The translations under genes and the position numbers were made by a program. A stretch of DNA of 64,000 bases from Jiangella muralis (lineage in GTDB: Bacteria; Actinomycetota; Actinomycetes; Jiangellales; Jiangellaceae), in NCBI RefSeq assembly GCF_001270745.1, contig NZ_KQ434758.1, positions 208,275-272,274 on the forward strand. Reading direction: 5' to 3'. Of the stretch, positions 1 to 64,000 are shown piece by piece (the stretch's first letter is position 1; each line of letters opens with the position of its first letter). The notes under the pieces were generated by a model. That model ran no database searches and was not told where the DNA came from. It was given only the letters and a program-made list of their open reading frames with translations.

Positions 1-105
1 CCACCTCGGTCCCGTCCACCTCAGTGCCGTCCACCTCAGTGCCGTCCACCTCGGTCCCGTCCACCTCGGTCCCGTCCACCTCAGTGCCGTCCACCTCAGT
101 GCCGT
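1..105 (-). repeat. seven tandem 15-bp units encoding EVDGT
   Basis: Seven head-to-tail 15-base units fill 1-105, each encoding Glu-Val-Asp-Gly-Thr in the frame of the choice-of-anchor G gene. Two sequence variants alternate (differing at two positions), so the array has expanded by copying blocks of units. A diverged eighth unit follows at 106-120. The array probably continues beyond the window and is likely to vary in length between strains. Confidence 0.95.
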
Positions 106-1678
106 CCACCTCGACCTCGGTCTCGCCACCGTCATCAGCGGTGGTGTTGGGACCAACGGTCGACTCGGCGAGGGTGAGCACCGCCGCCGGGGCGTCGGGG
201 AGCGCCGTCACCTCGATGGCGGCCACGCTGTACGGACCGTCCGACGCCCGCGCCTGGGCGCTGACCGGCGCCTCCTGGTCGTCCTGGATGTTGAGCTTGA
301 TCGACAGGATCGACGCGAGCAGGTCGCCGACCGGGGTCAGAGACTCCGCCAGCGAGCTGACCAGGCCGGCGACGGTCTCGCCGAGCGTGGTCAGCGGGCC
401 GCCCTCGGCGAACACCGCGTCCTCGATCACGCCGCCGACCGTGCTGATCAGCGTGTCGAGCACGGGCGCGATCAGCGCCGAGATCAGGCCGACGACAACA
501 CCCGTGCTGTTGTTGACGAACGCCGCCTCGCCGGTGAGCACGTCACCCAGGGTGCCGGTGAGCTGCAGGTCCAGCGTGCCCGGCAGCAGCCCGCCGACCT
601 CGGCGTAGATCTTCACGTCCAGCGTCGCCGCGTTCAACGCGTTCTCGACCGTGTCGACGATGTCCGTGACCAGCGTGTCCAGCAGGTTGCCGATCGTCTC
701 CGCCAGCTGCGAGATCACCTCGGGGCTGAGCAGCTCGGTGTTCGGCGCCTGGTCGTTCAGGCCGCCGGCCAGCGTATCCAGGTCGACGACCAGCGTGCCC
801 TCGGCCAGGTTCAGCTCGACGCCGGTGCCCTCGCCCAGCGGCGTGGCCAGCAGCTCCTCGACCGCGCCGGCGAGGTCGGTCTCCAGCGACACCGTGATGT
901 CGGGGTTCTCGACGCCGGCGACAGCCAGCAGGTTGAGCAGCCCCTCGACGGTCGAGAGGGTCTGGGCGATGGTGCCCTCGGGCCCGGCCAGCCCGTTGAC
1001 GACGTCGTCGACGGTGGCGACGGCGTCCTGGACCTGCGGCAGGAGATCGGCGAGCAGGGGAAGAGTCAGCTTCAGCTGACCGCCGGCGATCTCGTAGTCG
1101 CGGGTGACCTCGAACTCCTCACCGGACGGCGCCAGGTGCGCCTCCGACGAGATGGCGCCGAGCTCCAGCTCGAGGTCGGCGACGAGGTCGGTGAGGGCCT
1201 CGCCGAGCACGTCGGTGAGATCGAACGTCGCGTTGCCGGGGAACCCGGCCTCGGTGCCGGTGCCGACGCCGCCGTTGTCGGCGACCGCACCGGTGGCGGC
1301 GTGCGAGGCGCCGCCGTCCTCCGCCGACGCCCACTGGTTGACGGCGCCCAACTGGAGGAGGTCGCTCAGCGCCAGTTGCACGCCGCCGGGGACCGTCACG
1401 TTGAGGGTGTCGAGGATGGTGAGGTCGAGCGGGTTCGCCTCGGTGACCGGGTCGGGTGTGCCGAGGTTCTCGACCTCCACGCCGGCCAGTTCGGCGACGG
1501 CGTCGAGGTCCGTCCCGAGGATCTCGCCGCTGAGGAATCGCGCGGCCGAACGGGACTCGTCACCCTCGGCTGCCGATGCAGGAACCAACCATGCACCGAC
1601 GGCGACTACCGGGGCTACTCCGGCTGCCAGGAGCGAAGCCGCTACCCGGCGCCGGCGATGTCTTTCCCAGGAAGTCAT
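1..1678 (-). CDS. choice-of-anchor G family secreted protein (3' end beyond window)
   Basis: The reading frame stays open from an ATG at 1678 to the left edge, so the C-terminus is missing. The start is preceded by AAGGAG at about 6 bases. The product begins with an Arg-rich n-region (MTSWERHRRRR) and a hydrophobic stretch ending near PASAAEG, a clear signal peptide. The next ~480 residues are rich in Leu, Asp, Thr and Gly with repeated segments such as TVDDVVNGLAG and TLISTVGGVIEDAV, the pattern of actinobacterial choice-of-anchor G proteins, which are exported and usually carry a C-terminal surface anchor. The visible end turns into perfect EVDGT repeats, a likely wall-spanning linker. Function of the family is not established. 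Upstream, 1679-1906 is a relatively AT-rich leader with a perfect 12-base palindrome at 1749-1760 (CGACCTAGGTCG) and a GACAGT/ACTGTC inverted repeat at 1775-1794. Confidence 0.75.
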   Translation of the reverse strand, partial: MTSWERHRRRRVAASLLAAGVAPVVAVGAWLVPASAAEGDESRSAARFLSGEILGTDLDAVAELAGVEVENLGTPDPVTEANPLDLTILDTLNVTVPGGVQLALSDLLQLGAVNQWASAEDGGASHAATGAVADNGGVGTGTEAGFPGNATFDLTDVLGEALTDLVADLELELGAISSEAHLAPSGEEFEVTRDYEIAGGQLKLTLPLLADLLPQVQDAVATVDDVVNGLAGPEGTIAQTLSTVEGLLNLLAVAGVENPDITVSLETDLAGAVEELLATPLGEGTGVELNLAEGTLVVDLDTLAGGLNDQAPNTELLSPEVISQLAETIGNLLDTLVTDIVDTVENALNAATLDVKIYAEVGGLLPGTLDLQLTGTLGDVLTGEAAFVNNSTGVVVGLISALIAPVLDTLISTVGGVIEDAVFAEGGPLTTLGETVAGLVSSLAESLTPVGDLLASILSIKLNIQDDQEAPVSAQARASDGPYSVAAIEVTALPDAPAAVLTLAESTVGPNTTADDGGETEVEVDGTEVDGTEVDGTEVDGTEVDGTEVDGTEVDGTEV

Positions 1679-1906
1679 TCCTGCTCTCCTTGTGGTCGGG
1701 GACGTTGCCTCCGCGCCGTCCGCGTCGAACGCGCGGAACAAAGGGCGCGACCTAGGTCGAGGACCGGCCTGCTGACAGTGCGATATTACTGTCCCGACAA
1801 GGCGATTGACCTTCAGAATTGATGAATTACTCGTCCCCAGACGCGAAATGCTCTCGAACTATTCTTAGCGGAGAAAAAGGGACGGATCACGACCGACAGA
1901 CCGGCG

Positions 1907-2599
1907 TCAATTCCGCCGATCCGGACAATCGTCCTGGCCTTTTTCTACGGGAACCGCCGGATTCCCGCGGTGCTTGAGAATTCGCGCGGGAACTCCCCCG
2001 GCGACGGCCAGATCGGGGATGGTCCCCCGGACGACGGCGTGCGCGGCGAGCACGCAGCCACGCCCGACGACGGCGCCGCGGAGCACCGTCACCTTGACCC
2101 CGAGCCAGCAGTCCGGCCCGATCCGCACCGGCGACTTGACGATCCCCTGGTCCTTGACCGGCGTCGCGAGGTCGTCGAAGCGGTGGTCGAAGTCGGTGAC
2201 GTACACCCAGTCGGCCAGCAGCGTCCGGGCGCCGATCTCGATGTCCAGGTAGCAGGTGACGGTCGACGACGACCCGAGGACGGCCTTGTCGCCGACCCGC
2301 AGCGTCCCCTCGTGCGCGCTGAGCCGGGTGCCGTCGCCGATGTGCACCCACCGGCCGAGCAGCACGCGCCCGTACCCGCGCCGGCCGGAGACCCGCGCGC
2401 GCCGGCCGAGGAACACCATGCCCTCGGTGACCACCTCGGGGTGCAGCAGCCGCAGCCGCAGCAGCCGCGCGTACCTGACCAGGTACCACCACGTCCACGC
2501 CCGGTGCCGCAGCACCCACCGCAGCGACGACGGCGTCAGGTAGCGCGCCTGCCGGGGGGCGCGGGGACGGCGGAACGGCACCGCCTCACGGTATGTCAT
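1907..2599 (-). CDS. acyltransferase of the left-handed beta-helix (hexapeptide) family
   Basis: A 230-residue protein with a basic N-terminal ~60 residues followed by successive hexapeptide-repeat turns (for example VHIGDGTRLSAHEGTLRVG, IEIGARTLLADWV, VRIGPDCWLGVKVTVLRG, AVVGRGCVLAAHAVV). The DFDHRFDD and AHAVVRG segments are typical of O-acetyltransferases of the maltose/galactoside or capsule-modifying type, which transfer acetyl groups from acetyl-CoA to sugars as trimers. The acceptor cannot be told. It ends in a short polar tail. It stands alone, divergent from the GNAT gene at 2667. Confidence 0.8.
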   Translation of the reverse strand: MTYREAVPFRRPRAPRQARYLTPSSLRWVLRHRAWTWWYLVRYARLLRLRLLHPEVVTEGMVFLGRRARVSGRRGYGRVLLGRWVHIGDGTRLSAHEGTLRVGDKAVLGSSSTVTCYLDIEIGARTLLADWVYVTDFDHRFDDLATPVKDQGIVKSPVRIGPDCWLGVKVTVLRGAVVGRGCVLAAHAVVRGTIPDLAVAGGVPARILKHRGNPAVPVEKGQDDCPDRRN

Positions 2600-2666
2600 G
2601 ACGGCCTGATCAGCCCGTTACGGCGCGGAGACGGCCGCGAAACACCCGGGGCGGAGCCTGGCCGGT

Positions 2667-3230
2667 ATGAAGGACTCGGCTCACCTGTTCTCCGGCTCCG
2701 GCGTCACGACCCGGCTCCGCGACGGGCGCTCGGTCACCGTCCGGGCCGCCACGGCGCGCGACGCCGGTGACGTCAGCGCGATGCACCTGCGCTGCTCCAC
2801 CGAGACCGTCCGGCACCGCTACCACTCCGTCCCGCCGATGACCGGGCGGTTCCTCGCCCAGCTCGTCGGCACCGAGATCGCGCTGGTGGCCGTGGCGCCG
2901 AACCGGGCGGTGGTGGCGCTCGCCAACCTCGGCCGCGACGACGGCGACGCCGGCGGCGCCGGCGAGCTGGCCGTCGTCGTTGAGGACCGCTGGCAGCGGG
3001 CCGGTCTCGGCGCGACACTGCTGGACCACCTGGTCGACATGGCCCGGCTGGTCGGCTACCACGAGGTCTACACCGTCGGGCTGCCCGGCAACCGCTGGTA
3101 CCGCACGACGCTGGCCAGGCACGGCCGCACCCGGCTGGAGCGGTCGGACGGCTACGACGCGATGCGGCTGTCGCTGCGCTCGCCGCCGGACCGGCTCCCG
3201 GAGGAACTGGGCGCGTCGGCAGCAGCGTGA
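2667..3230 (+). CDS. GNAT family N-acetyltransferase
   Basis: A 187-residue protein. The opening TTRLRDGRSVTVRAATARDAGDV is a typical GNAT beta1/alpha1 with a DG-rich leader. LAVVVEDRWQRAGLGATLLDHLVDMARLVG contains the acetyl-CoA pyrophosphate loop Q-R-A-G-L-G (family pattern Q/RxxGxG/A) followed by helix alpha3. The C-terminal YEVYTVGLPGNRWYRTTLARHG resembles beta5-alpha4. Such proteins transfer acetyl from acetyl-CoA to an amine; the substrate is unknown. A GGCGGAG sequence lies upstream of the ATG. The gene converges on the methyltransferase gene, with a palindromic block between them. Confidence 0.75.
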   Translation: MKDSAHLFSGSGVTTRLRDGRSVTVRAATARDAGDVSAMHLRCSTETVRHRYHSVPPMTGRFLAQLVGTEIALVAVAPNRAVVALANLGRDDGDAGGAGELAVVVEDRWQRAGLGATLLDHLVDMARLVGYHEVYTVGLPGNRWYRTTLARHGRTRLERSDGYDAMRLSLRSPPDRLPEELGASAAA

Positions 3231-3236
3231 CGAGCC

Positions 3237-3364
3237 GCTGGTGCTCTGCCGTCGGATGTGACCGCAGAGCACCATCGCGCGATCGAGGTCTGCCGTCGGA
3301 TGTGACCGCAGAGCACCATCGCGCGATCGAGGTCTGCCACCAGATGCGACGGCAGAGCACCAGC
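3237..3364. repeat. 128-bp palindromic block with two tandem 44-bp copies
   Basis: The outer arms (3237-3254 and 3347-3364) are perfect 18-base inverted repeats. Inside, 3245-3288 and 3289-3332 are identical 44-base direct repeats, and 3333-3361 is a diverged partial third copy. Each copy contains GCAGAGCACC, complementary to GGTGCTCTGC in the left arm, so alternative hairpins can form. It lies between convergent genes and may terminate transcription from both sides. It is not a CRISPR array: there are only two full repeats and no spacers. Confidence 0.9.
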
Positions 3365-3398
3365 GCCTCGTGCGGCCTCACCGGCGCCCGGCGGCGAG

Positions 3399-4349
3399 CT
3401 ACTCCGGCCGGACCGCCGTGACCGACACGTTGTAGAACAGCTCGCTCGGCACCACCCGGGCCAGCACGCGGTCGGCCGCCGACAGCCGCAGCCAGCTCTT
3501 GTACGCGAACATCGCCCAGCCCCAGCCGAGCCGGTCGGGGTTGACGGCGTGCTCGAACGTGCGCACCGGCCAGCCGAACCAGGCCGCCGTCAGCTCCTCG
3601 GTGACGGCCCGGGTGTGGGTGAACCCTGCCCGGGTGACCAGCGCCGTCAGCGCGCCGGGGTCGAACGTGTGCAGGTCGACGACGGACTCCAGCGCGGCCG
3701 CGCGGGACGACTCGTCCAGCTCCTCCTGCGGCCGCGACCACGACCCGCGCAGCCCGGGCAGCCGGGTGGCCCGCGTCGCCGTCCACCAGGTGGCCCGCGA
3801 CAGCGCCCGGGCGACGCGGTCGCCGTACTTCGTCGGCTCGCCGCAGATGACGACCCGCCCGCCGGGCCGCAGCACCCGCAGCATCTCGCGGAACGCCTGC
3901 TCGACGTCGGGCAGGTGGTGGATGACGGCGTGCCCGACGACGACGTCAAAGGTCTCGTCGTCGAACGGCAGCCGCTCGGCGTCGGCCACCTCGCCGGCGA
4001 TCTCGAAGCCGAGCCCGCGGGCGTTGCGCCGGGCCGCCTCGACCATGCCCGGCGAGATGTCGGTGACGGTGACGTCGTCGAGCACGCCGGCCTGGCGCAG
4101 GTTCAGCGAGAAGAACCCGGTGCCGGCGCCGATCTCCAGCGCCCGCTCGTACGGCCAGCCGTCCGCGCCCGCGGCGGCGGTGAACCGGTCGCGCGCGTAG
4201 GAGACGCAGCGCTCGTCGAACGAGATCGACCACTTGTCGTCGTAGGTCTGCGCCTCCCAATCGTGGTAGAGCACCTGGGCCAGCTTGGTGTCGTTCCAGG
4301 CCCGCTCGACGTCCTCCGCCGACGCCGGCGGCCGCGCGTTCCCGCTCAT
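3399..4349 (-). CDS. class I SAM-dependent methyltransferase
   Basis: A 316-residue protein. The SAM-binding motif ALEIGAGTGFFSLNL lies near residue 70, followed by the acidic strand TVTDISPGMVEAARR, VADAERLPFDDETFDVVVGHAVIHHLPD (motifs II/III) and LRVLRPGGRVVICGEP. This is the UbiE/Methyltransf_11 fold. The long N-terminal segment (KLAQVLYHDWEAQTYDDKWSIS) and a C-terminal domain with AWFGWPVRTFEHAVNP may define its substrate, which is unknown. The ATG overlaps by one base the stop codon of the enoyl-CoA hydratase gene (TGATG), so the two are translationally coupled. Confidence 0.85.
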   Translation of the reverse strand: MSGNARPPASAEDVERAWNDTKLAQVLYHDWEAQTYDDKWSISFDERCVSYARDRFTAAAGADGWPYERALEIGAGTGFFSLNLRQAGVLDDVTVTDISPGMVEAARRNARGLGFEIAGEVADAERLPFDDETFDVVVGHAVIHHLPDVEQAFREMLRVLRPGGRVVICGEPTKYGDRVARALSRATWWTATRATRLPGLRGSWSRPQEELDESSRAAALESVVDLHTFDPGALTALVTRAGFTHTRAVTEELTAAWFGWPVRTFEHAVNPDRLGWGWAMFAYKSWLRLSAADRVLARVVPSELFYNVSVTAVRPE

Positions 4350-5128
4350 CAGCGGCCCTCGAACGCGGCCTTGCCAGGGCCGTTCTCGATGAACGAGCGC
4401 ATCCCGGTCGTGCGGTCCTCGGTCGCGAACAGCCCGGCGAACAGGTGCCGCTCGATCTCCAGCCCGGTGTCGAGGTCGGTGGACACCCCGCGGTCGATGG
4501 CCTCCTTGGCCGCCCGCAGCGCATACGCCGGGCCCGTCGCGAACCGCGCCGCCCACTTGACGGCGGCCGCGTACACGTCGCCGTCCACGACGCGGTCGAC
4601 CAGCCCGATCGCCAGCGCCTCGTCGGCGCCGACCATGCGCCCGGTGTAGATGAGGTCCTTCGCCTTCGACGGGCCGATCAGCCGGGCCAGCCGCTGGGTG
4701 CCGCCGGCGCCGGGGATCAGCCCGAGCAGGATCTCCGGCTGGCCCAGCTTCGCGTCGGCCGCGGCGAAGCGCAGGTCGCAGGCGAGCGTCAGCTCACAGC
4801 CGCCGCCCAGCGCGTACCCGGTGACGGCGGCGACGGTCGGCTTCGGGATGCGGGCGATGGCGGTGAACGCGGCCTGCAGCTCGACCGACCGGTCGACCAT
4901 GTCGGTGTAGGTCCAGCCGGCCATCTCCTTGATGTCCGCGCCGGCCGCGAACACCTTCTCGCCGCCGTAGACGACGACGGCGCGCACGTCCCGGCGCGAC
5001 GTCGCCTCGACGGCGGCCGCCAGCAGGCCGTCCTGCATGGCGGCGTCCAGGGCGTTCATCGGCGGACGGTCCAGCCGGATCGTCCCGACGCCGTCCGCGA
5101 CCTCCAGTCGCACCACGTTTTCGCTCAT
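4349..5128 (-). CDS. enoyl-CoA hydratase/isomerase (crotonase family)
   Basis: A 259-residue protein of normal crotonase length. The oxyanion-hole segments AAGADIKEM (about 61-69) and GYALGGGCEL (about 104-113) are present. The two catalytic glutamates expected for hydratase activity are visible: E112 in GGGCEL and E132 in GQPEILLGLIPGAGGTQRL. It should hydrate trans-2-enoyl-CoA in beta-oxidation. A longer open frame runs upstream through the antisense of glgX, but the ATG at 5128 gives the standard N-terminus (MSENVVRLEV), so the extension was rejected. First gene of a two-gene unit with the methyltransferase. Confidence 0.9.
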   Translation of the reverse strand: MSENVVRLEVADGVGTIRLDRPPMNALDAAMQDGLLAAAVEATSRRDVRAVVVYGGEKVFAAGADIKEMAGWTYTDMVDRSVELQAAFTAIARIPKPTVAAVTGYALGGGCELTLACDLRFAAADAKLGQPEILLGLIPGAGGTQRLARLIGPSKAKDLIYTGRMVGADEALAIGLVDRVVDGDVYAAAVKWAARFATGPAYALRAAKEAIDRGVSTDLDTGLEIERHLFAGLFATEDRTTGMRSFIENGPGKAAFEGR

Positions 5129-5194
5129 CCCGGCACCGTACCCGGCGGGCTCGTCACCTGGTGGAAGAGGTTCTTGCCGCAACCATGAGAAACA

Positions 5195-7345
5195 ATGCCC
5201 CGCGTGGATGTCGCGATGGAGCCTTGGCCCGGTCACTGGACCCCGCTCGGAGCCACCTACGACGTGGCGGCCACGAACTTCGCCCTGTGGGCCCCCGACG
5301 CCGAGCGGGTCGAGGTCTGCCTGTTCGACGAGGACGACGCCGAGACGCGGCTGGTGCTGCCCAACCGGACGTTCGACATCTGGCACGGCGCGGTCCCCGG
5401 GGTGCGGCCCGGCCAGCGGTACGGATTCCGGGTGCACGGCCCGTGGGACCCGGCCACCGGCCGCCGCTTCAACCCGGCGAAGCTGCTCACCGACCCGTAC
5501 GCCCGCGCCGTCGACGGCGCGCTGACCGCGCACCCGGCCCTCTACGGCCACGTCCGTCCGTCCATGGACGAGGGCGGCGACCACCACGTGCGCGACGACC
5601 GCGACTCCGCCCCGTACGTCCCGAAGTCCGTCGTCGTCGACCACCACCCGTTCGACTGGCGCGGCGACGCCCCGCCGCGGGTGCCGTGGGCCGAGACCGT
5701 CCTCTACGAGACGCACGTGCGCGGCTTCACCATGCGCCACCCGGACGTCCCCGCCGAACTGCGCGGCACCTACGCCGGGCTGGCCCACCCCGCGGCCATC
5801 GAGTACCTCACCAGCCTCGGCATCACGACCGTCGAGCTGCTGCCCGTCCACCAGTACGTCAGCGAGCCCGACTTCCTGCAACGCGGCTCGCTGAACTACT
5901 GGGGCTACAACACGCTGGCGTTCTTCGCGCCGCACAACGCGTACTCGTCGGCGGGCACCCGGGGCGAGCAGGTCGACGAGTTCAAGGCGATGGTCCGCGC
6001 GCTGCACGAGGCCGGGCTCGAGGTGATCCTCGACGTCGTCTACAACCACACGGCCGAGCAGGGCGACGGCGGCCCGACGCTGGCCTACCGCGGCATCGCG
6101 AACGAGGCGTACTACCACGTCGACCCGGCGGACCCGTCCCGCTACCTCGACTACACCGGCACCGGCAACACCTTCCGGGTCGCGCACCCGCAGGTGCTCG
6201 GGCTGGTCATGGACTCGCTGCGGTACTGGGTCGGCGAGATGCACGTCGACGGGTTCCGCTTCGACCTCGCGTCGGCGCTGGCCCGCTCGATGCACGACGT
6301 CGACATGCTCGGCTCGTTCATGACGGTCATCGGGCAGGACCCGGTGCTGCGCGAGGTGAAGCTGATCGCCGAGCCGTGGGACGTCGGGCCCGGCGGCTAC
6401 CAGGTCGGCGAGTTCCCGCACCTGTGGACCGAGTGGAACGACCGCTACCGCGACTCCGTCCGCGACCACTGGCGCGGCGCCGCGGCCGGCGTCCGCGACC
6501 TCGCGTTCCGGCTCTCCGGCTCGTCCGACCTGTACGCCGACGACCGCCGCCGCCCGTACGCGTCCATCAACTACGTCACCGCGCACGACGGCTTCACCAT
6601 GCGCGACCTCGTCTCCTACGACCGCAAGCACAACGAGGCCAACGGCGAGGAGAACCGCGACGGGACGGACGACAACCGGTCCTGGAACCACGGGGTCGAG
6701 GGCGACCCGGTGCCGCCGGACCCGGCGCTGCGCGAGCTGCGGCTGCGTCAGGTGAAGAACATGCTGACCACGATGCTGCTGTCGACCGGCGTGCCCATGC
6801 TGCTCTCCGGCGACGAGGGCGGGCGCACGCAGCGCGGCAACAACAACGCGTACTGCCAGGACAACGAGGTCAGCTGGATCGACTGGTCGCTGGCCGCCGA
6901 GCACCCGGAGCTGCTCGAGCACGTCCGCCGGCTGCTGCGGTTCCGCCGTGCCCACCCCGTCGTGCGGCAGCGCCGGTTCTTCGAGGGCGTGCCGGTCGTC
7001 GACGGCGGCCGCAAGGACATCGCGTGGTTCGCCCCGTCGGGTGCGGAGATGACCGAGGCCGAGTGGCACGACGGGTCACTGCGCACGCTCGGCATGTACC
7101 TGAACGGCGAGGGCATCCGGTCACGCGGCGTGCGCGGCGAGCCGATCCTGGACGAGTCGTTCCTGCTGTACGTCCACGCCGGCGCCGACCCCATCGACGT
7201 GCGGCTGCCCGGCCGGTTCTGGGCGGCGTCGTACGAGGTGGTGCTCGACACCGCCGCGGCCACGGCCGAGGGCCGGCGGCACCGCGCGGCCGGCCGGGTG
7301 CGGCTGACCGGGCGGTCCTGTCTGCTGCTGCGCGTGATCGACTGA
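5195..7345 (+). CDS. glgX: glycogen debranching enzyme GlgX
   Basis: A 716-residue isoamylase-type GH13 enzyme that cleaves alpha-1,6 branches in glycogen limit dextrins. An N-terminal CBM48-like domain (TPLGATYDVAATNFALWAPDAERVEV) precedes a TIM barrel with YNHTAE, DGFRFDLAS (nucleophile Asp), LIAEPWDVG (acid/base Glu) and NYVTAHDGFT (transition-state Asp). GDEGGRTQRGNNNAYCQDN is diagnostic of GlgX and TreX. An in-frame ATG at 5216 is an alternative start. It lies divergent from the enoyl-CoA hydratase gene and opens the alpha-glucan region that includes glgP, treS, mak and glgB. Confidence 0.95.
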   Translation: MPRVDVAMEPWPGHWTPLGATYDVAATNFALWAPDAERVEVCLFDEDDAETRLVLPNRTFDIWHGAVPGVRPGQRYGFRVHGPWDPATGRRFNPAKLLTDPYARAVDGALTAHPALYGHVRPSMDEGGDHHVRDDRDSAPYVPKSVVVDHHPFDWRGDAPPRVPWAETVLYETHVRGFTMRHPDVPAELRGTYAGLAHPAAIEYLTSLGITTVELLPVHQYVSEPDFLQRGSLNYWGYNTLAFFAPHNAYSSAGTRGEQVDEFKAMVRALHEAGLEVILDVVYNHTAEQGDGGPTLAYRGIANEAYYHVDPADPSRYLDYTGTGNTFRVAHPQVLGLVMDSLRYWVGEMHVDGFRFDLASALARSMHDVDMLGSFMTVIGQDPVLREVKLIAEPWDVGPGGYQVGEFPHLWTEWNDRYRDSVRDHWRGAAAGVRDLAFRLSGSSDLYADDRRRPYASINYVTAHDGFTMRDLVSYDRKHNEANGEENRDGTDDNRSWNHGVEGDPVPPDPALRELRLRQVKNMLTTMLLSTGVPMLLSGDEGGRTQRGNNNAYCQDNEVSWIDWSLAAEHPELLEHVRRLLRFRRAHPVVRQRRFFEGVPVVDGGRKDIAWFAPSGAEMTEAEWHDGSLRTLGMYLNGEGIRSRGVRGEPILDESFLLYVHAGADPIDVRLPGRFWAASYEVVLDTAAATAEGRRHRAAGRVRLTGRSCLLLRVID

Positions 7346-7377
7346 ATCCCCGCGGCCGGTTCGGCCGTACCACTGAT

Positions 7378-7911
7378 ATGAACACTTCGCTGCACACCGG
7401 GTCCCGGCGGCTCCGCCTGATCGGCGTGGCCGCGGCGGCCCTGCTCGCACTGAGCGCCTGCGGCTCGGACGACTCGTCGTCCGGCGACACCGCTACCCAG
7501 ACGACGGACGGGATCGTCGGAACCCTGGAGATCTCGGACTTCGGCACCGTCCTCACCGACGCCGACGGCAACACGCTCTACACGACCGACGCCGAGGCCG
7601 ACGGCACCATTCACTGCGTCGACGGCTGCGAGGACTTCTGGCCGCCGGTCGCCGCCACCTCGTCCGACGTACCGTCCGGGGTGTCCGGCGTGTCCGGCAC
7701 CTTCGCCGTGGCCGACCGCCCGGACGGCTCGCAGCAACTCACCCTCGACGGCAAGCCGCTGTACACCTTCTCCGAGGACTCCGGGCCCGGCTCCTTCACC
7801 GGCGACGGCTTCGAGGACGACTTCCAGGGCACCCACTTCGTGTGGCACGCCGTCACCACCGACGGCTCCGCCCCGTCCAGCTCCGACACCGGCGGCGGCT
7901 ACACCTACTGA
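7378..7911 (+). CDS. COG4315-type lipoprotein (Yx(F/W/Y)xxD repeats)
   Basis: A 177-residue lipoprotein. The lipobox ALSACGSD around residue 23 predicts diacylation and attachment to the outer face of the membrane. Two family repeats follow, one containing LYTTDAEADGTIHCVDGCEDFWPPV and one containing PLYTFSEDSGPG, matching the COG4315 secreted-repeat family of unknown function. The Cys pair HCVDGCEDFWPP is conserved in this family. The gene begins 32 bases after glgX and may share its transcript, although a role in glucan metabolism is not implied. Confidence 0.85.
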   Translation: MNTSLHTGSRRLRLIGVAAAALLALSACGSDDSSSGDTATQTTDGIVGTLEISDFGTVLTDADGNTLYTTDAEADGTIHCVDGCEDFWPPVAATSSDVPSGVSGVSGTFAVADRPDGSQQLTLDGKPLYTFSEDSGPGSFTGDGFEDDFQGTHFVWHAVTTDGSAPSSSDTGGGYTY

Positions 7912-7956
7912 TGGTTGCGGGATCCGGGTAGCCAGAGCGACCCGGATCCCTCAACC
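7910..7956. repeat. palindromic element, copy 1
   Basis: Arms at 7913-7929 and 7940-7956 pair over 17 bases with one mismatch around a 10-base loop; the core is GGATCCGGGT/ACCCGGATCC. It sits between convergent genes and contains the stop codon of the DUF559/AbiEi-like gene. It is nearly identical to the palindrome at 9013-9062. Confidence 0.9.
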
Positions 7957-8934
7957 ACCGGCGAGGTACGCGGCCTCGATCTCCCGCAGCACCGCCTGTG
8001 GCTCGCCGCGCAGCCGCGTCGGCGACACCGGCAGCACCCGCCAGCCCAGCGCTGCGTAGCGTGCCCGTCGCTCCTCGGTGCGCCGGGGCGCGTCGCCGAA
8101 ACCGTGGAAGCTCTGCGAGTCGACCTCGACCACCAGCCGGGCCTGCGGCCAGCAGGCGTCCGGCACGATCCCTCGGTGGCCCGGCAGCACCTGGTTCCAC
8201 CGCGGTTCAGGCAGCAGCCGGCTGGTGAGCACGAGGTCCCGTAGCTCGCACTCCGGCGCCGACCGGCAGCCGGCCTCGATGTCCTTGATCCCTTGCCGGG
8301 CCAGGGCGCCGCCGCGCCGCGGCGCGGCGTCCACCTCGGTCCGCAGCTCGGCCACCGTCGCGCGACGGCGCTGGACCACTTCACACATGAGTGCCCGGGC
8401 GTCGCGCAATGCCAGCGGCCGCCGGGCATGGACGACTGTGTCCACCACGGCGCGCGCCGGCGGCGCCAGAACGACCACGCCGGCGCTCGGTACCATCCCA
8501 TCGAGGACCAGCTCGAGCGGCGGCCCCGAGCGGCGCAGTTCCCGGAACCGTGCGTCGTCGATGCACCGCCTCGGCTCGGGCAGGTGCGAGGTACGGATGA
8601 CCCGGACAAAGCCCACGTTCCCGCGATCGTGCCGGTAGTCCAGCAGGGCATCCACCGTCGCCGTCGGATCAGGCCCATACCGCAGCCCCCACCACCGGCA
8701 CGCCCACGGACCCGTGACCATGCCCCCGGCGCCGACGACGAGTTCCGCGGTGCGAAGCCGGTGGATGTCCTGCAGCGGACCGGTGAAGGTCGCGTAGACA
8801 CCGGGCACGACGCGCTGCCAGGGCCCGCCCGGCCGGACGGCATGCCGCAGCGCACCGATCGACATGCCCGCCGCCAGCGCCTGGGTCCGGGTGATCAACC
8901 CGTCCTGCGCGGCGGCGATCCGGAACACGTTCAC
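7951..8934 (-). CDS. AbiEi-type winged-helix / DUF559 endonuclease-like protein
   Basis: A 327-residue protein when started at the GTG at 8934 (VNVFRIAAAQDGLITRTQALAAG). The N-terminal ~55 residues match the AbiEi antitoxin-type winged helix (GLITRTQALAAGMSIGALRH, then WQRVVPGVYATFTG). The C-terminal ~100 residues match the DUF559/Vsr-like fold: PDACWPQARLVVEVDSQSFH contains the likely D...ExD active-site residues of the PD-(D/E)XK superfamily. Such proteins are numerous in actinomycetes and their function is unproven. The frame stays open upstream to 9057, but that extension translates the flanking palindrome and was not used. No AbiEii-type toxin gene is adjacent. Confidence 0.7.
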   Translation of the reverse strand: MNVFRIAAAQDGLITRTQALAAGMSIGALRHAVRPGGPWQRVVPGVYATFTGPLQDIHRLRTAELVVGAGGMVTGPWACRWWGLRYGPDPTATVDALLDYRHDRGNVGFVRVIRTSHLPEPRRCIDDARFRELRRSGPPLELVLDGMVPSAGVVVLAPPARAVVDTVVHARRPLALRDARALMCEVVQRRRATVAELRTEVDAAPRRGGALARQGIKDIEAGCRSAPECELRDLVLTSRLLPEPRWNQVLPGHRGIVPDACWPQARLVVEVDSQSFHGFGDAPRRTEERRARYAALGWRVLPVSPTRLRGEPQAVLREIEAAYLAGG

Positions 8935-9012
8935 GCGAGCCACACGAGCGAGCCTGCTCCACGCTGCGGGCCGGCGGAAGTGGGCTCGGGCGATCTGTGG
9001 ACAACGCCCGAA

Positions 9013-9062
9013 GATGGTTGAGGGATCCGGGTTGCCAGGGCGACCCGGATCCCTCAACCATC
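9013..9062. repeat. palindromic element, copy 2
   Basis: Perfect 20-base arms (9013-9032 and 9043-9062) surround a 10-base loop. The sequence is almost the same as the element at 7910-7956, so the DUF559/AbiEi-like gene is bracketed by two copies. The right arm overlaps the glgP stop codon (9061-9063). It may act as a terminator for glgP. Confidence 0.95.
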
Positions 9063-11610
9063 ACTCCGGCAGCGCAGCCAAACCCAGCTCGCTGCCATCC
9101 GAGAGCAGGGGGTGGTGGGGGACGACGCGGACGGTGTAGCCGAACGCGCCGGTGCGGTCGAGCTCGACCTCGCCGTCGAAGCGGTAGGCGCCGTCGTCCT
9201 GCCGCTCGCTCAGCGTCATCGGCGTGACGGCGGGTTCGCGCAGCGTGTCGGCGTCGTCGACCGGGCCGTGGACGACCTGGACGTCGACGTCGTCGGGGGT
9301 GAGCGGGCCGAGGGTGACGAAGGCGTGCAGCCGCAGCGTCTGGCCGCGCTCGAAGGTGTCGGCGGTGGTGGTCTCGACGTGGCCGACGCGGACGTGCGGC
9401 CAGGCGGCGCGGACCTGCTCCTTCCAGTCCGCCAGCGAGACCGCGCCGTCGAAGTCGGCGTTCAGGGAGCGGCTGGCCTGCGCCGCCGGCCGGTACAGCT
9501 GCTCGACGTAGTCGCGGACCATGCGGGTGGCCTGCACCTTCGGGCCGAGCGTGGTGAGGGTGTGGCGCAGCTGGTCGACCCAGCGGCGCGGGACGTCCTC
9601 GCCGTCGACGTCGTAGAAGCGGGGCGCGATCTCGTTCTCCAGCAGCTCGTAGAGCGCCGTCGCCTCGAGCTCGTCGCGGTAGGACGGGTCGTCGACGCCC
9701 TCGGCGGACGGGATGTCCCAGCCGTTGACGCCGTCGGACCACTCGTCCCACCAGCCGTCGCGGATGGACAGGTTCAACCCGGCGTTGAGCGCCGCCTTCA
9801 TGCCGGACGTGCCGCACGCCTCGTACGGGCGCAGCGGGTTGTTCAGCCACACGTCGCAGCCGGGGTAGAGGTCCTGCGCCATGCCGATGCCGTAGTCGGG
9901 CAGGAACACGATGCGGTGCCGGATCTCGGGGTCGTCGGCGAAGCGGACCATCTCCTGGATCATCCGCTTGCCGCCGTCGTCGGCCGGGTGCGCCTTGCCG
10001 GCGATGACGAACTGGACCGGACGCTCCGGGTGCAGCAGCAGCGCCTTGAGCCGGGCGGGGTCGCGCAGCATCAGCGTGAGCCGCTTGTACGACGGCACCC
10101 GGCGGGCGAACCCGATGGTGAGGACGCCGGGGTCGAGGACGTCGTCGATCCAGCCCAGTTCGGCGGCGCCGGAGCCGCGGCCGTGCCAGGAGTCGCGCAG
10201 CCGCCGCCGGGCCGACGCGACCAGCCGGGCCCGCAACGTCCGCTTCGCCGACCACAGGTCGGCGTCGGAGACGGTGGCCGTGGCGGCCGTCCAGCCGCCG
10301 CCGGCGACGGCCTTCTCCTCCAGCCGCAGGATCTCCGGCGCCACCCACGTCGGCGCGTGCACGCCGTTGGTGATCGAGCTGATCGGCACCTCGCGCTCGT
10401 CGAACGACGGCCACAGCCCGGCGAACATGCCGCGGCTGACCTCGCCGTGCAGGGTGCTGACGCCGTTGGCGCGGGCGGCCAGCCGCAGCCCCATGACGGC
10501 CATGTTGAAGAAGGACGGGTCGCCGCCCTCGTAGTCCTCGGCGCCAAGCGCCAGGATCTGCTCGACGGACAGGCTCGGGCTGGCGTTGTCGCCGCCGAAG
10601 TGCTGCTTCACGAGGTCGACGGGGAAGCGGTCGATGCCGGCGGGCACCGGCGTGTGCGTGGTGAACACGGTGCCGGCCCGGGTGAACTCGAGCGCCGCCT
10701 CGTACGTCAGCCCGCGCTCCTCGACCAGCTCGCGGATGCGCTCGAGGCCGAGGAAGCCGGCGTGCCCCTCGTTGGTGTGGAACACCTCCGGCGCCGGCGC
10801 GCCGGTGATGCGGCAGTACGCGCGGACCGCCCGCACGCCGCCGACGCCCAGCAGCATCTCCTGCAGCAGCCGGTGCTCGCGGCTGCCGCCGTACAACCGG
10901 TCGGTGACGTCGCGCTCGACCGGGCCGTTGTCGTCGATGTAGGAGTCGAGCAGCAGCAGCGGCACCCGGCCGACCTGCGCCACCCAGACGGCCGCCGTCA
11001 GCACCCGCCCGCCCGGCATGCCGACGGTGACCTGCGCCGGCGTGCCGTCGGCCTCGCGCAGCCGCACCAGCGGCAGGTTGTCGGGGTCGACGACGGGGTA
11101 CCGCTCCTGCTGCCAGCCCTCGCGCGACAGCGACTGCACGAAATACCCGTGCCGGTACAGCAGCCCGACGCCGATGATCGGCACACCGAGGTCGCTGGCC
11201 GCCTTCAGGTGGTCGCCGGCCAGGATGCCCAGGCCGCCGGAGTACTGCGGCAGCACGCGGGTGATGCCGAACTCGGGCGAGAAGTACGCGACGCCGCGCG
11301 GCGCGGCGCCGTCGTGGTCCTGGTACCAGCGCGCCTCGGTCAGGTACTGCTGGAGGTCGTCGTGGGCTGCCTGGACCAGCCCCAGGAACGCGGGGTCGGC
11401 GGCCAGCTCGGCCAGCCGCTCCGGCCGCACCTCACCGAGCAGCCGCACGGGGTCGTGCCCGACCTCGGCCCACAGCTCCGGGTCGACGGCCGCGAACAGC
11501 TCCTGCGTCGGCTGGTGCCACGACCACCGCAGATTCGTGACGAGTTCGCCGAGCGCGGCCAGCGGCTCGGGGAGGACGGTTCGGACCATGAGTCGTCGGA
11601 TCGCACGCAC
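9061..11610 (-). CDS. glgP: alpha-glucan (glycogen) phosphorylase
   Basis: An 849-residue GT35 phosphorylase that releases glucose 1-phosphate from glycogen or maltodextrin. It is of the actinobacterial/archaeal GlgP type with the N-terminal DUF3417-like segment (LGELVTNLRWSWH, AYFSPEFGITRVLPQYSGGLGILAGDHLKAASDLG). The pyridoxal-phosphate site EACGTSGMKAALNAGLNLSIRDGWWDE contains the Schiff-base lysine. The GTG at 11610 gives the family-typical MRAIRRLMVRTVLPEP; an ATG seven codons in is the alternative. It ends in the palindrome shared with its neighbour. Confidence 0.95.
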   Translation of the reverse strand: MRAIRRLMVRTVLPEPLAALGELVTNLRWSWHQPTQELFAAVDPELWAEVGHDPVRLLGEVRPERLAELAADPAFLGLVQAAHDDLQQYLTEARWYQDHDGAAPRGVAYFSPEFGITRVLPQYSGGLGILAGDHLKAASDLGVPIIGVGLLYRHGYFVQSLSREGWQQERYPVVDPDNLPLVRLREADGTPAQVTVGMPGGRVLTAAVWVAQVGRVPLLLLDSYIDDNGPVERDVTDRLYGGSREHRLLQEMLLGVGGVRAVRAYCRITGAPAPEVFHTNEGHAGFLGLERIRELVEERGLTYEAALEFTRAGTVFTTHTPVPAGIDRFPVDLVKQHFGGDNASPSLSVEQILALGAEDYEGGDPSFFNMAVMGLRLAARANGVSTLHGEVSRGMFAGLWPSFDEREVPISSITNGVHAPTWVAPEILRLEEKAVAGGGWTAATATVSDADLWSAKRTLRARLVASARRRLRDSWHGRGSGAAELGWIDDVLDPGVLTIGFARRVPSYKRLTLMLRDPARLKALLLHPERPVQFVIAGKAHPADDGGKRMIQEMVRFADDPEIRHRIVFLPDYGIGMAQDLYPGCDVWLNNPLRPYEACGTSGMKAALNAGLNLSIRDGWWDEWSDGVNGWDIPSAEGVDDPSYRDELEATALYELLENEIAPRFYDVDGEDVPRRWVDQLRHTLTTLGPKVQATRMVRDYVEQLYRPAAQASRSLNADFDGAVSLADWKEQVRAAWPHVRVGHVETTTADTFERGQTLRLHAFVTLGPLTPDDVDVQVVHGPVDDADTLREPAVTPMTLSERQDDGAYRFDGEVELDRTGAFGYTVRVVPHHPLLSDGSELGLAALPE

Positions 11611-11703
11611 GCGGATAACGCTAGTGCCTGACTGTTACATGGGCCTTACCGGCGGACCAGCGGACGGCGACCTGGCCGCCGTCCGCTCGTGCCGTTCGGA
11701 ACC

Positions 11704-13218
11704 TCAGTACACCGGTTGCGTCTGAGGATTGAACTCGTCGTACCGGTTGCCCTTGGCCAGCGCGACCCTCGGGTCCCTGATGTTGAAGACGTCGAAGCCG
11801 CGCTGGATCTCGTTGGAGTAGACGTAGCCGTTGTAGTAGTACGTCGACCACGCGCCGCCGAGGATCAGCCGGTCGGCGTCGAGCGGTCCGCGGTCGAACC
11901 AGGCGATCTCGGTCGGGTTGTACGGGTCGGTGAAGTCGAACACCGAGATGCCGCCCTGGTACCACGCCTGGACGAAGATGTCCTTGCCCGGCACCGGGAT
12001 CAGCGAGCCGTTGTGCGCCACGCAGTTCTCCGTGTTCGCCTGCTCGCGCGGGATCTTGTAGTACGACGCGAACTCCAGCGAGTCGCCGTCCCACGTGTAG
12101 ATGGCGTTGGCGCCGCGGACCGGTCCGATGGTCGGGTTGCAGGTGGGACCGCCGCCACCGCCCAGCTCGTCGGTGAAGATGATCGACGTGCCGTCGTTGT
12201 TGAACGTCGCCGAGTGCCAGAAGGCGAAGTTCGCGTCGCGCACCTGGTCGAGGATCACCGGGTCGAGCGGGTCGGTGATGTCCATGACGATGCCGTCACC
12301 CATGCATGCGCCGGCGGCCAGGCCGAGGTCCGGGTAGGCGGTGATGTCGTGGCAGCCGCTGGTGTTGCGGCCCTGGTTGGCGGCGTCCGGGAAGAGCACC
12401 GGCTCGGCCGCGACGTGCGCCGACTCCGGGTCGTCCAGCGGGACGTCGATGATCGAGATCTTGTCGTGCGGCGGCTGGCAGTCGGCCAGTCCGCTGTTCG
12501 GGCCGTACGACGAGACGTAGATGTAGACGCTGTCGTCACCCGGCACCAGCGTGTGCGTGTGCGAACCGCACGTGGTCTCGACGGACGAGACGTAGTGCGG
12601 GTTGCGCGGGTCGCTGATGTCGAAGATCTTCATGCCCTCCCAGTAGTCCCGGCCGGCCGTGTCGCCGACGCTCGGCAGGTTCGTCGCGCTGCACGAGTCG
12701 TCGGTCCAGCGGGAGTCGGTGGACAGGAAGAGCAGGTCGCCGTAGACGGAGATGTCGTTCTGCGAGCCGGGGCAGAGCACCTGCGACACCAGCTGGGGCT
12801 TGCGCGGGTTGCGGATGTCGTAGACCGTGAAGCCCTCGTAGTTGCCGGCGAACGCGTACGTGCCCTGGAACGCCAGGTCGGAGTTGAACGCGCCCTCGGC
12901 GCTGAACGCGCCGCCCTTCGGCAGGTTCGTCTCCAGGCTCATGTTCGGGGAACTGGCGACGCCGCCGACCGGCAGGATGTCCGACGCCGCCTGGGCGTCC
13001 GCGATCTCGGCCTCGGTGAGGCAGTTCTCCTCGAAGTTGTCGCCGGCGCCCTCGAGCGCTTCGGCGTTGGCACATTCCTCGCCGGACGAGTCCCGCAGGA
13101 GCTCACCGTCGTCGGCGGCGGAGGTCCCGATGGCGCCGAGGGCCAGGCCGCTGCTCACCAGGGCGACCACGGATAGACCGGCCGCCCTCCTTCTCCATCG
13201 ATGTCCGATCATGCGCAC
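11704..13218 (-). CDS. secreted LVIVD-repeat beta-propeller protein
   Basis: A 504-residue protein with a Sec-type signal (RRRAAGLSVVALVSSGLALGAIGTSAA). From about residue 90 it has repeated blades such as GFTVYDIRNPRKPQLVSQV, GMKIFDISDPRNPHYVSSV, DGIVMDITDPLDPVILDQV and GISVFDFTDPYNPTEIAWF, the LVIVD pattern of extracellular beta-propellers. Several cysteines (GEECANAE, TTCGSHTHT, CVAHNGSL) may form disulphides. The function of the family is unknown; it probably acts outside the cell. The 188-base space before the divergent DUF305 gene must hold both promoters; I could not assign them firmly. Confidence 0.85.
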   Translation of the reverse strand: MRMIGHRWRRRAAGLSVVALVSSGLALGAIGTSAADDGELLRDSSGEECANAEALEGAGDNFEENCLTEAEIADAQAASDILPVGGVASSPNMSLETNLPKGGAFSAEGAFNSDLAFQGTYAFAGNYEGFTVYDIRNPRKPQLVSQVLCPGSQNDISVYGDLLFLSTDSRWTDDSCSATNLPSVGDTAGRDYWEGMKIFDISDPRNPHYVSSVETTCGSHTHTLVPGDDSVYIYVSSYGPNSGLADCQPPHDKISIIDVPLDDPESAHVAAEPVLFPDAANQGRNTSGCHDITAYPDLGLAAGACMGDGIVMDITDPLDPVILDQVRDANFAFWHSATFNNDGTSIIFTDELGGGGGPTCNPTIGPVRGANAIYTWDGDSLEFASYYKIPREQANTENCVAHNGSLIPVPGKDIFVQAWYQGGISVFDFTDPYNPTEIAWFDRGPLDADRLILGGAWSTYYYNGYVYSNEIQRGFDVFNIRDPRVALAKGNRYDEFNPQTQPVY

Positions 13219-13406
13219 ACCTCACCGGGGTAGAGAGGACGGGGCCGATCAAGGTCAGGGCCGCACAATAACGGCAATCAACCAGATTGGCCATACTTCT
13301 GTCACAATCCTGCGAAACCTCGACGTGTCCGGTTCCTGACACTCTTCGGCTGGCGCGGATTCGGCCGTACGCTGGCCCGATCCGTCCCCGGCCGGCTGGA
13401 GGAACG

Positions 13407-14075
13407 ATGCGCCGCGCGACCCTCGGCACCACGACGGCGGCGATGGTCGCCGCCCTGCTCGCGCTGGCCGGTTGCAGCGGCGACGACGACGGTGGCCGCG
13501 GCGCCGCGCCGAGCACGTCCACCGTGACCGCCGACTCGCGGGTGATCCAGCCGGGCCGCCCGGGCGAGACGGCGGACGTGATCGAGCCGGGCGAGGACGT
13601 CGAGATCGTCGACGGCGGCCACAGCGAGACCGACGTCCGGTTCGTCGAGCAGATGATCCCGCACCACCGTCAGGCCGTCACGATGGCCGAGCTGGCCGTG
13701 GACCGTGCGCAGGACGAGCGCGTCCTGCTGGTCGCCGACCGGATCATCGCCGCGCAGGGCCCGGAGATCGCCGTCCTGGAGGGCTGGCTGACGGAGCGGG
13801 AGCTGCCGGTACCGGCCGCCGGCACCGAGCACGACCACGGCCTGCCCGGCATGATCACGCCGCTGCAGCTGGAGCAGCTGGGCAACATCAGCGGCGCGGA
13901 GTTCGACGAGTTGTTCCTCACCTACATGAGCCAGCACCACGCCGGCGCCATCGACATGGCCGCCGCCGAGCTGAACGGCGGCGTCAACCAGCTCGTGCTG
14001 GAGATGGCGAGTGACGTGAGCGTCGAGCAGGGCATCGAGATCGACCGCATGCGGGAGATCCTGGACAGCCTCTGA
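13407..14075 (+). CDS. DUF305 domain lipoprotein
   Basis: A 222-residue lipoprotein (lipobox LALAGCSG) started at the ATG at 13407, preceded by GGAGGAACG. The DUF305 ferritin-like four-helix domain is clear: FVEQMIPHHRQAVTMAELAV near residues 77-96 and FLTYMSQHHAGAIDMAAAEL near 170-190 carry the paired His-His and Met residues conserved in this family. Related proteins are linked with copper or other metal resistance; the metal here is not known. It lies just upstream of the treS promoter region, in the same direction. Confidence 0.9.
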   Translation: MRRATLGTTTAAMVAALLALAGCSGDDDGGRGAAPSTSTVTADSRVIQPGRPGETADVIEPGEDVEIVDGGHSETDVRFVEQMIPHHRQAVTMAELAVDRAQDERVLLVADRIIAAQGPEIAVLEGWLTERELPVPAAGTEHDHGLPGMITPLQLEQLGNISGAEFDELFLTYMSQHHAGAIDMAAAELNGGVNQLVLEMASDVSVEQGIEIDRMREILDSL

Positions 14076-14092
14076 ACACCCCGGACGAGGCG

Positions 14093-14116
14093 GTTTGCCC
14101 GCATCGAGGTGGGTAT
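14093..14116 (+). promoter_or_regulatory. stress-sigma-type promoter motif before treS
   Basis: GTTT at 14093-14096 and GGGTAT at 14111-14116 are separated by 14 bases, matching the GTTT-N14-16-GGGTAT pattern of Streptomyces SigB/SigF-group promoters. The motif lies about 80 bases before the treS start. Sequence match only. Confidence 0.5.
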
Positions 14117-14198
14117 GAAGAATGGCTCAGCGGGCGGGCCGACGCCCGCATCGACACGTCGTCACGAGAGGTAACGTGCGTACCGCCTCTACCATCGA

Positions 14199-15907
<1,709 letters not shown>

Positions 15908-15911
<4 letters not shown>

Positions 15912-17305
15912 CGGTCGACGAACGGTTGTCCGAGGCGGTGGCGCTGCTGCCCGAGTGGCTGCCGCACCAGCACTGGTTCACCGGCGCACGGTCCGCGCCG
16001 CTCGGGGTCCGCCCGGTGGCGGCCACGCTGCTGCACGACGGCGAGCCGCGGGTGTGGCACCTGCTGGCCGAGGTCACGCACGCCGACGGCGCCGACGTCT
16101 ACCAGGTGCCGTTGTCGGTGCACAGCCAGCGCGCCGAGCGCCTCGACCACGTCCACCTCGGCCACACCGCCGACGGCCACGTCTACGACGCGCTGCACGA
16201 CAAGGAGGCGACGGCGGCGCTGCTGGACCACTTCGCCGCCGACGCGCCCGCAACGGCGGGGCTGCGCTTCCACGTCAAGCCCGACGTCGAGGTGCCGTAC
16301 GGCGAGCCGTCGCTGGTGCTGCCCGGCGAGCACCACAACACCAGCCTGGCCTACGGCAACGCGGCACTGCTCAAGGTGTTCCGCCGGGTCGACCCGGGCC
16401 TGAACCCCGACGTCGAGCTGAACGAGGCGCTCACCGACGCCGGCTCCACGCTGGTCGCGCCCTTCCTGGGCTGGGTCGACGGCGACTGGCCCGGCGCCGA
16501 CGGGCCGGTATCGGGCAGCCTGGCGATGCTGCGCGGCTTCCTGACCACGGCGTCCGACGGCTGGGCGCTGGCCACCGCGAGCGTGCGCGACCTCTACGCC
16601 GAGGGCGACCTGCACGCCGACGAGGTGGGCGGCGACTTCGCGGCCGAGTCGTACCGCCTGGGCATGGCGACGGCGCGGGTGCACGAGACGCTGGCCGAGG
16701 TGCTGCCCACCGGCACTATGGCGCCGTCCGGCCTGAACCAGCTGGCCGACGCGATGGCCCGCCGGCTCGACACCGCCGTCGCGACGGTGCCCGAGCTGGA
16801 GCCGTTCGCCGCCGGGCTGCGGTCGCACTACGACGTGCTGCGCGAGCACACCGACGCGGTCGCCGTCCAGCGCGTCCACGGCGGCTACCACCTGGGGCAG
16901 GTGCTGCGCACCGTGCTGGGCTGGAAGCTGATCGACTTCGAGGGCGAGCTGATGGCGCCTGCGGCCGAGCGCAGGGCCATGCACTCCCCCGTCCGCGACG
17001 TCGCGCAACTGCTGCGCTCGTTCGACTACGCGGCCCGGCACCTGCTGATCACCGACCACCCGCCGGACGACCCCGCGCACGACCAGCTGGCCTACCGCGC
17101 GCACGAGTGGACGCAGCGCAACAGCGAGGCGTTCTGCAACGGCTACGCGTCGGCGGCGGTCCTCGACCCGCGCGACGAGCCGGAGCTGCTGACCGCCTAC
17201 GAGACCGACACCGCGGTCTACGAGGTGGTCTTCGAAGCCCGGCGACGGCCCAGCTGGCTGCCGATCCCACTGGCCGCGGTGGAACGGCTGGCGCGCTCCG
17301 GCTAG
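15908..17305 (+). CDS. mak: maltokinase
   Basis: A 465-residue maltokinase (Pep2/Mak), which phosphorylates maltose to maltose 1-phosphate with ATP, the donor for GlgE. The N-terminal cap begins LPEWLPHQHWFTGARSAPL. Kinase motifs are ALLKVFRRVDPGLNPDVELNEAL (ATP-binding lysine and Glu), HGGYHLGQVLRT (catalytic loop) and KLIDFEGELM (metal-binding DFE), followed by SPVRDVAQLLRSFDYAARH. The GTG start lies inside the treS stop region (GTGA), which is decisive for the start. Confidence 0.95.
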
Positions 17306-17352
17306 CTCCGGGGTACCCTCTTCTCCGGGCACCTGACCTCGAAGGAGCGTGG

Positions 17353-19365
17353 ATGACGGAGTACGTGTCCGTCCACCCGGACCGGTTGCGTGATCTCGCT
17401 CGCAAGCTGCAGGCGGCTGCGGGCACCGTGCGTGAGAAGACCCCTACCATCGTCGATGGCATCAGCGGCTGGGACGGGTCGTTCAGCGGGGCGAAACTGG
17501 ACGCGCTGGCCGACTGGCTCGACAACCAGTGGGGGCCGATGTTCGACCGCGCCGACCTCGCCACCACCGCCGCCAACCAACCGGCGTACTCCACGCCGGG
17601 CAACAGGCTGTACGCCGTGCCGTGGGACGTCACCCAGCAGGACCTCGCCGAAGAGGGCGCCCAGGACGCGCGCGACCTCTCCTTGGCGATGAACAGCGAA
17701 GACGCGACCATTCGCGACGAGGCGCAGCGCGAGGCCGCCGAGGCCATGGAGGCGCACGCCGACGATCCCGCCTATCTGCAGGCGTTCTACAACAACGGCG
17801 GCGCCGAGGTCATCACCACGATGAACCGGCAGATCGCCGAGCAGGGCGTGCCGCCGTCGGACAAGAACCAGAACCGGCTGCGGCTGTTCGCCACCGGCGT
17901 CGCGGCGGTGAGCCGGTTCTCCGAGACCGGCGAGGTCACGCTCACCGAGGGCGCGCTCGACCCGCTGAGCTCGGTCGACAACACGCTCCAGAACGGCATC
18001 ATGATGATGTACGGGCCGGGCGGCGACCAGTACGGTTCGGCGTTCCTGCGCACCGTCGCCGACAACGCCCTGCAGTGGCGCGAGGACAACGACCCGCCGC
18101 GGCCGCATTACAGCGCGCCGATGACCACCGCCGGCGGCTACGTGCCCGGCGGGTACGTCCAGAACGACGACGACTGGTGGACCCGCATCGGCATCGACGT
18201 CGACTACCTCGACAACAATGCCGAGGACGCCGCCAACGGCATGGAGTTGATGCAGCAGTTCGACCCCGTCAACTCCATCCTGAACCGCACCGGGGAGAAC
18301 CCGGAGGCCAGCCGGCAGCTGCTCAGCGGCGACGACGGCCTCGAGAACGCCCAGCGGCTGGTCGACTACGACTGGCAGTCGCCCGGCGCGGTCCAGCACG
18401 ACGACAGCGGCCCGGCGGCGACGGTGCTGATCGCGGCCACCCAGGACCGCGGCCCGGAGGAGGGCCAGGAGTCCGCGCAGGCGGCGGCGAACATCTTCCA
18501 GGCCGGTTACGAACTCAGCAAGCGCGACCGCGACGATTACGACAAGGAGCAGCTCCCGCAGTTGCCGTCGTCGCTGGCCGAGGCGATGGCGGTCGTCGGG
18601 TCCACGTACGCGCCCGACATGGCCGCCTCGACCGGTGAGCCCAACGCGACCATCAACGAGGTGGTCCGCGACGGCAACGGCTTCTACGTCTCCACCAACA
18701 CCGTCGTCATGAACGGCTTCATGAAGGCGTTCATGACCGACCCGGAGGCCGCGGGGGCCTTCCGGGGCGCCGTCCAGGCACAGATGGAGGTGTCGGCCCA
18801 GCTGTTGTCGACCAACCAGTCCGACAACCCCGACCTGCTGCGCCAGTTCGGGTTCCTCAACGGCATGGTGTCGGTCGCCTTCGCCGACCAGGACTTCACC
18901 GAGGCCGAGGCGCGCGACGCCGCGAACAAGCAGAACCAGATCTACTTCGACGTCACCAAGGACTTCCTCGAGGCCATCCCGATCGCCGGCGAGTCGGCCG
19001 ACTTCATGCGCTCGGTGGCCACCGCCATCGGCGGCTCGCAGAAGGAGAACCTGTTCCCGACCGACGGCACGCAGCAGGTCGAGAGCGACATCCAGTACCA
19101 GATGACCACCGACATCGCCGACATGCGCACCTACGTCGCGCAGGGCTTCATGAACTCGGGGGTCTACGCGCCGCCGGCCGACGCGTCGTACGTGCACGAC
19201 GGCAAGATCGCGCCGAGCAACGACCAGGAGTGGGCCGAGTTCAACCGGTGGTGGAGCAGCCTGCCGGCCGAGTACGCGAACATCGCCAACGGCGCGCCCG
19301 ACGGCTTCCGCGACGCCACCACCGTGTTCGCCCCCAACGACGACCGCTTCTCGGAACCGAAGTAG
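17353..19365 (+). CDS. large WXG100-like/DUF6571-type protein of unknown function
   Basis: A 670-residue acidic protein without signal peptide or membrane segment. Its first ~90 residues (YVSVHPDRLRDLARKLQAAAG, then ISGWDGSFSGAKLDALADWLDNQWG) look like a helical WXG100-type domain with a W-D-G turn near residue 40. The rest is mostly helical and matches no domain I recognise with certainty; its layout resembles the DUF6571 family of actinomycetes. An AAGGAG site precedes ATG 17353. It is followed after 9 bases by a 90-residue WXG100-like gene, so the two are probably a pair exported by a type VII system encoded elsewhere. Confidence 0.6.
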   Translation: MTEYVSVHPDRLRDLARKLQAAAGTVREKTPTIVDGISGWDGSFSGAKLDALADWLDNQWGPMFDRADLATTAANQPAYSTPGNRLYAVPWDVTQQDLAEEGAQDARDLSLAMNSEDATIRDEAQREAAEAMEAHADDPAYLQAFYNNGGAEVITTMNRQIAEQGVPPSDKNQNRLRLFATGVAAVSRFSETGEVTLTEGALDPLSSVDNTLQNGIMMMYGPGGDQYGSAFLRTVADNALQWREDNDPPRPHYSAPMTTAGGYVPGGYVQNDDDWWTRIGIDVDYLDNNAEDAANGMELMQQFDPVNSILNRTGENPEASRQLLSGDDGLENAQRLVDYDWQSPGAVQHDDSGPAATVLIAATQDRGPEEGQESAQAAANIFQAGYELSKRDRDDYDKEQLPQLPSSLAEAMAVVGSTYAPDMAASTGEPNATINEVVRDGNGFYVSTNTVVMNGFMKAFMTDPEAAGAFRGAVQAQMEVSAQLLSTNQSDNPDLLRQFGFLNGMVSVAFADQDFTEAEARDAANKQNQIYFDVTKDFLEAIPIAGESADFMRSVATAIGGSQKENLFPTDGTQQVESDIQYQMTTDIADMRTYVAQGFMNSGVYAPPADASYVHDGKIAPSNDQEWAEFNRWWSSLPAEYANIANGAPDGFRDATTVFAPNDDRFSEPK

Positions 19366-19374
19366 GAGCCCGCC

Positions 19375-19647
19375 ATGCCCATTCCGTACGTGCAGGAATG
19401 CAGTGAATCGATGGGGGTCGTCCGCGGTGCGGCGACCGACATCGAGGAGGCCATCCAGGCCGTCCGCGACCTCCTCGGCGCCGAGACGTGGAAGGGTCCC
19501 CAGGCCACCAGCTGGGAGACCGACTTCGACGGCTTCGCCACCGAGGCGACCAACAGCCTCGGCACGCCGCTCGACGAGGCCATCCAGCAGTGCCGCGACA
19601 ACGCCTCCAAGTGGCAGGCCGAGAGCGCGGGGACCGGCGCGAACTGA
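19375..19647 (+). CDS. WXG100-like small protein
   Basis: A 90-residue protein with predicted helix-turn-helix hairpin. The central turn contains W-K-G (ETWKGPQATSW), and the second helix ends in CRDNASKWQAES. Size and layout fit the WXG100/ESAT-6 superfamily, exported as dimers by type VII (ESX) systems. It directly follows the 670-residue gene with a TAGGAGCCCGCC spacer providing the ribosome-binding site. No EccC-type ATPase or membrane component is in the window. Confidence 0.7.
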   Translation: MPIPYVQECSESMGVVRGAATDIEEAIQAVRDLLGAETWKGPQATSWETDFDGFATEATNSLGTPLDEAIQQCRDNASKWQAESAGTGAN

Positions 19648-19693
19648 CGTTCCCGCCCGCCGCCGGATCGGTCCGGCGGCGGGCGCGCCGGTG

Positions 19694-20722
19694 TCAGACG
19701 GCGGGCAGCGGCAGCTGCAGCACGCTGCTGCAGAGGTCGTCGAGCACGATCAGGCGGTCCTGCCACACCGTCAGCCCGGCCACGTAGCCCAGCCGGGCGT
19801 CCGTCGCGGCGACGTCGGCGTTGTCGCAGTCGGGACCGTCGCCGGACGCTGCTCCGGCGGCCAGCACGTCGACACCGTCGGCGCTGACGTGCAGGACGGC
19901 GCCGCCGCGGCTGCCGGGGACGCCGGTGCCGACGAAGAGCCCGTCGCCGCCGTCGCCGGTGACGGCCGTGACACTCTGCCCGGCCAGCTCGGCGGGGATC
20001 GCCCAGGGCGTGCGGCCGGTCTCGGTCAGCGACTCGTCCAGCACCACCAGATCGGTCGCGGTGAGGACCGTGACTCCGGTGGCGGTGCGGGCGCTGGCGA
20101 TGACGCCCTCGACCGGCGGCTCCACCTGCTCCACCCCGGTGGGGTCGTCGACGCCGCCCTCGACCGTCCACCAGGTGCCCGCCCACTGCACCTGGACGCC
20201 GTCGGGGAGGTCGAGCAGAGCGGAGACGGGGACGTTCTCGACCTGGTCGGTCAGCGTCGCCACCTCGGTGAACTCGCCGTCGTCGAGGCCGATGGTGCCC
20301 AGCCGGGCCTCGGCGTTGTCGTCGACCAGCGCGAGCAGGCCGTCGGCGCCGGCCAGCGCCGTCACCGGCACCGACCACGGGTCGCCGTCGTCGTCGGTCA
20401 GCGGCCGGGCGAGGCCGTCGGACGAGAGCCCGAACAGGCCGCGCCGCCACTGGCTGCCGACGAGGTCGCCGCCGGAACCCGGCACGAGGAAGACCGGCTG
20501 CTCGAGCCGGGTGTCCGGGACGGCCTGCGCCTCGGTCAGGGGGTCGCCGCTGCCGTCGCCCATGATCCTGGTGAGCCGGCCGTCCTGGAGCGCGGGCAGC
20601 CCCGACGGCGTCGGGCTGGGGTCGTCGTCGTCGCCACCACCGCCACCGCCGTCGCAGGCCGCCGCCGTCAGCAGGACCGCGGCCAGGATCGCCGTCACTC
20701 TCACAGCTCGCACGAGGCCCAA
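19694..20722 (-). CDS. putative beta-propeller lipoprotein
   Basis: A 342-residue protein with lipobox LLTAAACDGG, then a Gly/Asp-rich linker (GGGGGGDDDDPSPTPSG). The remainder shows repeated short strands with D-G turns (for example GLARPLTDDDGDPW, GLLALVDDNAEARLGTIGLDDGEFTEV), suggesting a beta-propeller. It resembles actinomycete secreted lipoproteins of unknown function. Convergent with the WXG100-like pair; nothing links it to export. Confidence 0.65.
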   Translation of the reverse strand: MGLVRAVRVTAILAAVLLTAAACDGGGGGGDDDDPSPTPSGLPALQDGRLTRIMGDGSGDPLTEAQAVPDTRLEQPVFLVPGSGGDLVGSQWRRGLFGLSSDGLARPLTDDDGDPWSVPVTALAGADGLLALVDDNAEARLGTIGLDDGEFTEVATLTDQVENVPVSALLDLPDGVQVQWAGTWWTVEGGVDDPTGVEQVEPPVEGVIASARTATGVTVLTATDLVVLDESLTETGRTPWAIPAELAGQSVTAVTGDGGDGLFVGTGVPGSRGGAVLHVSADGVDVLAAGAASGDGPDCDNADVAATDARLGYVAGLTVWQDRLIVLDDLCSSVLQLPLPAV

Positions 20723-21066
20723 CGCTACCGGGCCCGGCGGCCGACAGGCCCACCCCGGCGCGCCACCGGGGCGAGATCACTGGGTGGGATCACTGTGCGT
20801 GCCGGGTGGCGTCGCTGTTGCCAGAGCAACAGTGATTCACCCCACCCGACGCAGTGAACTCACACAGTGGCGTTGGGGATCGCGCAAAGGGACGCGCCGG
20901 CCACCGTTGGCGGTACTGGGCCGTCCTCGACTCCCGGAGCCGTCTTCGATAGCGGGAGTCGGCTGCCTGGAACGACTCGGGCCGGCCGCCGAGCTCGCCG
21001 CTGCCCGCGTGTCCGAAGTGATCATGGGTCGCCTGTACTGACCCGCGAGGCCGATAGGCTCGGCGG
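20723..21066. other. divergent intergenic region with two hairpins
   Basis: This 344-base gap separates the lipoprotein gene and glgB, which diverge, so both promoters should be here. It holds a hairpin with stem CTGTTGC/GCAACAG around CAGA at 20815-20832, extended by GGGTGG/CCACCC at 20804-20809 and 20841-20846, and a 9-base inverted repeat CGACTCCCG/CGGGAGTCG at 20928-20936 and 20953-20961. GATCACTG occurs twice near 20775-20795. I see no gene and could not assign promoter elements. Confidence 0.6.
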
Positions 21067-22947
21067 ATGATCGACGCGCGGCGACTCCTGGGTGAGGTCG
21101 ACCTCCACCTCATCGGTGAGGGCCGGCACGAGCGGCTCTGGGACGTGCTGGGAGCCCGGGTCACCACCTTCGACGGCGTCGCGGGCACCGCGTTCACCGT
21201 GTGGGCGCCGAACGCTCGGCTGGTGCAGGTGGCCGGCGAGTTCAACGGCTGGGACGGCGGACGGCACACCATGGCCCGCGTGGGCGGCGGCGTGTGGGCG
21301 CTGTTCGTGCCGGGCGTCGGCGACGGCGCGCTGTACAAGTTCAAGGTGCACGGCGCCGACGGCAGTTGGCGCGACAAGGCCGACCCGATGGCGTTCCGCA
21401 CCGAGGTGCCGCCGGCGCAGGCGTCGATCGTGCACGAGTCGCGCTACGAGTGGAACGACGAGGTGTGGCTGGCGGGCCGGCCCACGTCGGCGCACGCGCA
21501 CCCGATGTCGGTGTACGAGGTGCACCTGGGGTCGTGGCGGCGCGGCCGCACGTACCGCGAGCTGGCCGTCGAGCTGGCGTCGTACGTCACGGAGCTGGGC
21601 TTCACGCACGTCGAGCTGCTGCCGGTCGCCGAGCACCCGTTCGGCGGATCGTGGGGCTACCAGGTCACGTCGTACTACGCGCCGACGGCACGGTTCGGCC
21701 ACCCCGACGACTTCAAGTTCCTCGTCGACACCCTGCACCGGGCCGGCATCGGCGTGCTGCTCGACTGGGTGCCGGCGCACTTCCCGCGCGACGACTGGGC
21801 GCTGGCCCGGTTCGACGGCACCCCGCTCTACGAGCACCCCGACCCGCGCCGCGGCGAGCACCCCGACTGGGGCACCTACGTCTTCGACTTCGGCCGTCCC
21901 GAGGTGCGCAACTTCCTCGTCGCCAACGCCCTGTACTGGCTGACCGAGTACCACATCGACGGCCTGCGCGTCGACGCCGTCGCGTCCATGCTGTACCTCG
22001 ACTACTCAAGGGCAGACGGCGCGTGGCTGCCGAACGCGCACGGCGGCCGCGAGAACCTCGACGCCATCGCGTTCCTGCAGGAGACCAACGCCACCGCGTA
22101 CCGGTCGGTGCCGGGCATCGTCTCCGTCGCCGAAGAGTCCACCGCCTGGCCCGGCGTCACCCGTCCCACCCATCTCGGCGGCCTCGGGTTCGGGCTGAAG
22201 TGGAACATGGGCTGGATGCACGATTCGCTGGCCTACCTGTCCCGCGACCCGATCCACCGGCAGTACCACCACCATCAGCTGACGTTCTCGATGATGTACG
22301 CGTTCAGCGAGAACTTCGTCCTCCCCCTCTCCCACGACGAGGTCGTGCACGGGAAGGGGTCGCTGCTCGGCAAGCTGCCCGGCGACCGGTGGCAGCAGCT
22401 GGCCACCCTGCGCGCGTTCTACGCCTACATGTGGGCGCACCCGGGCAAGCAGCTGCTGTTCATGGGCGGCGAGCTGGCCCAGGAGACGGAGTGGGCCGAG
22501 GGCCGCGAGCTCGAGTGGTGGCTGCTCGACCGCCCGGCGCACGCGGGTGTGCAGCGGCTGGTCGCCGACCTCAACCGGGCCTACCGGGCGGCGCCGGAGC
22601 TGTGGGCGCTCGACTCCGACCCGGCCGGCTTCGAGTGGATCGACGCCAACGACGCCACCGGCAACGTGTTCTCGTTCCTGCGCCACGGCCCCGGCGGCGA
22701 GCTGCTGGTGTGCGTCGCGAACTTCAACGCGCGGCCACACGAGGGCTACCGGCTGGGGCTGCCGCACGCGGGACCGTGGCAGGAGGTGCTGAACACCGAC
22801 GCCTCGCTCTACGGCGGGTCGGACGTCGGCAACCTCGGCGAGGTCGTCGCCGTCGACGAGCCCTGGCACGGCCGGCCCGCCTCCGCCCGGCTGCGGGTGC
22901 CACCGCTCGGCACGCTCTGGCTCCGCCCCTCCGGCGCGGGGACGTGA
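21067..22947 (+). CDS. glgB: 1,4-alpha-glucan branching enzyme
   Basis: A 626-residue GH13 branching enzyme that makes alpha-1,6 branches in glycogen or in GlgE-made glucan. It starts directly with the CBM48 domain ([25 protein letters not shown]) and lacks the extra N-terminal beta-sandwich of longer GlgB forms. Catalytic motifs: [38 protein letters not shown] (nucleophile Asp), [14 protein letters not shown] (Glu) and [13 protein letters not shown] (Asp). It is separated from treS-mak by the WXG100-like pair. Confidence 0.95.
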
Positions 22948-22950
22948 TGG

Positions 22951-22990
22951 GTGGCGGTTTGCTGGCGCTATAGCCCCAGCAAACCGCCAC
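22951..22990. terminator. bidirectional hairpin terminator candidate
   Basis: Perfect 15-base arms GTGGCGGTTTGCTGG (22951-22965) and its complement (22976-22990) flank a 10-base loop. It lies between the convergent glgB and subtilase genes. There is no T-run, as is usual in such GC-rich genomes. Confidence 0.7.
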
Positions 22991-22998
22991 TCACGGCG

Positions 22999-25755
22999 TC
23001 AGTTCCGGTCGACGACGATGGCCGGGGAATCCCAGGTCTCGACGTGGTCCGGGTCGGACGGGTCGCCCAGCGGCTTGGTCGCCGTCAGCCGCAGGACGTA
23101 GCGGCCGTCGGGCACGTCCACCCGCCGGTCGGCGCCGTTGCCGCGCGGCCGGGTGCCGTCCCAGGTGTAGGCGTTGAACGCGGTCGCCGCGCTGCTGCGC
23201 CCGACGAAGTCCTCGGAGAGGACGGTGTTCAGCCGGCCACCCGCGTACGGGCGCCCCGCCGTGCCGTCGGCCTTGGCGTGGAACAGCTGCACCGACACGT
23301 TCTGCGCCGCGTGCTCCAGGTGCGCGATGACGACCGGGTAGTCGCCCTCGGTCATGGAGAACGTCGCGCCCTCGGGCAGCAGGTCGTACTCGCCGCCCAT
23401 CGTGCAGTTGACGCCGACGTAGCGCTCGCAGGCAGTGACGTCGCCCAGCGCGGGCAGCCCGAACCCGGCGTCGGTGAGGACCGGCAGCTGCTGGTAGTCG
23501 CCGACGAAGCCGGCGTACGGCACCCGTAGCGGCTGGCCCTCGGACGGCGTCAGGACGACCCAGCCGCCGTACTGGCCGAGGTCCGGTTCGGCCGGCGCCG
23601 TGACGGTCACGTCCACGGTCGCGGACGAACCCGCGGGCACCGTCACCGACGGAGCCGAGAACGCCACCGAAGCGCCGCCCTCGAAGAACTGCGGGTTGTT
23701 CGGCGCGCCCGCCGTGCTGATGCCGTCGGCGTGCGACAACTCGTACGTCACGTCCTCGTCGCCGTCGTTGGTCAGCGTCAGCGTCTGCTCCGACGGCCCC
23801 GCCTCGCTCTCACCGAGCGACAGCTTGCCCGGCGCCACGGCGACCGGCGCGAGGATCGCGTCGTCGATGTCGAGCATGCCGGCGCCCTGACGGTGGGCCG
23901 GCTCGACGTACCCGGCGCCCGGGACCAGCGACCAGTCGGCCGGGTCGGCGCTGTTCTGCAGCACGTCGCGGACCTGCTCGGGGCTGAGCGACGGGTGCGC
24001 CTGCAGCAGCAGGGCGACCGCGCCGGCGACGTGCGGCGACGACATCGAGGTGCCGGAGAGGACGGCGTAGCCGTCGCCCTCGAGCGGGTAGGTCGAGCGG
24101 ATCAGCCCGCCCGGCGCGCCGAGGTCCGGCTTCAGCGACAGGTCCGACGCCATGCCGTAGGAGCTGAACGACGAGACCAGCCCGCCGGTCGAGTTCTCGA
24201 CGGTGGTGGTCTGGTCGGTCCAGGTCAGCGTCGTGGCGCCGGCGGCGATGCGGCCGTCCAGCTCGACGCCGGTCTCCTGGTCGACGGCGACGACGGGGAC
24301 GGTGATCGGCGGGTCGGCCGGGGTCGGCGGCGCCACCGTCGGCGCGAACGCGCCGGGCACGTTGTTGTAGAGGACGACGGCGGCCGCGCCGGCCTGCTGG
24401 GCGTTGCGCGCCTTCTCGTAGAACGGGCAGGTGCCGCGCTCGATCAGCGCGACGGTGCCGCTCAGGTCGGGCAGCGCCCCGGCCGCGGTGCACCCGTCCT
24501 GGGTGGAGTCGGGCGTGCCGGTGCGCGACAGCGGGACATCACCGGACGTCGGTGCGCTGGGCGCGCCGCTCGCCTCCGCGAAGCCGATCTCGCGGCCGTC
24601 CGGGCTGACGGTGAACATCCGCGCGTCGTACTCGGTGTTGTCGAACGACGCGACGCCGATGACCTTCTCGCCGACGCCCGGTGCGCCCGCGGACCAGGTG
24701 CCGGACGTGCCGTTGTTGCCGATCGACGCGACCACCACGACGCCGTCGTCGACCAGCGCGTCGCTGGCCGTCGCCGTCGGGTACTCCGGCCAGGTGACGA
24801 AGCCGGCGCCGAGGCTCATGTTGACGACGTCCATGTCGTCGGCGTGCGCCCGCTCCAGCGCGGCCAGGATGATGTCGGACGTCGTCGAGCCGCCGCAGCC
24901 GAACACGCGGTACGCGCCGAACTCGACGTCCGGCGCCACGCCGGTGACGCCGCCGGCCGCGCTGTCGCCGCTCGCGCCGACGATCCCGGCGACGTGACTG
25001 CCGTGTCCGTTGCAGTCGTCCGGGTTGTCGTCGGGGCTGGGAACGGGCTGGTAGGCGGCGGAGGTGTCGTCGGCGTTGTAGTCGTCGCCGACGAAGTCGT
25101 AGCCGGCCACGACGCGGCCGGTCGGGAACGCCGTCTCGCCGGGCGTGCCGCCGCCGCCGAGGTCCGGGTGGTCGATGTCGATGCCGGTGTCGACGATGCC
25201 GACCTTGAGGCCGTCGCCGCTGAAGCCCAGCTCGCTCTGCGCGATGTCGGCGCCGGTCATGCCCAGCGCGGAGTCCATCGCGGGCTCGGACGTCGCCGGG
25301 TCGGGCGCGTCGACGGTGACCACCGGGTACACCGCGGCGACCTCGGCCGAGCCGGCCAGCCGGCTGATGTCGGCCTCGGACGCCGTCACCGACAGGCCGT
25401 TCCACAGCCGGTCGTAGGTGTAGCGGACGTCGACGTCGGCGCCCAGCGCGTCGGCCTCGGCGAGGACGCGGTCCTGCTGGCTCTGCGCGGCGGCGCGGCT
25501 GCCGCCGTCGGCGACCGGCTTCGCGGTCAGCTCGACGAACCACGCGCCGGTGGGCTCGTGCGTCAGCTCACCGGACGGCTCCGGCAGCCCGGCCAGCTCG
25601 GCGAGGGTGCCGAGGTAGCCGTCGCTCGCGGGCGCTGCGGTGCCGGCGGCGACGGTGCCGAGCGTCCCGGCGGCCAGGGCCACCGCGGCGGTCGCGGCGA
25701 GTCCGGCGCGCCGGTTGACGGCCCGCCTCCCCGGCGCTCTCGATGGTCGTGTCAT
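22999..25755 (-). CDS. secreted S8 subtilisin-like serine protease with PA domain
   Basis: A 918-residue precursor. ATG 25755 is preceded by GAGGAG at about 5 bases, favouring it over an upstream in-frame start. A long signal peptide (RRAVNRRAGLAATAAVALAAGTLGTVAAG) and an inhibitor-I9-like propeptide (TGAWFVELTAKPVADG) precede the catalytic domain: Asp in KVGIVDTGIDIDHPDL, His in CNGHGSHVAGIVGASG, Ser in LSGTSMSSPHVAGAVALLLQ. A PA domain is inserted before the Ser (GTVALIERGTCPFYEKARNAQQAGAAAVVLYNN). Fibronectin-like segments follow (LTLTNDGDEDVTYELSH). It should be an extracellular endoprotease, similar to Vpr-type subtilases. Confidence 0.9.
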   Translation of the reverse strand: MTRPSRAPGRRAVNRRAGLAATAAVALAAGTLGTVAAGTAAPASDGYLGTLAELAGLPEPSGELTHEPTGAWFVELTAKPVADGGSRAAAQSQQDRVLAEADALGADVDVRYTYDRLWNGLSVTASEADISRLAGSAEVAAVYPVVTVDAPDPATSEPAMDSALGMTGADIAQSELGFSGDGLKVGIVDTGIDIDHPDLGGGGTPGETAFPTGRVVAGYDFVGDDYNADDTSAAYQPVPSPDDNPDDCNGHGSHVAGIVGASGDSAAGGVTGVAPDVEFGAYRVFGCGGSTTSDIILAALERAHADDMDVVNMSLGAGFVTWPEYPTATASDALVDDGVVVVASIGNNGTSGTWSAGAPGVGEKVIGVASFDNTEYDARMFTVSPDGREIGFAEASGAPSAPTSGDVPLSRTGTPDSTQDGCTAAGALPDLSGTVALIERGTCPFYEKARNAQQAGAAAVVLYNNVPGAFAPTVAPPTPADPPITVPVVAVDQETGVELDGRIAAGATTLTWTDQTTTVENSTGGLVSSFSSYGMASDLSLKPDLGAPGGLIRSTYPLEGDGYAVLSGTSMSSPHVAGAVALLLQAHPSLSPEQVRDVLQNSADPADWSLVPGAGYVEPAHRQGAGMLDIDDAILAPVAVAPGKLSLGESEAGPSEQTLTLTNDGDEDVTYELSHADGISTAGAPNNPQFFEGGASVAFSAPSVTVPAGSSATVDVTVTAPAEPDLGQYGGWVVLTPSEGQPLRVPYAGFVGDYQQLPVLTDAGFGLPALGDVTACERYVGVNCTMGGEYDLLPEGATFSMTEGDYPVVIAHLEHAAQNVSVQLFHAKADGTAGRPYAGGRLNTVLSEDFVGRSSAATAFNAYTWDGTRPRGNGADRRVDVPDGRYVLRLTATKPLGDPSDPDHVETWDSPAIVVDRN

Positions 25756-25972
25756 CGGCGCTCCTCGTTCAGTCGTACGGCATGACAAGGCCCCGCCGGT
25801 CGGACGGGGTTGACCCGTAACCTATGGCCGATATCGCCTCGATTGGAAGCTTTGACGGCAAGTCTGGCTGCCTTGTCACCCCGAATCAGGAGAAAGCACC
25901 TCTTGTCATCGCCCGCCCGGAGGCGACAGGATGACCAGACCCTCAGCCCGCCACGTCCCAAGGGGCCGCCTC

Positions 25973-28501
25973 ATGTGGACTCGCTCGCTGCCCGCCGGCC
26001 TCGCCGGACTCGTGCTGACGGTGTCGGTGGCGCTGGCCGCTCCGGCCGCCCCCGACGACGGCGCGCTGGCGCCGTCTCAGCGCACCCCCGAGGACCGCAC
26101 GCAGGCGTCGGACCTGACGCCGTCGCTCGCCCCGGCGGACGCGGCGGCGCTGCTGTCGACGCTCTCCGCCGCTCCGGCCCAGTTGCCCGGCCAGCCGCGC
26201 GACGACGTCATCGTCGACGTGCCGGAGAACCCTGCCGACGCGTCGATCCCGCTGAACCTGACGCCGTACCACGCCATCGCGCCGGCGCTGCGCGCGCTGC
26301 AGGAGAGCGACCGCGTCAGCGTCGAGATCATCGGGCAGTCCGCGCTCGGCCGTGACCTGCACCTCGTCGTCGTCACCGACCCGATGAGCGACGCCGAGTG
26401 GACGGAGTGGCAGCGGCTGTCCGACCTGCGCAGCGCCGACCCCGACGCCGCGCTCGCCGCCATGGAGGCCGGCGAGTACGACGACTGGAAGTCGCCGCTG
26501 TTCGTCAACAGCAACATCCACGGCAACGAGTGGGAGGGCACCGACGCGACGCTGCAGGTGCTCGACGAGCTGGCGTTCTCGTCCGACGCCGAGGTCACCG
26601 AGCTGCTGGACCAGCACGTCATCGCGATGGTCGTCACGAACAACCCGGACGGCCGCATCGCCGGCACCCGCTCCAACGGCAACGGGTTCGACATCAACCG
26701 CGACTACATCACCGCGTCGCAGCCCGAGTCGCGCGCCGTCCGCGCCCAGCTGATCCGCTACGACCCGCTGACGATGCTGGACGAGCACGGCTACACCGGC
26801 ACGACGCTGATCGAGCCGACCACCGGACCGCACGGCGAGAACTACGAGTACGACCTCTACATCCGGCAGGCCATCCGCAACGGCCTGGCCATGGAGGAGG
26901 CGGTGCTGGGGCTCGGCGAGCCGAGTGTCACCGAGGTCAACATCCCGTTCCGGAACCAGACCGACGGCTGGGACGACTGGCCGCCGATCTTCACCCCGAT
27001 GTACGCGATGTACCACGGCGCCGTCGGGCACACCGTCGAGATCCCGCACAACCCGCGGGACCCGGAGCTGACGCCGCCGGAGCGGCACGAGCTGACCCGC
27101 ATCAACACCGCCGTCTCACGCGCCACCATCGAGGCCAACTTCGCGTGGGCGCACGAGAACCGGATGAGCCTGCTCGCCGACCAGCTGGAGATCTTCCGGC
27201 GCGGCGCGGCCGGCGAGTCGTCGCGGCCGATCGGCGACGACCTCGCCCTGTCGCTCGCGCTCGGCGACAACGCGAAGACGTTCCTGCAGGACTACCCGCG
27301 GGCCTACGTCATCCCGGCCGAGCGGCGCGGTGACACCGGCGCCGCGCGACTGGCGCGGTTCCTGCTCGACAACGACGTCGAGGTGCGCCAGGCGCGGCGG
27401 CCGTTCACCGCCGGCGGCGCCACCTACCCGGCCGGCTCGTACGTCGTCGACATGTTCCAGGCCAAGCGCGGCCTGGCCAGCACGATCCTCGACGTCGGCC
27501 GCGACGTCACGACGAACTTCCCGACGATGTACGACATCTCGGCGTGGAGTCAGGCGTCCCTGTGGGGCGCGGACGTCGCGACGGTGCCGGCCGGTTCGGC
27601 GCTGGACGGCCGGGCGCTGTCGCCGATCTCGGCGGTGGCGCCTACGGGGTACGTGCCGCCCGGCCGGCCCGCGCACTACGGGTTCGCCGCCGGCACACTG
27701 GCCGGCATCCAGGCGGTGAACACGTTCGTCGACGCCGGTGTCCCGGTGCGGCGGACGGCGTCCGGGGTCTTCGCGGTGCCCGGCTCGGCCCGCTCCCTCG
27801 TCGAGGACGCGGCGGCGACGTACGGCATCGCGTTCTCCGCCGTCGGCACCGCGGCGCTGCGGGGCGCCGTCGCGGTGGACGTCGCGCGCGTCGGCACCAG
27901 CGCACCGGCCGACGAGCTGCACGCGCTGGCCCGCATGGGCTTCGCCACGACGAACGTCAACGCGGCCGGGTTCAACGCCGGGACGTACGCGTTCGCCGAC
28001 TTCGACGCCCTGTACGTCTCGACCGCCGGGTTCGACCCGCGGCAGCTGGACGCGACACGGCAGGCGGCGTTCGCGGCCTGGCGGGCGGGCGGCGGCAGCA
28101 TCGTCGGGCGCGGCGCGAGCGGCTGGGCGTTCAGCGACCGCGCCGCCCTCCTGGACGTCGACCTGGTCGACCCGCGCGAGTGGAACTCCGCCAACGGCAT
28201 CGTCGCGGTGACGAACGACCCGGCCTCGCCGGTCACCGGCACCGCGTCGCCGTCGTCGTTCGTCAGCAACCCGCAGCACTTCACCGGCCTGGGCGCGGGC
28301 GTCCGCGTCGACCAGCGCTTCGGCGACGAGGGCTTCTTCCTGGCCGGTCACTGGATCGGGCACGAGGCCGTCGCCGGTCAGCCGGTCGTCGTCAGCGGCG
28401 TGGCCGGCGGCGCCGACGTCACACTGTTCGCCACCGAGCCGCTCTACCGCTCGCATCCGGAAGGCCTGTTCCCGCAGGTCGCGAACGCCCTCTGGCAGTA
28501 G
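25973..28501 (+). CDS. secreted M14 family zinc carboxypeptidase
   Basis: An 842-residue protein from ATG 25973 (an in-frame ATG at 25931 adds 14 residues). Signal peptide MWTRSLPAGLAGLVLTVSVALAAPAA. The M14 domain shows FVNSNIHGNEWEGTDA (zinc ligands His and Glu of HxxE), VTNNPDGRIAGTRSNGNGFDINRDY (substrate-binding Asn-Arg), and a third ligand probably in LDEHGYTGTT. The C-terminal ~350 residues include class I glutamine-amidotransferase-like segments (DFDALYVSTAGFD, AFAAWRAGGGSIVGRG). It lies divergent from the subtilase gene across 217 bases; together they suggest degradation of extracellular protein or peptidoglycan peptides. Confidence 0.85.
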   Translation: MWTRSLPAGLAGLVLTVSVALAAPAAPDDGALAPSQRTPEDRTQASDLTPSLAPADAAALLSTLSAAPAQLPGQPRDDVIVDVPENPADASIPLNLTPYHAIAPALRALQESDRVSVEIIGQSALGRDLHLVVVTDPMSDAEWTEWQRLSDLRSADPDAALAAMEAGEYDDWKSPLFVNSNIHGNEWEGTDATLQVLDELAFSSDAEVTELLDQHVIAMVVTNNPDGRIAGTRSNGNGFDINRDYITASQPESRAVRAQLIRYDPLTMLDEHGYTGTTLIEPTTGPHGENYEYDLYIRQAIRNGLAMEEAVLGLGEPSVTEVNIPFRNQTDGWDDWPPIFTPMYAMYHGAVGHTVEIPHNPRDPELTPPERHELTRINTAVSRATIEANFAWAHENRMSLLADQLEIFRRGAAGESSRPIGDDLALSLALGDNAKTFLQDYPRAYVIPAERRGDTGAARLARFLLDNDVEVRQARRPFTAGGATYPAGSYVVDMFQAKRGLASTILDVGRDVTTNFPTMYDISAWSQASLWGADVATVPAGSALDGRALSPISAVAPTGYVPPGRPAHYGFAAGTLAGIQAVNTFVDAGVPVRRTASGVFAVPGSARSLVEDAAATYGIAFSAVGTAALRGAVAVDVARVGTSAPADELHALARMGFATTNVNAAGFNAGTYAFADFDALYVSTAGFDPRQLDATRQAAFAAWRAGGGSIVGRGASGWAFSDRAALLDVDLVDPREWNSANGIVAVTNDPASPVTGTASPSSFVSNPQHFTGLGAGVRVDQRFGDEGFFLAGHWIGHEAVAGQPVVVSGVAGGADVTLFATEPLYRSHPEGLFPQVANALWQ

Positions 28502-28549
28502 CCCACGGGGAGTCGCCGTCCCGCTGCGGAGATGGCGACTCCCCGTTCC

Positions 28550-29305
28550 TCACGTCCCGGTGACGACGGCCGCCTCGTCGTCGTGGTGCTGTCCGGCCGT
28601 CAGGCCCGCGTCGCTCACCGCGCCGGCGGCCGCCGCGGCCTGGGCGGTGCTCAGCTCGATCAGGAGGACGCCGCTGCCGTCGCGCAGCCAGTCCGGCGCC
28701 CCGGCGGCGATGCGGCGGACGAGGTCGAGCCCGTCGCCGCCGCCGTCGAGGGCGGTGCGCGGCTCGTGGTCGCGGGCCTCCGGCGGCATCAGCGCGATCG
28801 CCGCCGTCGGCACGTACGGCGGGCTGGCCAGCAGCACGTCCACCCGCCCCCGCAGGTCCTCCGGCAGCGCGTCGTAGAGGTCGCCCTGGTGGACGTGGCC
28901 GGCCGGTTCGACGTTGCGGCGGGCGCACGCGACCGCGTCCGGGTCGACGTCGGCGGCGTGCAGCTCGACGCCGTCGATCCCGCGCACCGCGGCGAGCCCC
29001 AGCGCCCCCGTCCCGCACCCGAGGTCGACGACGACGGCGCCCGGCCGCACCCGCGCCCGCGCGAGGTCGACCAGCAGCTCACTGCGGTGCCGCGGCACGA
29101 ACACCCCGGGGCCGACGGCGACGCGCAGCCCGGCGAACGCGGCCCAGCCCAGGACGTGCTCGAGCGGCTCGCCCGCCACCCGCCGGGCCACCATCGCCTC
29201 GGTTTCGGCCGGGGTGCGCGCGGTCTCCGCGATCAGCCGCGCCTCGTCCTCCGCGAACACGCACCCCGCGGCCCGCAGGCGCCCCACCACCCCGTCGTCC
29301 AGCAC
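28550..29305 (-). CDS. PrmC/HemK-like N5-glutamine methyltransferase
   Basis: A 251-residue protein with PrmC architecture: an N-terminal helical part (VARRVAGEPLEHVLGWAAFAGLRVAVGPGVFVPRHRSELL), the SAM site VVVDLGCGTGALGLAAVRG near 92-108 and ADVDPDAVACARRN. The catalytic NPPY of PrmC is replaced by ASPPYVP. This substitution is seen in a common actinobacterial paralogue annotated as putative protein N5-glutamine methyltransferase, so it may not act on release factors. True prmC would be expected elsewhere beside prfA. Confidence 0.8.
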   Translation of the reverse strand: MLDDGVVGRLRAAGCVFAEDEARLIAETARTPAETEAMVARRVAGEPLEHVLGWAAFAGLRVAVGPGVFVPRHRSELLVDLARARVRPGAVVVDLGCGTGALGLAAVRGIDGVELHAADVDPDAVACARRNVEPAGHVHQGDLYDALPEDLRGRVDVLLASPPYVPTAAIALMPPEARDHEPRTALDGGGDGLDLVRRIAAGAPDWLRDGSGVLLIELSTAQAAAAAGAVSDAGLTAGQHHDDEAAVVTGT

Positions 29306-29327
29306 CCCGTCACCCTAGCCCCGCCAA

Positions 29328-29399
29328 GTTGATCTTGGAGTAACCGTGGGATCAATCGGACATCTCGCCCCGCGACTCCACGCTTACTCCAAGATCAAC
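29328..29399. repeat. palindrome overlapping a gene 3' end
   Basis: Arms at 29328-29349 and 29378-29399 match over 22 bases with one mismatch; the outer 16 bases (core TTGATCTTGGAGTAA) are perfect. The intervening 28 bases and right arm encode the last ~15 residues and stop of the HpcH/CitE-like gene. It separates two leftward genes and may end the long ARH operon. Confidence 0.9.
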
Positions 29400-30209
29400 G
29401 GGGAGTGGGGTGGTGCGGGCGGCGAGGGCGAGCACCCGGCGGGCCTGGGCGACCATGGCGACGTCGACGAAGCGGCCACCGGGCAGGACGGCGACGCCGC
29501 CGGCGCCGACCGCGGCGACCACCTCGGCCGCCCGCTCCACCTCGTCCGCCGACGGGCGGAACCCCGCCTCGATGACTGGCAGCTGCTTCGGGTGGATCGC
29601 GGCCCGCCCGACGAAGCCGAGCGCGCGTCCGGCCCGGCACGACGCGGCCAGCCCGTCGTCGTCGCGCAGGTCGGCCCAGACGGCCATCGCCGGAGGCGGC
29701 AGCCCGGCCGCCCGCGCCGCGACCACCAGCCGCTGCCGGCACCACGCCAGCCCGTCCGGGCCCGAGACGCCCAGGTCGGAGGCGAGGTCGGCCTCGCCCA
29801 GCCCGATCGACGCCACACCGGGCGCCGACGCGACGGCGTACGCCGCCTCGACCCCGGCGGCCGTCTCCAGCAGCACGTGCACCGGCCGCGGCCCTGCCAC
29901 CGCGCGCACGGCGGCCACGTCCGCCGGCGACGACACCTTCGGCACCCGCACCCCGACGGACGGCGGCAGCCCGGCGACCATGGCGAGGTCGTCGGCGCCC
30001 CACGGGGTGCCGGGCGCGTTCACCCGCACCTGCACGGCCCGCTCGTCCGTCAACAACGAACCGACGCCGGCCCGCGCCGCGTCCTTCGCCGACGGCGCCA
30101 CGGCGTCCTCCAGGTCGAGGATCACGACGTCCGCCGCCGACGCGAGCGCCTTCGCCGCGCGGTCCGGCCGGTCGGCGGGCACGTAGAGCAGCGTCAGCAC
30201 CAGGCTCAC
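29352..30209 (-). CDS. HpcH/HpaI aldolase/citrate-lyase beta-subunit family (CitE-like)
   Basis: A 285-residue protein from a GTG at 30209 that overlaps the CoA-transferase stop by four bases (GTGA). CitE-type motifs: LLYVPADRPDRAAKALASAADVVILDLEDAVAPSAKDAAR (the metal- and phosphate-binding start of the barrel), VRVNAPGTPWG, LLETAAGVEAA (metal-binding Glu), GEADLASDLGV (metal-binding Asp) and IHPKQLPVI. Relatives cleave malyl-CoA, citramalyl-CoA or similar 3-hydroxyacyl-CoAs. Paired with the adjacent CaiB/BaiF protein it probably forms a CoA-activation/cleavage step. The substrate is not known. Confidence 0.85.
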   Translation of the reverse strand: MSLVLTLLYVPADRPDRAAKALASAADVVILDLEDAVAPSAKDAARAGVGSLLTDERAVQVRVNAPGTPWGADDLAMVAGLPPSVGVRVPKVSSPADVAAVRAVAGPRPVHVLLETAAGVEAAYAVASAPGVASIGLGEADLASDLGVSGPDGLAWCRQRLVVAARAAGLPPPAMAVWADLRDDDGLAASCRAGRALGFVGRAAIHPKQLPVIEAGFRPSADEVERAAEVVAAVGAGGVAVLPGGRFVDVAMVAQARRVLALAARTTPLPVDLGVSVESRGEMSD

Positions 30210-31393
30210 ACGACCCCCTCCGCCCGCAACGACGAGATGTCGCCGGCCGAGTACCCGAGCGACCCCAGCACCGCCGCGGTGTCGGCGCCGTGCGCCCGCC
30301 CGGTCCACCGCACCGATCCGGGCGTCTCGGAGAGCCGGAACAGCACGTTCTGCATCGCGACCTCGCCGAGGTCGTCGTCGGGCATCCGCAGCACCGTCCC
30401 GAGCGCGTCCAGCTGCGGGTCGGCGGCGATGTCGGACGCGTCGTAGACGGGCGCCACCGCGGCCTGCGCCTCCTCGAACTCCGCCACCACCTCGGACCGC
30501 GTCCGCGCGGCGACCCAGGCCCCAACGGCCTCGTCCAGCTCGTCCACATGCGAAGCCCGGCCGGCGCCGGTCGCGAACCACGGCTCGTCGACGACGTCGG
30601 GCCGCCCGACCAGCCGCATGACCCGCTCGGCGATGCTCTGCGAGCTGGTCGACACCGCGACCCAGCGGCCGTCCGACGTGCGGTAGGTGTTGCGCGGCGC
30701 GTTGTTCGCCGACCGGTTGCCGGTGCGCGGCTGCACCGTCCCCAACTGGTCCCAGCGGGTCAGCTGCGGCCCGAGCACGGACAGCATCGGCTCGACGATC
30801 GCGAGGTCGACCACCTGCCCGCGGCCGCTCGACGCCCGGGCGTGCAGCGCCGACGTCACCGCGAACGCCGTCGCCAGCGCCGTGATGCCGTCGGCCAGCC
30901 CGAACGGCGGCAGCGTCGGCGGGCCGTCCGGCTCACCGGTCATCGCGGCGAACCCGCTCATCGCCTCGGCCAGCGTGCCGAACCCGGGCCGCCGCCGGTA
31001 CGGGCCGACCTGGCCGAACCCGGTGACGCGGGCGAGGATCAGGCCCGGATTGTCGGCCGCCAGCGTGGAGTACCCGAGGTTCCACCGCTCCAGCGTGTCC
31101 GGCCGGAAGTTCTCGATGACGACGTCCGCCTCGCGGGCCAGCCGCCGGAACACCTCCTGGCCGCGCTCGTGCGACAGGTCCAGCGTCATCGTCTGCTTGT
31201 TCCGGCCGAGCGTCTTCCACCACAGGTTCTGCCCGTCCTTCGCCGGCCCGTGCCCGCGCGACGGGTCCGGGCGGCGCGGGTGCTCGACCTTGACGACGTC
31301 GGCGCCCATGTCGCCGAGGTGCATCGCGGCGATCGGCCCGGCGAACAGCGTCGCGGCGTCGACGACGCGCAGACCCGCCAGCGGCCCGCTCAC
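30206..31393 (-). CDS. CaiB/BaiF (class III) CoA-transferase
   Basis: A 395-residue protein, usual length for the family, which moves CoA between carboxylic acids through an aspartyl-CoA intermediate. [44 protein letters not shown] is the standard start. [30 protein letters not shown] and [15 protein letters not shown] follow, and the catalytic Asp is expected around [15 protein letters not shown]. The GTG at 31393 overlaps the upstream stop by four bases. Co-occurrence with a CitE-like lyase recalls itaconate, citramalate or malate CoA pathways, but the acid is not known. Confidence 0.88.
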
Positions 31394-33306
31394 GCCGTCA
31401 CCCCCACGGCGCAGCGGAACCCGACGGACGGCGAGCGGTCCAGCCCCGCACCCATGAGCAGGTACTTCGCCGAGAAGTCGGGTGTGCGGCGGCCGCCGTC
31501 GAAGTACCAGTCCGAGCCGGTCGGCACCCAGTCGGAGCCGCCCTTGAGGACGACGAACCGGGTGCGGCCGTCGGCGTGCTCGCTCTCGGTCAGGTTCCAG
31601 ACGGCGGGCGCGCCGCGCTCCAGCAGCCCGGCCTCGCCCGCGACCTGCCACTCGTCCTCGGTCGGCAGCCGCAGCCCGGCCCACGCGGCGTACGCGCGGG
31701 CGTCGGCGAGGTCGACGTACGTGACGGGGTCGGCGCCGCGCTGCTTCCCGTCGCGCCAGTGCGCGAGGAACCGCTCCGGGCGCACCGGCCGGTACCCGGT
31801 CGCGGCGAGGAACGCGGCGAACTCCTCGTTGGTCACCTCGGTGCGGCCGACGGCGAACGGCGGCACCTCCACGCGGCGGTGCGCGGTGCCGTCTGCGTGC
31901 AGCCGGGGCGGCAGCGGCTTCCACTCGTCGACGTACGGAGCCTCGTCGTACAGGCCGGTCTCCCGGATCCGGTACCGGACGACGAGGTCGTGCCGGCCGC
32001 CCTCCACCCTGGCCAGGCCGGGCGGCGTTTCGGCGACGGCCGCCGACGGCGCCGGCACCCGCACGGCCGGCCGCCGCGGGAACATCGCGTCGTCGTCCAC
32101 GACCACGGCACCCGGCGCCGCCGCCGCTGCGACGACCGCTGCCACGCCGCCGGCCGGCAGCCGCCCGCCGATCACCGTCCGCCCGTCCTCGTCCTTCGTC
32201 ACCGACAGCGCGGTGCCGGTGGTCAGCTCGGTGAACGCGCCCGTCGCTTCCACCGCCAGCCACGGGCCGTCCCACTCGGCGTCGCTCCGGTTCACGACGG
32301 TCCACAGCGGCACGCCGTCGTGCACCCACCGCGACGCGTACACCGGTGCGCCGTCGCCGGGGTGGTCGGCCAGCGGCGTCCAGTCATCGCCCTGGAGCCA
32401 GTCGCGGTACTCGCGCTGCACGCGGCGCATCGAGCGCAGCAGCGACCGGTCGCGCGCGCTCCAGCCCACCCACACCCCGAACACCGTCTCCCACACCAGC
32501 AGCCCGGAGCCGTTCAGCCAGGCCGACTGCAGCTCCTCCAGGTGGCTGTGGTTCCAGCGGCGGGTGTGGTGCAGTACGTGCCGCCGCTCGAACCAGGTCG
32601 CGCGCAGCACGCCCGGCACCGGCGAGTCGGCGAACCACTGCGCCCACGACATCGTGTGGTCGTGCACGCGGGCCAGCGGCAGCCGCGACTCGCCCTCCAT
32701 CGACAGCCCCGGCCGCAGCGCGTCCAGCCCGGCCCGGACCTCGGCCGAGCCCTCCTTCGAGCTGTCCAGGAAGACGCCGTCGGCGCCGAGCCGCTCGACC
32801 AGCGCGACGACGGCCGCGGGGTCGGACGACTCCCACGGGTAGTAGGAGACGAACACCCGCACGCCGGCGGCCTGGAAGGCGGCGACGACGGACGGCAGCT
32901 CGGGCACGTCGAAGAAGGCGAACTGGTCGCGCCCGTCGATGCCCTCGTTCGGGTACGCGTGCCAGAGCACGACCCCGTCGAAGCCGCCGAACTCGCGCGC
33001 CGCCGCGGCCAGGTAGCCGTCGACGTCGAACCGGCCGGTCGCGTGGTCGTACAGCAGCTCGTCCCAGAGCCAGGCCAGCGCGACGACGAAGCCGTCGGTC
33101 CGCTCGACGTCGTAGCGCGACCCGTCGTAGCCGGCCCGGGCGCCGTCGCGCCAGCGGGTGAGCGCCGCCCGCCAGGCCGGCCAGTCGGCCGGGTCGTCCG
33201 GCGCGGCGAAGATCTTCGCCTCGTCCAGCACCGCCAGGTCGGCGTCCGGCGCCAGCGGCACCGCCGCCGGCCGGTCGATCGGGCGCGGCACGTACGGGTT
33301 CAGCAT
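31390..33306 (-). CDS. fusion: glycosidase-like TIM barrel + SUMF1/EgtB-type domain
   Basis: A 638-residue cytoplasmic protein without signal peptide. The first ~400 residues look like a (beta/alpha)8 glycoside-hydrolase fold: [57 protein letters not shown] and [10 protein letters not shown] provide candidate catalytic Asp/Glu. The last ~160 residues show SUMF1 (formylglycine-generating enzyme-like) hallmarks: [62 protein letters not shown] and [10 protein letters not shown]. The two copper-binding cysteines of true FGE are not visible, so formylglycine formation is unlikely and the domain may bind carbohydrate or another ligand. Overlaps its neighbours by 1 and 4 bases. Confidence 0.7.
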
Positions 33307-34193
33307 CAGCCCTCCGTGAGGAATGCGTCGATCTCGGCTCGGTCCGGCATCGACGACGACGCGCCGGCCCGCCGCACCGACAGCGCGGCCGCCGCCGACG
33401 CCCGTCGCAGCGCGTCGTCCCAGTCCAGGCCCTCGGCCAGGCCGACGGCGAGCACCCCGGCGAAGGTGTCGCCGGCCGCCGTCGTGTCGACCGCCTCGAC
33501 CTCGAACGCGGGCACCCGCGTCTCCGTGCCGCCGCCGACCCGCAGCGCGCCCCGTCCGCCCAGCGTCACGACGACGTCGCCGCCGCCCGCCGCCAGCGAT
33601 CGAGCCGCCTCGACCGGGTCCGCGAAGCCGGCCAGCAGCGCCGCCTCGTGCTCGTTCGGCACCAGGACGTCGACCGCGGCCAGCAGCTCCGCGGGCAGCG
33701 GCACCGCGGGCGCCGGGGTCAGCACCACCCGCACGCCGCGCGACCGTGCGTACCGCGCCGCGGCCGTGACCAGCGGCAACGGCAGCTCCAGCTGCATCAT
33801 GACGAGCTGCGCCCGGTCCAGCACGGCCCGGTGCGCGTCGGTCAGCTCCGTCACCGTCCCGTTCGCGCCCGGCACGACGACGATCGAGTTGTCGCCGGTC
33901 GCGTCGACGGTGATGTGCGCGGTCCCGGTCGGCCGGTCGCCTACCGCCAGCCCGGACACGTCGATCCCCGCGTCGGCCAGCAGCGTCGTGATGCGCCGGC
34001 CGAAGTCGTCGTCGCCCACGGCGCCGAGGAACGCGACGTCGCCGCCGGCCCGCGCGGCCGCGAGCGCCTGGTTCGCGCCCTTGCCGCCGGGGACCGTGGT
34101 GAAGGTGTGGCCGGTGACGGTCTCGCCGCGGCCCGGCGCGCGGTCGACGGTCGCGACGAGGTCCATGTTGGCGCTGCCCAGGACGGCGATCAC
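33306..34193 (-). CDS. rbsK: ribokinase (PfkB family)
   Basis: A 295-residue kinase starting at a GTG that overlaps the preceding stop by four bases. Ribokinase signatures: [57 protein letters not shown] (substrate-binding GGKGANQ), [18 protein letters not shown] and [21 protein letters not shown] (anion hole and catalytic Asp). It should make ribose 5-phosphate from ribose and ATP, though PfkB kinases vary in sugar preference. Its place directly after four ARH-family genes fits phosphorylation of ribose released by N-glycoside cleavage. Confidence 0.88.
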
Positions 34194-35524
34194 GGCGCGC
34201 TCACCGCCACCGTCCGGGCCGCGAGCACGTCGAAGCCGATGCCGTCGAACCCGGCCAGCGTCGTGCCGACCCGGTTGCGCAGCGGCGCGATCCACCGCTC
34301 GGGCAGCGCGGCGGCGCCGGTCAGCCCGCCGACGACCGAGCCGACGGTGGCGCCGTTGGAGTCGGTGTCCCAGCCGCCGCTGACGACGGCCGTGATCGAC
34401 CGCTCGTAGTCGCCGCCACCGTGCACCAGCGCGGCCACGACCAGCGCGGCGTTGTTCAGGACGTGCACCCAGTGCAGGTGCCCGTAGCGCGCCTCGATCG
34501 CGTCGACGACGGCCTCCCAGTCAGGCTCCTTCTCGGCGGTCGCACGCGCGAACCGGACCGCCTCGGCGTAGCGCGACGACGCCGGGACGACGGACAGCCC
34601 GGCGTCGATCACGTCGTCCACCGTCGCCGCGACCAGCGACGCGGCGCACGCCGCGGCCGCGAACAGCTCGCCGTACACGCCGTTGCGGGTGTGGCTGAGC
34701 ACGGCGTCGCGCCAGGCCAGCCCGGCCGCTCCGGCGGGGTCCCCGGGCCGGGCCCAGCCGAACACGTCGCCGCGGATCTGCGCGCCGATCCAGTCCCGGA
34801 ACGGGTTGCGCACCGTCGCCGTGGCCGGCGGCAGGTGGCCGAGCAGCAGGTTGCGGTAGGCGACCCGCTCGGCGGTGAACACCCGCCCGGCCGGCAGCTC
34901 TGCCAGCCAGCGCTGCGCGACGTCCACGGTGGTGAACCCGGCGCCGTGGGTCTCCAGCAGCGCGAGGTTGAGCATCGGGAAGTTGAGGTCGTCGTCCTCG
35001 GGCATGCCGTCGATGTTCTCGGCCAGGCTGGTCGCCGCGCTCCGGCGGTTCCACGGATGGCGGGCCGCGACGTCGGCGGGCAGGCCCACCGCGGTGAACC
35101 AGTCGGTCAGCGGCCAGCGGCCGGTCGCCTCCAGGATCTCCCGGATCCCGGCCCGCGAGATCTTCTCCACCGGCTTGCCGAGCAGGCACCCGGCGGCGCG
35201 GCCGAGCCAGGCGCCGTGCAGGCGGTCGAGGTCGGCGGCCTCGCGTCGAGCGTTCGCCGGCCAGCCCGCCTCGATCGAGGCCAGGTCCGTCGGCTCCAGA
35301 GCGTCGTACGGCGACGGCCGCGTGTCGAGCTCGTCCAGCAGCCGCGCGGCCAGCGCCCGCAGCTCCGGCGCAGGGACGTCCGAGGCCCCCGTCCGCACCG
35401 GCGCGTCGTCACCACCGGCCGCGACCCACCGGGCCCGCAGGTCCGCGACGTCGACGCCGTCCTCGTCGGCCTGCGCGAACGCGTGCCCGGCCAGGTCCTC
35501 CGGCTGGATCCAGGTGAGCCGCAT
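34190..35524 (-). CDS. ADP-ribosylglycohydrolase family protein, long variant (ARH-D)
   Basis: A 444-residue ARH-superfamily protein with a ~90-residue N-terminal extension. The first metal motif, normally GDxxG, reads [17 protein letters not shown]. The second, normally TDDT, reads [17 protein letters not shown]. The third is canonical-like: [25 protein letters not shown]. This combination marks a distinct ARH subfamily seen in sugar-utilisation loci rather than protein de-ADP-ribosylation enzymes. It should still bind metal via the acidic residues, but activity is unproven. ATG at 35524 overlaps the upstream stop by one base (TGATG). Confidence 0.82.
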
Positions 35525-36669
35525 CAGGCCAGCCCGCCGAAGGCGGCGTCGACGGCCGCCCGCCGGGCCGCGTCCGCAGCCCGCACCGACGCCGTCACCG
35601 CCGCCAGCCGCTCCCCCGGCCCGGTGATGTCGACCTTGCTGGCCGCCGCGACCGCCGTCACCAGGTCGGCCGGCACCGCGGCGCGCCCGCCGAGGGCACC
35701 GGCGATGGCCCCGGCCATCGACGCGATCGAGTCGGAGTCGCGACCGTAGTTGACGCCGCCGACGACCGCGTCGCGCCAGTCGCCGCCGGCGATGGCCAGG
35801 AACCCCAGCGCGACCGGCAGCTCCTCGATGGTGTGCACGCGGCTCGGGCGGCGGGCGCCGAGGCCCTGGTTGCGGTAGTCGTCGCCGACGGTGTCGTACG
35901 GGCCGACGGCGGCGCGCAGCTTGCCCGACTCGACCGCCTCGGTCCAGTGCCCGATCGACGCCGCCGTCTCCAGCACCGCCTCGATGCCGGCCCTCGTCCC
36001 GTCCTTGGCCAGCCGCACCGCCGTCGCCAGCACGTCGTCGACCGTCGCCCCAGGCGCCGCGGCCGCGGCCACGCAGGCCGCCATGACACCGGCCGCCTCG
36101 CGCCCGTAGGACGACTGGTGCGCGCCCGCGACGTCGATGGCCTCGGCGTAGGCGGCGTCCGGGTCGGCGGCGTTGACGATGCCGACCGGCGCGATGTACA
36201 TGGCCGCGCCGCAGTTCACCGCGTTGCCGACGCCGGCCTCACGCGGGTCGGCGTGCCCCCAGTGCAGCCGCAGCGCCATGAACTTCTCCGCGAGGAAGAC
36301 CCGCTGCAGCGGCAGCGCCTCGGCCTCCAGCTCGGGGATCCAGACCTTGCGGCCGATCATCAGCGGCACCAGCCGCTCGGCGACGTCGTACGCGGTCAGG
36401 TGTGCCCCGGCCTGCTCATACACGTCGACCACCAGGTGCGTCATGAGGGTGTCGTCGGTGACGTGGCCGTCGCCCTTGTGGTACGGCGCGATGGGCCGCG
36501 CGGTGCGCCAGTCCTCGTAGTACGGCGGGACGATGCCCTCGACCCAGCCGCCCCACCGGTCCCGGATCTGCTGCGGCGACCAGCCCTCCGTCGCACCACC
36601 GAGCGCGTCGCCGACAGCGGCTCCCGTCAGGCATCCGACCGCGGTATCGATGAGTGCGTCGTTGCTCAA
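35524..36669 (-). CDS. ADP-ribosylglycohydrolase family protein (ARH-C)
   Basis: A 381-residue protein from a TTG at 36669 overlapping the previous stop by four bases, with AGGA seven bases upstream. All three ARH metal-binding motifs are intact: TGAAVGDALGGATEGWS (GD), GDGHVTDDTLMTHLVV (TDDT) and NYGRDSDSIASMAGAIAGALGG (DxDS). The middle contains MYIAPVGIVNAADPDAAYAEA, also typical. ARH enzymes hydrolyse N- or O-glycosidic bonds of ribosyl groups using two Mg2+. With ABC permeases and ribokinase nearby, a small riboside is a more likely substrate than modified protein. Confidence 0.88.
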   Translation of the reverse strand: MSNDALIDTAVGCLTGAAVGDALGGATEGWSPQQIRDRWGGWVEGIVPPYYEDWRTARPIAPYHKGDGHVTDDTLMTHLVVDVYEQAGAHLTAYDVAERLVPLMIGRKVWIPELEAEALPLQRVFLAEKFMALRLHWGHADPREAGVGNAVNCGAAMYIAPVGIVNAADPDAAYAEAIDVAGAHQSSYGREAAGVMAACVAAAAAPGATVDDVLATAVRLAKDGTRAGIEAVLETAASIGHWTEAVESGKLRAAVGPYDTVGDDYRNQGLGARRPSRVHTIEELPVALGFLAIAGGDWRDAVVGGVNYGRDSDSIASMAGAIAGALGGRAAVPADLVTAVAAASKVDITGPGERLAAVTASVRAADAARRAAVDAAFGGLA

Positions 36670-37712
36670 AGGATCGTCCTTTCCTCGATGGAGCCCGCCA
36701 GCTCGACCAGGTCGAGTCCGGCCAGATCGGGCGCGCAGCAGCCGGCGAGTCGCCGGCACCGCTCGGCCCAGGTCGTGGGGAGTGCGCTCAGGCCGTGCGC
36801 CGCGCCGGCGAGGGCTCCCGTCAGTGGCGGCGCGCTGTCGGCCAGGGTGGGCAGGCAGGCGGCGGCGGTGACCGCGGCGATGGGTGGTTCCCCGCCGCGC
36901 TCCGCGGCCAGCGCCAGCGCGACGGCGACCGGCAGCGTCTGCGCCGCGGCGACGCCGTAGCTGTAGACGTGACCGGCCGGCTCGTCCAGCAGCGGGACGG
37001 CGTCGGCGGCGGTGGTGACCCCGGCCGTCGCCACTTGCGCCCGGGCGAGGTTGTCCGCCAGCAGGGTGTCCGGTGGGACGTGCTCGGCGGCGGCCGCCGC
37101 CCATGCCGTGGCCAGCGGTTCGCCGCGGACCAGCCGCGCGATCGTCGCGGCCACCGCCCGCGCCGCGGACACCCCGTCACCGGCGTTCGTCACCTCGGCG
37201 TCCCAGCCGGCCAGCGTGGCCGCCGTGCCGCTGCCGTCGGCCACCAGCCCGGCCGCGACCGCCCGCACCGCCGCGGCGTCGTCGAAGTGGTGCGGGTTGT
37301 CGTGCCCCGTCACCGGCGGATCGACGTCTCTGCGCAGCGCGTCGGCCGCGGCGGCGACGCTGATCCGGCCGCGCGGCAGTGTCCCGTTCGTGGCCGCCGT
37401 CCGCCACCGCTCGTGGACGTCGCCGCGCGTCAGCGGCTTGCTCGCGGCGCCGAGCCAGGTCAGCGTCCACGCCACCCACTCCGCGTCGTCGGACGGGCCC
37501 AGCCGCAGCGGCGCCGTCGGCTGATTCAGCGCGAACGGCACCGGCAGGGACGTCACCTGCTCGGTCTCGGCGAACGCGTCCAGCTCGCGGTGCAGCCGCC
37601 GGGTCCACGGCGGCAGCAGCGCCGCCCGGTGCCGCGCCGACGGCCACCCCGCGGCGTCGCCGATGGCGAGCCCGAGCAGCGCCCCGGCGATCAGGTCCTG
37701 CCGTTCCCTCAC
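36666..37712 (-). CDS. ADP-ribosylglycohydrolase family protein, degenerate (ARH-B)
   Basis: A 348-residue protein from a GTG at 37712 with a strong GGAGGA site six bases upstream; this start gives RERQDLIAGALLGLAIGDAAG, aligning with family N-termini. The GD motif is present, the TDDT motif is replaced by GPSDDAEWVA, and the C-terminal motif reads TLADSAPPLTGALAGAA, lacking the usual acidic pair DxD(S/T). It may therefore bind metal poorly, act as a non-catalytic partner, or have shifted specificity. It is translationally coupled to the intact ARH-C gene. Confidence 0.8.
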   Translation of the reverse strand: MRERQDLIAGALLGLAIGDAAGWPSARHRAALLPPWTRRLHRELDAFAETEQVTSLPVPFALNQPTAPLRLGPSDDAEWVAWTLTWLGAASKPLTRGDVHERWRTAATNGTLPRGRISVAAAADALRRDVDPPVTGHDNPHHFDDAAAVRAVAAGLVADGSGTAATLAGWDAEVTNAGDGVSAARAVAATIARLVRGEPLATAWAAAAAEHVPPDTLLADNLARAQVATAGVTTAADAVPLLDEPAGHVYSYGVAAAQTLPVAVALALAAERGGEPPIAAVTAAACLPTLADSAPPLTGALAGAAHGLSALPTTWAERCRRLAGCCAPDLAGLDLVELAGSIEERTIL

Positions 37713-37763
37713 GAACCGTCCTCCCGCCGTGCACCGCACCCCGCCGGCCGCGCGTGTCGAACG

Positions 37764-37832
37764 TTGTCGGTGCCCGCCCCTAGGGTGGGCCCCACCCGGG
37801 CCGGGAGGGGTCGACCTACCACCTCGCGTGGC
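37764..37832 (+). promoter_or_regulatory. orphan RecA-NDp-type (PafBC) promoter motif, copy A
   Basis: TTGTCGGTG at 37764-37772, eight bases, then TAGGGT at 37781-37786 match the actinobacterial SOS-independent DNA-damage promoter pattern TTGTCRGTG-N8-TAGNNT used by PafBC. The 69-base segment aligns without gaps to 49323-49391 (58 identical by my count). It reads rightward, but both neighbours read leftward, so it drives no visible gene; the start codon seen in copy B is lost here. Confidence 0.65.
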
Positions 37833-37884
37833 ACACAACGCACCGGACGCGAGCTCCGCGGCGCCGTCCGCCCCAGCCGTCCCG

Positions 37885-38838
37885 TCACTCGTCCTCCAGG
37901 TGATCGGCCAGCCGGTCGGCCAGGTCGAGCGGATGCAGCCCCGCCACCACCTCGCCCAGGCAGCGGCCGGTGACCGGCCCGATCTGCTCCCGCCACCGCG
38001 CCGGCACCGCGTCCAGGCCGCCGAGCGCCCCGGCCAGCGCCCCGGCGATGGCGGCGGTGGTGTCGGCGTCGCGGCCCATCGACACCGCCCCCGTGACGGC
38101 GTCGGCGAACCCGCCGCCCGCCGCGAGGAACGCGCCGAACGCCAGCGCGACCGCCTCCGGCGCCAGGTCCGTCCACGGATACGACCGGACGACGACGGCG
38201 TCCAGCAGCGCGGGCACGTCCCCCGCGTGGACCAGCGCCGACCGCAGCGACCGCGCCGTCCACGAGTCGGCCGGGACGGCGGCCAGCGCGGCGGCGCCGA
38301 CCTCGGCGGCGGAGGCGTTCCCCGTCATCGCGACGGCGACCGCGGCGGCCACCGCGACCCCGGCGTGCACGCCCTCGCCGTCGTGGCTGACCGCGCCGTC
38401 GACGGTGGCCAGGCGAGCGGCCAGCAGCGGGTCGCCGGCCGCGTACACGCCGTGCACCGCGGCCCGCATCGCCAGCCCGTCGCTCCAGGAATGCAGGTGC
38501 CGCCCGCTGGCCGGCGGCCGCAGTCCGGCCCGCAGGTTCTCGATGGTGCCCAACTCGCTGAACCCGGCGCCGGAGAACCCGCCGGACTGCCCAGCCAGGT
38601 GCGTGATCCACGCGTCGGCCACGTGCTCGCTGGTCAGCCTGGCGCCGTGGTCGAGCAGCAGCAGCGCGCTGAACGCGGCGTACTCGGTGTCGTCGGTCCC
38701 CGACGGCCGGTCGGTGAGGAACCCCGTCACCGTGCCCCAGCGGGCCGCGATCTGCTCGGCCGTCAGGTTCTCCGCGGGGGCGCCCATGGCGTCGCCGATG
38801 GCGAGCCCGAGCAGGCACCCTCGCGCGCGGTCCCTCAT
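37885..38838 (-). CDS. ADP-ribosylglycohydrolase family protein, canonical (ARH-A)
   Basis: A 317-residue protein with all ARH metal motifs: GCLLGLAIGDAMGAPAENL at the N-terminus, GTDDTEYAAFSALLLLDHG near residue 47, SHDGEGVHAGVAVAAAVAVAM, and VSMGRDADTTAAIAGALAGALGG near 255. ATG 38838 has GGAGGA seven bases upstream. This is the first enzyme gene after the ABC transporter genes, 34 bases beyond the solute-binding protein stop. It should be an active metal-dependent ribosyl hydrolase; ADP-ribosyl-protein, ADP-ribose-like and nucleoside-like substrates are all possible. Confidence 0.9.
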   Translation of the reverse strand: MRDRARGCLLGLAIGDAMGAPAENLTAEQIAARWGTVTGFLTDRPSGTDDTEYAAFSALLLLDHGARLTSEHVADAWITHLAGQSGGFSGAGFSELGTIENLRAGLRPPASGRHLHSWSDGLAMRAAVHGVYAAGDPLLAARLATVDGAVSHDGEGVHAGVAVAAAVAVAMTGNASAAEVGAAALAAVPADSWTARSLRSALVHAGDVPALLDAVVVRSYPWTDLAPEAVALAFGAFLAAGGGFADAVTGAVSMGRDADTTAAIAGALAGALGGLDAVPARWREQIGPVTGRCLGEVVAGLHPLDLADRLADHLEDE

Positions 38839-38872
38839 CGACTACTCCTCCGAACTCGCCGCGCCACCGCCG

Positions 38873-40177
38873 TCAGCGGTTGTAGCGCTCCAGGATCTCG
38901 TTGCCGTCCTCGGTCAGCCGGGTGCCGAGCTCGTCCAGCGAGATCGCGTTGGCGAAGAACTCCTCGATCGACGGGTTGGCGACCTTGTTCTTCCACTCCT
39001 CGTAGCCGCGGACCCGCTGGAACGGCGCCTGCTCGAGGAACGTCCCGGACGCGGCCGCGACGGGCCAGTCCGGCGTCTCGGTCAGGACGGGGTCCTCGGC
39101 GGCCGCGGAGCTCGCCGGGATCATCCAGTCGCCCTTCGCCAGCAGCGCCTGGTTCTCCGGGTTGAGCATGTACTCGAGGAAGGCCATCGCCTCCTCGGGG
39201 TGCTCGGACTCGGCCGCGACCGAGATCGTCTGCGGCGCCGCCGCCTGCGCCTGCGAGTCGCCCTCCAGCGCCGGGATGGTCACCCACTCGAAGCCCTCGG
39301 GGGCCTGGTCGATGATCTGCTGACGGAACCAGATGCCCTTCGGGAGCATGGCGTACTGGCCGGCGAAGAAGCCCGGCAGCGGGTCGGAGCCGCCCATGCC
39401 GATGGCGTCGGTCGCGGCGCTCTTGTCCACGTAGAGCTGGTCGTAGATGCGCTGGAACGCCTCCTTCTCCGGGTCGCCGAAGATCGCCGTGCTGGCGCCG
39501 TCGGACTCCTCGAAGAACCCGCCGCCGAAGTTCATGGCGAGGTTGAGCATCCGGTTGGCCGGGTCCTTCAACGTCCACGCCACGCCGAACGTGTCGGCGT
39601 CGGTGAGCTGCGTCGAGATGTCGGCGAACTCGTCCCACGTCCACGGGTCGTCCGGCGTGGGCACCGCGATGCCGGCCGCGTCGAGCAGCGTCTTGTTGGC
39701 GAAGATCACCTGCGCGTCCAGCAGGAACGGCACCGCGTAGACGGAGTCGTCGAACGTGACCGCCTCCCACGCGCCGTCGAGGATGTCGTCGGTCAGCGTC
39801 TCCGGGACGAGGTCCGTGAGGTCGAGGATCCAGCCGCGGTCGGCGAAGTCCTGCAGGTAGGACGCCTCGTAGTGGACGAGGTCCGGAGCGGTGCCGCCCT
39901 CGAACGCCGTCACCAGCTGGTCCTGCACCGAGGCCCAGTCACCCTGCAGGTACTCGACCTGGATGTCGGGGTTGTCGGCGTTCCACTGCTCGATGATCTG
40001 CTGGTTCGCCGCGATGGACTCCGGCTGGAAGGCCAGGCTCTGGAAGGTCAGCGTCACCGGGTCGCCGCCGCTGCCCGTCCCGGCGCCGTCGCCGTCTCCG
40101 TCGCCGGAGCCGCAGCCGGCCAGCACGAGGCCGGCGCTGAGGACGCCGGCGGACACGATCGTTGCTGCTCTGCGCAC
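38873..40177 (-). CDS. ABC transporter solute-binding lipoprotein (CUT1 sugar type)
   Basis: A 434-residue lipoprotein from a GTG at 40177 with AGGAGG four bases upstream. Lipobox SAGLVLAGCGSG, then a family-1 extracellular solute-binding domain: VTLTFQSLAFQPESIAANQQIIEQWNADNPDIQVEYLQGDW, APDLVHYEASYLQDFADRGWILDLT, WTWDEFADISTQL, and MLPKGIWFRQQI. Family members bind oligosaccharides, glycerol phosphates or glycosides. Its ligand is likely the compound that the ARH proteins cleave. Confidence 0.9.
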   Translation of the reverse strand: MRRAATIVSAGVLSAGLVLAGCGSGDGDGDGAGTGSGGDPVTLTFQSLAFQPESIAANQQIIEQWNADNPDIQVEYLQGDWASVQDQLVTAFEGGTAPDLVHYEASYLQDFADRGWILDLTDLVPETLTDDILDGAWEAVTFDDSVYAVPFLLDAQVIFANKTLLDAAGIAVPTPDDPWTWDEFADISTQLTDADTFGVAWTLKDPANRMLNLAMNFGGGFFEESDGASTAIFGDPEKEAFQRIYDQLYVDKSAATDAIGMGGSDPLPGFFAGQYAMLPKGIWFRQQIIDQAPEGFEWVTIPALEGDSQAQAAAPQTISVAAESEHPEEAMAFLEYMLNPENQALLAKGDWMIPASSAAAEDPVLTETPDWPVAAASGTFLEQAPFQRVRGYEEWKNKVANPSIEEFFANAISLDELGTRLTEDGNEILERYNR

Positions 40178-40203
40178 GATCCCTCCTGGGGTGATGTGGG
40201 TGG

Positions 40204-41040
40204 TCAGGACTTCACCGCGCCGCCGAGCATGCCCCCGACGAGACGGCGTTGGATGATGGCGAAGAAGACGAGGCTCGGGATGGTGGCGACGAGCGCGGCG
40301 GCCGCCAGCGGGCCCAGCCGCGCCACCCCCTCCGCCCCGATGAACTTCACCAGCGTCAGTGAGATGGTCTGCAGCTCCGGCGTGCGGAGCAGGACCAGGG
40401 CGAACAGGAACTCGTTCCACGCCGAGACGAACGCGAACAGCGCGGCCGCGACGACACCGGGCACCAGCAGCGGCGCGACGATGTCCTTGAGCGTGCGGAG
40501 CTTGCCGGCACCGTCCATCGCGGCGGCCTCCTCCAACTCGACCGGGATGCCGACGACGTAGCTGCGCAGCATCCACAGCGCGAACGGCATGCTCCAGACG
40601 ACGTAGACGATGATCAGGCCGAGCTGCGTGTCGTAGAGCCCGGCGTCGCGCAGCAGCAGGAACAACGGGATGATCACCAGGATGAACGGGAACATCTGGC
40701 TCAGCAGCACCCAGAGCATCGTCATCCGGCTCAGCGCCGAGCGGTAGCGCGCCATCACGTAGGCCGCCGGGATCGACAGCAGCACCGTCACCAGCGCCGA
40801 GGTGCCGGCGATGATCAGCGTGTTGAGCAGCGCCCGGGCCAGCGGCTGCTGCTCGAACGCGAGCCGGAAGTTGTCCAGCGTCGGCTCGGCCGGGATGATC
40901 GTCGGATCGATCAGCGCCATCTCCTGCGGCGGCTTGAACGCCGTCGAGATCAGCCAGAGCAGCGGGAAGGCCAGGAACACCAGGTACGCGACCAGCGCCA
41001 CGTACTTCGCCGGCGTCGCCAGCGTGCGGAAGCCGCGCAT
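40204..41040 (-). CDS. carbohydrate ABC transporter permease (MalG-like)
   Basis: A 278-residue inner-membrane protein with six predicted hydrophobic segments, the first being YVALVAYLVFLAFPLLWLI. The cytoplasmic EAA loop EEAAAMDGAGKLRTLKDIVAPLLVPG, which contacts the ATPase, is present. It forms the membrane channel with the preceding permease. ATG 41040 follows the upstream stop after two bases. No ATPase gene is in the operon; a shared MsiK-type ATPase probably serves it. Confidence 0.9.
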   Translation of the reverse strand: MRGFRTLATPAKYVALVAYLVFLAFPLLWLISTAFKPPQEMALIDPTIIPAEPTLDNFRLAFEQQPLARALLNTLIIAGTSALVTVLLSIPAAYVMARYRSALSRMTMLWVLLSQMFPFILVIIPLFLLLRDAGLYDTQLGLIIVYVVWSMPFALWMLRSYVVGIPVELEEAAAMDGAGKLRTLKDIVAPLLVPGVVAAALFAFVSAWNEFLFALVLLRTPELQTISLTLVKFIGAEGVARLGPLAAAALVATIPSLVFFAIIQRRLVGGMLGGAVKS

Positions 41041-41042
41041 GA

Positions 41043-41978
41043 TCAGCCCTCCTCCCGGTAGCGCCGTCGTAGGTAGAACACGACGAACACGGCGATCACC
41101 AGCACCATCGCGTTGCCCAGCGCGGCCGCGTAGCCGTAGTTGCCGTAGCGGAAGGCCTCCTCGTACGCGAACAGCATCGGCAGCCGGGTCGAGCCGCCCG
41201 GCCCGCCCTCGGTGAGCACGTACACGAGGCTGAAGGAGTTGAAGTTCCAGATGAAGTCGAGCGTCGTCATCGCCGTGACGATGGGGCGCAGCGCCGGCCA
41301 CGTCACATTACGGAACCGCTGCCACGGTCCCGCGCCGTCGACCGCGGCCGCCTCCTTCAGCTCCTCGGACACGCTCTGCAGGCCGGCCAGCAGCACCACC
41401 GTCGTCTGCGGCATGCCCGACCACACGCCGACGACGATGACGGCGGGCAGTGCCAGCGACAGCGAGCTGAGCCATTCGACGTTGGAGTCGATGATCCCGA
41501 GATCCTTGAGCGTGCTGTTCAGGATGCCCGCGTTGGGGTGGTACACCAGCCGCCACATGATGCCGATGACGACCGGCGGCATCGCCCACGGCACCAGCGC
41601 CAGCGTGCGGGCCAGCCAGCGCAGCCGCAGCTTCTGGTTGAGCAGCAGCGCGAGGCCGAGGCTGGCGAAGAACTGCAGGACCGTGACGCAGAACGCCCAG
41701 ATCAGCCCGATGCGGAAGGAGTCCCAGAAGTACGAGTCGCCGAGCAGCTGGGTGTAGTTGTCGAAGCCGGTGAACGACGTCTGGCTGTTGCGCCCGGCCT
41801 CGGCGTCGGTGAACCCCAGGTAGATGCCGCGCAGCAGCGGGTACATGCTGAACAGCACGACCGGGATCAGCGCCGGCACGGCGAGCAGCAGCCCGTCGCG
41901 GTCCAGCCCGAGGAAGCCCTTGCGCTTCGGCTCCGTGGGCCGGGTCGCGGGTCGTCGCGCGGTGGCGGTGGCGCTCAT
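41043..41978 (-). CDS. sugar ABC transporter permease (MalF-like)
   Basis: A 311-residue membrane protein with an N-terminal cytoplasmic tail (ARRPATRPTEPKRKGFLG) and six hydrophobic segments (LLLAVPALIPVVLFSMYPLL first). EAA loop: LKEAAAVDGAGPWQRFRNVTWPALRP. The segment VYVLTEGGPGGSTRLPMLFAYEEAFRYGNYGYA is typical of CUT1 MalF-type permeases. Its ATG overlaps the lacI stop by four bases (ATGA), so the regulator and transporter are one transcript. Confidence 0.9.
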   Translation of the reverse strand: MSATATARRPATRPTEPKRKGFLGLDRDGLLLAVPALIPVVLFSMYPLLRGIYLGFTDAEAGRNSQTSFTGFDNYTQLLGDSYFWDSFRIGLIWAFCVTVLQFFASLGLALLLNQKLRLRWLARTLALVPWAMPPVVIGIMWRLVYHPNAGILNSTLKDLGIIDSNVEWLSSLSLALPAVIVVGVWSGMPQTTVVLLAGLQSVSEELKEAAAVDGAGPWQRFRNVTWPALRPIVTAMTTLDFIWNFNSFSLVYVLTEGGPGGSTRLPMLFAYEEAFRYGNYGYAAALGNAMVLVIAVFVVFYLRRRYREEG

Positions 41979-42979
41979 CGGCTGCTCTCCCGGACGGTCA
42001 GCGACGGCGGGACGGTGACCCGCTCGGGCGGCGCGTCGTCGCCGTCGAGCCGGCGCAGCAGCAGCTCCGCGGCGATGCGGCCACGGTCGGCCGAGCCGAG
42101 GGAGACGCTGGACAGCGGCGGGAAGCTGGTGGCGGCCAGCGGGGTGTCGTCCATGCCGACCACCCGCACGTCGCCGGGGACGTCGCGGCCGAGTTCGCGC
42201 AGCGCGTGCAGGGCGCCCATCGCGATGAGATCGTTGGCGCCGAACACGGCGTCGACGTCCGGGTGTTCGGTGAGCAGCTCGCGCGCCGTCTGGCGGCCGG
42301 CGTCGAACCGGAAGTCGGTGAACCGGATCAGCGCGTCGTCCGTCTCCCGGCCGGCCGCCGCGAGCCCCATGCGGTAGCCGTCGTAGCGGGCCCGGCCGGG
42401 GACGGTGTCCAGCGGGCCGTCGATGAACGCGATGCGGCGGGCGCCGGCCTCGGCCAGGTGCTGGACCGCCAGCTGCGCACCCACCCGCGAGTCGGCCCGC
42501 ACGTTGTCCACCGGTACGTCGTCCGGCAGCAGGCCGATCACCACGACCGGGACGGCGGTCTGCCGCAGCGCCTCGACGTGCCGGTCGGTGACGCGCAGCG
42601 GGCACAGGATCAGCCCGTCGACGTAGTTCTGGCTGAGGCTGGCCAGCACCCCCAGCTCATCCTCGACGTCGGCGCCGGTGCTGTGCAGCAGCAGCCGGTA
42701 GCCCTCGTCCCGCAGCGTCGGCTGGATGCGGCGGACCATCTCGAGGTATGCGGCGTTGCCGATGTCCTCCATCGCGAACGCGATCTGCCCCGTGTGCCGC
42801 GTCTTCAGCGACTGCGCGACGACGCTCGGGACGTAGCCGACCTCCCGGACCGCGGCGTTCACCCGGGCGACCATGTCGGCGTTGGAGGTGTTGCCGTTGA
42901 GCGCGCGCGACACCGAGGAGATCGAGACCCCGGCGACCTTGGCCACCTCGTGAATCGTCGGCCGACGGCGCTGCGACAC
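41975..42979 (-). CDS. LacI family transcriptional regulator
   Basis: A 334-residue regulator from a GTG at 42979, with GAGGAGG nine bases upstream; a longer in-frame start at 43072 lies beyond both operators and was rejected. The DNA-binding domain PTIHEVAKVAGVSISSVSRALNGN is at the N-terminus, followed by the hinge VGYVPSVVAQSLKTRHTGQIAF and a periplasmic-binding-type ligand domain (DGLILCPLRV, FIDGPLDTVPGRARYDGYRMGL, VFGANDLIAMGALHAL). It heads the ARH operon and probably represses it until its sugar or riboside ligand binds. Palindromic operators lie 30 and 66 bases upstream and before the divergent esterase gene. Confidence 0.92.
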   Translation of the reverse strand: MSQRRRPTIHEVAKVAGVSISSVSRALNGNTSNADMVARVNAAVREVGYVPSVVAQSLKTRHTGQIAFAMEDIGNAAYLEMVRRIQPTLRDEGYRLLLHSTGADVEDELGVLASLSQNYVDGLILCPLRVTDRHVEALRQTAVPVVVIGLLPDDVPVDNVRADSRVGAQLAVQHLAEAGARRIAFIDGPLDTVPGRARYDGYRMGLAAAGRETDDALIRFTDFRFDAGRQTARELLTEHPDVDAVFGANDLIAMGALHALRELGRDVPGDVRVVGMDDTPLAATSFPPLSSVSLGSADRGRIAAELLLRRLDGDDAPPERVTVPPSLTVRESSR

Positions 42980-43008
42980 GTGCGTCCACCTCCTCGTGGA
43001 TCGGGGCC

Positions 43009-43020
43009 GGAACCGTTTCC
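43009..43020. promoter_or_regulatory. LacI-family operator, imperfect (O2)
   Basis: GGAACCGTTTCC differs from the perfect palindrome GGAAACGTTTCC at one position. It is 30 bases before the lacI start codon, overlapping the likely transcript start region, and suits autorepression. Confidence 0.65.
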
Positions 43021-43044
43021 GAGCGACCTTGCAGTGATGGGCGG

Positions 43045-43056
43045 GGAAACGTTTCC
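43045..43056. promoter_or_regulatory. LacI-family operator, perfect (O1)
   Basis: GGAAACGTTTCC is a perfect 12-base palindrome with the central CG typical of LacI/GalR-family operators. It is 36 bases from the imperfect site, in front of the leftward operon. Confidence 0.75.
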
Positions 43057-43231
43057 GGGATGTGGTGGACATTGGATCGCGCCGCCCCCGGTCCCGTCAA
43101 GTCGCCGATACGAACCCGTGACCCGAACCCCGCGCACGCCCGTCGCCCCGGCCCCGCCGCCGGCCCCGCCCCCACCCGACCCACCCGCGCCGCCGCACCC
43201 CGCGGCCCCGCCGCTCACCCCGGCGCCGCCA

Positions 43232-43254
43232 CCCCACCCACCCCGCCCACGCCC
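43232..43254 (-). other. G-quadruplex-forming sequence candidate
   Basis: On the minus strand five G-runs of 3-4 bases are separated by loops of 1-3 bases (GGG-cgt-GGG-c-GGGG-t-GGG-t-GGGG). This satisfies the usual G4 pattern with very short loops, between the operators controlling the divergent genes. Confidence 0.5.
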
Positions 43255-43350
43255 GGCGCAGGCGGCGGGGTCTTGACGCGTCGCCGGGAGGCGTGCTGGA
43301 GTAGCGCCGACCTCCCGGAATCGCCGAATCCAGCCACCCCGGCCGTCGGC

Positions 43351-43362
43351 GGAAACGTTTCC
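43351..43362. promoter_or_regulatory. LacI-family operator, perfect (O3), before esterase gene
   Basis: A second perfect GGAAACGTTTCC lies 26 bases before the esterase ATG. Its identity with O1 suggests the adjacent LacI protein also controls the divergent secreted esterase. Confidence 0.7.
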
Positions 43363-43387
43363 GATCCACGGCGCGAAGGAGCGGCGG

Positions 43388-45604
43388 ATGGCGGCATTGA
43401 ACCGGGCGACGACAGTGGCGGCGGCATCCTTGCTGCTCGCAGCCCTGCACGTCGCCACGTCGGGCTCGGGGTCGGGGCCGGAGTCCGGCACCGAACCGGC
43501 CGCGGGCACCGTCGTGACCGGGACGGCGCCCGCCGGGGCCGCCGGCGTGGCCGTCGAGTACGCCGCCTACCTGCCCGCCGGCTACGAGGACGGCGACGAC
43601 GAGTACGCCACGATCTACCTGCTGCACGGCCGCGGCGACACGATGGCCGCCTGGCAGCAGGTGAGCGCCGACCTCGACCGCCTGATCGCCGACGGGACGG
43701 TGCCGCCGCTGATCGCGGTCATGCCGGACGCGCCGTGGAGCGACCGCGGCAACTGGTACGTCGACTCCCTGCACACCGGCGGCGCGGCGGTCGAGACGGC
43801 GATCACGCAGGACCTGGTCGCCCACGTCGACGATACCTACCGGACGGTCGCGGACCGCGACGCGAGGGCCGTCGGCGGGTACTCGATGGGCGGGTACGGG
43901 GCGCTCCGCTACGCCCTCGCCCACCAGGACGTCTTCGCCGCCGGCCTGGTGCTCAGCCCGGCCGCCTACGTGCCGCTGCCGCCGGCCGACTCGTCGGCGC
44001 GCGAGTTCGGCGGCTTCGGCCGCGGTGACGCCGCCTTCGACGACGCCAGGTACACCGAGCTGAACTACCCGGCGCTGCTCGGCGCCGTCGACCCGGAGCT
44101 CCCGACGCACCTGTACATCGCGGTCGGCGACGACGAGTGGGCGAACCCGGCGCCCGAGGACGCCCAGCACGACATCGACTTCGAGTCCGCCCGGCTGTAC
44201 AACGCGGCCAGGCGCGTGGACGGCGTGACGGCGGAGCTGCGCGTGCTCGACGGCGGGCACGACTGGGACGTCTGGCGCCCGGCGTTCCGCGACGGTCTCG
44301 CCGACGTCGCCGGCCGGCTGCGCACCACCGACCCGATCCCGCTGCCCGGCGCCATCACCGGCACCGGCGGCGACGACCGCGCGGGCGGCGTCGCGGTCAC
44401 GGCCGACGGCGGCACCGTCACCGCGGTCAACGAGGGCGGCGCCGGCCCCGTCCTCAGCAGCGACGACGGCTGGACGCTGCGGCTCGTCCCCGCCGGCCGG
44501 GTCTACGGCCCGCGCACCGGCCCGGGCGGTGACCTCTACACAGCCGGCTACTCCGGCGGCGACGCGTTCGGAGCGCGGGTGACGCCCGCCGGCGAGACGG
44601 CCTGGCTGACGCGGTTCGGCCACCCGGCCGCGGCCGACCGCGCCTACGCGAGCGTCCCGGCGCCGGACGGCGGGCTCTACGTCGCCGGCTACACCAGCGG
44701 CAGCGTCGGCGGCACCCCGAACGCCGGCGACAAGGACGCACTGCTGGCCCGGTTCGACGCGGCCGGCGAGCTGCTCTGGACCCGCCAGGTCGGCGGCCCC
44801 GGCGAGGACAAGGCGCTGGACGTCACGATCGGCGCCGACCGCCGCGTCTACGTCGCGGGCGTCACGTCGCAGGCGATGCCCGGTGCGACGGCGCACGGCG
44901 GCCTGGACGCGTGGGTCGCCCGGTTCACCGACGCCGGCCAGCAGGACTGGCTCAGCCAGTTCGGCACCACCGAGAACGACCAGTTCAGCGCACTCGCGCC
45001 GCTACCGACGCAGGGCGTGGTCGCCGTCGGCCACACCGGCGGAACCCTGGGCGCGGCGAGCTCAGGCGGCAACGACCAGCTCGCCGTCGCCGTGACGTCG
45101 TCGGGCCGGGCCCGCTGGATCACCCAGGACGGCACCGGCGGCGACGACCGCACGGCCGCCGTGCACGTCGGGACGGACGGGACCATCACCGTCGCCGCCC
45201 ACACCGACGGGCGGGCCGGCGTCAGCGCGGGCGGCGTGGACGTCGTCGTCAGCACGCTCGGCAGCCGCGGCCAGGGTGTGTCTCCCGGGTCTCGGCCGTC
45301 GCGAGCGGCGTCCAGGTGGATGCCTCGCAAGGCCGAGGAAGGAGACATAGCGGTGCCTATGGCGACTGACGAGAACGCAGCGAGGCGCCGCCTGGGCGTC
45401 GCGCAGCAGGCCACGGACCCGGGAGACACACCCTGGGTGCGCGAGCGCACCCAGTTCGGCACGCCGGAGCGCGACGGCGCCGACGAGTGGGACGAGGCCA
45501 ACCTCTACCTCGACGCGACCGGCACCCTGATCACCGGCCTGACGTTCGGCGGCGGCCGCGGGCTCGGTGACGTGTTCACCGGCCCGCTGCCGTCACGCCG
45601 CTAG
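43388..45604 (+). CDS. secreted esterase (EstA/EstD-like) with C-terminal SBBP beta-propeller; carries an in-frame insertion
   Basis: A 738-residue protein. An N-terminal hydrophobic signal (TVAAASLLLAALHVATS) is followed by an alpha/beta-hydrolase of the esterase-D family: IYLLHGRGD, nucleophile S166 in VGGYSMGGYGALRYAL, and catalytic His in LDGGHDWDVWRP near 290. Relatives deacylate feruloyl or acetyl sugars. From about residue 335 a beta-propeller has SBBP-like repeats (LLWTRQVGGPGEDKALDV, DWLSQFGTTENDQFSAL). A 53-residue, Arg-rich segment unlike the rest interrupts the last blade, between Q and WVRERTQFGTPE, and coincides with the hairpin element at 45271-45436. The stop shares the palindrome CTAG with the convergent thioredoxin gene. 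Confidence 0.82.
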   Translation: MAALNRATTVAAASLLLAALHVATSGSGSGPESGTEPAAGTVVTGTAPAGAAGVAVEYAAYLPAGYEDGDDEYATIYLLHGRGDTMAAWQQVSADLDRLIADGTVPPLIAVMPDAPWSDRGNWYVDSLHTGGAAVETAITQDLVAHVDDTYRTVADRDARAVGGYSMGGYGALRYALAHQDVFAAGLVLSPAAYVPLPPADSSAREFGGFGRGDAAFDDARYTELNYPALLGAVDPELPTHLYIAVGDDEWANPAPEDAQHDIDFESARLYNAARRVDGVTAELRVLDGGHDWDVWRPAFRDGLADVAGRLRTTDPIPLPGAITGTGGDDRAGGVAVTADGGTVTAVNEGGAGPVLSSDDGWTLRLVPAGRVYGPRTGPGGDLYTAGYSGGDAFGARVTPAGETAWLTRFGHPAAADRAYASVPAPDGGLYVAGYTSGSVGGTPNAGDKDALLARFDAAGELLWTRQVGGPGEDKALDVTIGADRRVYVAGVTSQAMPGATAHGGLDAWVARFTDAGQQDWLSQFGTTENDQFSALAPLPTQGVVAVGHTGGTLGAASSGGNDQLAVAVTSSGRARWITQDGTGGDDRTAAVHVGTDGTITVAAHTDGRAGVSAGGVDVVVSTLGSRGQGVSPGSRPSRAASRWMPRKAEEGDIAVPMATDENAARRRLGVAQQATDPGDTPWVRERTQFGTPERDGADEWDEANLYLDATGTLITGLTFGGGRGLGDVFTGPLPSRR
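45271..45436 (+). repeat. 166-bp hairpin element inserted in frame, perfect 21-bp terminal inverted repeats
   Basis: Left arm 45271-45291 and right arm 45416-45436 are perfect inverted complements; the core is GGTGTGTCTCCCGGGTC. Inside, 45313-45336 and about 45380-45402 are a second long complementary pair. Its differences at three positions are all consistent with G-U wobble on the plus strand (they would be C-A mismatches on the minus strand). Removing 45275-45433 (159 bases, 53 codons) restores an uninterrupted propeller blade. No transposase and no target duplication are visible. Confidence 0.85.
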
Positions 45605-46539
45605 AACAGCGCGCTGGCCAGCGCCGACCGCGCCTTGGCGACGCGCGGGTCGGCGCCGCCGACGATGTCGAACAGCTCGACGACCCGAGCCCGGACGAGC
45701 TCGCGGTCGTCGCCGAAGACGCGCCGGACGGTGCCGATGAGGCGGTCGAACGCTTGGTCGACCCGGCCCGACACGACCTCGATGTCGGCGGCCAGCAACT
45801 GCGCGCCGACGTCGGTGGGGTCGGCGTCGGCGGCCGCGACGGCCCCCGCCGGGTCGGCGCCCGCGGTGCGGCGCAGCAGCTCGACCTGGGCCAGCCCGGC
45901 CTTCGCCTCGGCGTCGGCCGGCGCCTCGGCCAGCACCTGCTGGTAGGCCTGGGCGGCCCGGTCGAAGTCGCCGGCGTTGATGGCGTCGTAGGCGGCCTCG
46001 AACCGGGGGTCGATCGGCTCTTCCTCGGCCTCCGCCTCGCCCTCGGCCGGTTCGGCGCCGGCGGCGCCCGGAATCGGGTCGGCCCGCCCGGCGACCCCGT
46101 TGGCGACGGCCATCTGCAGCAGCTGGTCGATGACCTGCTGGGCCTGTGCCTCGGGGATGGCGCCCTGGAACATCGGGACCAGCTGCCCGCGCACCACGGC
46201 GACGACGGTGGGGATGCTCTGCACCTGCGCGGCCTGCGCGATGGCCTGGTTGGCGTCGACGTCGATCTTGGCGAGGACGAACCGGCCCTCATGCTGCGCG
46301 GCCAGGCGCTCGAGGATGGGCGAGAGCGTCTTGCACGGCTCGCACCAGGTGGCCCAGAAGTCGATGACGACGGGCACGGTCATGGACCGGGTGAGCACCT
46401 CGGACTGGAATGTCTCCTCGGTGACGTCGATGACGTAACCACCGCCGGAGGCGCCCGGCGTGGCCTGCTGCGGCGTCCCGCCGCCGTTCAGGGCGGACAG
46501 GTCGACGGCGCCGGGGCGGCTGAAACTCTGCGAGCTCAT
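45601..46539 (-). CDS. thioredoxin-domain co-chaperone YbbN-like with tetratricopeptide tail
   Basis: A 312-residue protein. A thioredoxin domain at about 33-145 has VVIDFWATWCEPCKTLSPIL (WCEPC at 65-69 in place of WCGPC) and the cis-proline VQSIPTVVAVVRGQLV. An acidic linker (AEPAEGEAEAEEEPID) leads to TPR-like helices (FEAAYDAINAGDFDRAAQAYQQVLAEAPADAEA). This is the YbbN/CnoX layout, a protein-folding helper binding clients through mixed disulphides or holdase activity; E replacing G in CxxC is common among actinobacterial members. Its stop shares CTAG with the convergent esterase stop. Confidence 0.88.
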   Translation of the reverse strand: MSSQSFSRPGAVDLSALNGGGTPQQATPGASGGGYVIDVTEETFQSEVLTRSMTVPVVIDFWATWCEPCKTLSPILERLAAQHEGRFVLAKIDVDANQAIAQAAQVQSIPTVVAVVRGQLVPMFQGAIPEAQAQQVIDQLLQMAVANGVAGRADPIPGAAGAEPAEGEAEAEEEPIDPRFEAAYDAINAGDFDRAAQAYQQVLAEAPADAEAKAGLAQVELLRRTAGADPAGAVAAADADPTDVGAQLLAADIEVVSGRVDQAFDRLIGTVRRVFGDDRELVRARVVELFDIVGGADPRVAKARSALASALF

Positions 46540-46585
46540 GGCCCTATCCTCCCCCGATCAGCCGCCCGGCTGCCACACGGGTCCG

Positions 46586-46762
46586 TCAGTCCCAGTAGGC
46601 GCTGTTCCAGTGTCGGGCATCGACGGCGTGCGCGCGAGGCAGCGGGGCGAGCGGCACGGACGCGGTTCGGCGGACGGGCTCGGCGGCGGCGCGGCGGCGC
46701 AACGGGTAGGCATGCGCGAGCAGAATGGCGATCATCGCGGCCAGCAGGATCGGTACCAGCAT
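46586..46762 (-). CDS. small membrane protein, 58 aa
   Basis: An ATG at 46762 with GGGAGG four bases upstream opens a 58-codon frame. Residues 1-17 (LVPILLAAMIAILLAHAYP) form one transmembrane helix, followed by an Arg-rich segment (LRRRAAAEPVRR), so the C-terminus should be cytoplasmic. No family recognised. It lies between the acyl-CoA mutase and thioredoxin genes in the same direction. Confidence 0.6.
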   Translation of the reverse strand: MLVPILLAAMIAILLAHAYPLRRRAAAEPVRRTASVPLAPLPRAHAVDARHWNSAYWD

Positions 46763-46827
46763 GCGACCTCCCTGGTCGGAGCGCTGTTGCCCGCATGGTG
46801 ACAGATCACCGGCGGGCCGTCCACCCG

Positions 46828-48537
46828 TCAGAACCGGGCCGGCTCGGAGTACACCCCCCATTCCGCGCGCAGCGCGTCGCAGATCTCGCCCAGCGTCGCC
46901 TCGGCCCGGGCGGCGTCGAGTATGGCGGGGACGAGGTTGGCGTCGGTGCGCGCGACCTCGACCATGGTGGCCAGCGCGGCCCGGACGGCGGCGTCGTCGC
47001 GCGCCGCCCGCCGCCGCGCCAGCACCTGCCGCTGCTCGTCCTCGACCTCGTGCGACACCCGCAGGATGTCGAGCTCGCCGGTGACGGTGTCGGTGTGGAC
47101 GTTGACGCCGACGACTCGCTTGTCGCCCTTCTCGACCCGCTGCTGGTGCTGGAACGCCGACTCGGCGATCTCACCGGTGAACCAGCCGTTGTCGATGCCG
47201 TGCAGGATGCCGGCGGTCATCGGCCCGTACTCGCGGATCCAGCGGGTGTCGGCGGCGCCCATGTCGCGGATGCGGGCGAAGATCGCCTCGGCCTCGGCCT
47301 CGAGCCGGTCGGTCAGCGCCTCGACGTACCAGGAGCCGCCGAGCGGGTCGGCGACGTTGGCGACGCCGGTCTCCTCCATGAGCACCTGCTGGGTGCGCAG
47401 CGCGATCTCGGCCGACGACTCCGTCGGCAGCGCCAGCACCTCGTCGAGCGCGTTGGTGTGCAGCGAGTTGGTGCCGCCGAGCACCGCGGCGAGCGCCTCG
47501 ACCGCCGTGCGGACGACGTTGTTGTACGGCTGCTGCCCGGTGAGCGAGACGCCGGCCGTCTGGGTGTGGAAGCGCAGCCACTGCGCCTTCTCGGTCTTCG
47601 CGCCGTAGACGTCGCGCAGCCAGCGGGCCCAGATGCGGCGGGCGGCGCGGAACTTGGCGATCTCCTCGAAAAAGTCGACGTGGGCGTCGAAGAAGAAGGA
47701 CAGCCCGGGCGCGAACACGTCGACGTCGAGGCCGCGCGACAGCCCCAGCTCGACGTAGCCGAAGCCGTCGGCCAGCGTGAACGCCAGCTCCTGCGCGGCC
47801 GTCGAGCCGGCCTCGCGGATGTGGTAGCCCGACACCGACAGCGGCTTGTACGCAGGCACGTCGGCCGCGCAGTACTCCATCAGGTCGCCGATGAGGCGCA
47901 GGTGCGGCTCGGGCTCGAACAGCCACTCCTTCTGCGCGATGTACTCCTTGAAGATGTCCGTCTGCAGCGTGCCGTTGAGGTCGCCGACGGCGACGCCCTG
48001 CCGCTCGGCGGCGACGATGTACATACAGAAGATCGGCACGGCCGGCCCGCTGATCGTCATGGACGTGGTGACGTCGCCCAGCGGGATGCCGGCGAACAGC
48101 TCGTCCATGTCGGCTGCCGAGTCGATGGCGACGCCGCAGTGCCCGACCTCGCCGAGGCTGCGCGCGTCGTCGGAGTCGCGGCCCATGAGCGTCGGCATGT
48201 CGAACGCGACGGACAGCCCGCCGCCGCCGGAGCGCAGGATCATCTTGTAGCGCTCGTTGGTCTGCTGCGCGTTGCCGAACCCGGCGAACTGCCGGATCGT
48301 CCACGCCCGGCCGCGGTACCCCGTCGGGTAGAGGCCGCGGGTGAACGGGTACTCGCCGGGCCAGCCGATGCGCTCGAACCGCGGATCGTCGACGCCGTCG
48401 GGCGGCCCGTAGACGGGGTCGACCTCGGTGCCGGACAGCGTGGTGAAGTCGGTGTCGCGGACCTTGCCGGCCGCGATGGCGGCGTCGAGCCTCGCCTGCC
48501 AGCGCCGGCGGCCGGCTTCGATTTCGCGGGCATCCAT
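46828..48537 (-). CDS. icmA: isobutyryl-CoA mutase large subunit
   Basis: A 569-residue acyl-CoA mutase catalytic subunit without cobalamin-binding domain, so a separate small subunit is needed. Two substrate-determining residues identify the type: F84 in [11 protein letters not shown] (Tyr in methylmalonyl-CoA mutase) and Q202 in [11 protein letters not shown] (Arg in methylmalonyl-CoA mutase), as in IcmA. It should interconvert isobutyryl-CoA and n-butyryl-CoA with adenosylcobalamin, linking valine catabolism to butyryl-CoA. The usual length is about 566 residues. The IcmB subunit is not in the window; a MeaB-type GTPase is encoded at 52.6-53.5 kb. ATG is preceded by GGAG. Confidence 0.9.
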
Positions 48538-48552
48538 GATGGGGTCTCCATT

Positions 48553-48572
48553 TTAGTTGGACGTCCTAGTAA
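48553..48572. promoter_or_regulatory. imperfect palindromic operator before icmA
   Basis: TTAGTTGGAC/GTCCTAGTAA is a 20-base palindrome with 8 of 10 paired positions and central GGACGTCC, lying 15 bases before icmA and 37 before the Rrf2 gene. It could be bound by the divergent Rrf2 protein or by a TetR-type regulator of acyl-CoA metabolism. Confidence 0.55.
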
Positions 48573-48609
48573 CTGGCTCCATCGTACCCGCAGTGGAATG
48601 ATCGGGCAC

Positions 48610-49065
48610 GTGCACATCACAGCGCGCGCCGACTACGCCGTCCGGGCGGTGGTCCAGCTCGCCTCCCTGCAGCCGTCGTCGGCCACCCGGCAGCAACTGG
48701 CGGAGGCGCAGGACATCCCCGGCAAGTTCCTCGAGACCATCCTCGGCGACCTGCGCCGGGCCGGCATCCTCGACGCCCAGCGCGGCGCGACGGGCGGCTA
48801 CCGCCTCACCAGACCGGCGGCCGAGATCACCCTCGCCGACATCGTCCGGGCCACCGAGGGCCCGCTGGCCGCGGTGCGCGGCATGCCGCCCGAGGACACC
48901 ATCTACCCCGGGCCGGCGCAGCCGCTCACCCGCGTGTGGGTAGCGGTCCGGGCCAGCCTGCGCGACGTGCTGGAGCACACCACCGTCGCCGACGTCATCG
49001 CCGACCGCCTGCCGGACCACGTCATCGAACTGCAGAAACGCCCCGACTCCTGGACCCGCCGCTGA
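48610..49065 (+). CDS. Rrf2 family transcriptional regulator
   Basis: A 151-residue regulator. The GTG at 48610 gives the family-typical MHITARADYAVRAVVQLA; an ATG at 48598 would add four residues, and the ribosome-binding site does not decide. The winged helix is ATRQQLAEAQDIPGKFLETILGDLRRAGILDAQRGATGGYRLTRP. The three cysteines that hold an iron-sulphur cluster in IscR/NsrR types are absent, so it is a cluster-free member. It is divergent from icmA with an operator-like palindrome between them and may control it. Confidence 0.85.
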   Translation: MHITARADYAVRAVVQLASLQPSSATRQQLAEAQDIPGKFLETILGDLRRAGILDAQRGATGGYRLTRPAAEITLADIVRATEGPLAAVRGMPPEDTIYPGPAQPLTRVWVAVRASLRDVLEHTTVADVIADRLPDHVIELQKRPDSWTRR

Positions 49066-49076
49066 CCCGGCAGCCT

Positions 49077-49124
49077 GATCATCCATGATCCGACCCCCTA
49101 TGGATGGTCGGATCCTGGATGATC
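49077..49124. repeat. palindrome, 19-bp arms, one mismatch
   Basis: 49077-49095 pairs with 49106-49124 at 18 of 19 positions around a 10-base loop (core GATCATCCA). It follows the Rrf2 gene by 12 bases and probably terminates it. Confidence 0.85.
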
Positions 49125-49170
49125 GCGCCAGCTCGAGCGGACCAGCGGACGGCACGGGTTCGACGTCCAT

Positions 49171-49224
49171 CATGATCATCCGACTTTTGGGCTGCTCTGA
49201 CACCCCAGAAGTTGGATGATCATG
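49171..49224. repeat. palindrome, 21-bp arms, two mismatches
   Basis: 49171-49191 pairs with 49204-49224; arms start with CATGATCATCC, which is also found in the palindromes at 49077 and 56842. Both mismatches are transitions. It may terminate transcription between the convergent genes. Confidence 0.85.
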
Positions 49225-49322
49225 GCCGACCGTTCGAGTGGCGCCCTCCGGGTGTCGAACGGGTGGGGACGACCGGCACGTTGATCACGCGGTCGGCAGG
49301 TCGACGGTTCGCGCGCGCTGGT

Positions 49323-49391
49323 CTGTCGGTGCCCGCCCATAGGGTGGGCCCCATCCGGGCCGGGAGGGTCATGCCTACCGCCACACGTGGC
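49323..49391 (+). promoter_or_regulatory. orphan RecA-NDp-type (PafBC) promoter motif, copy B
   Basis: CTGTCGGTG-N8-TAGGGT at 49323-49345 matches the PafBC-dependent damage promoter at all but one conserved position. It is followed by GGGAGGG and an ATG at 49371, which looks like the intact front of a gene whose body is missing. Ungapped similarity to copy A at 37764-37832 spans 69 bases. Confidence 0.65.
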
Positions 49392-49421
49392 GCCCGGCAA
49401 GGGGGCAGGCGCCAACGTGCT

Positions 49422-50411
49422 TCACCGGGCCAACGTGGCCGCACCAACGGTGGCAGTCTCCGAGGCCACCGGAGCATCACGCCGCGCACCTACCGCCGCC
49501 AACACGAGACCCACGAGCAGCCAGCCGCTCAGCACGAGCACCGGCTGCAGCGCCGCCGCCCCGTCGAAGTAGGACGTCGACCGCAGCAGCGTCCCACCGG
49601 CGCCCGGCGGCAGGTACTGGCCGAGCGTCCCCCACCCGGACGGCAGCAGCTCTGGCGCGGACGTCACGCCTGATAGCGGGTTCCCCAGCAGCAGCATGGT
49701 CGCGGCACCGAGCGCCGCGCCGGCATGCCCCAGCGCGGCGTTCAGGCCGATCAGCGTGAACGAGGTCGCAGCGAGGATGAACGCGTACACGCCGGCGTTC
49801 GCCCACCAGTTGCCGTCGAGGACGCCGAGCCAGCTCTGCATGACCAGCACGGCCACCGCGCCGCCGCCGATCGCCGCCATCGTCGCGCCGGCGACCCGGC
49901 GCCAGACCCCGGCGACGACGAAGCTCATCGCCGCGCCGATCGCGATACCGCCGAACACCATGGGCAGCGCACCCGCGCTGAAGCCGGTGCCGCGCGGGTC
50001 GCCGGACGGCAGTGGCGCGGCGTCCTCGACCACCGGACCTGACGGCGCCTCCCCGGACGACGCCGCCATCGACGTCGCCACGCCCTGCAGCAGTTGCGCC
50101 ACGACCGGGCTGGCCGCGGACGCCGTCAGGACGGACGGCGGGCCGGACGGCGACAGGACGATCGCCCCGTACACGTCCCGGTCCGCGATGGCCGACCGGG
50201 CCTCCTCCTCTGACGACACGGCGTCGACCGCGAAGCCGTCCGGCACCGCCTGGTCGAGTTGCTCGGAAACGGCGGCGACGGCGTCAGGCGGTCCGGCGAC
50301 GGCGATGGGCACGTCGCGCGGGGCGATCTCGGAGCTCGGCCACACGAACGCGGTGACGAGCACACCGATGACGACGGACAGGCCCAGCGCGATGCCGATG
50401 ACCCTGCGCAT
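49422..50411 (-). CDS. ABC-2/YhgE-type membrane protein
   Basis: A 329-residue integral membrane protein. One N-terminal helix (RVIGIALGLSVVIGVLVTAFVWP) is followed by a ~110-residue extracytoplasmic domain (VPIAVAGPPDAVAAVSEQLDQAVPDGFAVDAV, YGAIVLSPSGPPSVLTASAASP) and about five more helices (LPMVFGGIAIGAAMSFVVAGV, FILAATSFTLIGLNAALG and others). This is the layout of DUF3533/YhgE-Pip and ABC-2 permeases. No ATPase gene adjoins it. It is divergent from a TetR gene with paired operator sites between, so it is probably that regulator's target, perhaps an efflux component. Confidence 0.72.
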   Translation of the reverse strand: MRRVIGIALGLSVVIGVLVTAFVWPSSEIAPRDVPIAVAGPPDAVAAVSEQLDQAVPDGFAVDAVSSEEEARSAIADRDVYGAIVLSPSGPPSVLTASAASPVVAQLLQGVATSMAASSGEAPSGPVVEDAAPLPSGDPRGTGFSAGALPMVFGGIAIGAAMSFVVAGVWRRVAGATMAAIGGGAVAVLVMQSWLGVLDGNWWANAGVYAFILAATSFTLIGLNAALGHAGAALGAATMLLLGNPLSGVTSAPELLPSGWGTLGQYLPPGAGGTLLRSTSYFDGAAALQPVLVLSGWLLVGLVLAAVGARRDAPVASETATVGAATLAR

Positions 50412-50425
50412 GGTTCCTCCAGAGC

Positions 50426-50444
50426 TAAAACGAACGATCGTTCT
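50426..50444. promoter_or_regulatory. TetR operator, left copy
   Basis: A 19-base site with core AACGAACGATCGTT, 15 bases before the membrane-protein ATG. It is repeated in opposite orientation at 50484-50502 with 18 of 19 identities. Confidence 0.7.
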
Positions 50445-50483
50445 CCAAGAACCAACTCTGCTCCCGGCCCGCGTCGCGTGTCA

Positions 50484-50502
50484 AGAACGACCGTTCGTTT
50501 TA
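50484..50502. promoter_or_regulatory. TetR operator, right copy
   Basis: Reverse complement of the site at 50426-50444 with one difference; it ends 10 bases before the tetR ATG. AACGAACG/CGTTCGTT spacing is typical of TetR-family operators, allowing control of both divergent genes. Confidence 0.7.
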
Positions 50503-50512
50503 TGATGAATCC

Positions 50513-51103
50513 ATGCCCCGTGTCTCCGAAGCCCACCTTGCCGCCCGGCGCCAGCAGATCCTCGAGGCCGCCTGGCGGTGCTTCAGCCGCCAGGGCTTCC
50601 ACGCCACGTCCATGCAGGACGTCTTCGCCGAGTCGGGGTTGTCCGCCGGCGCGGTCTACCGGTACTTCCCCAGCAAGGCCGACCTCGTCCGGACGACGGC
50701 CGAGGGCATCGCGGGTACCGCCGAGGACGCGTTCCAGGAGCTGCTGGGCGAAGATCCGGTCCCGCGGCCGGACGAGGCGCTGCGACGAGCGCTCATCCAC
50801 ATCACCCAGCACGTCACCGCCGGCGAGGTCGACCGGACGAGGATGGCGCTGCACGTGTGGTCCGAGGCGGTCCGCGACGAAGAGATCCGCGGCATCGTCA
50901 CCACCATCGCCGACCGCATCATCGGCCTGTGGTCAGAGCTGGCCGTGCGCTGGCTCGACGCCGGCTACCTCCGGCCGGGCAGCGACCCGCGGCAGGTCGC
51001 GAGCGCCATGTACGGCGTCATGATCGGCTTCGTCGCACAGCGGCACCTGCTCGGCATCGAGACCGACGACTACCTCGACGGCTTCAGCGCGATCAGTCGC
51101 TGA
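50513..51103 (+). CDS. TetR family transcriptional regulator
   Basis: A 196-residue regulator. Helix-turn-helix: ARRQQILEAAWRCFSRQGFHATSMQDVFAESGLSAGAVYRYFPSKADLV. The C-terminal ligand-binding half (ADRIIGLWSELAVRWLDAGYLRPGSDPRQVASAMYGVMIGFVAQRHLLG) resembles TetR_C_6-type efflux regulators. It is divergent from the ABC-2-like membrane protein with two mirrored operators between. It converges on the MarR gene with an 11-base overlap of coding ends. Confidence 0.92.
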   Translation: MPRVSEAHLAARRQQILEAAWRCFSRQGFHATSMQDVFAESGLSAGAVYRYFPSKADLVRTTAEGIAGTAEDAFQELLGEDPVPRPDEALRRALIHITQHVTAGEVDRTRMALHVWSEAVRDEEIRGIVTTIADRIIGLWSELAVRWLDAGYLRPGSDPRQVASAMYGVMIGFVAQRHLLGIETDDYLDGFSAISR

Positions 51104-51599
51104 AGTCGCCGGCCGCCACGCGCAGCCCGCGCAGGATGTCGAACACCTGCTTGCGGTCGTCGCCGCCGAGGGCGCGCAGGCCGAACTCGGCCTCCATCAG
51201 CTCGGTGGTGACGCGGCCGACGGCGTCGCGGCCGGACTGCGTGATGCGGGCCAGCGTGCCGCGGCCGTCGCGCGGGTTGGGTTCGCGGGTGACGAAGCCG
51301 GCCCCCTCGAGCCGCTGGATGGTGTTGGTGACGCTGGTGGGGTGCACCATCAGCCGCTCGCCGATCTTCGCCATCGGCAGCGCACCTGTGCGGCTGAAGC
51401 TGAGCAGCACCAGCGCCTCGTAGCGGGCGAAGGTGAGGCCGTAGGGCCGGCAGATGCGGTCGAACTCACCGATCAACAGCTGCTGTACCCGCATGATCGA
51501 GGTGGCCGCGGCCATGGCCTCGGACGGGCCGAACCGCTCCCGCCAGATCGACGCGGCGCGCTCGATCGGGTCGAAGTCCAGGTCCAATGGCTCGGCCAT
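51093..51599 (-). CDS. MarR family transcriptional regulator
   Basis: A 168-residue winged-helix regulator. ATSIMRVQQLLIGEFDRICRPYGLTFARYEALVLLSFSRTGALPMAKIGERLMVHPTSVTNTIQRLEGAGFVTREPNPRDGRGTLARITQSG shows the dimerisation helix, recognition helix and the D-x-R wing of MarR proteins. It lies 11 bases beyond the PH-domain gene in the same direction. Its ligand and targets are not evident. Confidence 0.92.
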   Translation of the reverse strand: MAEPLDLDFDPIERAASIWRERFGPSEAMAAATSIMRVQQLLIGEFDRICRPYGLTFARYEALVLLSFSRTGALPMAKIGERLMVHPTSVTNTIQRLEGAGFVTREPNPRDGRGTLARITQSGRDAVGRVTTELMEAEFGLRALGGDDRKQVFDILRGLRVAAGDFSD

Positions 51600-51610
51600 G
51601 AGCCCCCAAC

Positions 51611-52309
51611 CTAGTAGACGCCCTGCCGGCGACGGGCGGAGGCCGGTCCCGGGTTGCGCGGATGGTCCGGCCGCCGCGGGTTCTTCTTCTTGGGTTCCTC
51701 GGCCGCCGGTGCCGACGCGCCGGTGGCCTCGCGGCGCAGCGCATGGATGACCCGGGCGACGTCGTTGGGCCGCGGGATGAAGTGGATGTCGCGCACGCCC
51801 TGCTCCTGGGCCGCGTTCTCGAGCACCAGGTGGCCGGAGCGGAACGGCCGCAGCCACCACGGCCGCACGACGGTGATGTCGAGCAGCCGGACGATCTCCA
51901 TCTCGGCCTCGTTGAGGGAGAACAGCCCCCACACGCGGAACACCCGGGAGTCGGTGACGACGAAGCGGTCGCGGGCGATGTACAGCGACTTGATCAGCGC
52001 GTACCCGAGCAGCCCGGCCGCGCCGGCCAGCGGCAGCCAGGCGGTGCGGGCCTGCATGAACGGCGCGACGGCGAGCAGCAGGACGCCGCCCAGCGCGGCC
52101 AGTGCCGGCAGGCCGTACAGGATCGCGCTGTGCTTGCACTCGGCGACGATCTCTTCGCCGGCGACCAGCTTCCGCTTGACCAGCCGGTGCCCGAACCACG
52201 ACGTGAAGTTGCGCCAGAACAGCCGGATCAGGCCGTCCTCGGCGACCCGGTCGAGCCACCGGACGAACCCGTCGGTCAGCCCGTCGACGGTCCTTCTGGG
52301 CGTCCACAT
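51611..52309 (-). CDS. bacterial PH-domain membrane protein
   Basis: A 232-residue protein with two membrane helices (AILYGLPALAALGGVLLLAVAPF and AWLPLAGAAGLLGYALIKSLY) followed by a bPH2 domain (DRFVVTDSRVFRVWGLFSLNEAEMEIVRLLDITVVRPWWLRPFRSGHLVLENAAQ). It resembles YdbS/YdbT-type PH-domain membrane proteins of unknown function. The last ~40 residues are basic and disordered (EEPKKKNPRRPDHPRNPG). Ten bases separate it from the upstream 50-residue membrane protein. Confidence 0.8.
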   Translation of the reverse strand: MWTPRRTVDGLTDGFVRWLDRVAEDGLIRLFWRNFTSWFGHRLVKRKLVAGEEIVAECKHSAILYGLPALAALGGVLLLAVAPFMQARTAWLPLAGAAGLLGYALIKSLYIARDRFVVTDSRVFRVWGLFSLNEAEMEIVRLLDITVVRPWWLRPFRSGHLVLENAAQEQGVRDIHFIPRPNDVARVIHALRREATGASAPAAEEPKKKNPRRPDHPRNPGPASARRRQGVY

Positions 52310-52319
52310 GGCCCGGGGC

Positions 52320-52472
52320 TCAGAACAACTCGGTGAAGAACGTCATCACGGCGTCGAAGAAGTCGGCGATGCCGTTGCCGATCTCGCCGAGCAGATCGGC
52401 CAGTCCCTCGGGCTCGGTGAGCACGAAGTACACCAGAAACGCGATACCCAGGATGATGAGCGCTTTCCTCAC
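52320..52472 (-). CDS. small membrane-associated protein, 50 aa
   Basis: A GTG at 52472 with AAGGA seven bases upstream opens a 50-codon frame. Residues 3-19 (KALIILGIAFLVYFVLTEP) form a transmembrane helix; the rest (GLADLLGEIGNGIADFFDAVMTFFTELF) is an amphipathic helix. Similar tiny proteins beside PH-domain genes occur in actinomycetes, but no function is known. Probably co-transcribed with the PH-domain gene. Confidence 0.6.
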   Translation of the reverse strand: MRKALIILGIAFLVYFVLTEPEGLADLLGEIGNGIADFFDAVMTFFTELF

Positions 52473-52574
52473 TGCATCATCCTTTCGTACCGGGGCACGC
52501 GGACGAGGGCCGCCACGCGCTGCTTCCTGACTTTGTACCTCACGTTGGGCCAAAGACCCCAGCGCCACGCCGGA

Positions 52575-53531
52575 TCATGACACGGCGTCGACGATCTTCT
52601 CGGCGGCGGCGTACGGATCGAGCTCGCCGGCCAGGACCGCGCGGGCGAGGTCGTCGAGCCGCTCGTCGCCGTGCAGGCCGGCGAAACGGCGGCGGAGGTC
52701 GGTGACGGCGATGGCCTCGATCTCGTCGCGGGCGCGGCGGACCCGGCGCCGCTCGGCCTCGCCACTGCCGGCCGCCCAGGTGCGGTGCGCGGCGATGGCC
52801 TCGACGACGTCGTCGATGCCCTCGCCGCGGGAAGCGACGGTGCTGACGATCGGCTGCCGCCAGTCGCCCGGCGCGCGCTCGGCCAGCCGGACGGTGCCGC
52901 GGAGGTCGCGGACGACCTGGTCGGCGCCGTCGCGGTCGGCCTTGTTGACGACGTAGACGTCGCCGACCTCGAGGATGCCGGCCTTGGCCGCCTGGACGCC
53001 GTCGCCCATGCCAGGCGCGAGCAGCACCAGCGTGGTGTCGGCCAGCGCGGCGACGTCGATCTCGGACTGGCCGACGCCGACGGTCTCGATGAGCACGATG
53101 TCGCAGCCGGCGGCGTCGAGCACCCGGACCGCCTGCGGCGTGGCCCACGCCAGCCCGCCGAGGTGCCCGCGCGTCGCCATGGACCGGATGAACACGCCGC
53201 GGTCGGTCGCGTGGTCCTGCATGCGGACGCGGTCGCCGAGCAGCGCGCCGCCGGTGAACGGCGAGGACGGGTCGACGGCCAGCACGCCGACCCGCAGGCC
53301 CTGGGCGCGGTACGCCCCGACCAGCGCCGCCGTGACGGTGGACTTACCGACGCCGGGCGAGCCGGTGATGCCGACGACGGCCGCGGACCCGGCGTGTGCC
53401 ACCAGCTCGGCGGTCAGCTCGCGCAGCCCGGACGCGCCGTTCTCGACCAGCGTGACCAGCCGGGCGACGGCGCGCGGGTCGCCGCCGATCGCCCGTTCGA
53501 CCAGGCCGGCGCCGGCCACGGAGGCCGTCAC
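52575..53531 (-). CDS. meaB: methylmalonyl-CoA mutase-associated GTPase MeaB
   Basis: A 318-residue G3E-family P-loop GTPase. Walker [19 protein letters not shown] near residue 54, [46 protein letters not shown] (switch regions specific to MeaB/ArgK), [18 protein letters not shown] and the guanine-specificity motif [12 protein letters not shown]. MeaB loads and protects adenosylcobalamin on acyl-CoA mutases. The GTG start overlaps the thiolase stop (GTGA). Its client could be IcmA encoded 4 kb away or a methylmalonyl-CoA mutase elsewhere. Confidence 0.93.
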
Positions 53532-54697
53532 GGCACCCGCAGCACCAGCGCGTCGCCCTGGCCGCCGCCTCCGCACAGCCCGGCCGCGCCCACGCCGCCG
53601 CCGCGACGGCCCAGCTCGAGCGCCAGGTGCAGCACCAGCCGCGCGCCGGACATGCCGATGGGGTGGCCCATCGCGATGGCGCCGCCGTTGACGTTGACCT
53701 TCGCCGGATCGACGCCCAGCTCGCGGGTGCTGGCGATGCCCACGGCCGCGAACGCCTCGTTGATCTCGACGAGGTCGAGGCCGGCGGGGTCGATGCCCTC
53801 CTTGGCGCAGGCGGCCCGGATGGCGTTGGCCGGCTGGCTCTGCAGCGTGGAGTCGGGGCCGGCGACGACGCCGTGCGCGCCGACGTGGGCGATCGGGGTG
53901 ACGCCCAGCTCGGCCGCCTTCTCCTCGCTCATGACGACGACCGCGGCGGCGCCGTCGGACAGCTGCGACGCCGAGCCGGCGGTGATGGTGCCGTCGGGCC
54001 GGAAGCTCGGCCTCAGCCGGGCCAGCGTCTCGGCCGTGGTGTCGGCGCGGATGCCTTCGTCGCGATCGACGACCAGCGGGTCGCCCTTGCGCTGCGGCAC
54101 CTCGACCGGCACGACCTCGTCGGCGAACAGTCCGTTCTTCCAGGCGGCGGCCGCCCGCTGGTGCGACGCGGCGGCGAACTCGTCCTGCTCCTCGCGGGTC
54201 AGCGTTCGGTTCGCCGTCTCCGTCAGCGCGCCCATGGCCTGGTCGGTGAAGACGTCGTACAGGCCGTCGTAGGACATGTGGTCGAGCAGCGTGACGTCGC
54301 CGAACTTGAAGCCCTGCCGCGACTTCGGCAGCAGGTGCGGCGCGTTGGACATCGACTCCATGCCGCCGGCGACGACGACGTCGAACTCGCCGGCCCGGAT
54401 CAGCTGCGCGGCCAGCGCGATGGCGTCGAGCCCGGACAGGCACACCTTGTTGACGGTGAGCGCGGGCACGGTCATCGGGATGCCGCCCTTGACCGCGGCC
54501 TGGCGGGCCGGGATCTGGCCGGCGCCGGCCTGCAGTACCTGGCCCATGATGACGTAGTCGACCTGGCCGGGCGCGACGCCGGACCGCGTCAGCGCCGCCT
54601 CGATGGCGAGCCCGCCGAGGTCGGTGCCGGAGAACCCGGACAGCGAGCCCAGCAGCTTCCCGATCGGCGTACGCGCTCCACCGGCGATGACGGCCAT
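53528..54697 (-). CDS. acetyl-CoA C-acetyltransferase (thiolase)
   Basis: A 389-residue thiolase. The nucleophile C86 lies in [52 protein letters not shown] (catalytic His) and [16 protein letters not shown] (second Cys) complete the active site. It condenses or cleaves acetoacetyl-CoA or a 3-ketoacyl-CoA. It lies between epimerase and meaB genes: the epimerase is 19 bases upstream and meaB overlaps downstream. This order is common in actinomycetes. Confidence 0.93.
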
Positions 54698-54716
54698 GCG
54701 TCCTCCTCGACTCGTG

Positions 54717-55142
54717 TTACACCGAGCGTAGCTGGACGAGTTCGACCAGCACCCCGCCGGCGTCCTTCGGGTGCACGAAGTTCACCAGCGACCCGGACGT
54801 GCCGCGGCGGGCGGTGTCGTAGAGCAGCCGCAGCCCCCGCTCGCGCAGCGTCGCGGCCGCCGCCTCGACGTCGTCGACGCGGTACGCCAGCTGCTGGATG
54901 CCGGGCCCGCGGGTGTCGAGGAACCTCGCGATGGCGGAGTCCGGCGTCAGCGGCGCGAGCAGTTGCAGCCGCGGCCCGTCGTCGCCGTCGGACACCCGCA
55001 GCATCGCCTCGCGCACACCTTGTTCCTCGTTGCGCTCCTCGTGCTCGAGCACCATGCCGAAGTGCTCGCGGTACCACTCGACGGCGGCGTCGAGGTCGGC
55101 GACGGCCACCCCGACGTGGTCGATCGTCGTGAACAGCCCCAT
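54717..55142 (-). CDS. mce: methylmalonyl-CoA epimerase
   Basis: A 141-residue vicinal-oxygen-chelate protein of typical epimerase length. [23 protein letters not shown] begins the first betaalphabetabetabeta module, with metal-ligand His; [37 protein letters not shown] and [19 protein letters not shown] give the second module with further His and Glu ligands. It converts (S)- to (R)-methylmalonyl-CoA in propionyl-CoA metabolism. First gene of the mce-thiolase-meaB operon. Confidence 0.92.
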
Positions 55143-55488
55143 GTCCAGAACATTACGGCGGTGGGCGTCGGGACGAGAATTCGGCGGATCTGTCCCAACC
55201 GGTGGTGAGTTCGCATCTGGACAACTAACGTGTGCTGCTTGGAGGCCATAAGTCGACCTCCGGAGGGATGCCCAGCCCGACTCACCCCACCGATCCCCAT
55301 CGAGCCGACAGCCCGCGGTGTGCGGACGTCCACCGCCATCGGCACAGGCGCAGTTTCGGAGTACTCTGCGTTGCTATCCGAGGGGCTCGGCGTCCGTGAC
55401 GGGGAAGACCCGGGCAAGCACCTCGACGGATTTCGACTACCAGTGACGTGTGCCTGCCCCGCGGGGTGGCACCCCGATGAGGGAGAAC
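55143..55488. other. divergent intergenic region, no gene seen
   Basis: The 346 bases between mce (leftward) and the coiled-coil gene (rightward) should hold both promoters. A small inverted repeat GGAGG/CCTCC is at 55242-55262, and GGTGGCACC precedes the coiled-coil start. An alternative GTG at 55450 and ATG at 55477 are in frame with that gene. I found no convincing structured RNA or promoter. Confidence 0.5.
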
Positions 55489-56760
55489 ATGAGCGAGGTA
55501 AGGGAAGTGGCGGTCAGGGAGACGGGCGCGGACGGCCTGTCGATCTTCGACGGCTCGCCAACGGGCGGGTTCACGATCGCGATGCGTGGCTACGACCGGG
55601 TCCAGGTCGAGCAGCACGTACGGCAACTGGAGGCGACGCTCGCGCAGACGCGCGGCCGCGCCAACGATCTCGACAAGCAGGTCGTCCGGCTCCGCCAGGA
55701 GCTGGCCGAGGCCAGCACCGAGCTCCGCGAGGTCGAGCGCCCGACCTACTCCGGGCTCGGTGCCCGGATCGAGCAGCTTCTCCGCCTCGCCGAAGAGCAG
55801 GCCAGCGAGCTGATCGCGCAGGCCGACGCCGAGGCCAGCGAGACCCGCGCCGAGGCGCAGGTCATCGCTTCGGAGTTGCGCACCGCGGCCGAGAACGAGG
55901 TCAGCGAGCTGCAGGCCAACGCCAAGCGGTCCGCCGACGAGCTCATCGACGAGGCCCGCATCGAGGCCGAGGAGGTCCGCTCGGCGGCCAACCGCGAGGC
56001 GTCGAACCTCGTCGAGACCGCCAAGCGCGAGGCCGCCAAGGTCCGCTCGGCCATCGACCACGAGACCAGCGAGCGCCGGGCGCAGGCCGAGCGCGAGCTG
56101 AGCCGGCTCCGTGCGGTCGCCGAGCGCGAGGTCACCGAGCTGCGCGCCACGGCGAAGCGCGAGGTCGACGACCAGCGCACCACCGCCAAGCGCGAGGCCG
56201 AGGCCATGCGCGCCAAGGCCCAGGCGATCCTCGACGAGGCGCAGCTGAAGGCCGAGAAGGAGAACACCGAGCACGAGCTGCGCCTGGTCGCCAAGCGCGA
56301 AGAGCTCGAGCGCGAGATCAACGAGCGCTACGAGGCCTCCGTCGCCGAGACGCAGAAGCTGGTGCACGACGCCGAGAACCGCGCCACCGACGCCGAGGCC
56401 CGCGCGGCCGCCGCGCACGAGCGCGCCGAGAAGGTCCGCCGCGAGGCCGACGAGCAGGCCAAGGCCCTGGTCGCCGGCGCCAAGCGCAACGCCGAGCAGC
56501 TGGTCTCCGAGGCCAAGGCGCACGCCGAGAACACCGTCGGCGAGGCCAAGTCCGAGGCGACGTCCACGCTGACCGCCGCGAAGCGCGAGGTGGCCGAGCT
56601 GAACCGCCAGCGCGACAGCATCACCGCGCACCTCAGCCAGCTGCGCAGCCTGCTGGGCGGCCTGGCTCCGGTCGACCCGACCCCCGCGGTCGGCGGCTCC
56701 GGCAAGTCCGACGACGTCGTCGACGCCGAACTGGTCGACGACCCCGGCTCGGACAAGTAA
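55489..56760 (+). CDS. DivIVA/Scy-like coiled-coil protein
   Basis: A 423-residue protein from ATG 55489, with AGGGAG four bases upstream. A DivIVA-like N-terminus (GFTIAMRGYDRVQVEQHVRQLEATLAQTRG) is followed by ~320 residues of almost continuous coiled coil rich in Ala, Glu, Arg (AEAQVIASELRTAAENEVSELQANAKRSADELIDEARIEAEEV) and an acidic tail (DDVVDAELVDDPGSDK). This matches cytoskeletal/polarity proteins of filamentous actinomycetes (DivIVA, Scy, FilP group). It likely acts at the cell pole or as a scaffold. It could also be an ATP-synthase-b-like or Wag31-like paralogue. Confidence 0.78.
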   Translation: MSEVREVAVRETGADGLSIFDGSPTGGFTIAMRGYDRVQVEQHVRQLEATLAQTRGRANDLDKQVVRLRQELAEASTELREVERPTYSGLGARIEQLLRLAEEQASELIAQADAEASETRAEAQVIASELRTAAENEVSELQANAKRSADELIDEARIEAEEVRSAANREASNLVETAKREAAKVRSAIDHETSERRAQAERELSRLRAVAEREVTELRATAKREVDDQRTTAKREAEAMRAKAQAILDEAQLKAEKENTEHELRLVAKREELEREINERYEASVAETQKLVHDAENRATDAEARAAAAHERAEKVRREADEQAKALVAGAKRNAEQLVSEAKAHAENTVGEAKSEATSTLTAAKREVAELNRQRDSITAHLSQLRSLLGGLAPVDPTPAVGGSGKSDDVVDAELVDDPGSDK

Positions 56761-56782
56761 GACAAGTCACCAGTACGACCAC

Positions 56783-56831
56783 CGACGGCCGGGCGCGTCC
56801 TCATTTCGAGGCAGGACGCGACCGGCCGTCG
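56783..56831 (+). terminator. hairpin terminator for the coiled-coil gene
   Basis: CGACGGCC...GCGCGTCCT (56783-56801) pairs with AGGACGCG...GGCCGTCG (56813-56831), nearly complete over 19 bases around an 11-base loop; it starts 22 bases after the stop codon. Confidence 0.7.
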
Positions 56832-56843
56832 TGCTGTATCCCA

Positions 56844-56893
56844 TGATCATCGGCGATCACCGGTGCCAGGACAACAGCGATCGCCGATGATCA
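56844..56893. terminator. palindrome between convergent genes
   Basis: Perfect 15-base arms TGATCATCGGCGATC (56844-56858) and complement (56879-56893) around a 20-base loop. It ends 18 bases from the FG-GAP gene stop. The arm shares CATGATCATC with the palindromes near 49.1 kb. Confidence 0.75.
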
Positions 56894-56911
56894 CGGGTAT
56901 CCGTGCGTCGG

Positions 56912-58690
56912 TCAGAGCAGTAGGGCGGAGGCCCACTCGAAGCCGGAGCCGGCCGGCTGGCGGGCCGTCCACGGGTCGGTCGTCGTCGAGCCGTCGTGCG
57001 GGTGCAGCCACAGGTCGCCGGCCGCGTCGCGGCTGACGAGGTCGGGCCGGCCGTCGCCGGTGACGTCGCCGGTGGCGAGCACGTCCGAGGCCGCCCAGTC
57101 GCCGCCGATCTGGATCGTCGCCACGCCGCTGGTCGGGTAGACCCACAGCGTGCCGTCGTCCTCGTGGTCGACGAGGTCGAGTCGGCCGTCGCCGTCGACG
57201 TCGGCCAGCTTCAGGGTCGTCGCGGTGGCCCAGCCGCTGCCGGCCCAGCGCCGCGACACCGTCCACGGGTTCGACGAGGTCTGGCCGCCGTGCGGGTAGA
57301 TCCACAGCTCGCCGCGGCGGTCCCGGGCCAGGATGTCCGGCCGGCCGTCGCCGGTGAGGTCGCCCAGCGTCAGTTCGGTGACGGTGTTCCAGCCGGTCCC
57401 GGCGAAGTACCGCGGCGCCGTCCACGGGTTCGACGACGTCGCGCCGGTGTGCGGGTACACCCAGAGCGTGCCGTTGGTCGCGGCGCGGTCCCGTGCCACC
57501 AGGTCCGGCCGCCCGTCGCCGGTAAGGTCGCCGAGCAGCAGCGCGTTCTCGAACGCCCACGTCGAACCGGCCGCGAACCGCGCCGACCACGGCCCGGCGG
57601 CGGCCGTCGGGTACACCCACAGGTCGCCGGCGTGCGCCCGGCCGAGCACGTCGTCGCGGCCGTCGCCGGTGACGTCGCCGGCCAGCAGCGCGTCGGAGCT
57701 GTCCCAGCCGGTCCCGGCGGCGTACGGGGCGACGGTGTACGGGTTGCTCCCGGCGGCCGCGCCGTTGTGCCGGTACACCAGCAGCCCGCCGCTGGCGTTG
57801 CGCGCGACGACGTCCGGCCGCCCGTCGCCGGTCGCGTCGGCGGTGATCAGCAGCGTCACCAGGTTCCAGCCGGTCCCGGCGCCGTAGCGCGAGGTGTACG
57901 GGTTGGTGCTGGTGTTGCCGTTGTGCGGGTAGACCCAGAGCGCTCCCCCGCCGTCGCGCACCAGCATGTCGGCGTTGCCGTCGCCGGTGATGTCGGCCGC
58001 GGTCATGACGGTGGCGAGGTTCCAGCCGGTGCCGGCCCAGTACCGCGGCAGGGTCCACGGGTTCCCGGTGGTCGTGCCGTTGTGCGCGTGCAGCCACAGC
58101 GTGCCCGAGGCGGCGCCGGGCTCGCGGGTGAGCAGGTCCGGCCGGCCGTCGCCGGTGACGTCGCCGAGCACGATCTGGTCGTAGATGTTCCAGTTGCGCC
58201 CGGCCGACACCCGGGTGGGCCACGGGTCGGCCCCGCCGGAGCCATCGTTCGGGTAGATCCAGAGCGTGCCGTTGTCCACGTCGGGGTCGCGGGCGACGAC
58301 GTCGGGCAGCCCGTCACCGGTGACGTCGGCGAGTTGCAGGACGTCGGCGAAGTCCCAGTCACCGGTCGCCACGGTGAACGACGGCCACGGGTTGGTGCCG
58401 GCGGCACTGCCGTCGTGGGCGTAGACGCGCAGGCTGCCGCTGTCCGGGCCGGGGTCGCGGACGACGGCGTCGGCCCGGCCGTCGCCGGTGACGTCACCGG
58501 GGACGGCGGCGGCGAGCGTCCGCGACGACTGCGGACGGGCGGCGCGCGACCACGCGACGTCGAGGTCGAGGACGCGAGGCCCGACCGCCGGGCCGCGCTC
58601 GGAGGGCCGCCCCGCCGAGGCGGGCGCGGCGGCGGCGCCGAGGCCTGCGATCAGGACCGCGGCGAGGGCTAACGGGAGGGAACGTCTCAT
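56912..58690 (-). CDS. secreted FG-GAP/VCBS repeat protein
   Basis: A 592-residue protein with signal peptide MRRSLPLALAAVLIAGLGAAAAPASAG and about ten repeats of ~50 residues, each with a calcium-binding D-x-[TD]-G-D-G-x-x-D loop (for example DVTGDGRADAVV, DVTGDGLPDVVA, DLTGDGRPDILA) and GTLWVYPHNG-type strands. These form a seven-bladed or larger beta-propeller related to integrin alpha and fungal lectins, usually binding carbohydrate or other ligands extracellularly. It starts 9 bases after the glycosidase-like gene stop and shares GGAGC as ribosome-binding site, so the two are co-transcribed. Confidence 0.9.
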   Translation of the reverse strand: MRRSLPLALAAVLIAGLGAAAAPASAGRPSERGPAVGPRVLDLDVAWSRAARPQSSRTLAAAVPGDVTGDGRADAVVRDPGPDSGSLRVYAHDGSAAGTNPWPSFTVATGDWDFADVLQLADVTGDGLPDVVARDPDVDNGTLWIYPNDGSGGADPWPTRVSAGRNWNIYDQIVLGDVTGDGRPDLLTREPGAASGTLWLHAHNGTTTGNPWTLPRYWAGTGWNLATVMTAADITGDGNADMLVRDGGGALWVYPHNGNTSTNPYTSRYGAGTGWNLVTLLITADATGDGRPDVVARNASGGLLVYRHNGAAAGSNPYTVAPYAAGTGWDSSDALLAGDVTGDGRDDVLGRAHAGDLWVYPTAAAGPWSARFAAGSTWAFENALLLGDLTGDGRPDLVARDRAATNGTLWVYPHTGATSSNPWTAPRYFAGTGWNTVTELTLGDLTGDGRPDILARDRRGELWIYPHGGQTSSNPWTVSRRWAGSGWATATTLKLADVDGDGRLDLVDHEDDGTLWVYPTSGVATIQIGGDWAASDVLATGDVTGDGRPDLVSRDAAGDLWLHPHDGSTTTDPWTARQPAGSGFEWASALLL

Positions 58691-58699
58691 CGGGAGCTC

Positions 58700-61207
58700 C
58701 TATCGGCCGGGCTTGAGGACGATGACGTCATCGGCGGCGTAGCGCTGCCGATTGACCAGAACCCACTTCAGGCCGGGCAGCGCCGGCGGGTGCAGCAGCG
58801 TCCGGCGCGGACCGCGGTCCACCCAGTCGCCGTCGTAGCTGACGGTGAGCGACGTGCCGTCCCCGGACAGCTGGAACCGCAGCGACACCGGGCCGTGCAG
58901 CGTCGGCATCCGCTCGAACGTGGTCTCGTGGTCCGCGCTGACCCACGCCAGCGGGCACAGCCGCAGCAGGTGGATCTCGTCGTCGACCAGGCTGTCGTCG
59001 ATGACGGCGTGCCGCGCGGTCCAGGTGATCATCGGCTGCACGAACAGCGACCCGTACATCGCGTTGCGGTGCTCGCAGGCGATGTAGGTGTCCGGTGAGA
59101 CGGCGCCGCTGATCAGGCCGTACATGCCTTCGAGGTAGCGGTCGCGGTCGCCGAGCTGCCAGCTGTGGAACAGGTTCCAGCTGTAGCAGGGCTCGCCGCT
59201 GCTCTGCTCGTGGTCGAGGACCACGCGGTCGAGCGCGGTGTGGTGATTCGGGTCGAAGAGGCGGGTGTTCGGGCCGACCCGGAAGAAGTCGGCGTACGAG
59301 CGCATCAGCGGGTCGTCGGCGGGCAGCAGGCCGGCCCAGACCGCCGTCAGGGCACCGGTGTCGAACGCCTCCAGGAACGGCCACGGGCTGGCCGGACCGA
59401 AGAACTTGGTGGGCAGGATCGGGTGCTCGTCGCCGTCCGGATCGGTCCAGGTCGGCGCGTCCGCGGCGGCGGCCCGCAGCGCGTCGGCGAACGCCGTCCG
59501 GAACGCGTCGGCGGCGCCGCCGAACTCCTCCGCCCGCGGGTGCCCGAGCCGGCGCAGCAACTGAACGGAGCTGGCCAGCGCCTTGTAGTTCCACGCCTGG
59601 ATCCAGATCGACTGCTGCTCGACGCCGGTGTCGTTGGACGCCGCCGCCGGCATCAGCCCGGGCACGCCGTCGTGCTCGGTGTACTCGCAGGCCCGCACGA
59701 TGAAGTCGCAGCCCGCGATGATCGGGTCCAGCCAGCGCTCCAGGAACGCGTCGTCGTGGCTGAGCAGCGCGTGCCGGGCGGCGCCCTCCAGGATCGCGCC
59801 GTGGTCGCCGAGCCAGTCGAAGGACTGCAGCGACAGTGGCGTCGCGAAGAACCCGTCGATGGGCAGCTCGCGGTAGGCCACGCCGGGCGGCTTCCGCACG
59901 CCCTGCACCGCGCGGAACAGGTCGGTGTGCCGGTCGACCACCTCATGCTGCCCGAGCAGGTCGAGGAACATGTGGCTGATCATCGACGTCGGCGTGCTCC
60001 ACAGCAGGTCGTAGCCGAACGACCCGGTGAGGAAGGTGAACTGACCGCTGTCCGGGCTCTTCTCGGCGATGATCTCGGCCAGTTGGACGCTGCGCCGGAA
60101 GAACTGGTCGACCTGGTGTTCCCCGGTCGAGATGACGGACGCCGTCTCCGGCCGCGGCGACCAGAACTCCTCGCACTCGCCCAGCGCGCCGTCCCAGCCC
60201 AGCGCCCATTCGGCGTCGGCGTCGGCGACCGGCTGCGGCAGCATCGGCAGCAGCACGTCGAGGTGGGTGCCTTCCACCGCGGGGACGGCCAGCCGCAGGT
60301 CGTAGACGCCGGGGTGGCCCTCGTCTTCGACCAGCGCGATGGTGGCGCCGGCCGGTGTGCCGACGACCATCCGGACGGCGCCGGTCTCGTCGTAGACGCG
60401 GACGGTGAGCGGGCGGCCGTCCGGGTTCCAGATCCGGTCGGTGCGCAGCGACCCGGCCAGCGGCGCGGCGGCCGGCGTCGCCTGGATCGTGACGAACGCC
60501 TCCTGCTGCTCCGGCGGCCCGATGTGGTGCTGCAGGTAGACCCGGCTCAGGCGCAGCGCGAACTGGAAGGTGTCCGGCTTGTCGTGCGCGTCGGCCCACT
60601 CGACGGCGTAGCGCTGCCACGCGTAGATGGGGCCACCGGGCTCGTCGATCGGCTGCCCGCCCGGCACGTGCGCGAACGCGTACTGGCGCAGCACCAGGCC
60701 GGCCTGGCGGCGCCACTCGGTCCACAGGACGGGTGTCTCGACGTCCTCACGCCAGCCCTGGATGCCGACACCGAAGTCGGAGCGGTGCAGGTAGAACGGC
60801 TCCGCGGGCAGCGGCGGGAAGCCGCCGCCCTGCGGCATGACCGGCGTGACCTGGAAGTCCTTGCCGCGGTACTGCGCGAGGTACGGCTTCAGCGTCGGTG
60901 CGCCGCTGGGCGGCAGCGCGATGGCCGGCTGGCACACCGTCGTGCCGTTGTAGAACATGTCGAACCGGAAGAGGTGTCCCTTCCAGCCGATCGGGGTCCA
61001 GACCTGACGCTGCGGCGTCCACCAGGTCTTCGCCTCCTCGGCGGTCGGCTCGCCGGAGCCGTACGGCCCGGCGGCCGGCCCTGCGGCGGCGGCCGTCCGC
61101 AGGGCCGGTCCAGGTGCGGCCGCGGCCGCACCTGGATTCGCGATCAGCCCACCGGCGAGCGCGCCGCCGAGGGTCAGTGCCGTTCTTCGGGTCAGGTGTG
61201 GCGACAC
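58700..61207 (-). CDS. Tat-exported (alpha/alpha)6 glycosidase-like protein
   Basis: An 835-residue protein from GTG 61207, preceded by GAGGAG. Tat-type signal: TRRTALTLGGALAGGLIA with twin Arg, then Ala-rich region to AAAA. A beta-sandwich N-terminal part (KGHLFRFDMFYNGTTVCQPAIALPP) leads into a helical domain (FRRSVQLAEIIAEKSP, FLTGSFGYDLLWSTPTSMISH, WIQAWNYKALASSVQLLRRLGH, SWNLFHSWQLGDRDRYLEGMYG) that resembles (alpha/alpha)6-barrel glycosidases or lyases. I cannot name the family. Expected to act outside the cell on a polysaccharide or glycoside. A TTCGATANNNCGAA site lies 24 bases upstream. Confidence 0.65.
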   Translation of the reverse strand: MSPHLTRRTALTLGGALAGGLIANPGAAAAAPGPALRTAAAAGPAAGPYGSGEPTAEEAKTWWTPQRQVWTPIGWKGHLFRFDMFYNGTTVCQPAIALPPSGAPTLKPYLAQYRGKDFQVTPVMPQGGGFPPLPAEPFYLHRSDFGVGIQGWREDVETPVLWTEWRRQAGLVLRQYAFAHVPGGQPIDEPGGPIYAWQRYAVEWADAHDKPDTFQFALRLSRVYLQHHIGPPEQQEAFVTIQATPAAAPLAGSLRTDRIWNPDGRPLTVRVYDETGAVRMVVGTPAGATIALVEDEGHPGVYDLRLAVPAVEGTHLDVLLPMLPQPVADADAEWALGWDGALGECEEFWSPRPETASVISTGEHQVDQFFRRSVQLAEIIAEKSPDSGQFTFLTGSFGYDLLWSTPTSMISHMFLDLLGQHEVVDRHTDLFRAVQGVRKPPGVAYRELPIDGFFATPLSLQSFDWLGDHGAILEGAARHALLSHDDAFLERWLDPIIAGCDFIVRACEYTEHDGVPGLMPAAASNDTGVEQQSIWIQAWNYKALASSVQLLRRLGHPRAEEFGGAADAFRTAFADALRAAAADAPTWTDPDGDEHPILPTKFFGPASPWPFLEAFDTGALTAVWAGLLPADDPLMRSYADFFRVGPNTRLFDPNHHTALDRVVLDHEQSSGEPCYSWNLFHSWQLGDRDRYLEGMYGLISGAVSPDTYIACEHRNAMYGSLFVQPMITWTARHAVIDDSLVDDEIHLLRLCPLAWVSADHETTFERMPTLHGPVSLRFQLSGDGTSLTVSYDGDWVDRGPRRTLLHPPALPGLKWVLVNRQRYAADDVIVLKPGR

Positions 61208-61230
61208 GGCGTCTCCTCAGAAGTTGATTT

Positions 61231-61244
61231 TTCGATATTTCGAA
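61231..61244. promoter_or_regulatory. putative IclR operator 1
   Basis: TTCGATATTTCGAA, in front of the glycosidase-like gene. It matches TTCGATANNNCGAA, shared with sites at 61783 (reverse strand) and 62747, all around the IclR gene. Confidence 0.65.
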
Positions 61245-61306
61245 GTTATCTTCTGAATAACCGAGACGATAGCGGTGAACCAATGGACCCGACAAGAGGT
61301 CGGCGG

Positions 61307-61771
61307 TCAGCGCACGCGGACCAGCGCCTCCACCTCCACCGGGCTGCCGGTGGGCAGTTCGGCGACGCCGATGGCCGAGCGGGCGTGCTGGCCGGCGTCC
61401 GGGCCGAGCACGTGCTGGACGTAGGCGGTGGCGGCGTCGGCGACGAGGTGCTGCTCGATGAAGCCCGGCGCGCTCGCGACGAAGACGGTCAGCTTGACGA
61501 CCTCCGCCACCCGCTCCAAGCTGCCGAGTTCGTCGCGGACGGCGTCGAGCACGTTGGCGGCGCACTGCCACGCGCACTGCCGTCCGGTCTCGAGGTCGAC
61601 CTGGTCGCCGAGCCGGCCGGACGCGATCAGCGCGCCGTCCGGCCCGTTGGCGGTCTTGCCGGACGTGGCGAGCAGGTCGCCGTACCGGCGCATGGTCGCG
61701 ATGGACGGGCGCTGCGGTCCGGCCGGCGGCGGGACGGCGGGCGCGGACGCGTGACGGTCGTCGCTGGTCAC
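61307..61771 (-). CDS. RidA (YjgF/YER057c/UK114) family protein
   Basis: A 154-residue protein. GDLLATSGKTANGPDGALIASGRLGDQVDLETGRQCAWQCAANVLDAVRDELGSLERVAEVVKLTVFVASAPGF and PVEVEALVRV fit the RidA fold; the catalytic Arg of canonical RidA (RxxV near the C-terminus) is not in its usual context, so it may belong to the Rid2/Rid-like subgroup. RidA hydrolyses reactive enamines and imines. It is leftward, divergent from the IclR gene, with operator 2 in between. Confidence 0.85.
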   Translation of the reverse strand: MTSDDRHASAPAVPPPAGPQRPSIATMRRYGDLLATSGKTANGPDGALIASGRLGDQVDLETGRQCAWQCAANVLDAVRDELGSLERVAEVVKLTVFVASAPGFIEQHLVADAATAYVQHVLGPDAGQHARSAIGVAELPTGSPVEVEALVRVR

Positions 61772-61782
61772 GTGGGAGCTCC

Positions 61783-61796
61783 TTCGGACTATCGAA
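61783..61796. promoter_or_regulatory. putative IclR operator 2
   Basis: TTCGGACTATCGAA, whose reverse complement is TTCGATAGTCCGAA, between the divergent ridA-like and iclR genes, 12 bases before the ridA-like start. Confidence 0.6.
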
Positions 61797-61874
61797 CGTG
61801 GCTACGGCAAACAGAAGATAGAGTGACACAGGTGAGATCCCGTAGGCTCGGGGCCTCGGATGCAGGGAGCACGA

Positions 61875-62687
61875 ATGCCGGGCAATGACGTCAACGAGGG
61901 CAGTGCGGGCCAGGACCGCGCACCGTCGCCGGCGGTCGCGCGGGCGTTGACCGTGCTGGAGACGCTGGTCGAGGCCGACGACGGCATGACCCTCACCGCA
62001 CTGGCCAAGCGCACGAACATCCCGCTGGCCACCTGCGCCTCCATCGTCTACACGCTGGAGCAGCGCGGCTACGCGCAGCGGCGGGTGGTCGGGCGCAGCC
62101 ACTTCTGGCGGCCGACGCTGCGGCTCTACGGCCTGGCCACCCAGCTGGTGCGCAAGGTCGACCTCTCGTCGGTGGCGCAACGCGAGCTGCGCGAGCTGGC
62201 CGACGTGGTCGGCATGCCGGTGCACATCGGCGTCCTCACCGGCGACTCCGTGGTCTACGTCGCGAAGGCGGCCACGCCCGGGTTCATCCAGTTCGACACC
62301 TACCCGGGCAAGGTCGCGCCGTACAACCTCACCGCGCTGGGCAAGGCCATCTCGGCCTACCTGCCCGAGCGCGACCTCGAGCCGCTGCTGGGCCACCTGA
62401 CGCCGGGCCGCGGCCCGCGCGCCGCCGAGCCGACCCGCGAGGCGTTCCTCGCCGAGCTGGCCGGCGTGCGCAAGCGCGGCTACGCACTGGAGGACGAGGA
62501 GGAGCAGGCCGAGATCGCCTGCGTCGCCGCACCGTTCTTCGACGCCGGCGGGCTGGTCGCCGGCGCCGTCGGCGTCACCGGGTTCTCCCGCGACCTCGCC
62601 GGCCAGCGCCGCAAGGAGGCCATCGCCGGCGTCGTCGAGATCGGCAAGACGGTCTCGCGGAAGCTGGGCTTCGACGACCTGCGCTGA
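61875..62687 (+). CDS. IclR family transcriptional regulator
   Basis: A 270-residue regulator from ATG 61875 with AGGGAG five bases upstream (an in-frame ATG at 61860 adds five residues). The helix-turn-helix is PAVARALTVLETLVEADDGMTLTALAKRTNIPLATCASIVYTLEQRGYAQRR; the effector domain has VGMPVHIGVLTGDSVVYVAKA, NLTALGKAISAYLP and AAPFFDAGGLVAGAVGVTGF. It is surrounded by genes for a secreted glycosidase-like protein, RidA, Gfo/Idh/MocA and a creatininase-family protein, each promoter carrying a shared motif. Confidence 0.93.
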   Translation: MPGNDVNEGSAGQDRAPSPAVARALTVLETLVEADDGMTLTALAKRTNIPLATCASIVYTLEQRGYAQRRVVGRSHFWRPTLRLYGLATQLVRKVDLSSVAQRELRELADVVGMPVHIGVLTGDSVVYVAKAATPGFIQFDTYPGKVAPYNLTALGKAISAYLPERDLEPLLGHLTPGRGPRAAEPTREAFLAELAGVRKRGYALEDEEEQAEIACVAAPFFDAGGLVAGAVGVTGFSRDLAGQRRKEAIAGVVEIGKTVSRKLGFDDLR

Positions 62688-62746
62688 CGTCCCGGCCTCT
62701 TGCGGGGCGCGGCATGGTGCCTTATCTTCGTATTCGCGTTTCTAAT

Positions 62747-62760
62747 TTCGATATAACGAA
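62747..62760. promoter_or_regulatory. putative IclR operator 3
   Basis: TTCGATATAACGAA, 14 bases before the Gfo/Idh/MocA start, in a short AT-rich promoter region (62691-62774). Confidence 0.65.
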
Positions 62761-62774
62761 ACTTGGGGGACGGG

Positions 62775-63761
62775 ATGGTCGCGGTCGCGCTGGTCGGCCT
62801 CGGTGACATCGGCTGTGGCGCCCACCTGCCCGCCCTGCTGCGCTCCCCCGACGTCCGCCTGGTCGCCGTCGCCGACCCGGTCGCCGCGCACCGTGCCGCG
62901 GTCGCGCCGCTGGTGGGCGACGGTGTCGCCGTCGGGGCGAGCCTCGATGACGTCCTCGCGGCCGGGCCGGACGGCGTCGTGTTCGCGACGCCGCCGTGGG
63001 CGACGCCGGAGCTGGCGATCACCGCGCTGCGGGCCGGCCGGTTCGTCCTCGCCGAGAAGCCCGTCGCAACGTCGGTGGCGGCCGCCGCCGTGTACGCGGC
63101 GCTCACCGACGCCGAGCGCGCGCGGCTGCAGATCGGCCTCACCTACCGGCACGACCCCGCGCTCGCGCGGCTCAAGGCGTGGATCGACGACGGCGTGCTC
63201 GGCGGGCCGCTGCTGGTGCGGGCGCACGTGTACGACGAGCCGCGGGTGGCCGGTGATGCCGAGCACCTGGCGCGGATGCTGCGGACGCTGGAGCACGGGA
63301 CGCCGGTCGTGCACGAGGGCGCGCACGTGTTCGACTGGCTGGCGTACCTCCTCGGGCCCGGCGCCCTCGCCGTCGACGACGCGTGGGCGCTGCGCACCGA
63401 CCCCGGCCTGCCGGCGCCGAACCTCACCGGCGCGCGGCTGCGGCACTCCGGCGGGCATCAGGTGCTGGTGGAGTTCGGCTGGCTGACCGACGCGCTGCCG
63501 CGGTGCGAGCTGACCTTCCTCGGGCCGCGCGGGCTGGCCACTCTGGACGGGACGACGTTCGCGCTGCACCTGGCCACGGCCGACGGTTCGGAGACGGTGG
63601 AGTTTCCCGGCGACCGGATGGCCCGCGACTTCGACCTGCAGGTGGCCCGCTTCGCCGCCCTCGTCCGTGGCGAGTCGGACCGGCCGGACCCGGACCTCGC
63701 CGCCGGCCTCGCCGCACTCGCCCTGGCCGAACAGGTCGCCACGCAAGGAGCCACCGCATGA
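62775..63761 (+). CDS. Gfo/Idh/MocA family oxidoreductase
   Basis: A 328-residue protein from ATG 62775 preceded by GGGGGA. N-terminal Rossmann motif VALVGLGDIGCGAHLPALL, then VFATPPWATPELAITALRAGRFVLAEKPVATS with the family's EKP substrate-site lysine. The C-terminal domain has YDEPRVAGDAEHLARMLRTLEHGTPVVHEGAHVFDWLAYLLG; His of HEGAHVFDW is the usual catalytic position. It should oxidise or reduce a sugar, inositol or derivative with NAD(P). The stop overlaps the next ATG (ATGA). Confidence 0.9.
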   Translation: MVAVALVGLGDIGCGAHLPALLRSPDVRLVAVADPVAAHRAAVAPLVGDGVAVGASLDDVLAAGPDGVVFATPPWATPELAITALRAGRFVLAEKPVATSVAAAAVYAALTDAERARLQIGLTYRHDPALARLKAWIDDGVLGGPLLVRAHVYDEPRVAGDAEHLARMLRTLEHGTPVVHEGAHVFDWLAYLLGPGALAVDDAWALRTDPGLPAPNLTGARLRHSGGHQVLVEFGWLTDALPRCELTFLGPRGLATLDGTTFALHLATADGSETVEFPGDRMARDFDLQVARFAALVRGESDRPDPDLAAGLAALALAEQVATQGATA

Positions 63762-64000
63762 CGCTGCTGCACTGGGCCGACGTGTCCCGCGAGACGCTGA
63801 ACGAGGTGCTGCCGGAGGCGCTCGTCGTCCTCCCGGTCGGCGCGATCGAGCAGCACGGCCGGCACCTCGCCACCGGCACCGACGCGCTGCTGGCGACGAC
63901 GGCGGCCGAGCGGGCCGCCGTCCTCGCCGCCGAACGGGCCGGGCGCCCACTCGTCCTCGCGCCCACCCTCCAGTTCGGCGCGTCCGACCACCACCTGCCG
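63758..64000 (+). CDS. creatininase family protein (partial, cut by window end)
   Basis: ATG 63758 overlaps the previous stop by four bases. The visible 81 residues include LLHWADVSRETLNEVLPEALVVLPVGAIEQHGRHLATGTDALLATTAAERAA and LAPTLQFGASDHHLP, matching creatininase/creatinine amidohydrolase family N-termini with metal ligands Glu and His in GAIEQHG and Asp in TGTDALL. Members hydrolyse cyclic amides or formamides. It is the last gene of the putative IclR-controlled operon seen here. Confidence 0.88.
   Translation, partial: MTLLHWADVSRETLNEVLPEALVVLPVGAIEQHGRHLATGTDALLATTAAERAAVLAAERAGRPLVLAPTLQFGASDHHLP

Follow-up and report, generated by a model that had tools for sequence, protein, structure and literature searches.

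The window, a 64,000-nt stretch of Jiangella muralis DNA, carries twelve genes that are all encoded on the minus strand and form one leftward block from 42979 to 29352 (Table 1). Seven of the eleven gene junctions are overlaps of 1 or 4 bases, and the remaining four are gaps of 2, 26, 34 and 172 bases. The initial annotation of this DNA had described twelve leftward genes of these families, and coordinates, strand and Pfam families all agreed with that description.

Table 1. Genes and predicted operators of the locus (window coordinates).
Feature	Coordinates	Strand	Remarks
Divergent esterase gene	43388..45604	+	PF00756; secretion signal by eye
Second perfect predicted operator dyad	43351..43362		Before the divergent esterase gene
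Perfect predicted operator dyad, GGAAACGTTTCC	43045..43056		Before lacI
Imperfect predicted operator	43009..43020		36 bp from the perfect lacI-side dyad
LacI-family repressor	41975..42979	-	GTG start; RbsR is the top NCBIfam match, under cut-off
ABC permease A	41043..41978	-	BPD_transp_1
ABC permease B	40204..41040	-	BPD_transp_1
Solute-binding protein, lipoprotein	38873..40177	-	SBP_bac_1
ARH-A	37885..38838	-	PF03747; four metal-motif Asp intact
ARH-B, sister of ARH-A	36666..37712	-	PF03747; first Asp of C-terminal DxD substituted
ARH-C	35524..36669	-	PF03747; TTG start; rhizobial orthologues
ARH-D	34190..35524	-	PF03747; ~100-residue N-terminal extension
Ribokinase	33306..34193	-	PfkB; above TIGR02152 cut-off
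SUMF1 fusion	31390..33306	-	N-terminal part without family, FGE/SUMF1-like domain
Family III CoA transferase, CaiB/SUGCT-like	30206..31393	-	CoA_transf_3
CitE-like CoA ester lyase	29352..30209	-	HpcH_HpaI/CitE; RipC-like, under cut-off

The assembly (7.27 Mb) contains two exact copies of the dyad GGAAACGTTTCC, and both belong to the operon locus. Adding the 28 exact copies of 17 relatives (17 of the 18 that have the ARH quartet; G002 was omitted, its quartet lying on separate contigs) gives 30 exact operators, of which 28 adjoin the cluster on its contig and two precede esterase homologues; no exact copy was found in G015. A stricter 16-base dyad rule gave no match in the window or in four relatives (L012, L014, L022 and L065), the 12-base core being present in the window and in the first three of these and absent from L065. 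The region before ARH-A of ten Streptomyces loci contained no such dyad and two unrelated ones. The position of the predicted operator fits an operon regulated by its own LacI-family protein, and the divergent esterase gene, present in at least eight of the 17 relatives, is likely to belong to the same regulon.

The importer consists of the two permeases and the solute-binding lipoprotein, and we take it to be of the CUT1 type. The solved relatives of the binding protein are mostly sugar or oligosaccharide binders, within a diverse set of sugar-transporter proteins. No ATPase gene for the importer was found among the twelve genes; MsmK-like ATPase candidates, 57% and 56% identical to the rhizobial UgpC, are encoded elsewhere in the genome, which counts in favour of the pathway proposed below. 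The kinase scored 310.9 bits against the ribokinase model TIGR02152 (cut-off 299.65) and 281 against PRK11142, under its cut-off of 341, and its top solved relatives are ribokinases. Given these matches, it is hardly probable that the sugar is another pentose or a hexose furanoside handled by a kinase of shifted specificity, even if the kinase family is broad and the gene is absent from some loci.

The CaiB and CitE proteins remained under every curated NCBIfam cut-off that they matched, a result that weighs against the proposed pathway; for the CitE-like lyase, the scores were 147.7 against 375 for RipC and 114.2 against 443.4 for the CitE equivalog. By contrast, the neighbourhoods of some CaiB homologues speak for it, as they adjoin carboxylate genes: of six other CaiB neighbourhoods opened, two were carboxylate-like, three were not clearly so and one was unannotated. 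Itaconate/citramalate degradation and the SUGCT-type CoA transferases resemble this part of the operon, by best sequence match, in having a CoA transferase and a CitE-type C-C lyase, but the operon proteins are far under the curated cut-offs of these enzymes and a hydratase is absent from the twelve genes.

The four ARH genes of the block are the only PF03747 genes of the genome, with 173.4 (A), 86.9 (B), 167.7 (C) and 164.3 bits (D) for a gathering score of 26.2. The aspartates of the DD and DxD motifs, presumably metal ligands by comparison with ARH3 and DraG, were counted in 151 ARH stretches from 61 loci. Both pairs were kept in all sequences of at least 300 bits of the A (28/28), C (34/34) and D (29/29) types, and all four aspartates in 28 of the 33 weaker sequences (less than 300 bits). 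In ARH-B, the first aspartate of DxD was absent from all 27 sequences, with Leu in 13, Val in nine, Gln in three, Ala in one and Asn in one, the last having lost all four motif aspartates. The predicted structure of ARH-B still resembles ARH3, DraG and MJ1187 (TM 0.5-0.7). The initial annotation had the four ARH proteins act on successive or variant substrates; because of the loss in ARH-B, it is doubtful that all four are such hydrolases. A quickly computed LG+G4 tree, built from 89 of these 151 stretches and with several long branches flagged, gave support of 99 for A and B with B', 100 for C and 95 for A, and weaker support for D (80) and core B (76). We infer that A-B and C-D are paired units.

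In the Streptomyces loci, A-B-C-D lie between gltBD and lgt/trpA. Placed by this synteny, with gene numbers that we assume for gltB and lgt of S. coelicolor, SCO2028-SCO2031 very likely correspond to the quartet; SCO2038 is part of the trpCXBA locus (PMC5036795). The literature has SCO2028-2031 as DraG/ARH homologues that await characterisation. Two reports list the S. coelicolor homologues as DraG/ARH hydrolases (PMC5087735, PMC9411070), and in the available text of these and of PMC13036486 they are candidate ADP-ribosyl hydrolases with no sugar-operon context. Purified SCO2028 and SCO2030 were inactive on U-alpha-ADPr, the sole substrate named for them in the accessible part of the article (PMC13036486). 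The yegTUV cluster of E. coli also includes an ARH gene, and its repressor responds to ADP-glucose (PMC10819704).

These observations bear on whether the quartet is a module for ADP-ribose or ADP-sugars, in which DraG-like hydrolases would remove ADP-ribose from proteins or from small molecules; the Streptomyces literature has assumed as much. Such a function would agree with the PF03747 scores, with the metal motifs of A, C and D, with the alignment of ARH-A to DraG across both motifs, with the listing of the S. coelicolor homologues, with the position of the Streptomyces quartet near glutamate synthase genes and with the ligand of the yegTUV repressor. We nevertheless regard it as improbable, as the sugar importer, LacI and ribokinase share the block in several taxa, SCO2028 and SCO2030 did not act on U-alpha-ADPr, and none of the four proteins reaches the DraG (TIGR02662, best score 53.3, cut-off 337.05) or Tri1 (NF041672, best score 38.5, cut-off 490) equivalog. 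The initial annotation had proposed the import and dismantling of a riboside or ADP-ribose-like metabolite. The joint system with ribokinase was supported by the present results, but the ADP-ribose-like substrate was not: the sugar-type importer and the inactivity of the two S. coelicolor proteins stand against it, and the ADP-glucose response of yegTUV in its favour.

Among 21 genomes of the same genus or family, the quartet was absent from three, G012, G013 and G014, the completeness of the last two being 81% and 75%. Of the same-genus or same-family loci fetched, 17 are free of an upstream contig break, and all of these had the same gene order; the nearest named relatives among the matches listed are Jiangella. 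Of the best 80 actinomycete loci of 536 confirmed matches, 76 showed ARH-A-B-C-D in order, complete or truncated at the edge of a contig, followed by ribokinase in 66, CaiB in 67 and CitE in 66; these 80 were picked by ARH-B similarity, and conservation is therefore overstated by such figures. A gene was scored as absent when no tblastn match of 50 bits was obtained, and ten of the 80 (L025-L031, L033, L034, L059) match genomes already among the fetched relatives. The exceptions for the quartet are L062 and L090, which start at ARH-B, L067, without A, and L068, without C; L069, L081 and L084 end inside ARH-D, were scored as D-present and could show no ribokinase, CaiB or CitE. In the class, ARH-B-type genes were found in 51 of 296 genomes. 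The initial annotation had named a gene order conserved in no relative as grounds against a joint pathway; the order is in fact kept in Jiangellaceae, Streptosporangiaceae, Allokutzneria and Streptomyces, in support of the joint system.

Several loci count against the pathway proposed below. Among the best 80 of 536, CaiB and CitE were not found beside the quartet in seven Nonomuraea loci, two Streptosporangium loci (one of which ends directly after ribokinase) and the Actinomadura locus L068; ~580 kb separate the quartet of N. gerenzanensis from a close CaiB-CitE pair. In the same set, ribokinase was not found beside the quartet in nine Streptomyces loci, Actinopolymorpha L032 and L068, and the window-type importer and LacI, as a rule not adjacent to it in Streptomyces, were found there in only one Streptomyces locus, L053.

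The operon genes were also found in other arrangements. In the genome G159 they stand in the new order CaiB-CitE-LacI-perm-perm-SBP-C-D-A-B, and no ribokinase was detected as far as the contig end. Plasmid searches, in which 17 ARH places were opened by identity and annotation from 30 and 22 records, gave nine rhizobial loci (L105, L109, L111-L117) with the order LacI-perm-perm-SBP-ARH-C-ARH700. Their importer is of the same transporter class as that of the operon, whereas the A/B pair was not detected and the second ARH protein (ARH700) has ~400 additional residues without assignment. CaiB accompanies the ARH-C orthologue and the importer in five of the nine (L105, L113, L114, L115, L117), CitE in four (L105, L113, L114, L117) and ribokinase, after UgpC, in one (L112); L116 has a ribokinase-like match upstream on the opposite strand, and L108 carries ARH-C by itself. 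Identities between the operon and Ensifer L105 are 42% for ARH-C, 28% for the ARH-D-like domain, 44% for CaiB and 33% for CitE. On Deinococcus and Mycolicibacterium plasmids, an ARH-D relative occurs with a CUT1 importer and ribokinase. That unrelated genes merely came together here, by chance or locally, was rejected because the gene set is conserved in relatives and reshuffled elsewhere; the presence of all four PF03747 genes of the genome in one block likewise exceeds chance. The rhizobial loci in which CaiB and CitE again accompany ARH genes and an importer suggest, at the level of gene neighbourhoods, a substrate with a carboxylic-acid part, a point absent from the initial annotation.

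No description of this operon was found in the open-licence PubMed Central literature. The Bacteroides rus ribose-utilisation locus combines ribokinase and riboside hydrolase genes, an ARH type among them, with SusCD uptake across the outer membrane. By gene content alone, staphylococcal SERP2216-2218 resembles the operon in joining ARH, transporter and ribokinase but has a single ARH, a cytosine/purine-type permease and, in the table of that paper, no CaiB or CitE (PMC3637587); the existence of this cluster counts in favour of the pathway proposed below. Compared in the same manner, and as far as the available text goes, yegTUV shares an ARH gene next to genes for a transporter, a sugar kinase and a repressor with a single target, and differs in having one ARH, an MFS symporter and a GntR repressor (PMC10819704).

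The operon might instead serve generic nucleoside or ribose salvage, the ARH proteins splitting ordinary or modified nucleosides, ribokinase taking the ribose, and CaiB and CitE belonging to a separate carboxylate pathway under a shared promoter. Consistent with this are the loci without CaiB and CitE, the ribokinase-only variants, CaiB/CitE-like pairs with no ARH gene in the displayed region, and the neighbours of the ARH genes in both known clusters, namely a purine/pyrimidine-type permease with ribokinase in staphylococci (PMC3637587) and a putative nucleoside symporter with a sugar kinase in yegTUV (PMC10819704). The importer of the operon, however, is CUT1-like and not a nucleoside permease, and CaiB recurs in the five rhizobial loci and beside the reshuffled G159 quartet; we consider salvage of this kind unlikely.

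Taken together, the block is real and widely conserved in actinomycetes, and it appears to import and dismantle a ribose-containing compound. The reading that we prefer, and put forward tentatively, is a LacI-controlled catabolic operon in which every enzymatic activity is a predicted one. It draws on the gene order kept in relatives, the reordered block of G159, the rhizobial, Deinococcus and Mycolicibacterium plasmid loci, the ribokinase score and the predicted operator. LacI would repress the operon through the predicted operator; the CUT1-type importer would bring in a ribose-containing compound, a glycoside or an ester, in which the sugar is joined to a hydroxy-(di)carboxylic acid; the ARH proteins, working as an A-B sister unit and a C-D unit, would hydrolyse the linkage at C1 of the ribose; ribokinase would phosphorylate the freed ribose; CaiB would load CoA onto the acid set free, and the CitE-like lyase would split the acyl-CoA into acetyl-CoA and an oxo product. 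Ribose is proposed as the released sugar because of the kinase family, and a carboxylic aglycone because of CaiB and CitE and some of their other neighbourhoods. A more specific version for the ARH branch, without action on ADP-ribose, has four paralogues of ancient origin, inherited together as two pairs, opening ribosides or 1-O-acyl ribosides of hydroxy-dicarboxylic acids, A-B being an active and metal-site-impaired pair, with ribose passing to ribokinase and the acid to the CoA transferase and lyase; in this form, the proposal is rather doubtful. No described counterpart of a route from a riboside or 1-O-acyl riboside to ribose and a CoA-activated acid was found in open-licence PubMed Central.

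The usual reading of ARH proteins is that they erase ADP-ribosylation, and those of S. coelicolor have been counted among its hydrolases on sequence alone. Should the quartet serve a sugar pathway, a considerable fraction of the 'DraG homologues' of actinomycetes would be mislabelled and a ribose-organic acid compound would be still to be found. The question is testable with one operator, one binding protein and four purifiable ARH proteins, and the model S. coelicolor very likely carries the quartet.

Concerning the SUMF1 fusion, its N-terminal part had been called a glycosidase, a name that could not be confirmed, as this part has no Pfam match even at an E value of 10. Foldseek returned, among others, amylase-type, GH30 and FGE chains with TM scores of 0.12-0.18 (query length), and these matches were not used for naming a glycosidase family because the model is too poor (pLDDT 51). 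Most chains returned by a sequence search were of the FGE, EgtB or another SUMF1 type and matched the C-terminal part, and the fusion is present in 14 of the 20 fetched loci.

The whole interval of the operon on the minus strand is filled by twelve genes, and at seven of the eleven junctions the neighbouring genes share 1 or 4 bases. The number, order and families of genes reported in the initial annotation were confirmed with one exception: the SUMF1 fusion protein carries an FGE/SUMF1-like domain at its C-terminus, and its 'glycosidase' part is unassigned. A genome-wide family search of the 7.27-Mb actinomycete assembly yielded four PF03747 (ADP-ribosylglycohydrolase, ARH) genes, every one inside the operon. 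Among ten window proteins scanned, the ribokinase alone passed an NCBIfam curated cut-off. The importer is CUT1-like; an ATPase gene is absent among the twelve, and candidates lie elsewhere in the genome. An ORF that by eye resembles PrmC/HemK starts 46 bases past citE and has SPPY in place of the usual N/DPPY; a similar protein is called in four of the annotated loci carrying the ARH quartet (ARH-A to ARH-D), and this ORF could be a putative thirteenth operon gene.

Coordinates of the operon, its neighbours and selected ARH loci
Feature	Location	Strand	Remarks
Operon	42979-29352	-	lacI, permease, permease, solute-binding lipoprotein, ARH-A, ARH-B, ARH-C, ARH-D, ribokinase, SUMF1 fusion, CaiB, CitE
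GGAAACGTTTCC, first exact copy	43045		before lacI
GGAAACGTTTCC, second exact copy	43351		before esterase gene
Esterase gene (PF00756)	43388-45604	+	divergent from operon; operator in front as for operon
Methyltransferase-like ORF	28550-29305	-	
Zinc carboxypeptidase domain gene (PF00246)	25931-28501	+	convergent to operon
Second ARH system of G009 (L125)	G009:C1:6279000-6298500		
Two ARH genes of G001 (L139)	G001:C1:1676000-1680000		divergent, back to back
370-residue protein, Deinococcus locus	L107:6703-7815		
ARH of ~700 residues	L105:10223-12322		
ARH of ~700 residues	L107:10082-12184		
ARH of ~700 residues	L110:5677-7812		

A PF03747 match was found in 27 of the 40 relatives searched. This search recovered the quartet in 18 of 21 same-genus or same-family genomes (divided between contigs in G002) and did not detect it in G012, G013 and G014. 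When 20 regions from relatives were fetched for gene-order comparison, the order LacI-PermA-PermB-SBP-A-B-C-D (PermA/PermB, permeases; SBP, solute-binding protein) was kept at every one of the 17 loci of the same genus or family that are uncut upstream, and these 17 also carry ribokinase, CaiB (family III CoA transferase) and CitE (CitE-like lyase) downstream, with CitE shifted by 0.8-2.2 kb at three of them. Of the 20 fetched loci, 14 have the SUMF1 fusion. An ARH-B profile scan of named genomes gave at least 536 confirmed relatives, of which the best 80 were analysed; among these, the closest named relatives at the operon locus are Jiangella species, and ten loci come from genomes also among the fetched relatives. 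A, B, C and D stand in order at 76 of the 80 loci (D is cut by a contig end in three), and two of the four exceptions start at ARH-B. Ribokinase lies beside the quartet in 66, CaiB in 67 and CitE in 66. At nine Nonomuraea/Streptosporangium loci (one of which ends too early to tell) and at Actinomadura L068, no CaiB/CitE was detected next to the quartet. Ribokinase was not detected there in nine Streptomyces loci, Actinopolymorpha and L068, and homologues of the window importer adjoin the quartet in just one Streptomyces locus. The pathway must therefore be split or variable at such loci. In G039 (L024), whose sequences group with Streptomyces in the ARH tree, the arrangement is A-B-C-D-ribokinase-CaiB-CitE without importer homologues. 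When the class was sampled evenly, an ARH-B-type gene occurred in 51 of 296 genomes and 9 of 105 genera; these carriers include the window's own genome and 18 others of the same genus or family.

Streptomyces loci have gltBD on one side of the quartet and lgt/trpA on the other, these flanking genes being on the opposite strand (L037, L050, L074 and L092). Judged by synteny to the trpCXBA locus, to which SCO2038 belongs (PMC5036795), the quartet very probably corresponds to S. coelicolor SCO2028-2031. SCO2028-2031 are termed uncharacterised DraG/ARH homologues (PMC9411070), SCO2028-2030 are also listed in PMC5087735, and purified SCO2028 and SCO2030 had no activity on U-alpha-ADPr (PMC13036486). 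No description of the quartet as a metabolic operon was found in searches of the open-licence PubMed Central literature.

A tree of 89 ARH sequences places ARH-A and ARH-B as sister clades (SH-aLRT 99). The ARH-C clade takes in rhizobial proteins (support 100), and ARH-D falls in the same part of the tree as ARH700, the ~700-residue ARH of rhizobial plasmid loci (support 100). A/B-type pairs outside the window-type quartet (A'-B'; L122, L123 and L125) occupy matching branch positions inside A and B, as expected if A and B had travelled together since their duplication. Among sequences of at least 300 bits, motifs DD and DxD are both preserved in A (28/28), C (34/34) and D (29/29), and a DraG alignment with ARH-A spans both; the first Asp of DxD is missing in all 27 B-type sequences. 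The ARH-B model (pLDDT 77.9) matches ARH3, DraG and MJ1187 at TM 0.5-0.7, which indicates a conserved fold. ARH-B is most naturally read as a putative metal-site-impaired partner of ARH-A; altered catalysis is a possible alternative.

The same modules recur in other combinations. G159 carries CaiB-CitE-LacI-PermA-PermB-SBP-C-D-A-B, a rearrangement of the operon's genes in which ribokinase was not detected as far as the contig end. Two genomes, G055 and G102, have an A'-B' pair divergent from a LacI-SBP-permease set; no ARH-C match was obtained in either at E 1e-60. G055 also has, ~8 kb from A'-B', a CaiB-CitE pair (67% and 50% identical) with IclR, RraA-like and DctM genes nearby. The second ARH system of G009 has A'-B' divergent from LacI, an ARH-D relative, SBP, permeases and ribokinase. 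Nine of the rhizobial plasmid loci opened contain LacI-permease-permease-SBP-ARH-C-ARH700, followed farther along by CaiB in five (L105, L113, L114, L115, L117; CitE too in all of these except L115), by ribokinase in L112, and by neither CaiB nor ribokinase in L109, L111 and L116. On Mycolicibacterium and Deinococcus plasmids, an ARH-D relative is paired with a CUT1 importer and ribokinase. That such sets recur in different phyla is an argument that importer, ARH, kinase and CaiB/CitE can act in a single physiology, kinase and CaiB/CitE each being optional. The two ARH genes of G001 adjoin an SBP homologue. For the ~400 C-terminal residues of the ~700-residue ARHs (L105, L107, L110), Pfam gave no hit at E 0.001, and the 370-residue Deinococcus protein, encoded between the SBP and ARH-D genes, is likewise without a Pfam match.

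The sequence GGAAACGTTTCC has two exact copies in the assembly, and its reversed control none; the first of them and an imperfect copy 36 bp away form a predicted twin operator. Of 28 exact copies in 17 relatives (none in G015), 26 adjoin the cluster; the remaining two, near contig ends, stand directly before esterase homologues (77% and 81%). A variant dyad, GTAAACGTTTAC, occurs at some Streptosporangiaceae and Actinacidiphila loci. From this placement, the Jiangella regulon seems to comprise the operon together with the PF00756 esterase gene, the latter in the window and in no fewer than eight of the 17 relatives. The window esterase has a sub-threshold beta-propeller repeat match and an N-terminus that by eye looks like a secretion signal. 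An esterase gene behind the same operator as the operon is a hint of a possible release of the imported compound from an ester.

We propose that a ribose-hydroxyacid conjugate would be taken up and hydrolysed by ARH pairs, ribose and acid then being channelled separately. The acid half of this putative route is its least secure link. The best matches of CaiB are succinate-glutarate, formyl-CoA and mesaconate CoA transferases and that of CitE is RipC, all below NCBIfam cut-offs. CaiB homologues are common and their contexts varied: one adjoins an SLC13 permease, PrpF and CoA ester lyases in Rhodococcus opacus, and another HMG-CoA-lyase-like and isopropylmalate-dehydratase-like genes in Haloferax; three more neighbourhoods opened gave no clear pointer to carboxylates and one further was without annotation. 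ARH-transporter-kinase clusters in print, for staphylococci (PMC3637587) and for E. coli yegTUV (PMC10819704), have one ARH. Since the yegTUV repressor senses ADP-glucose (PMC10819704), an ADP-sugar is also a possible substrate.
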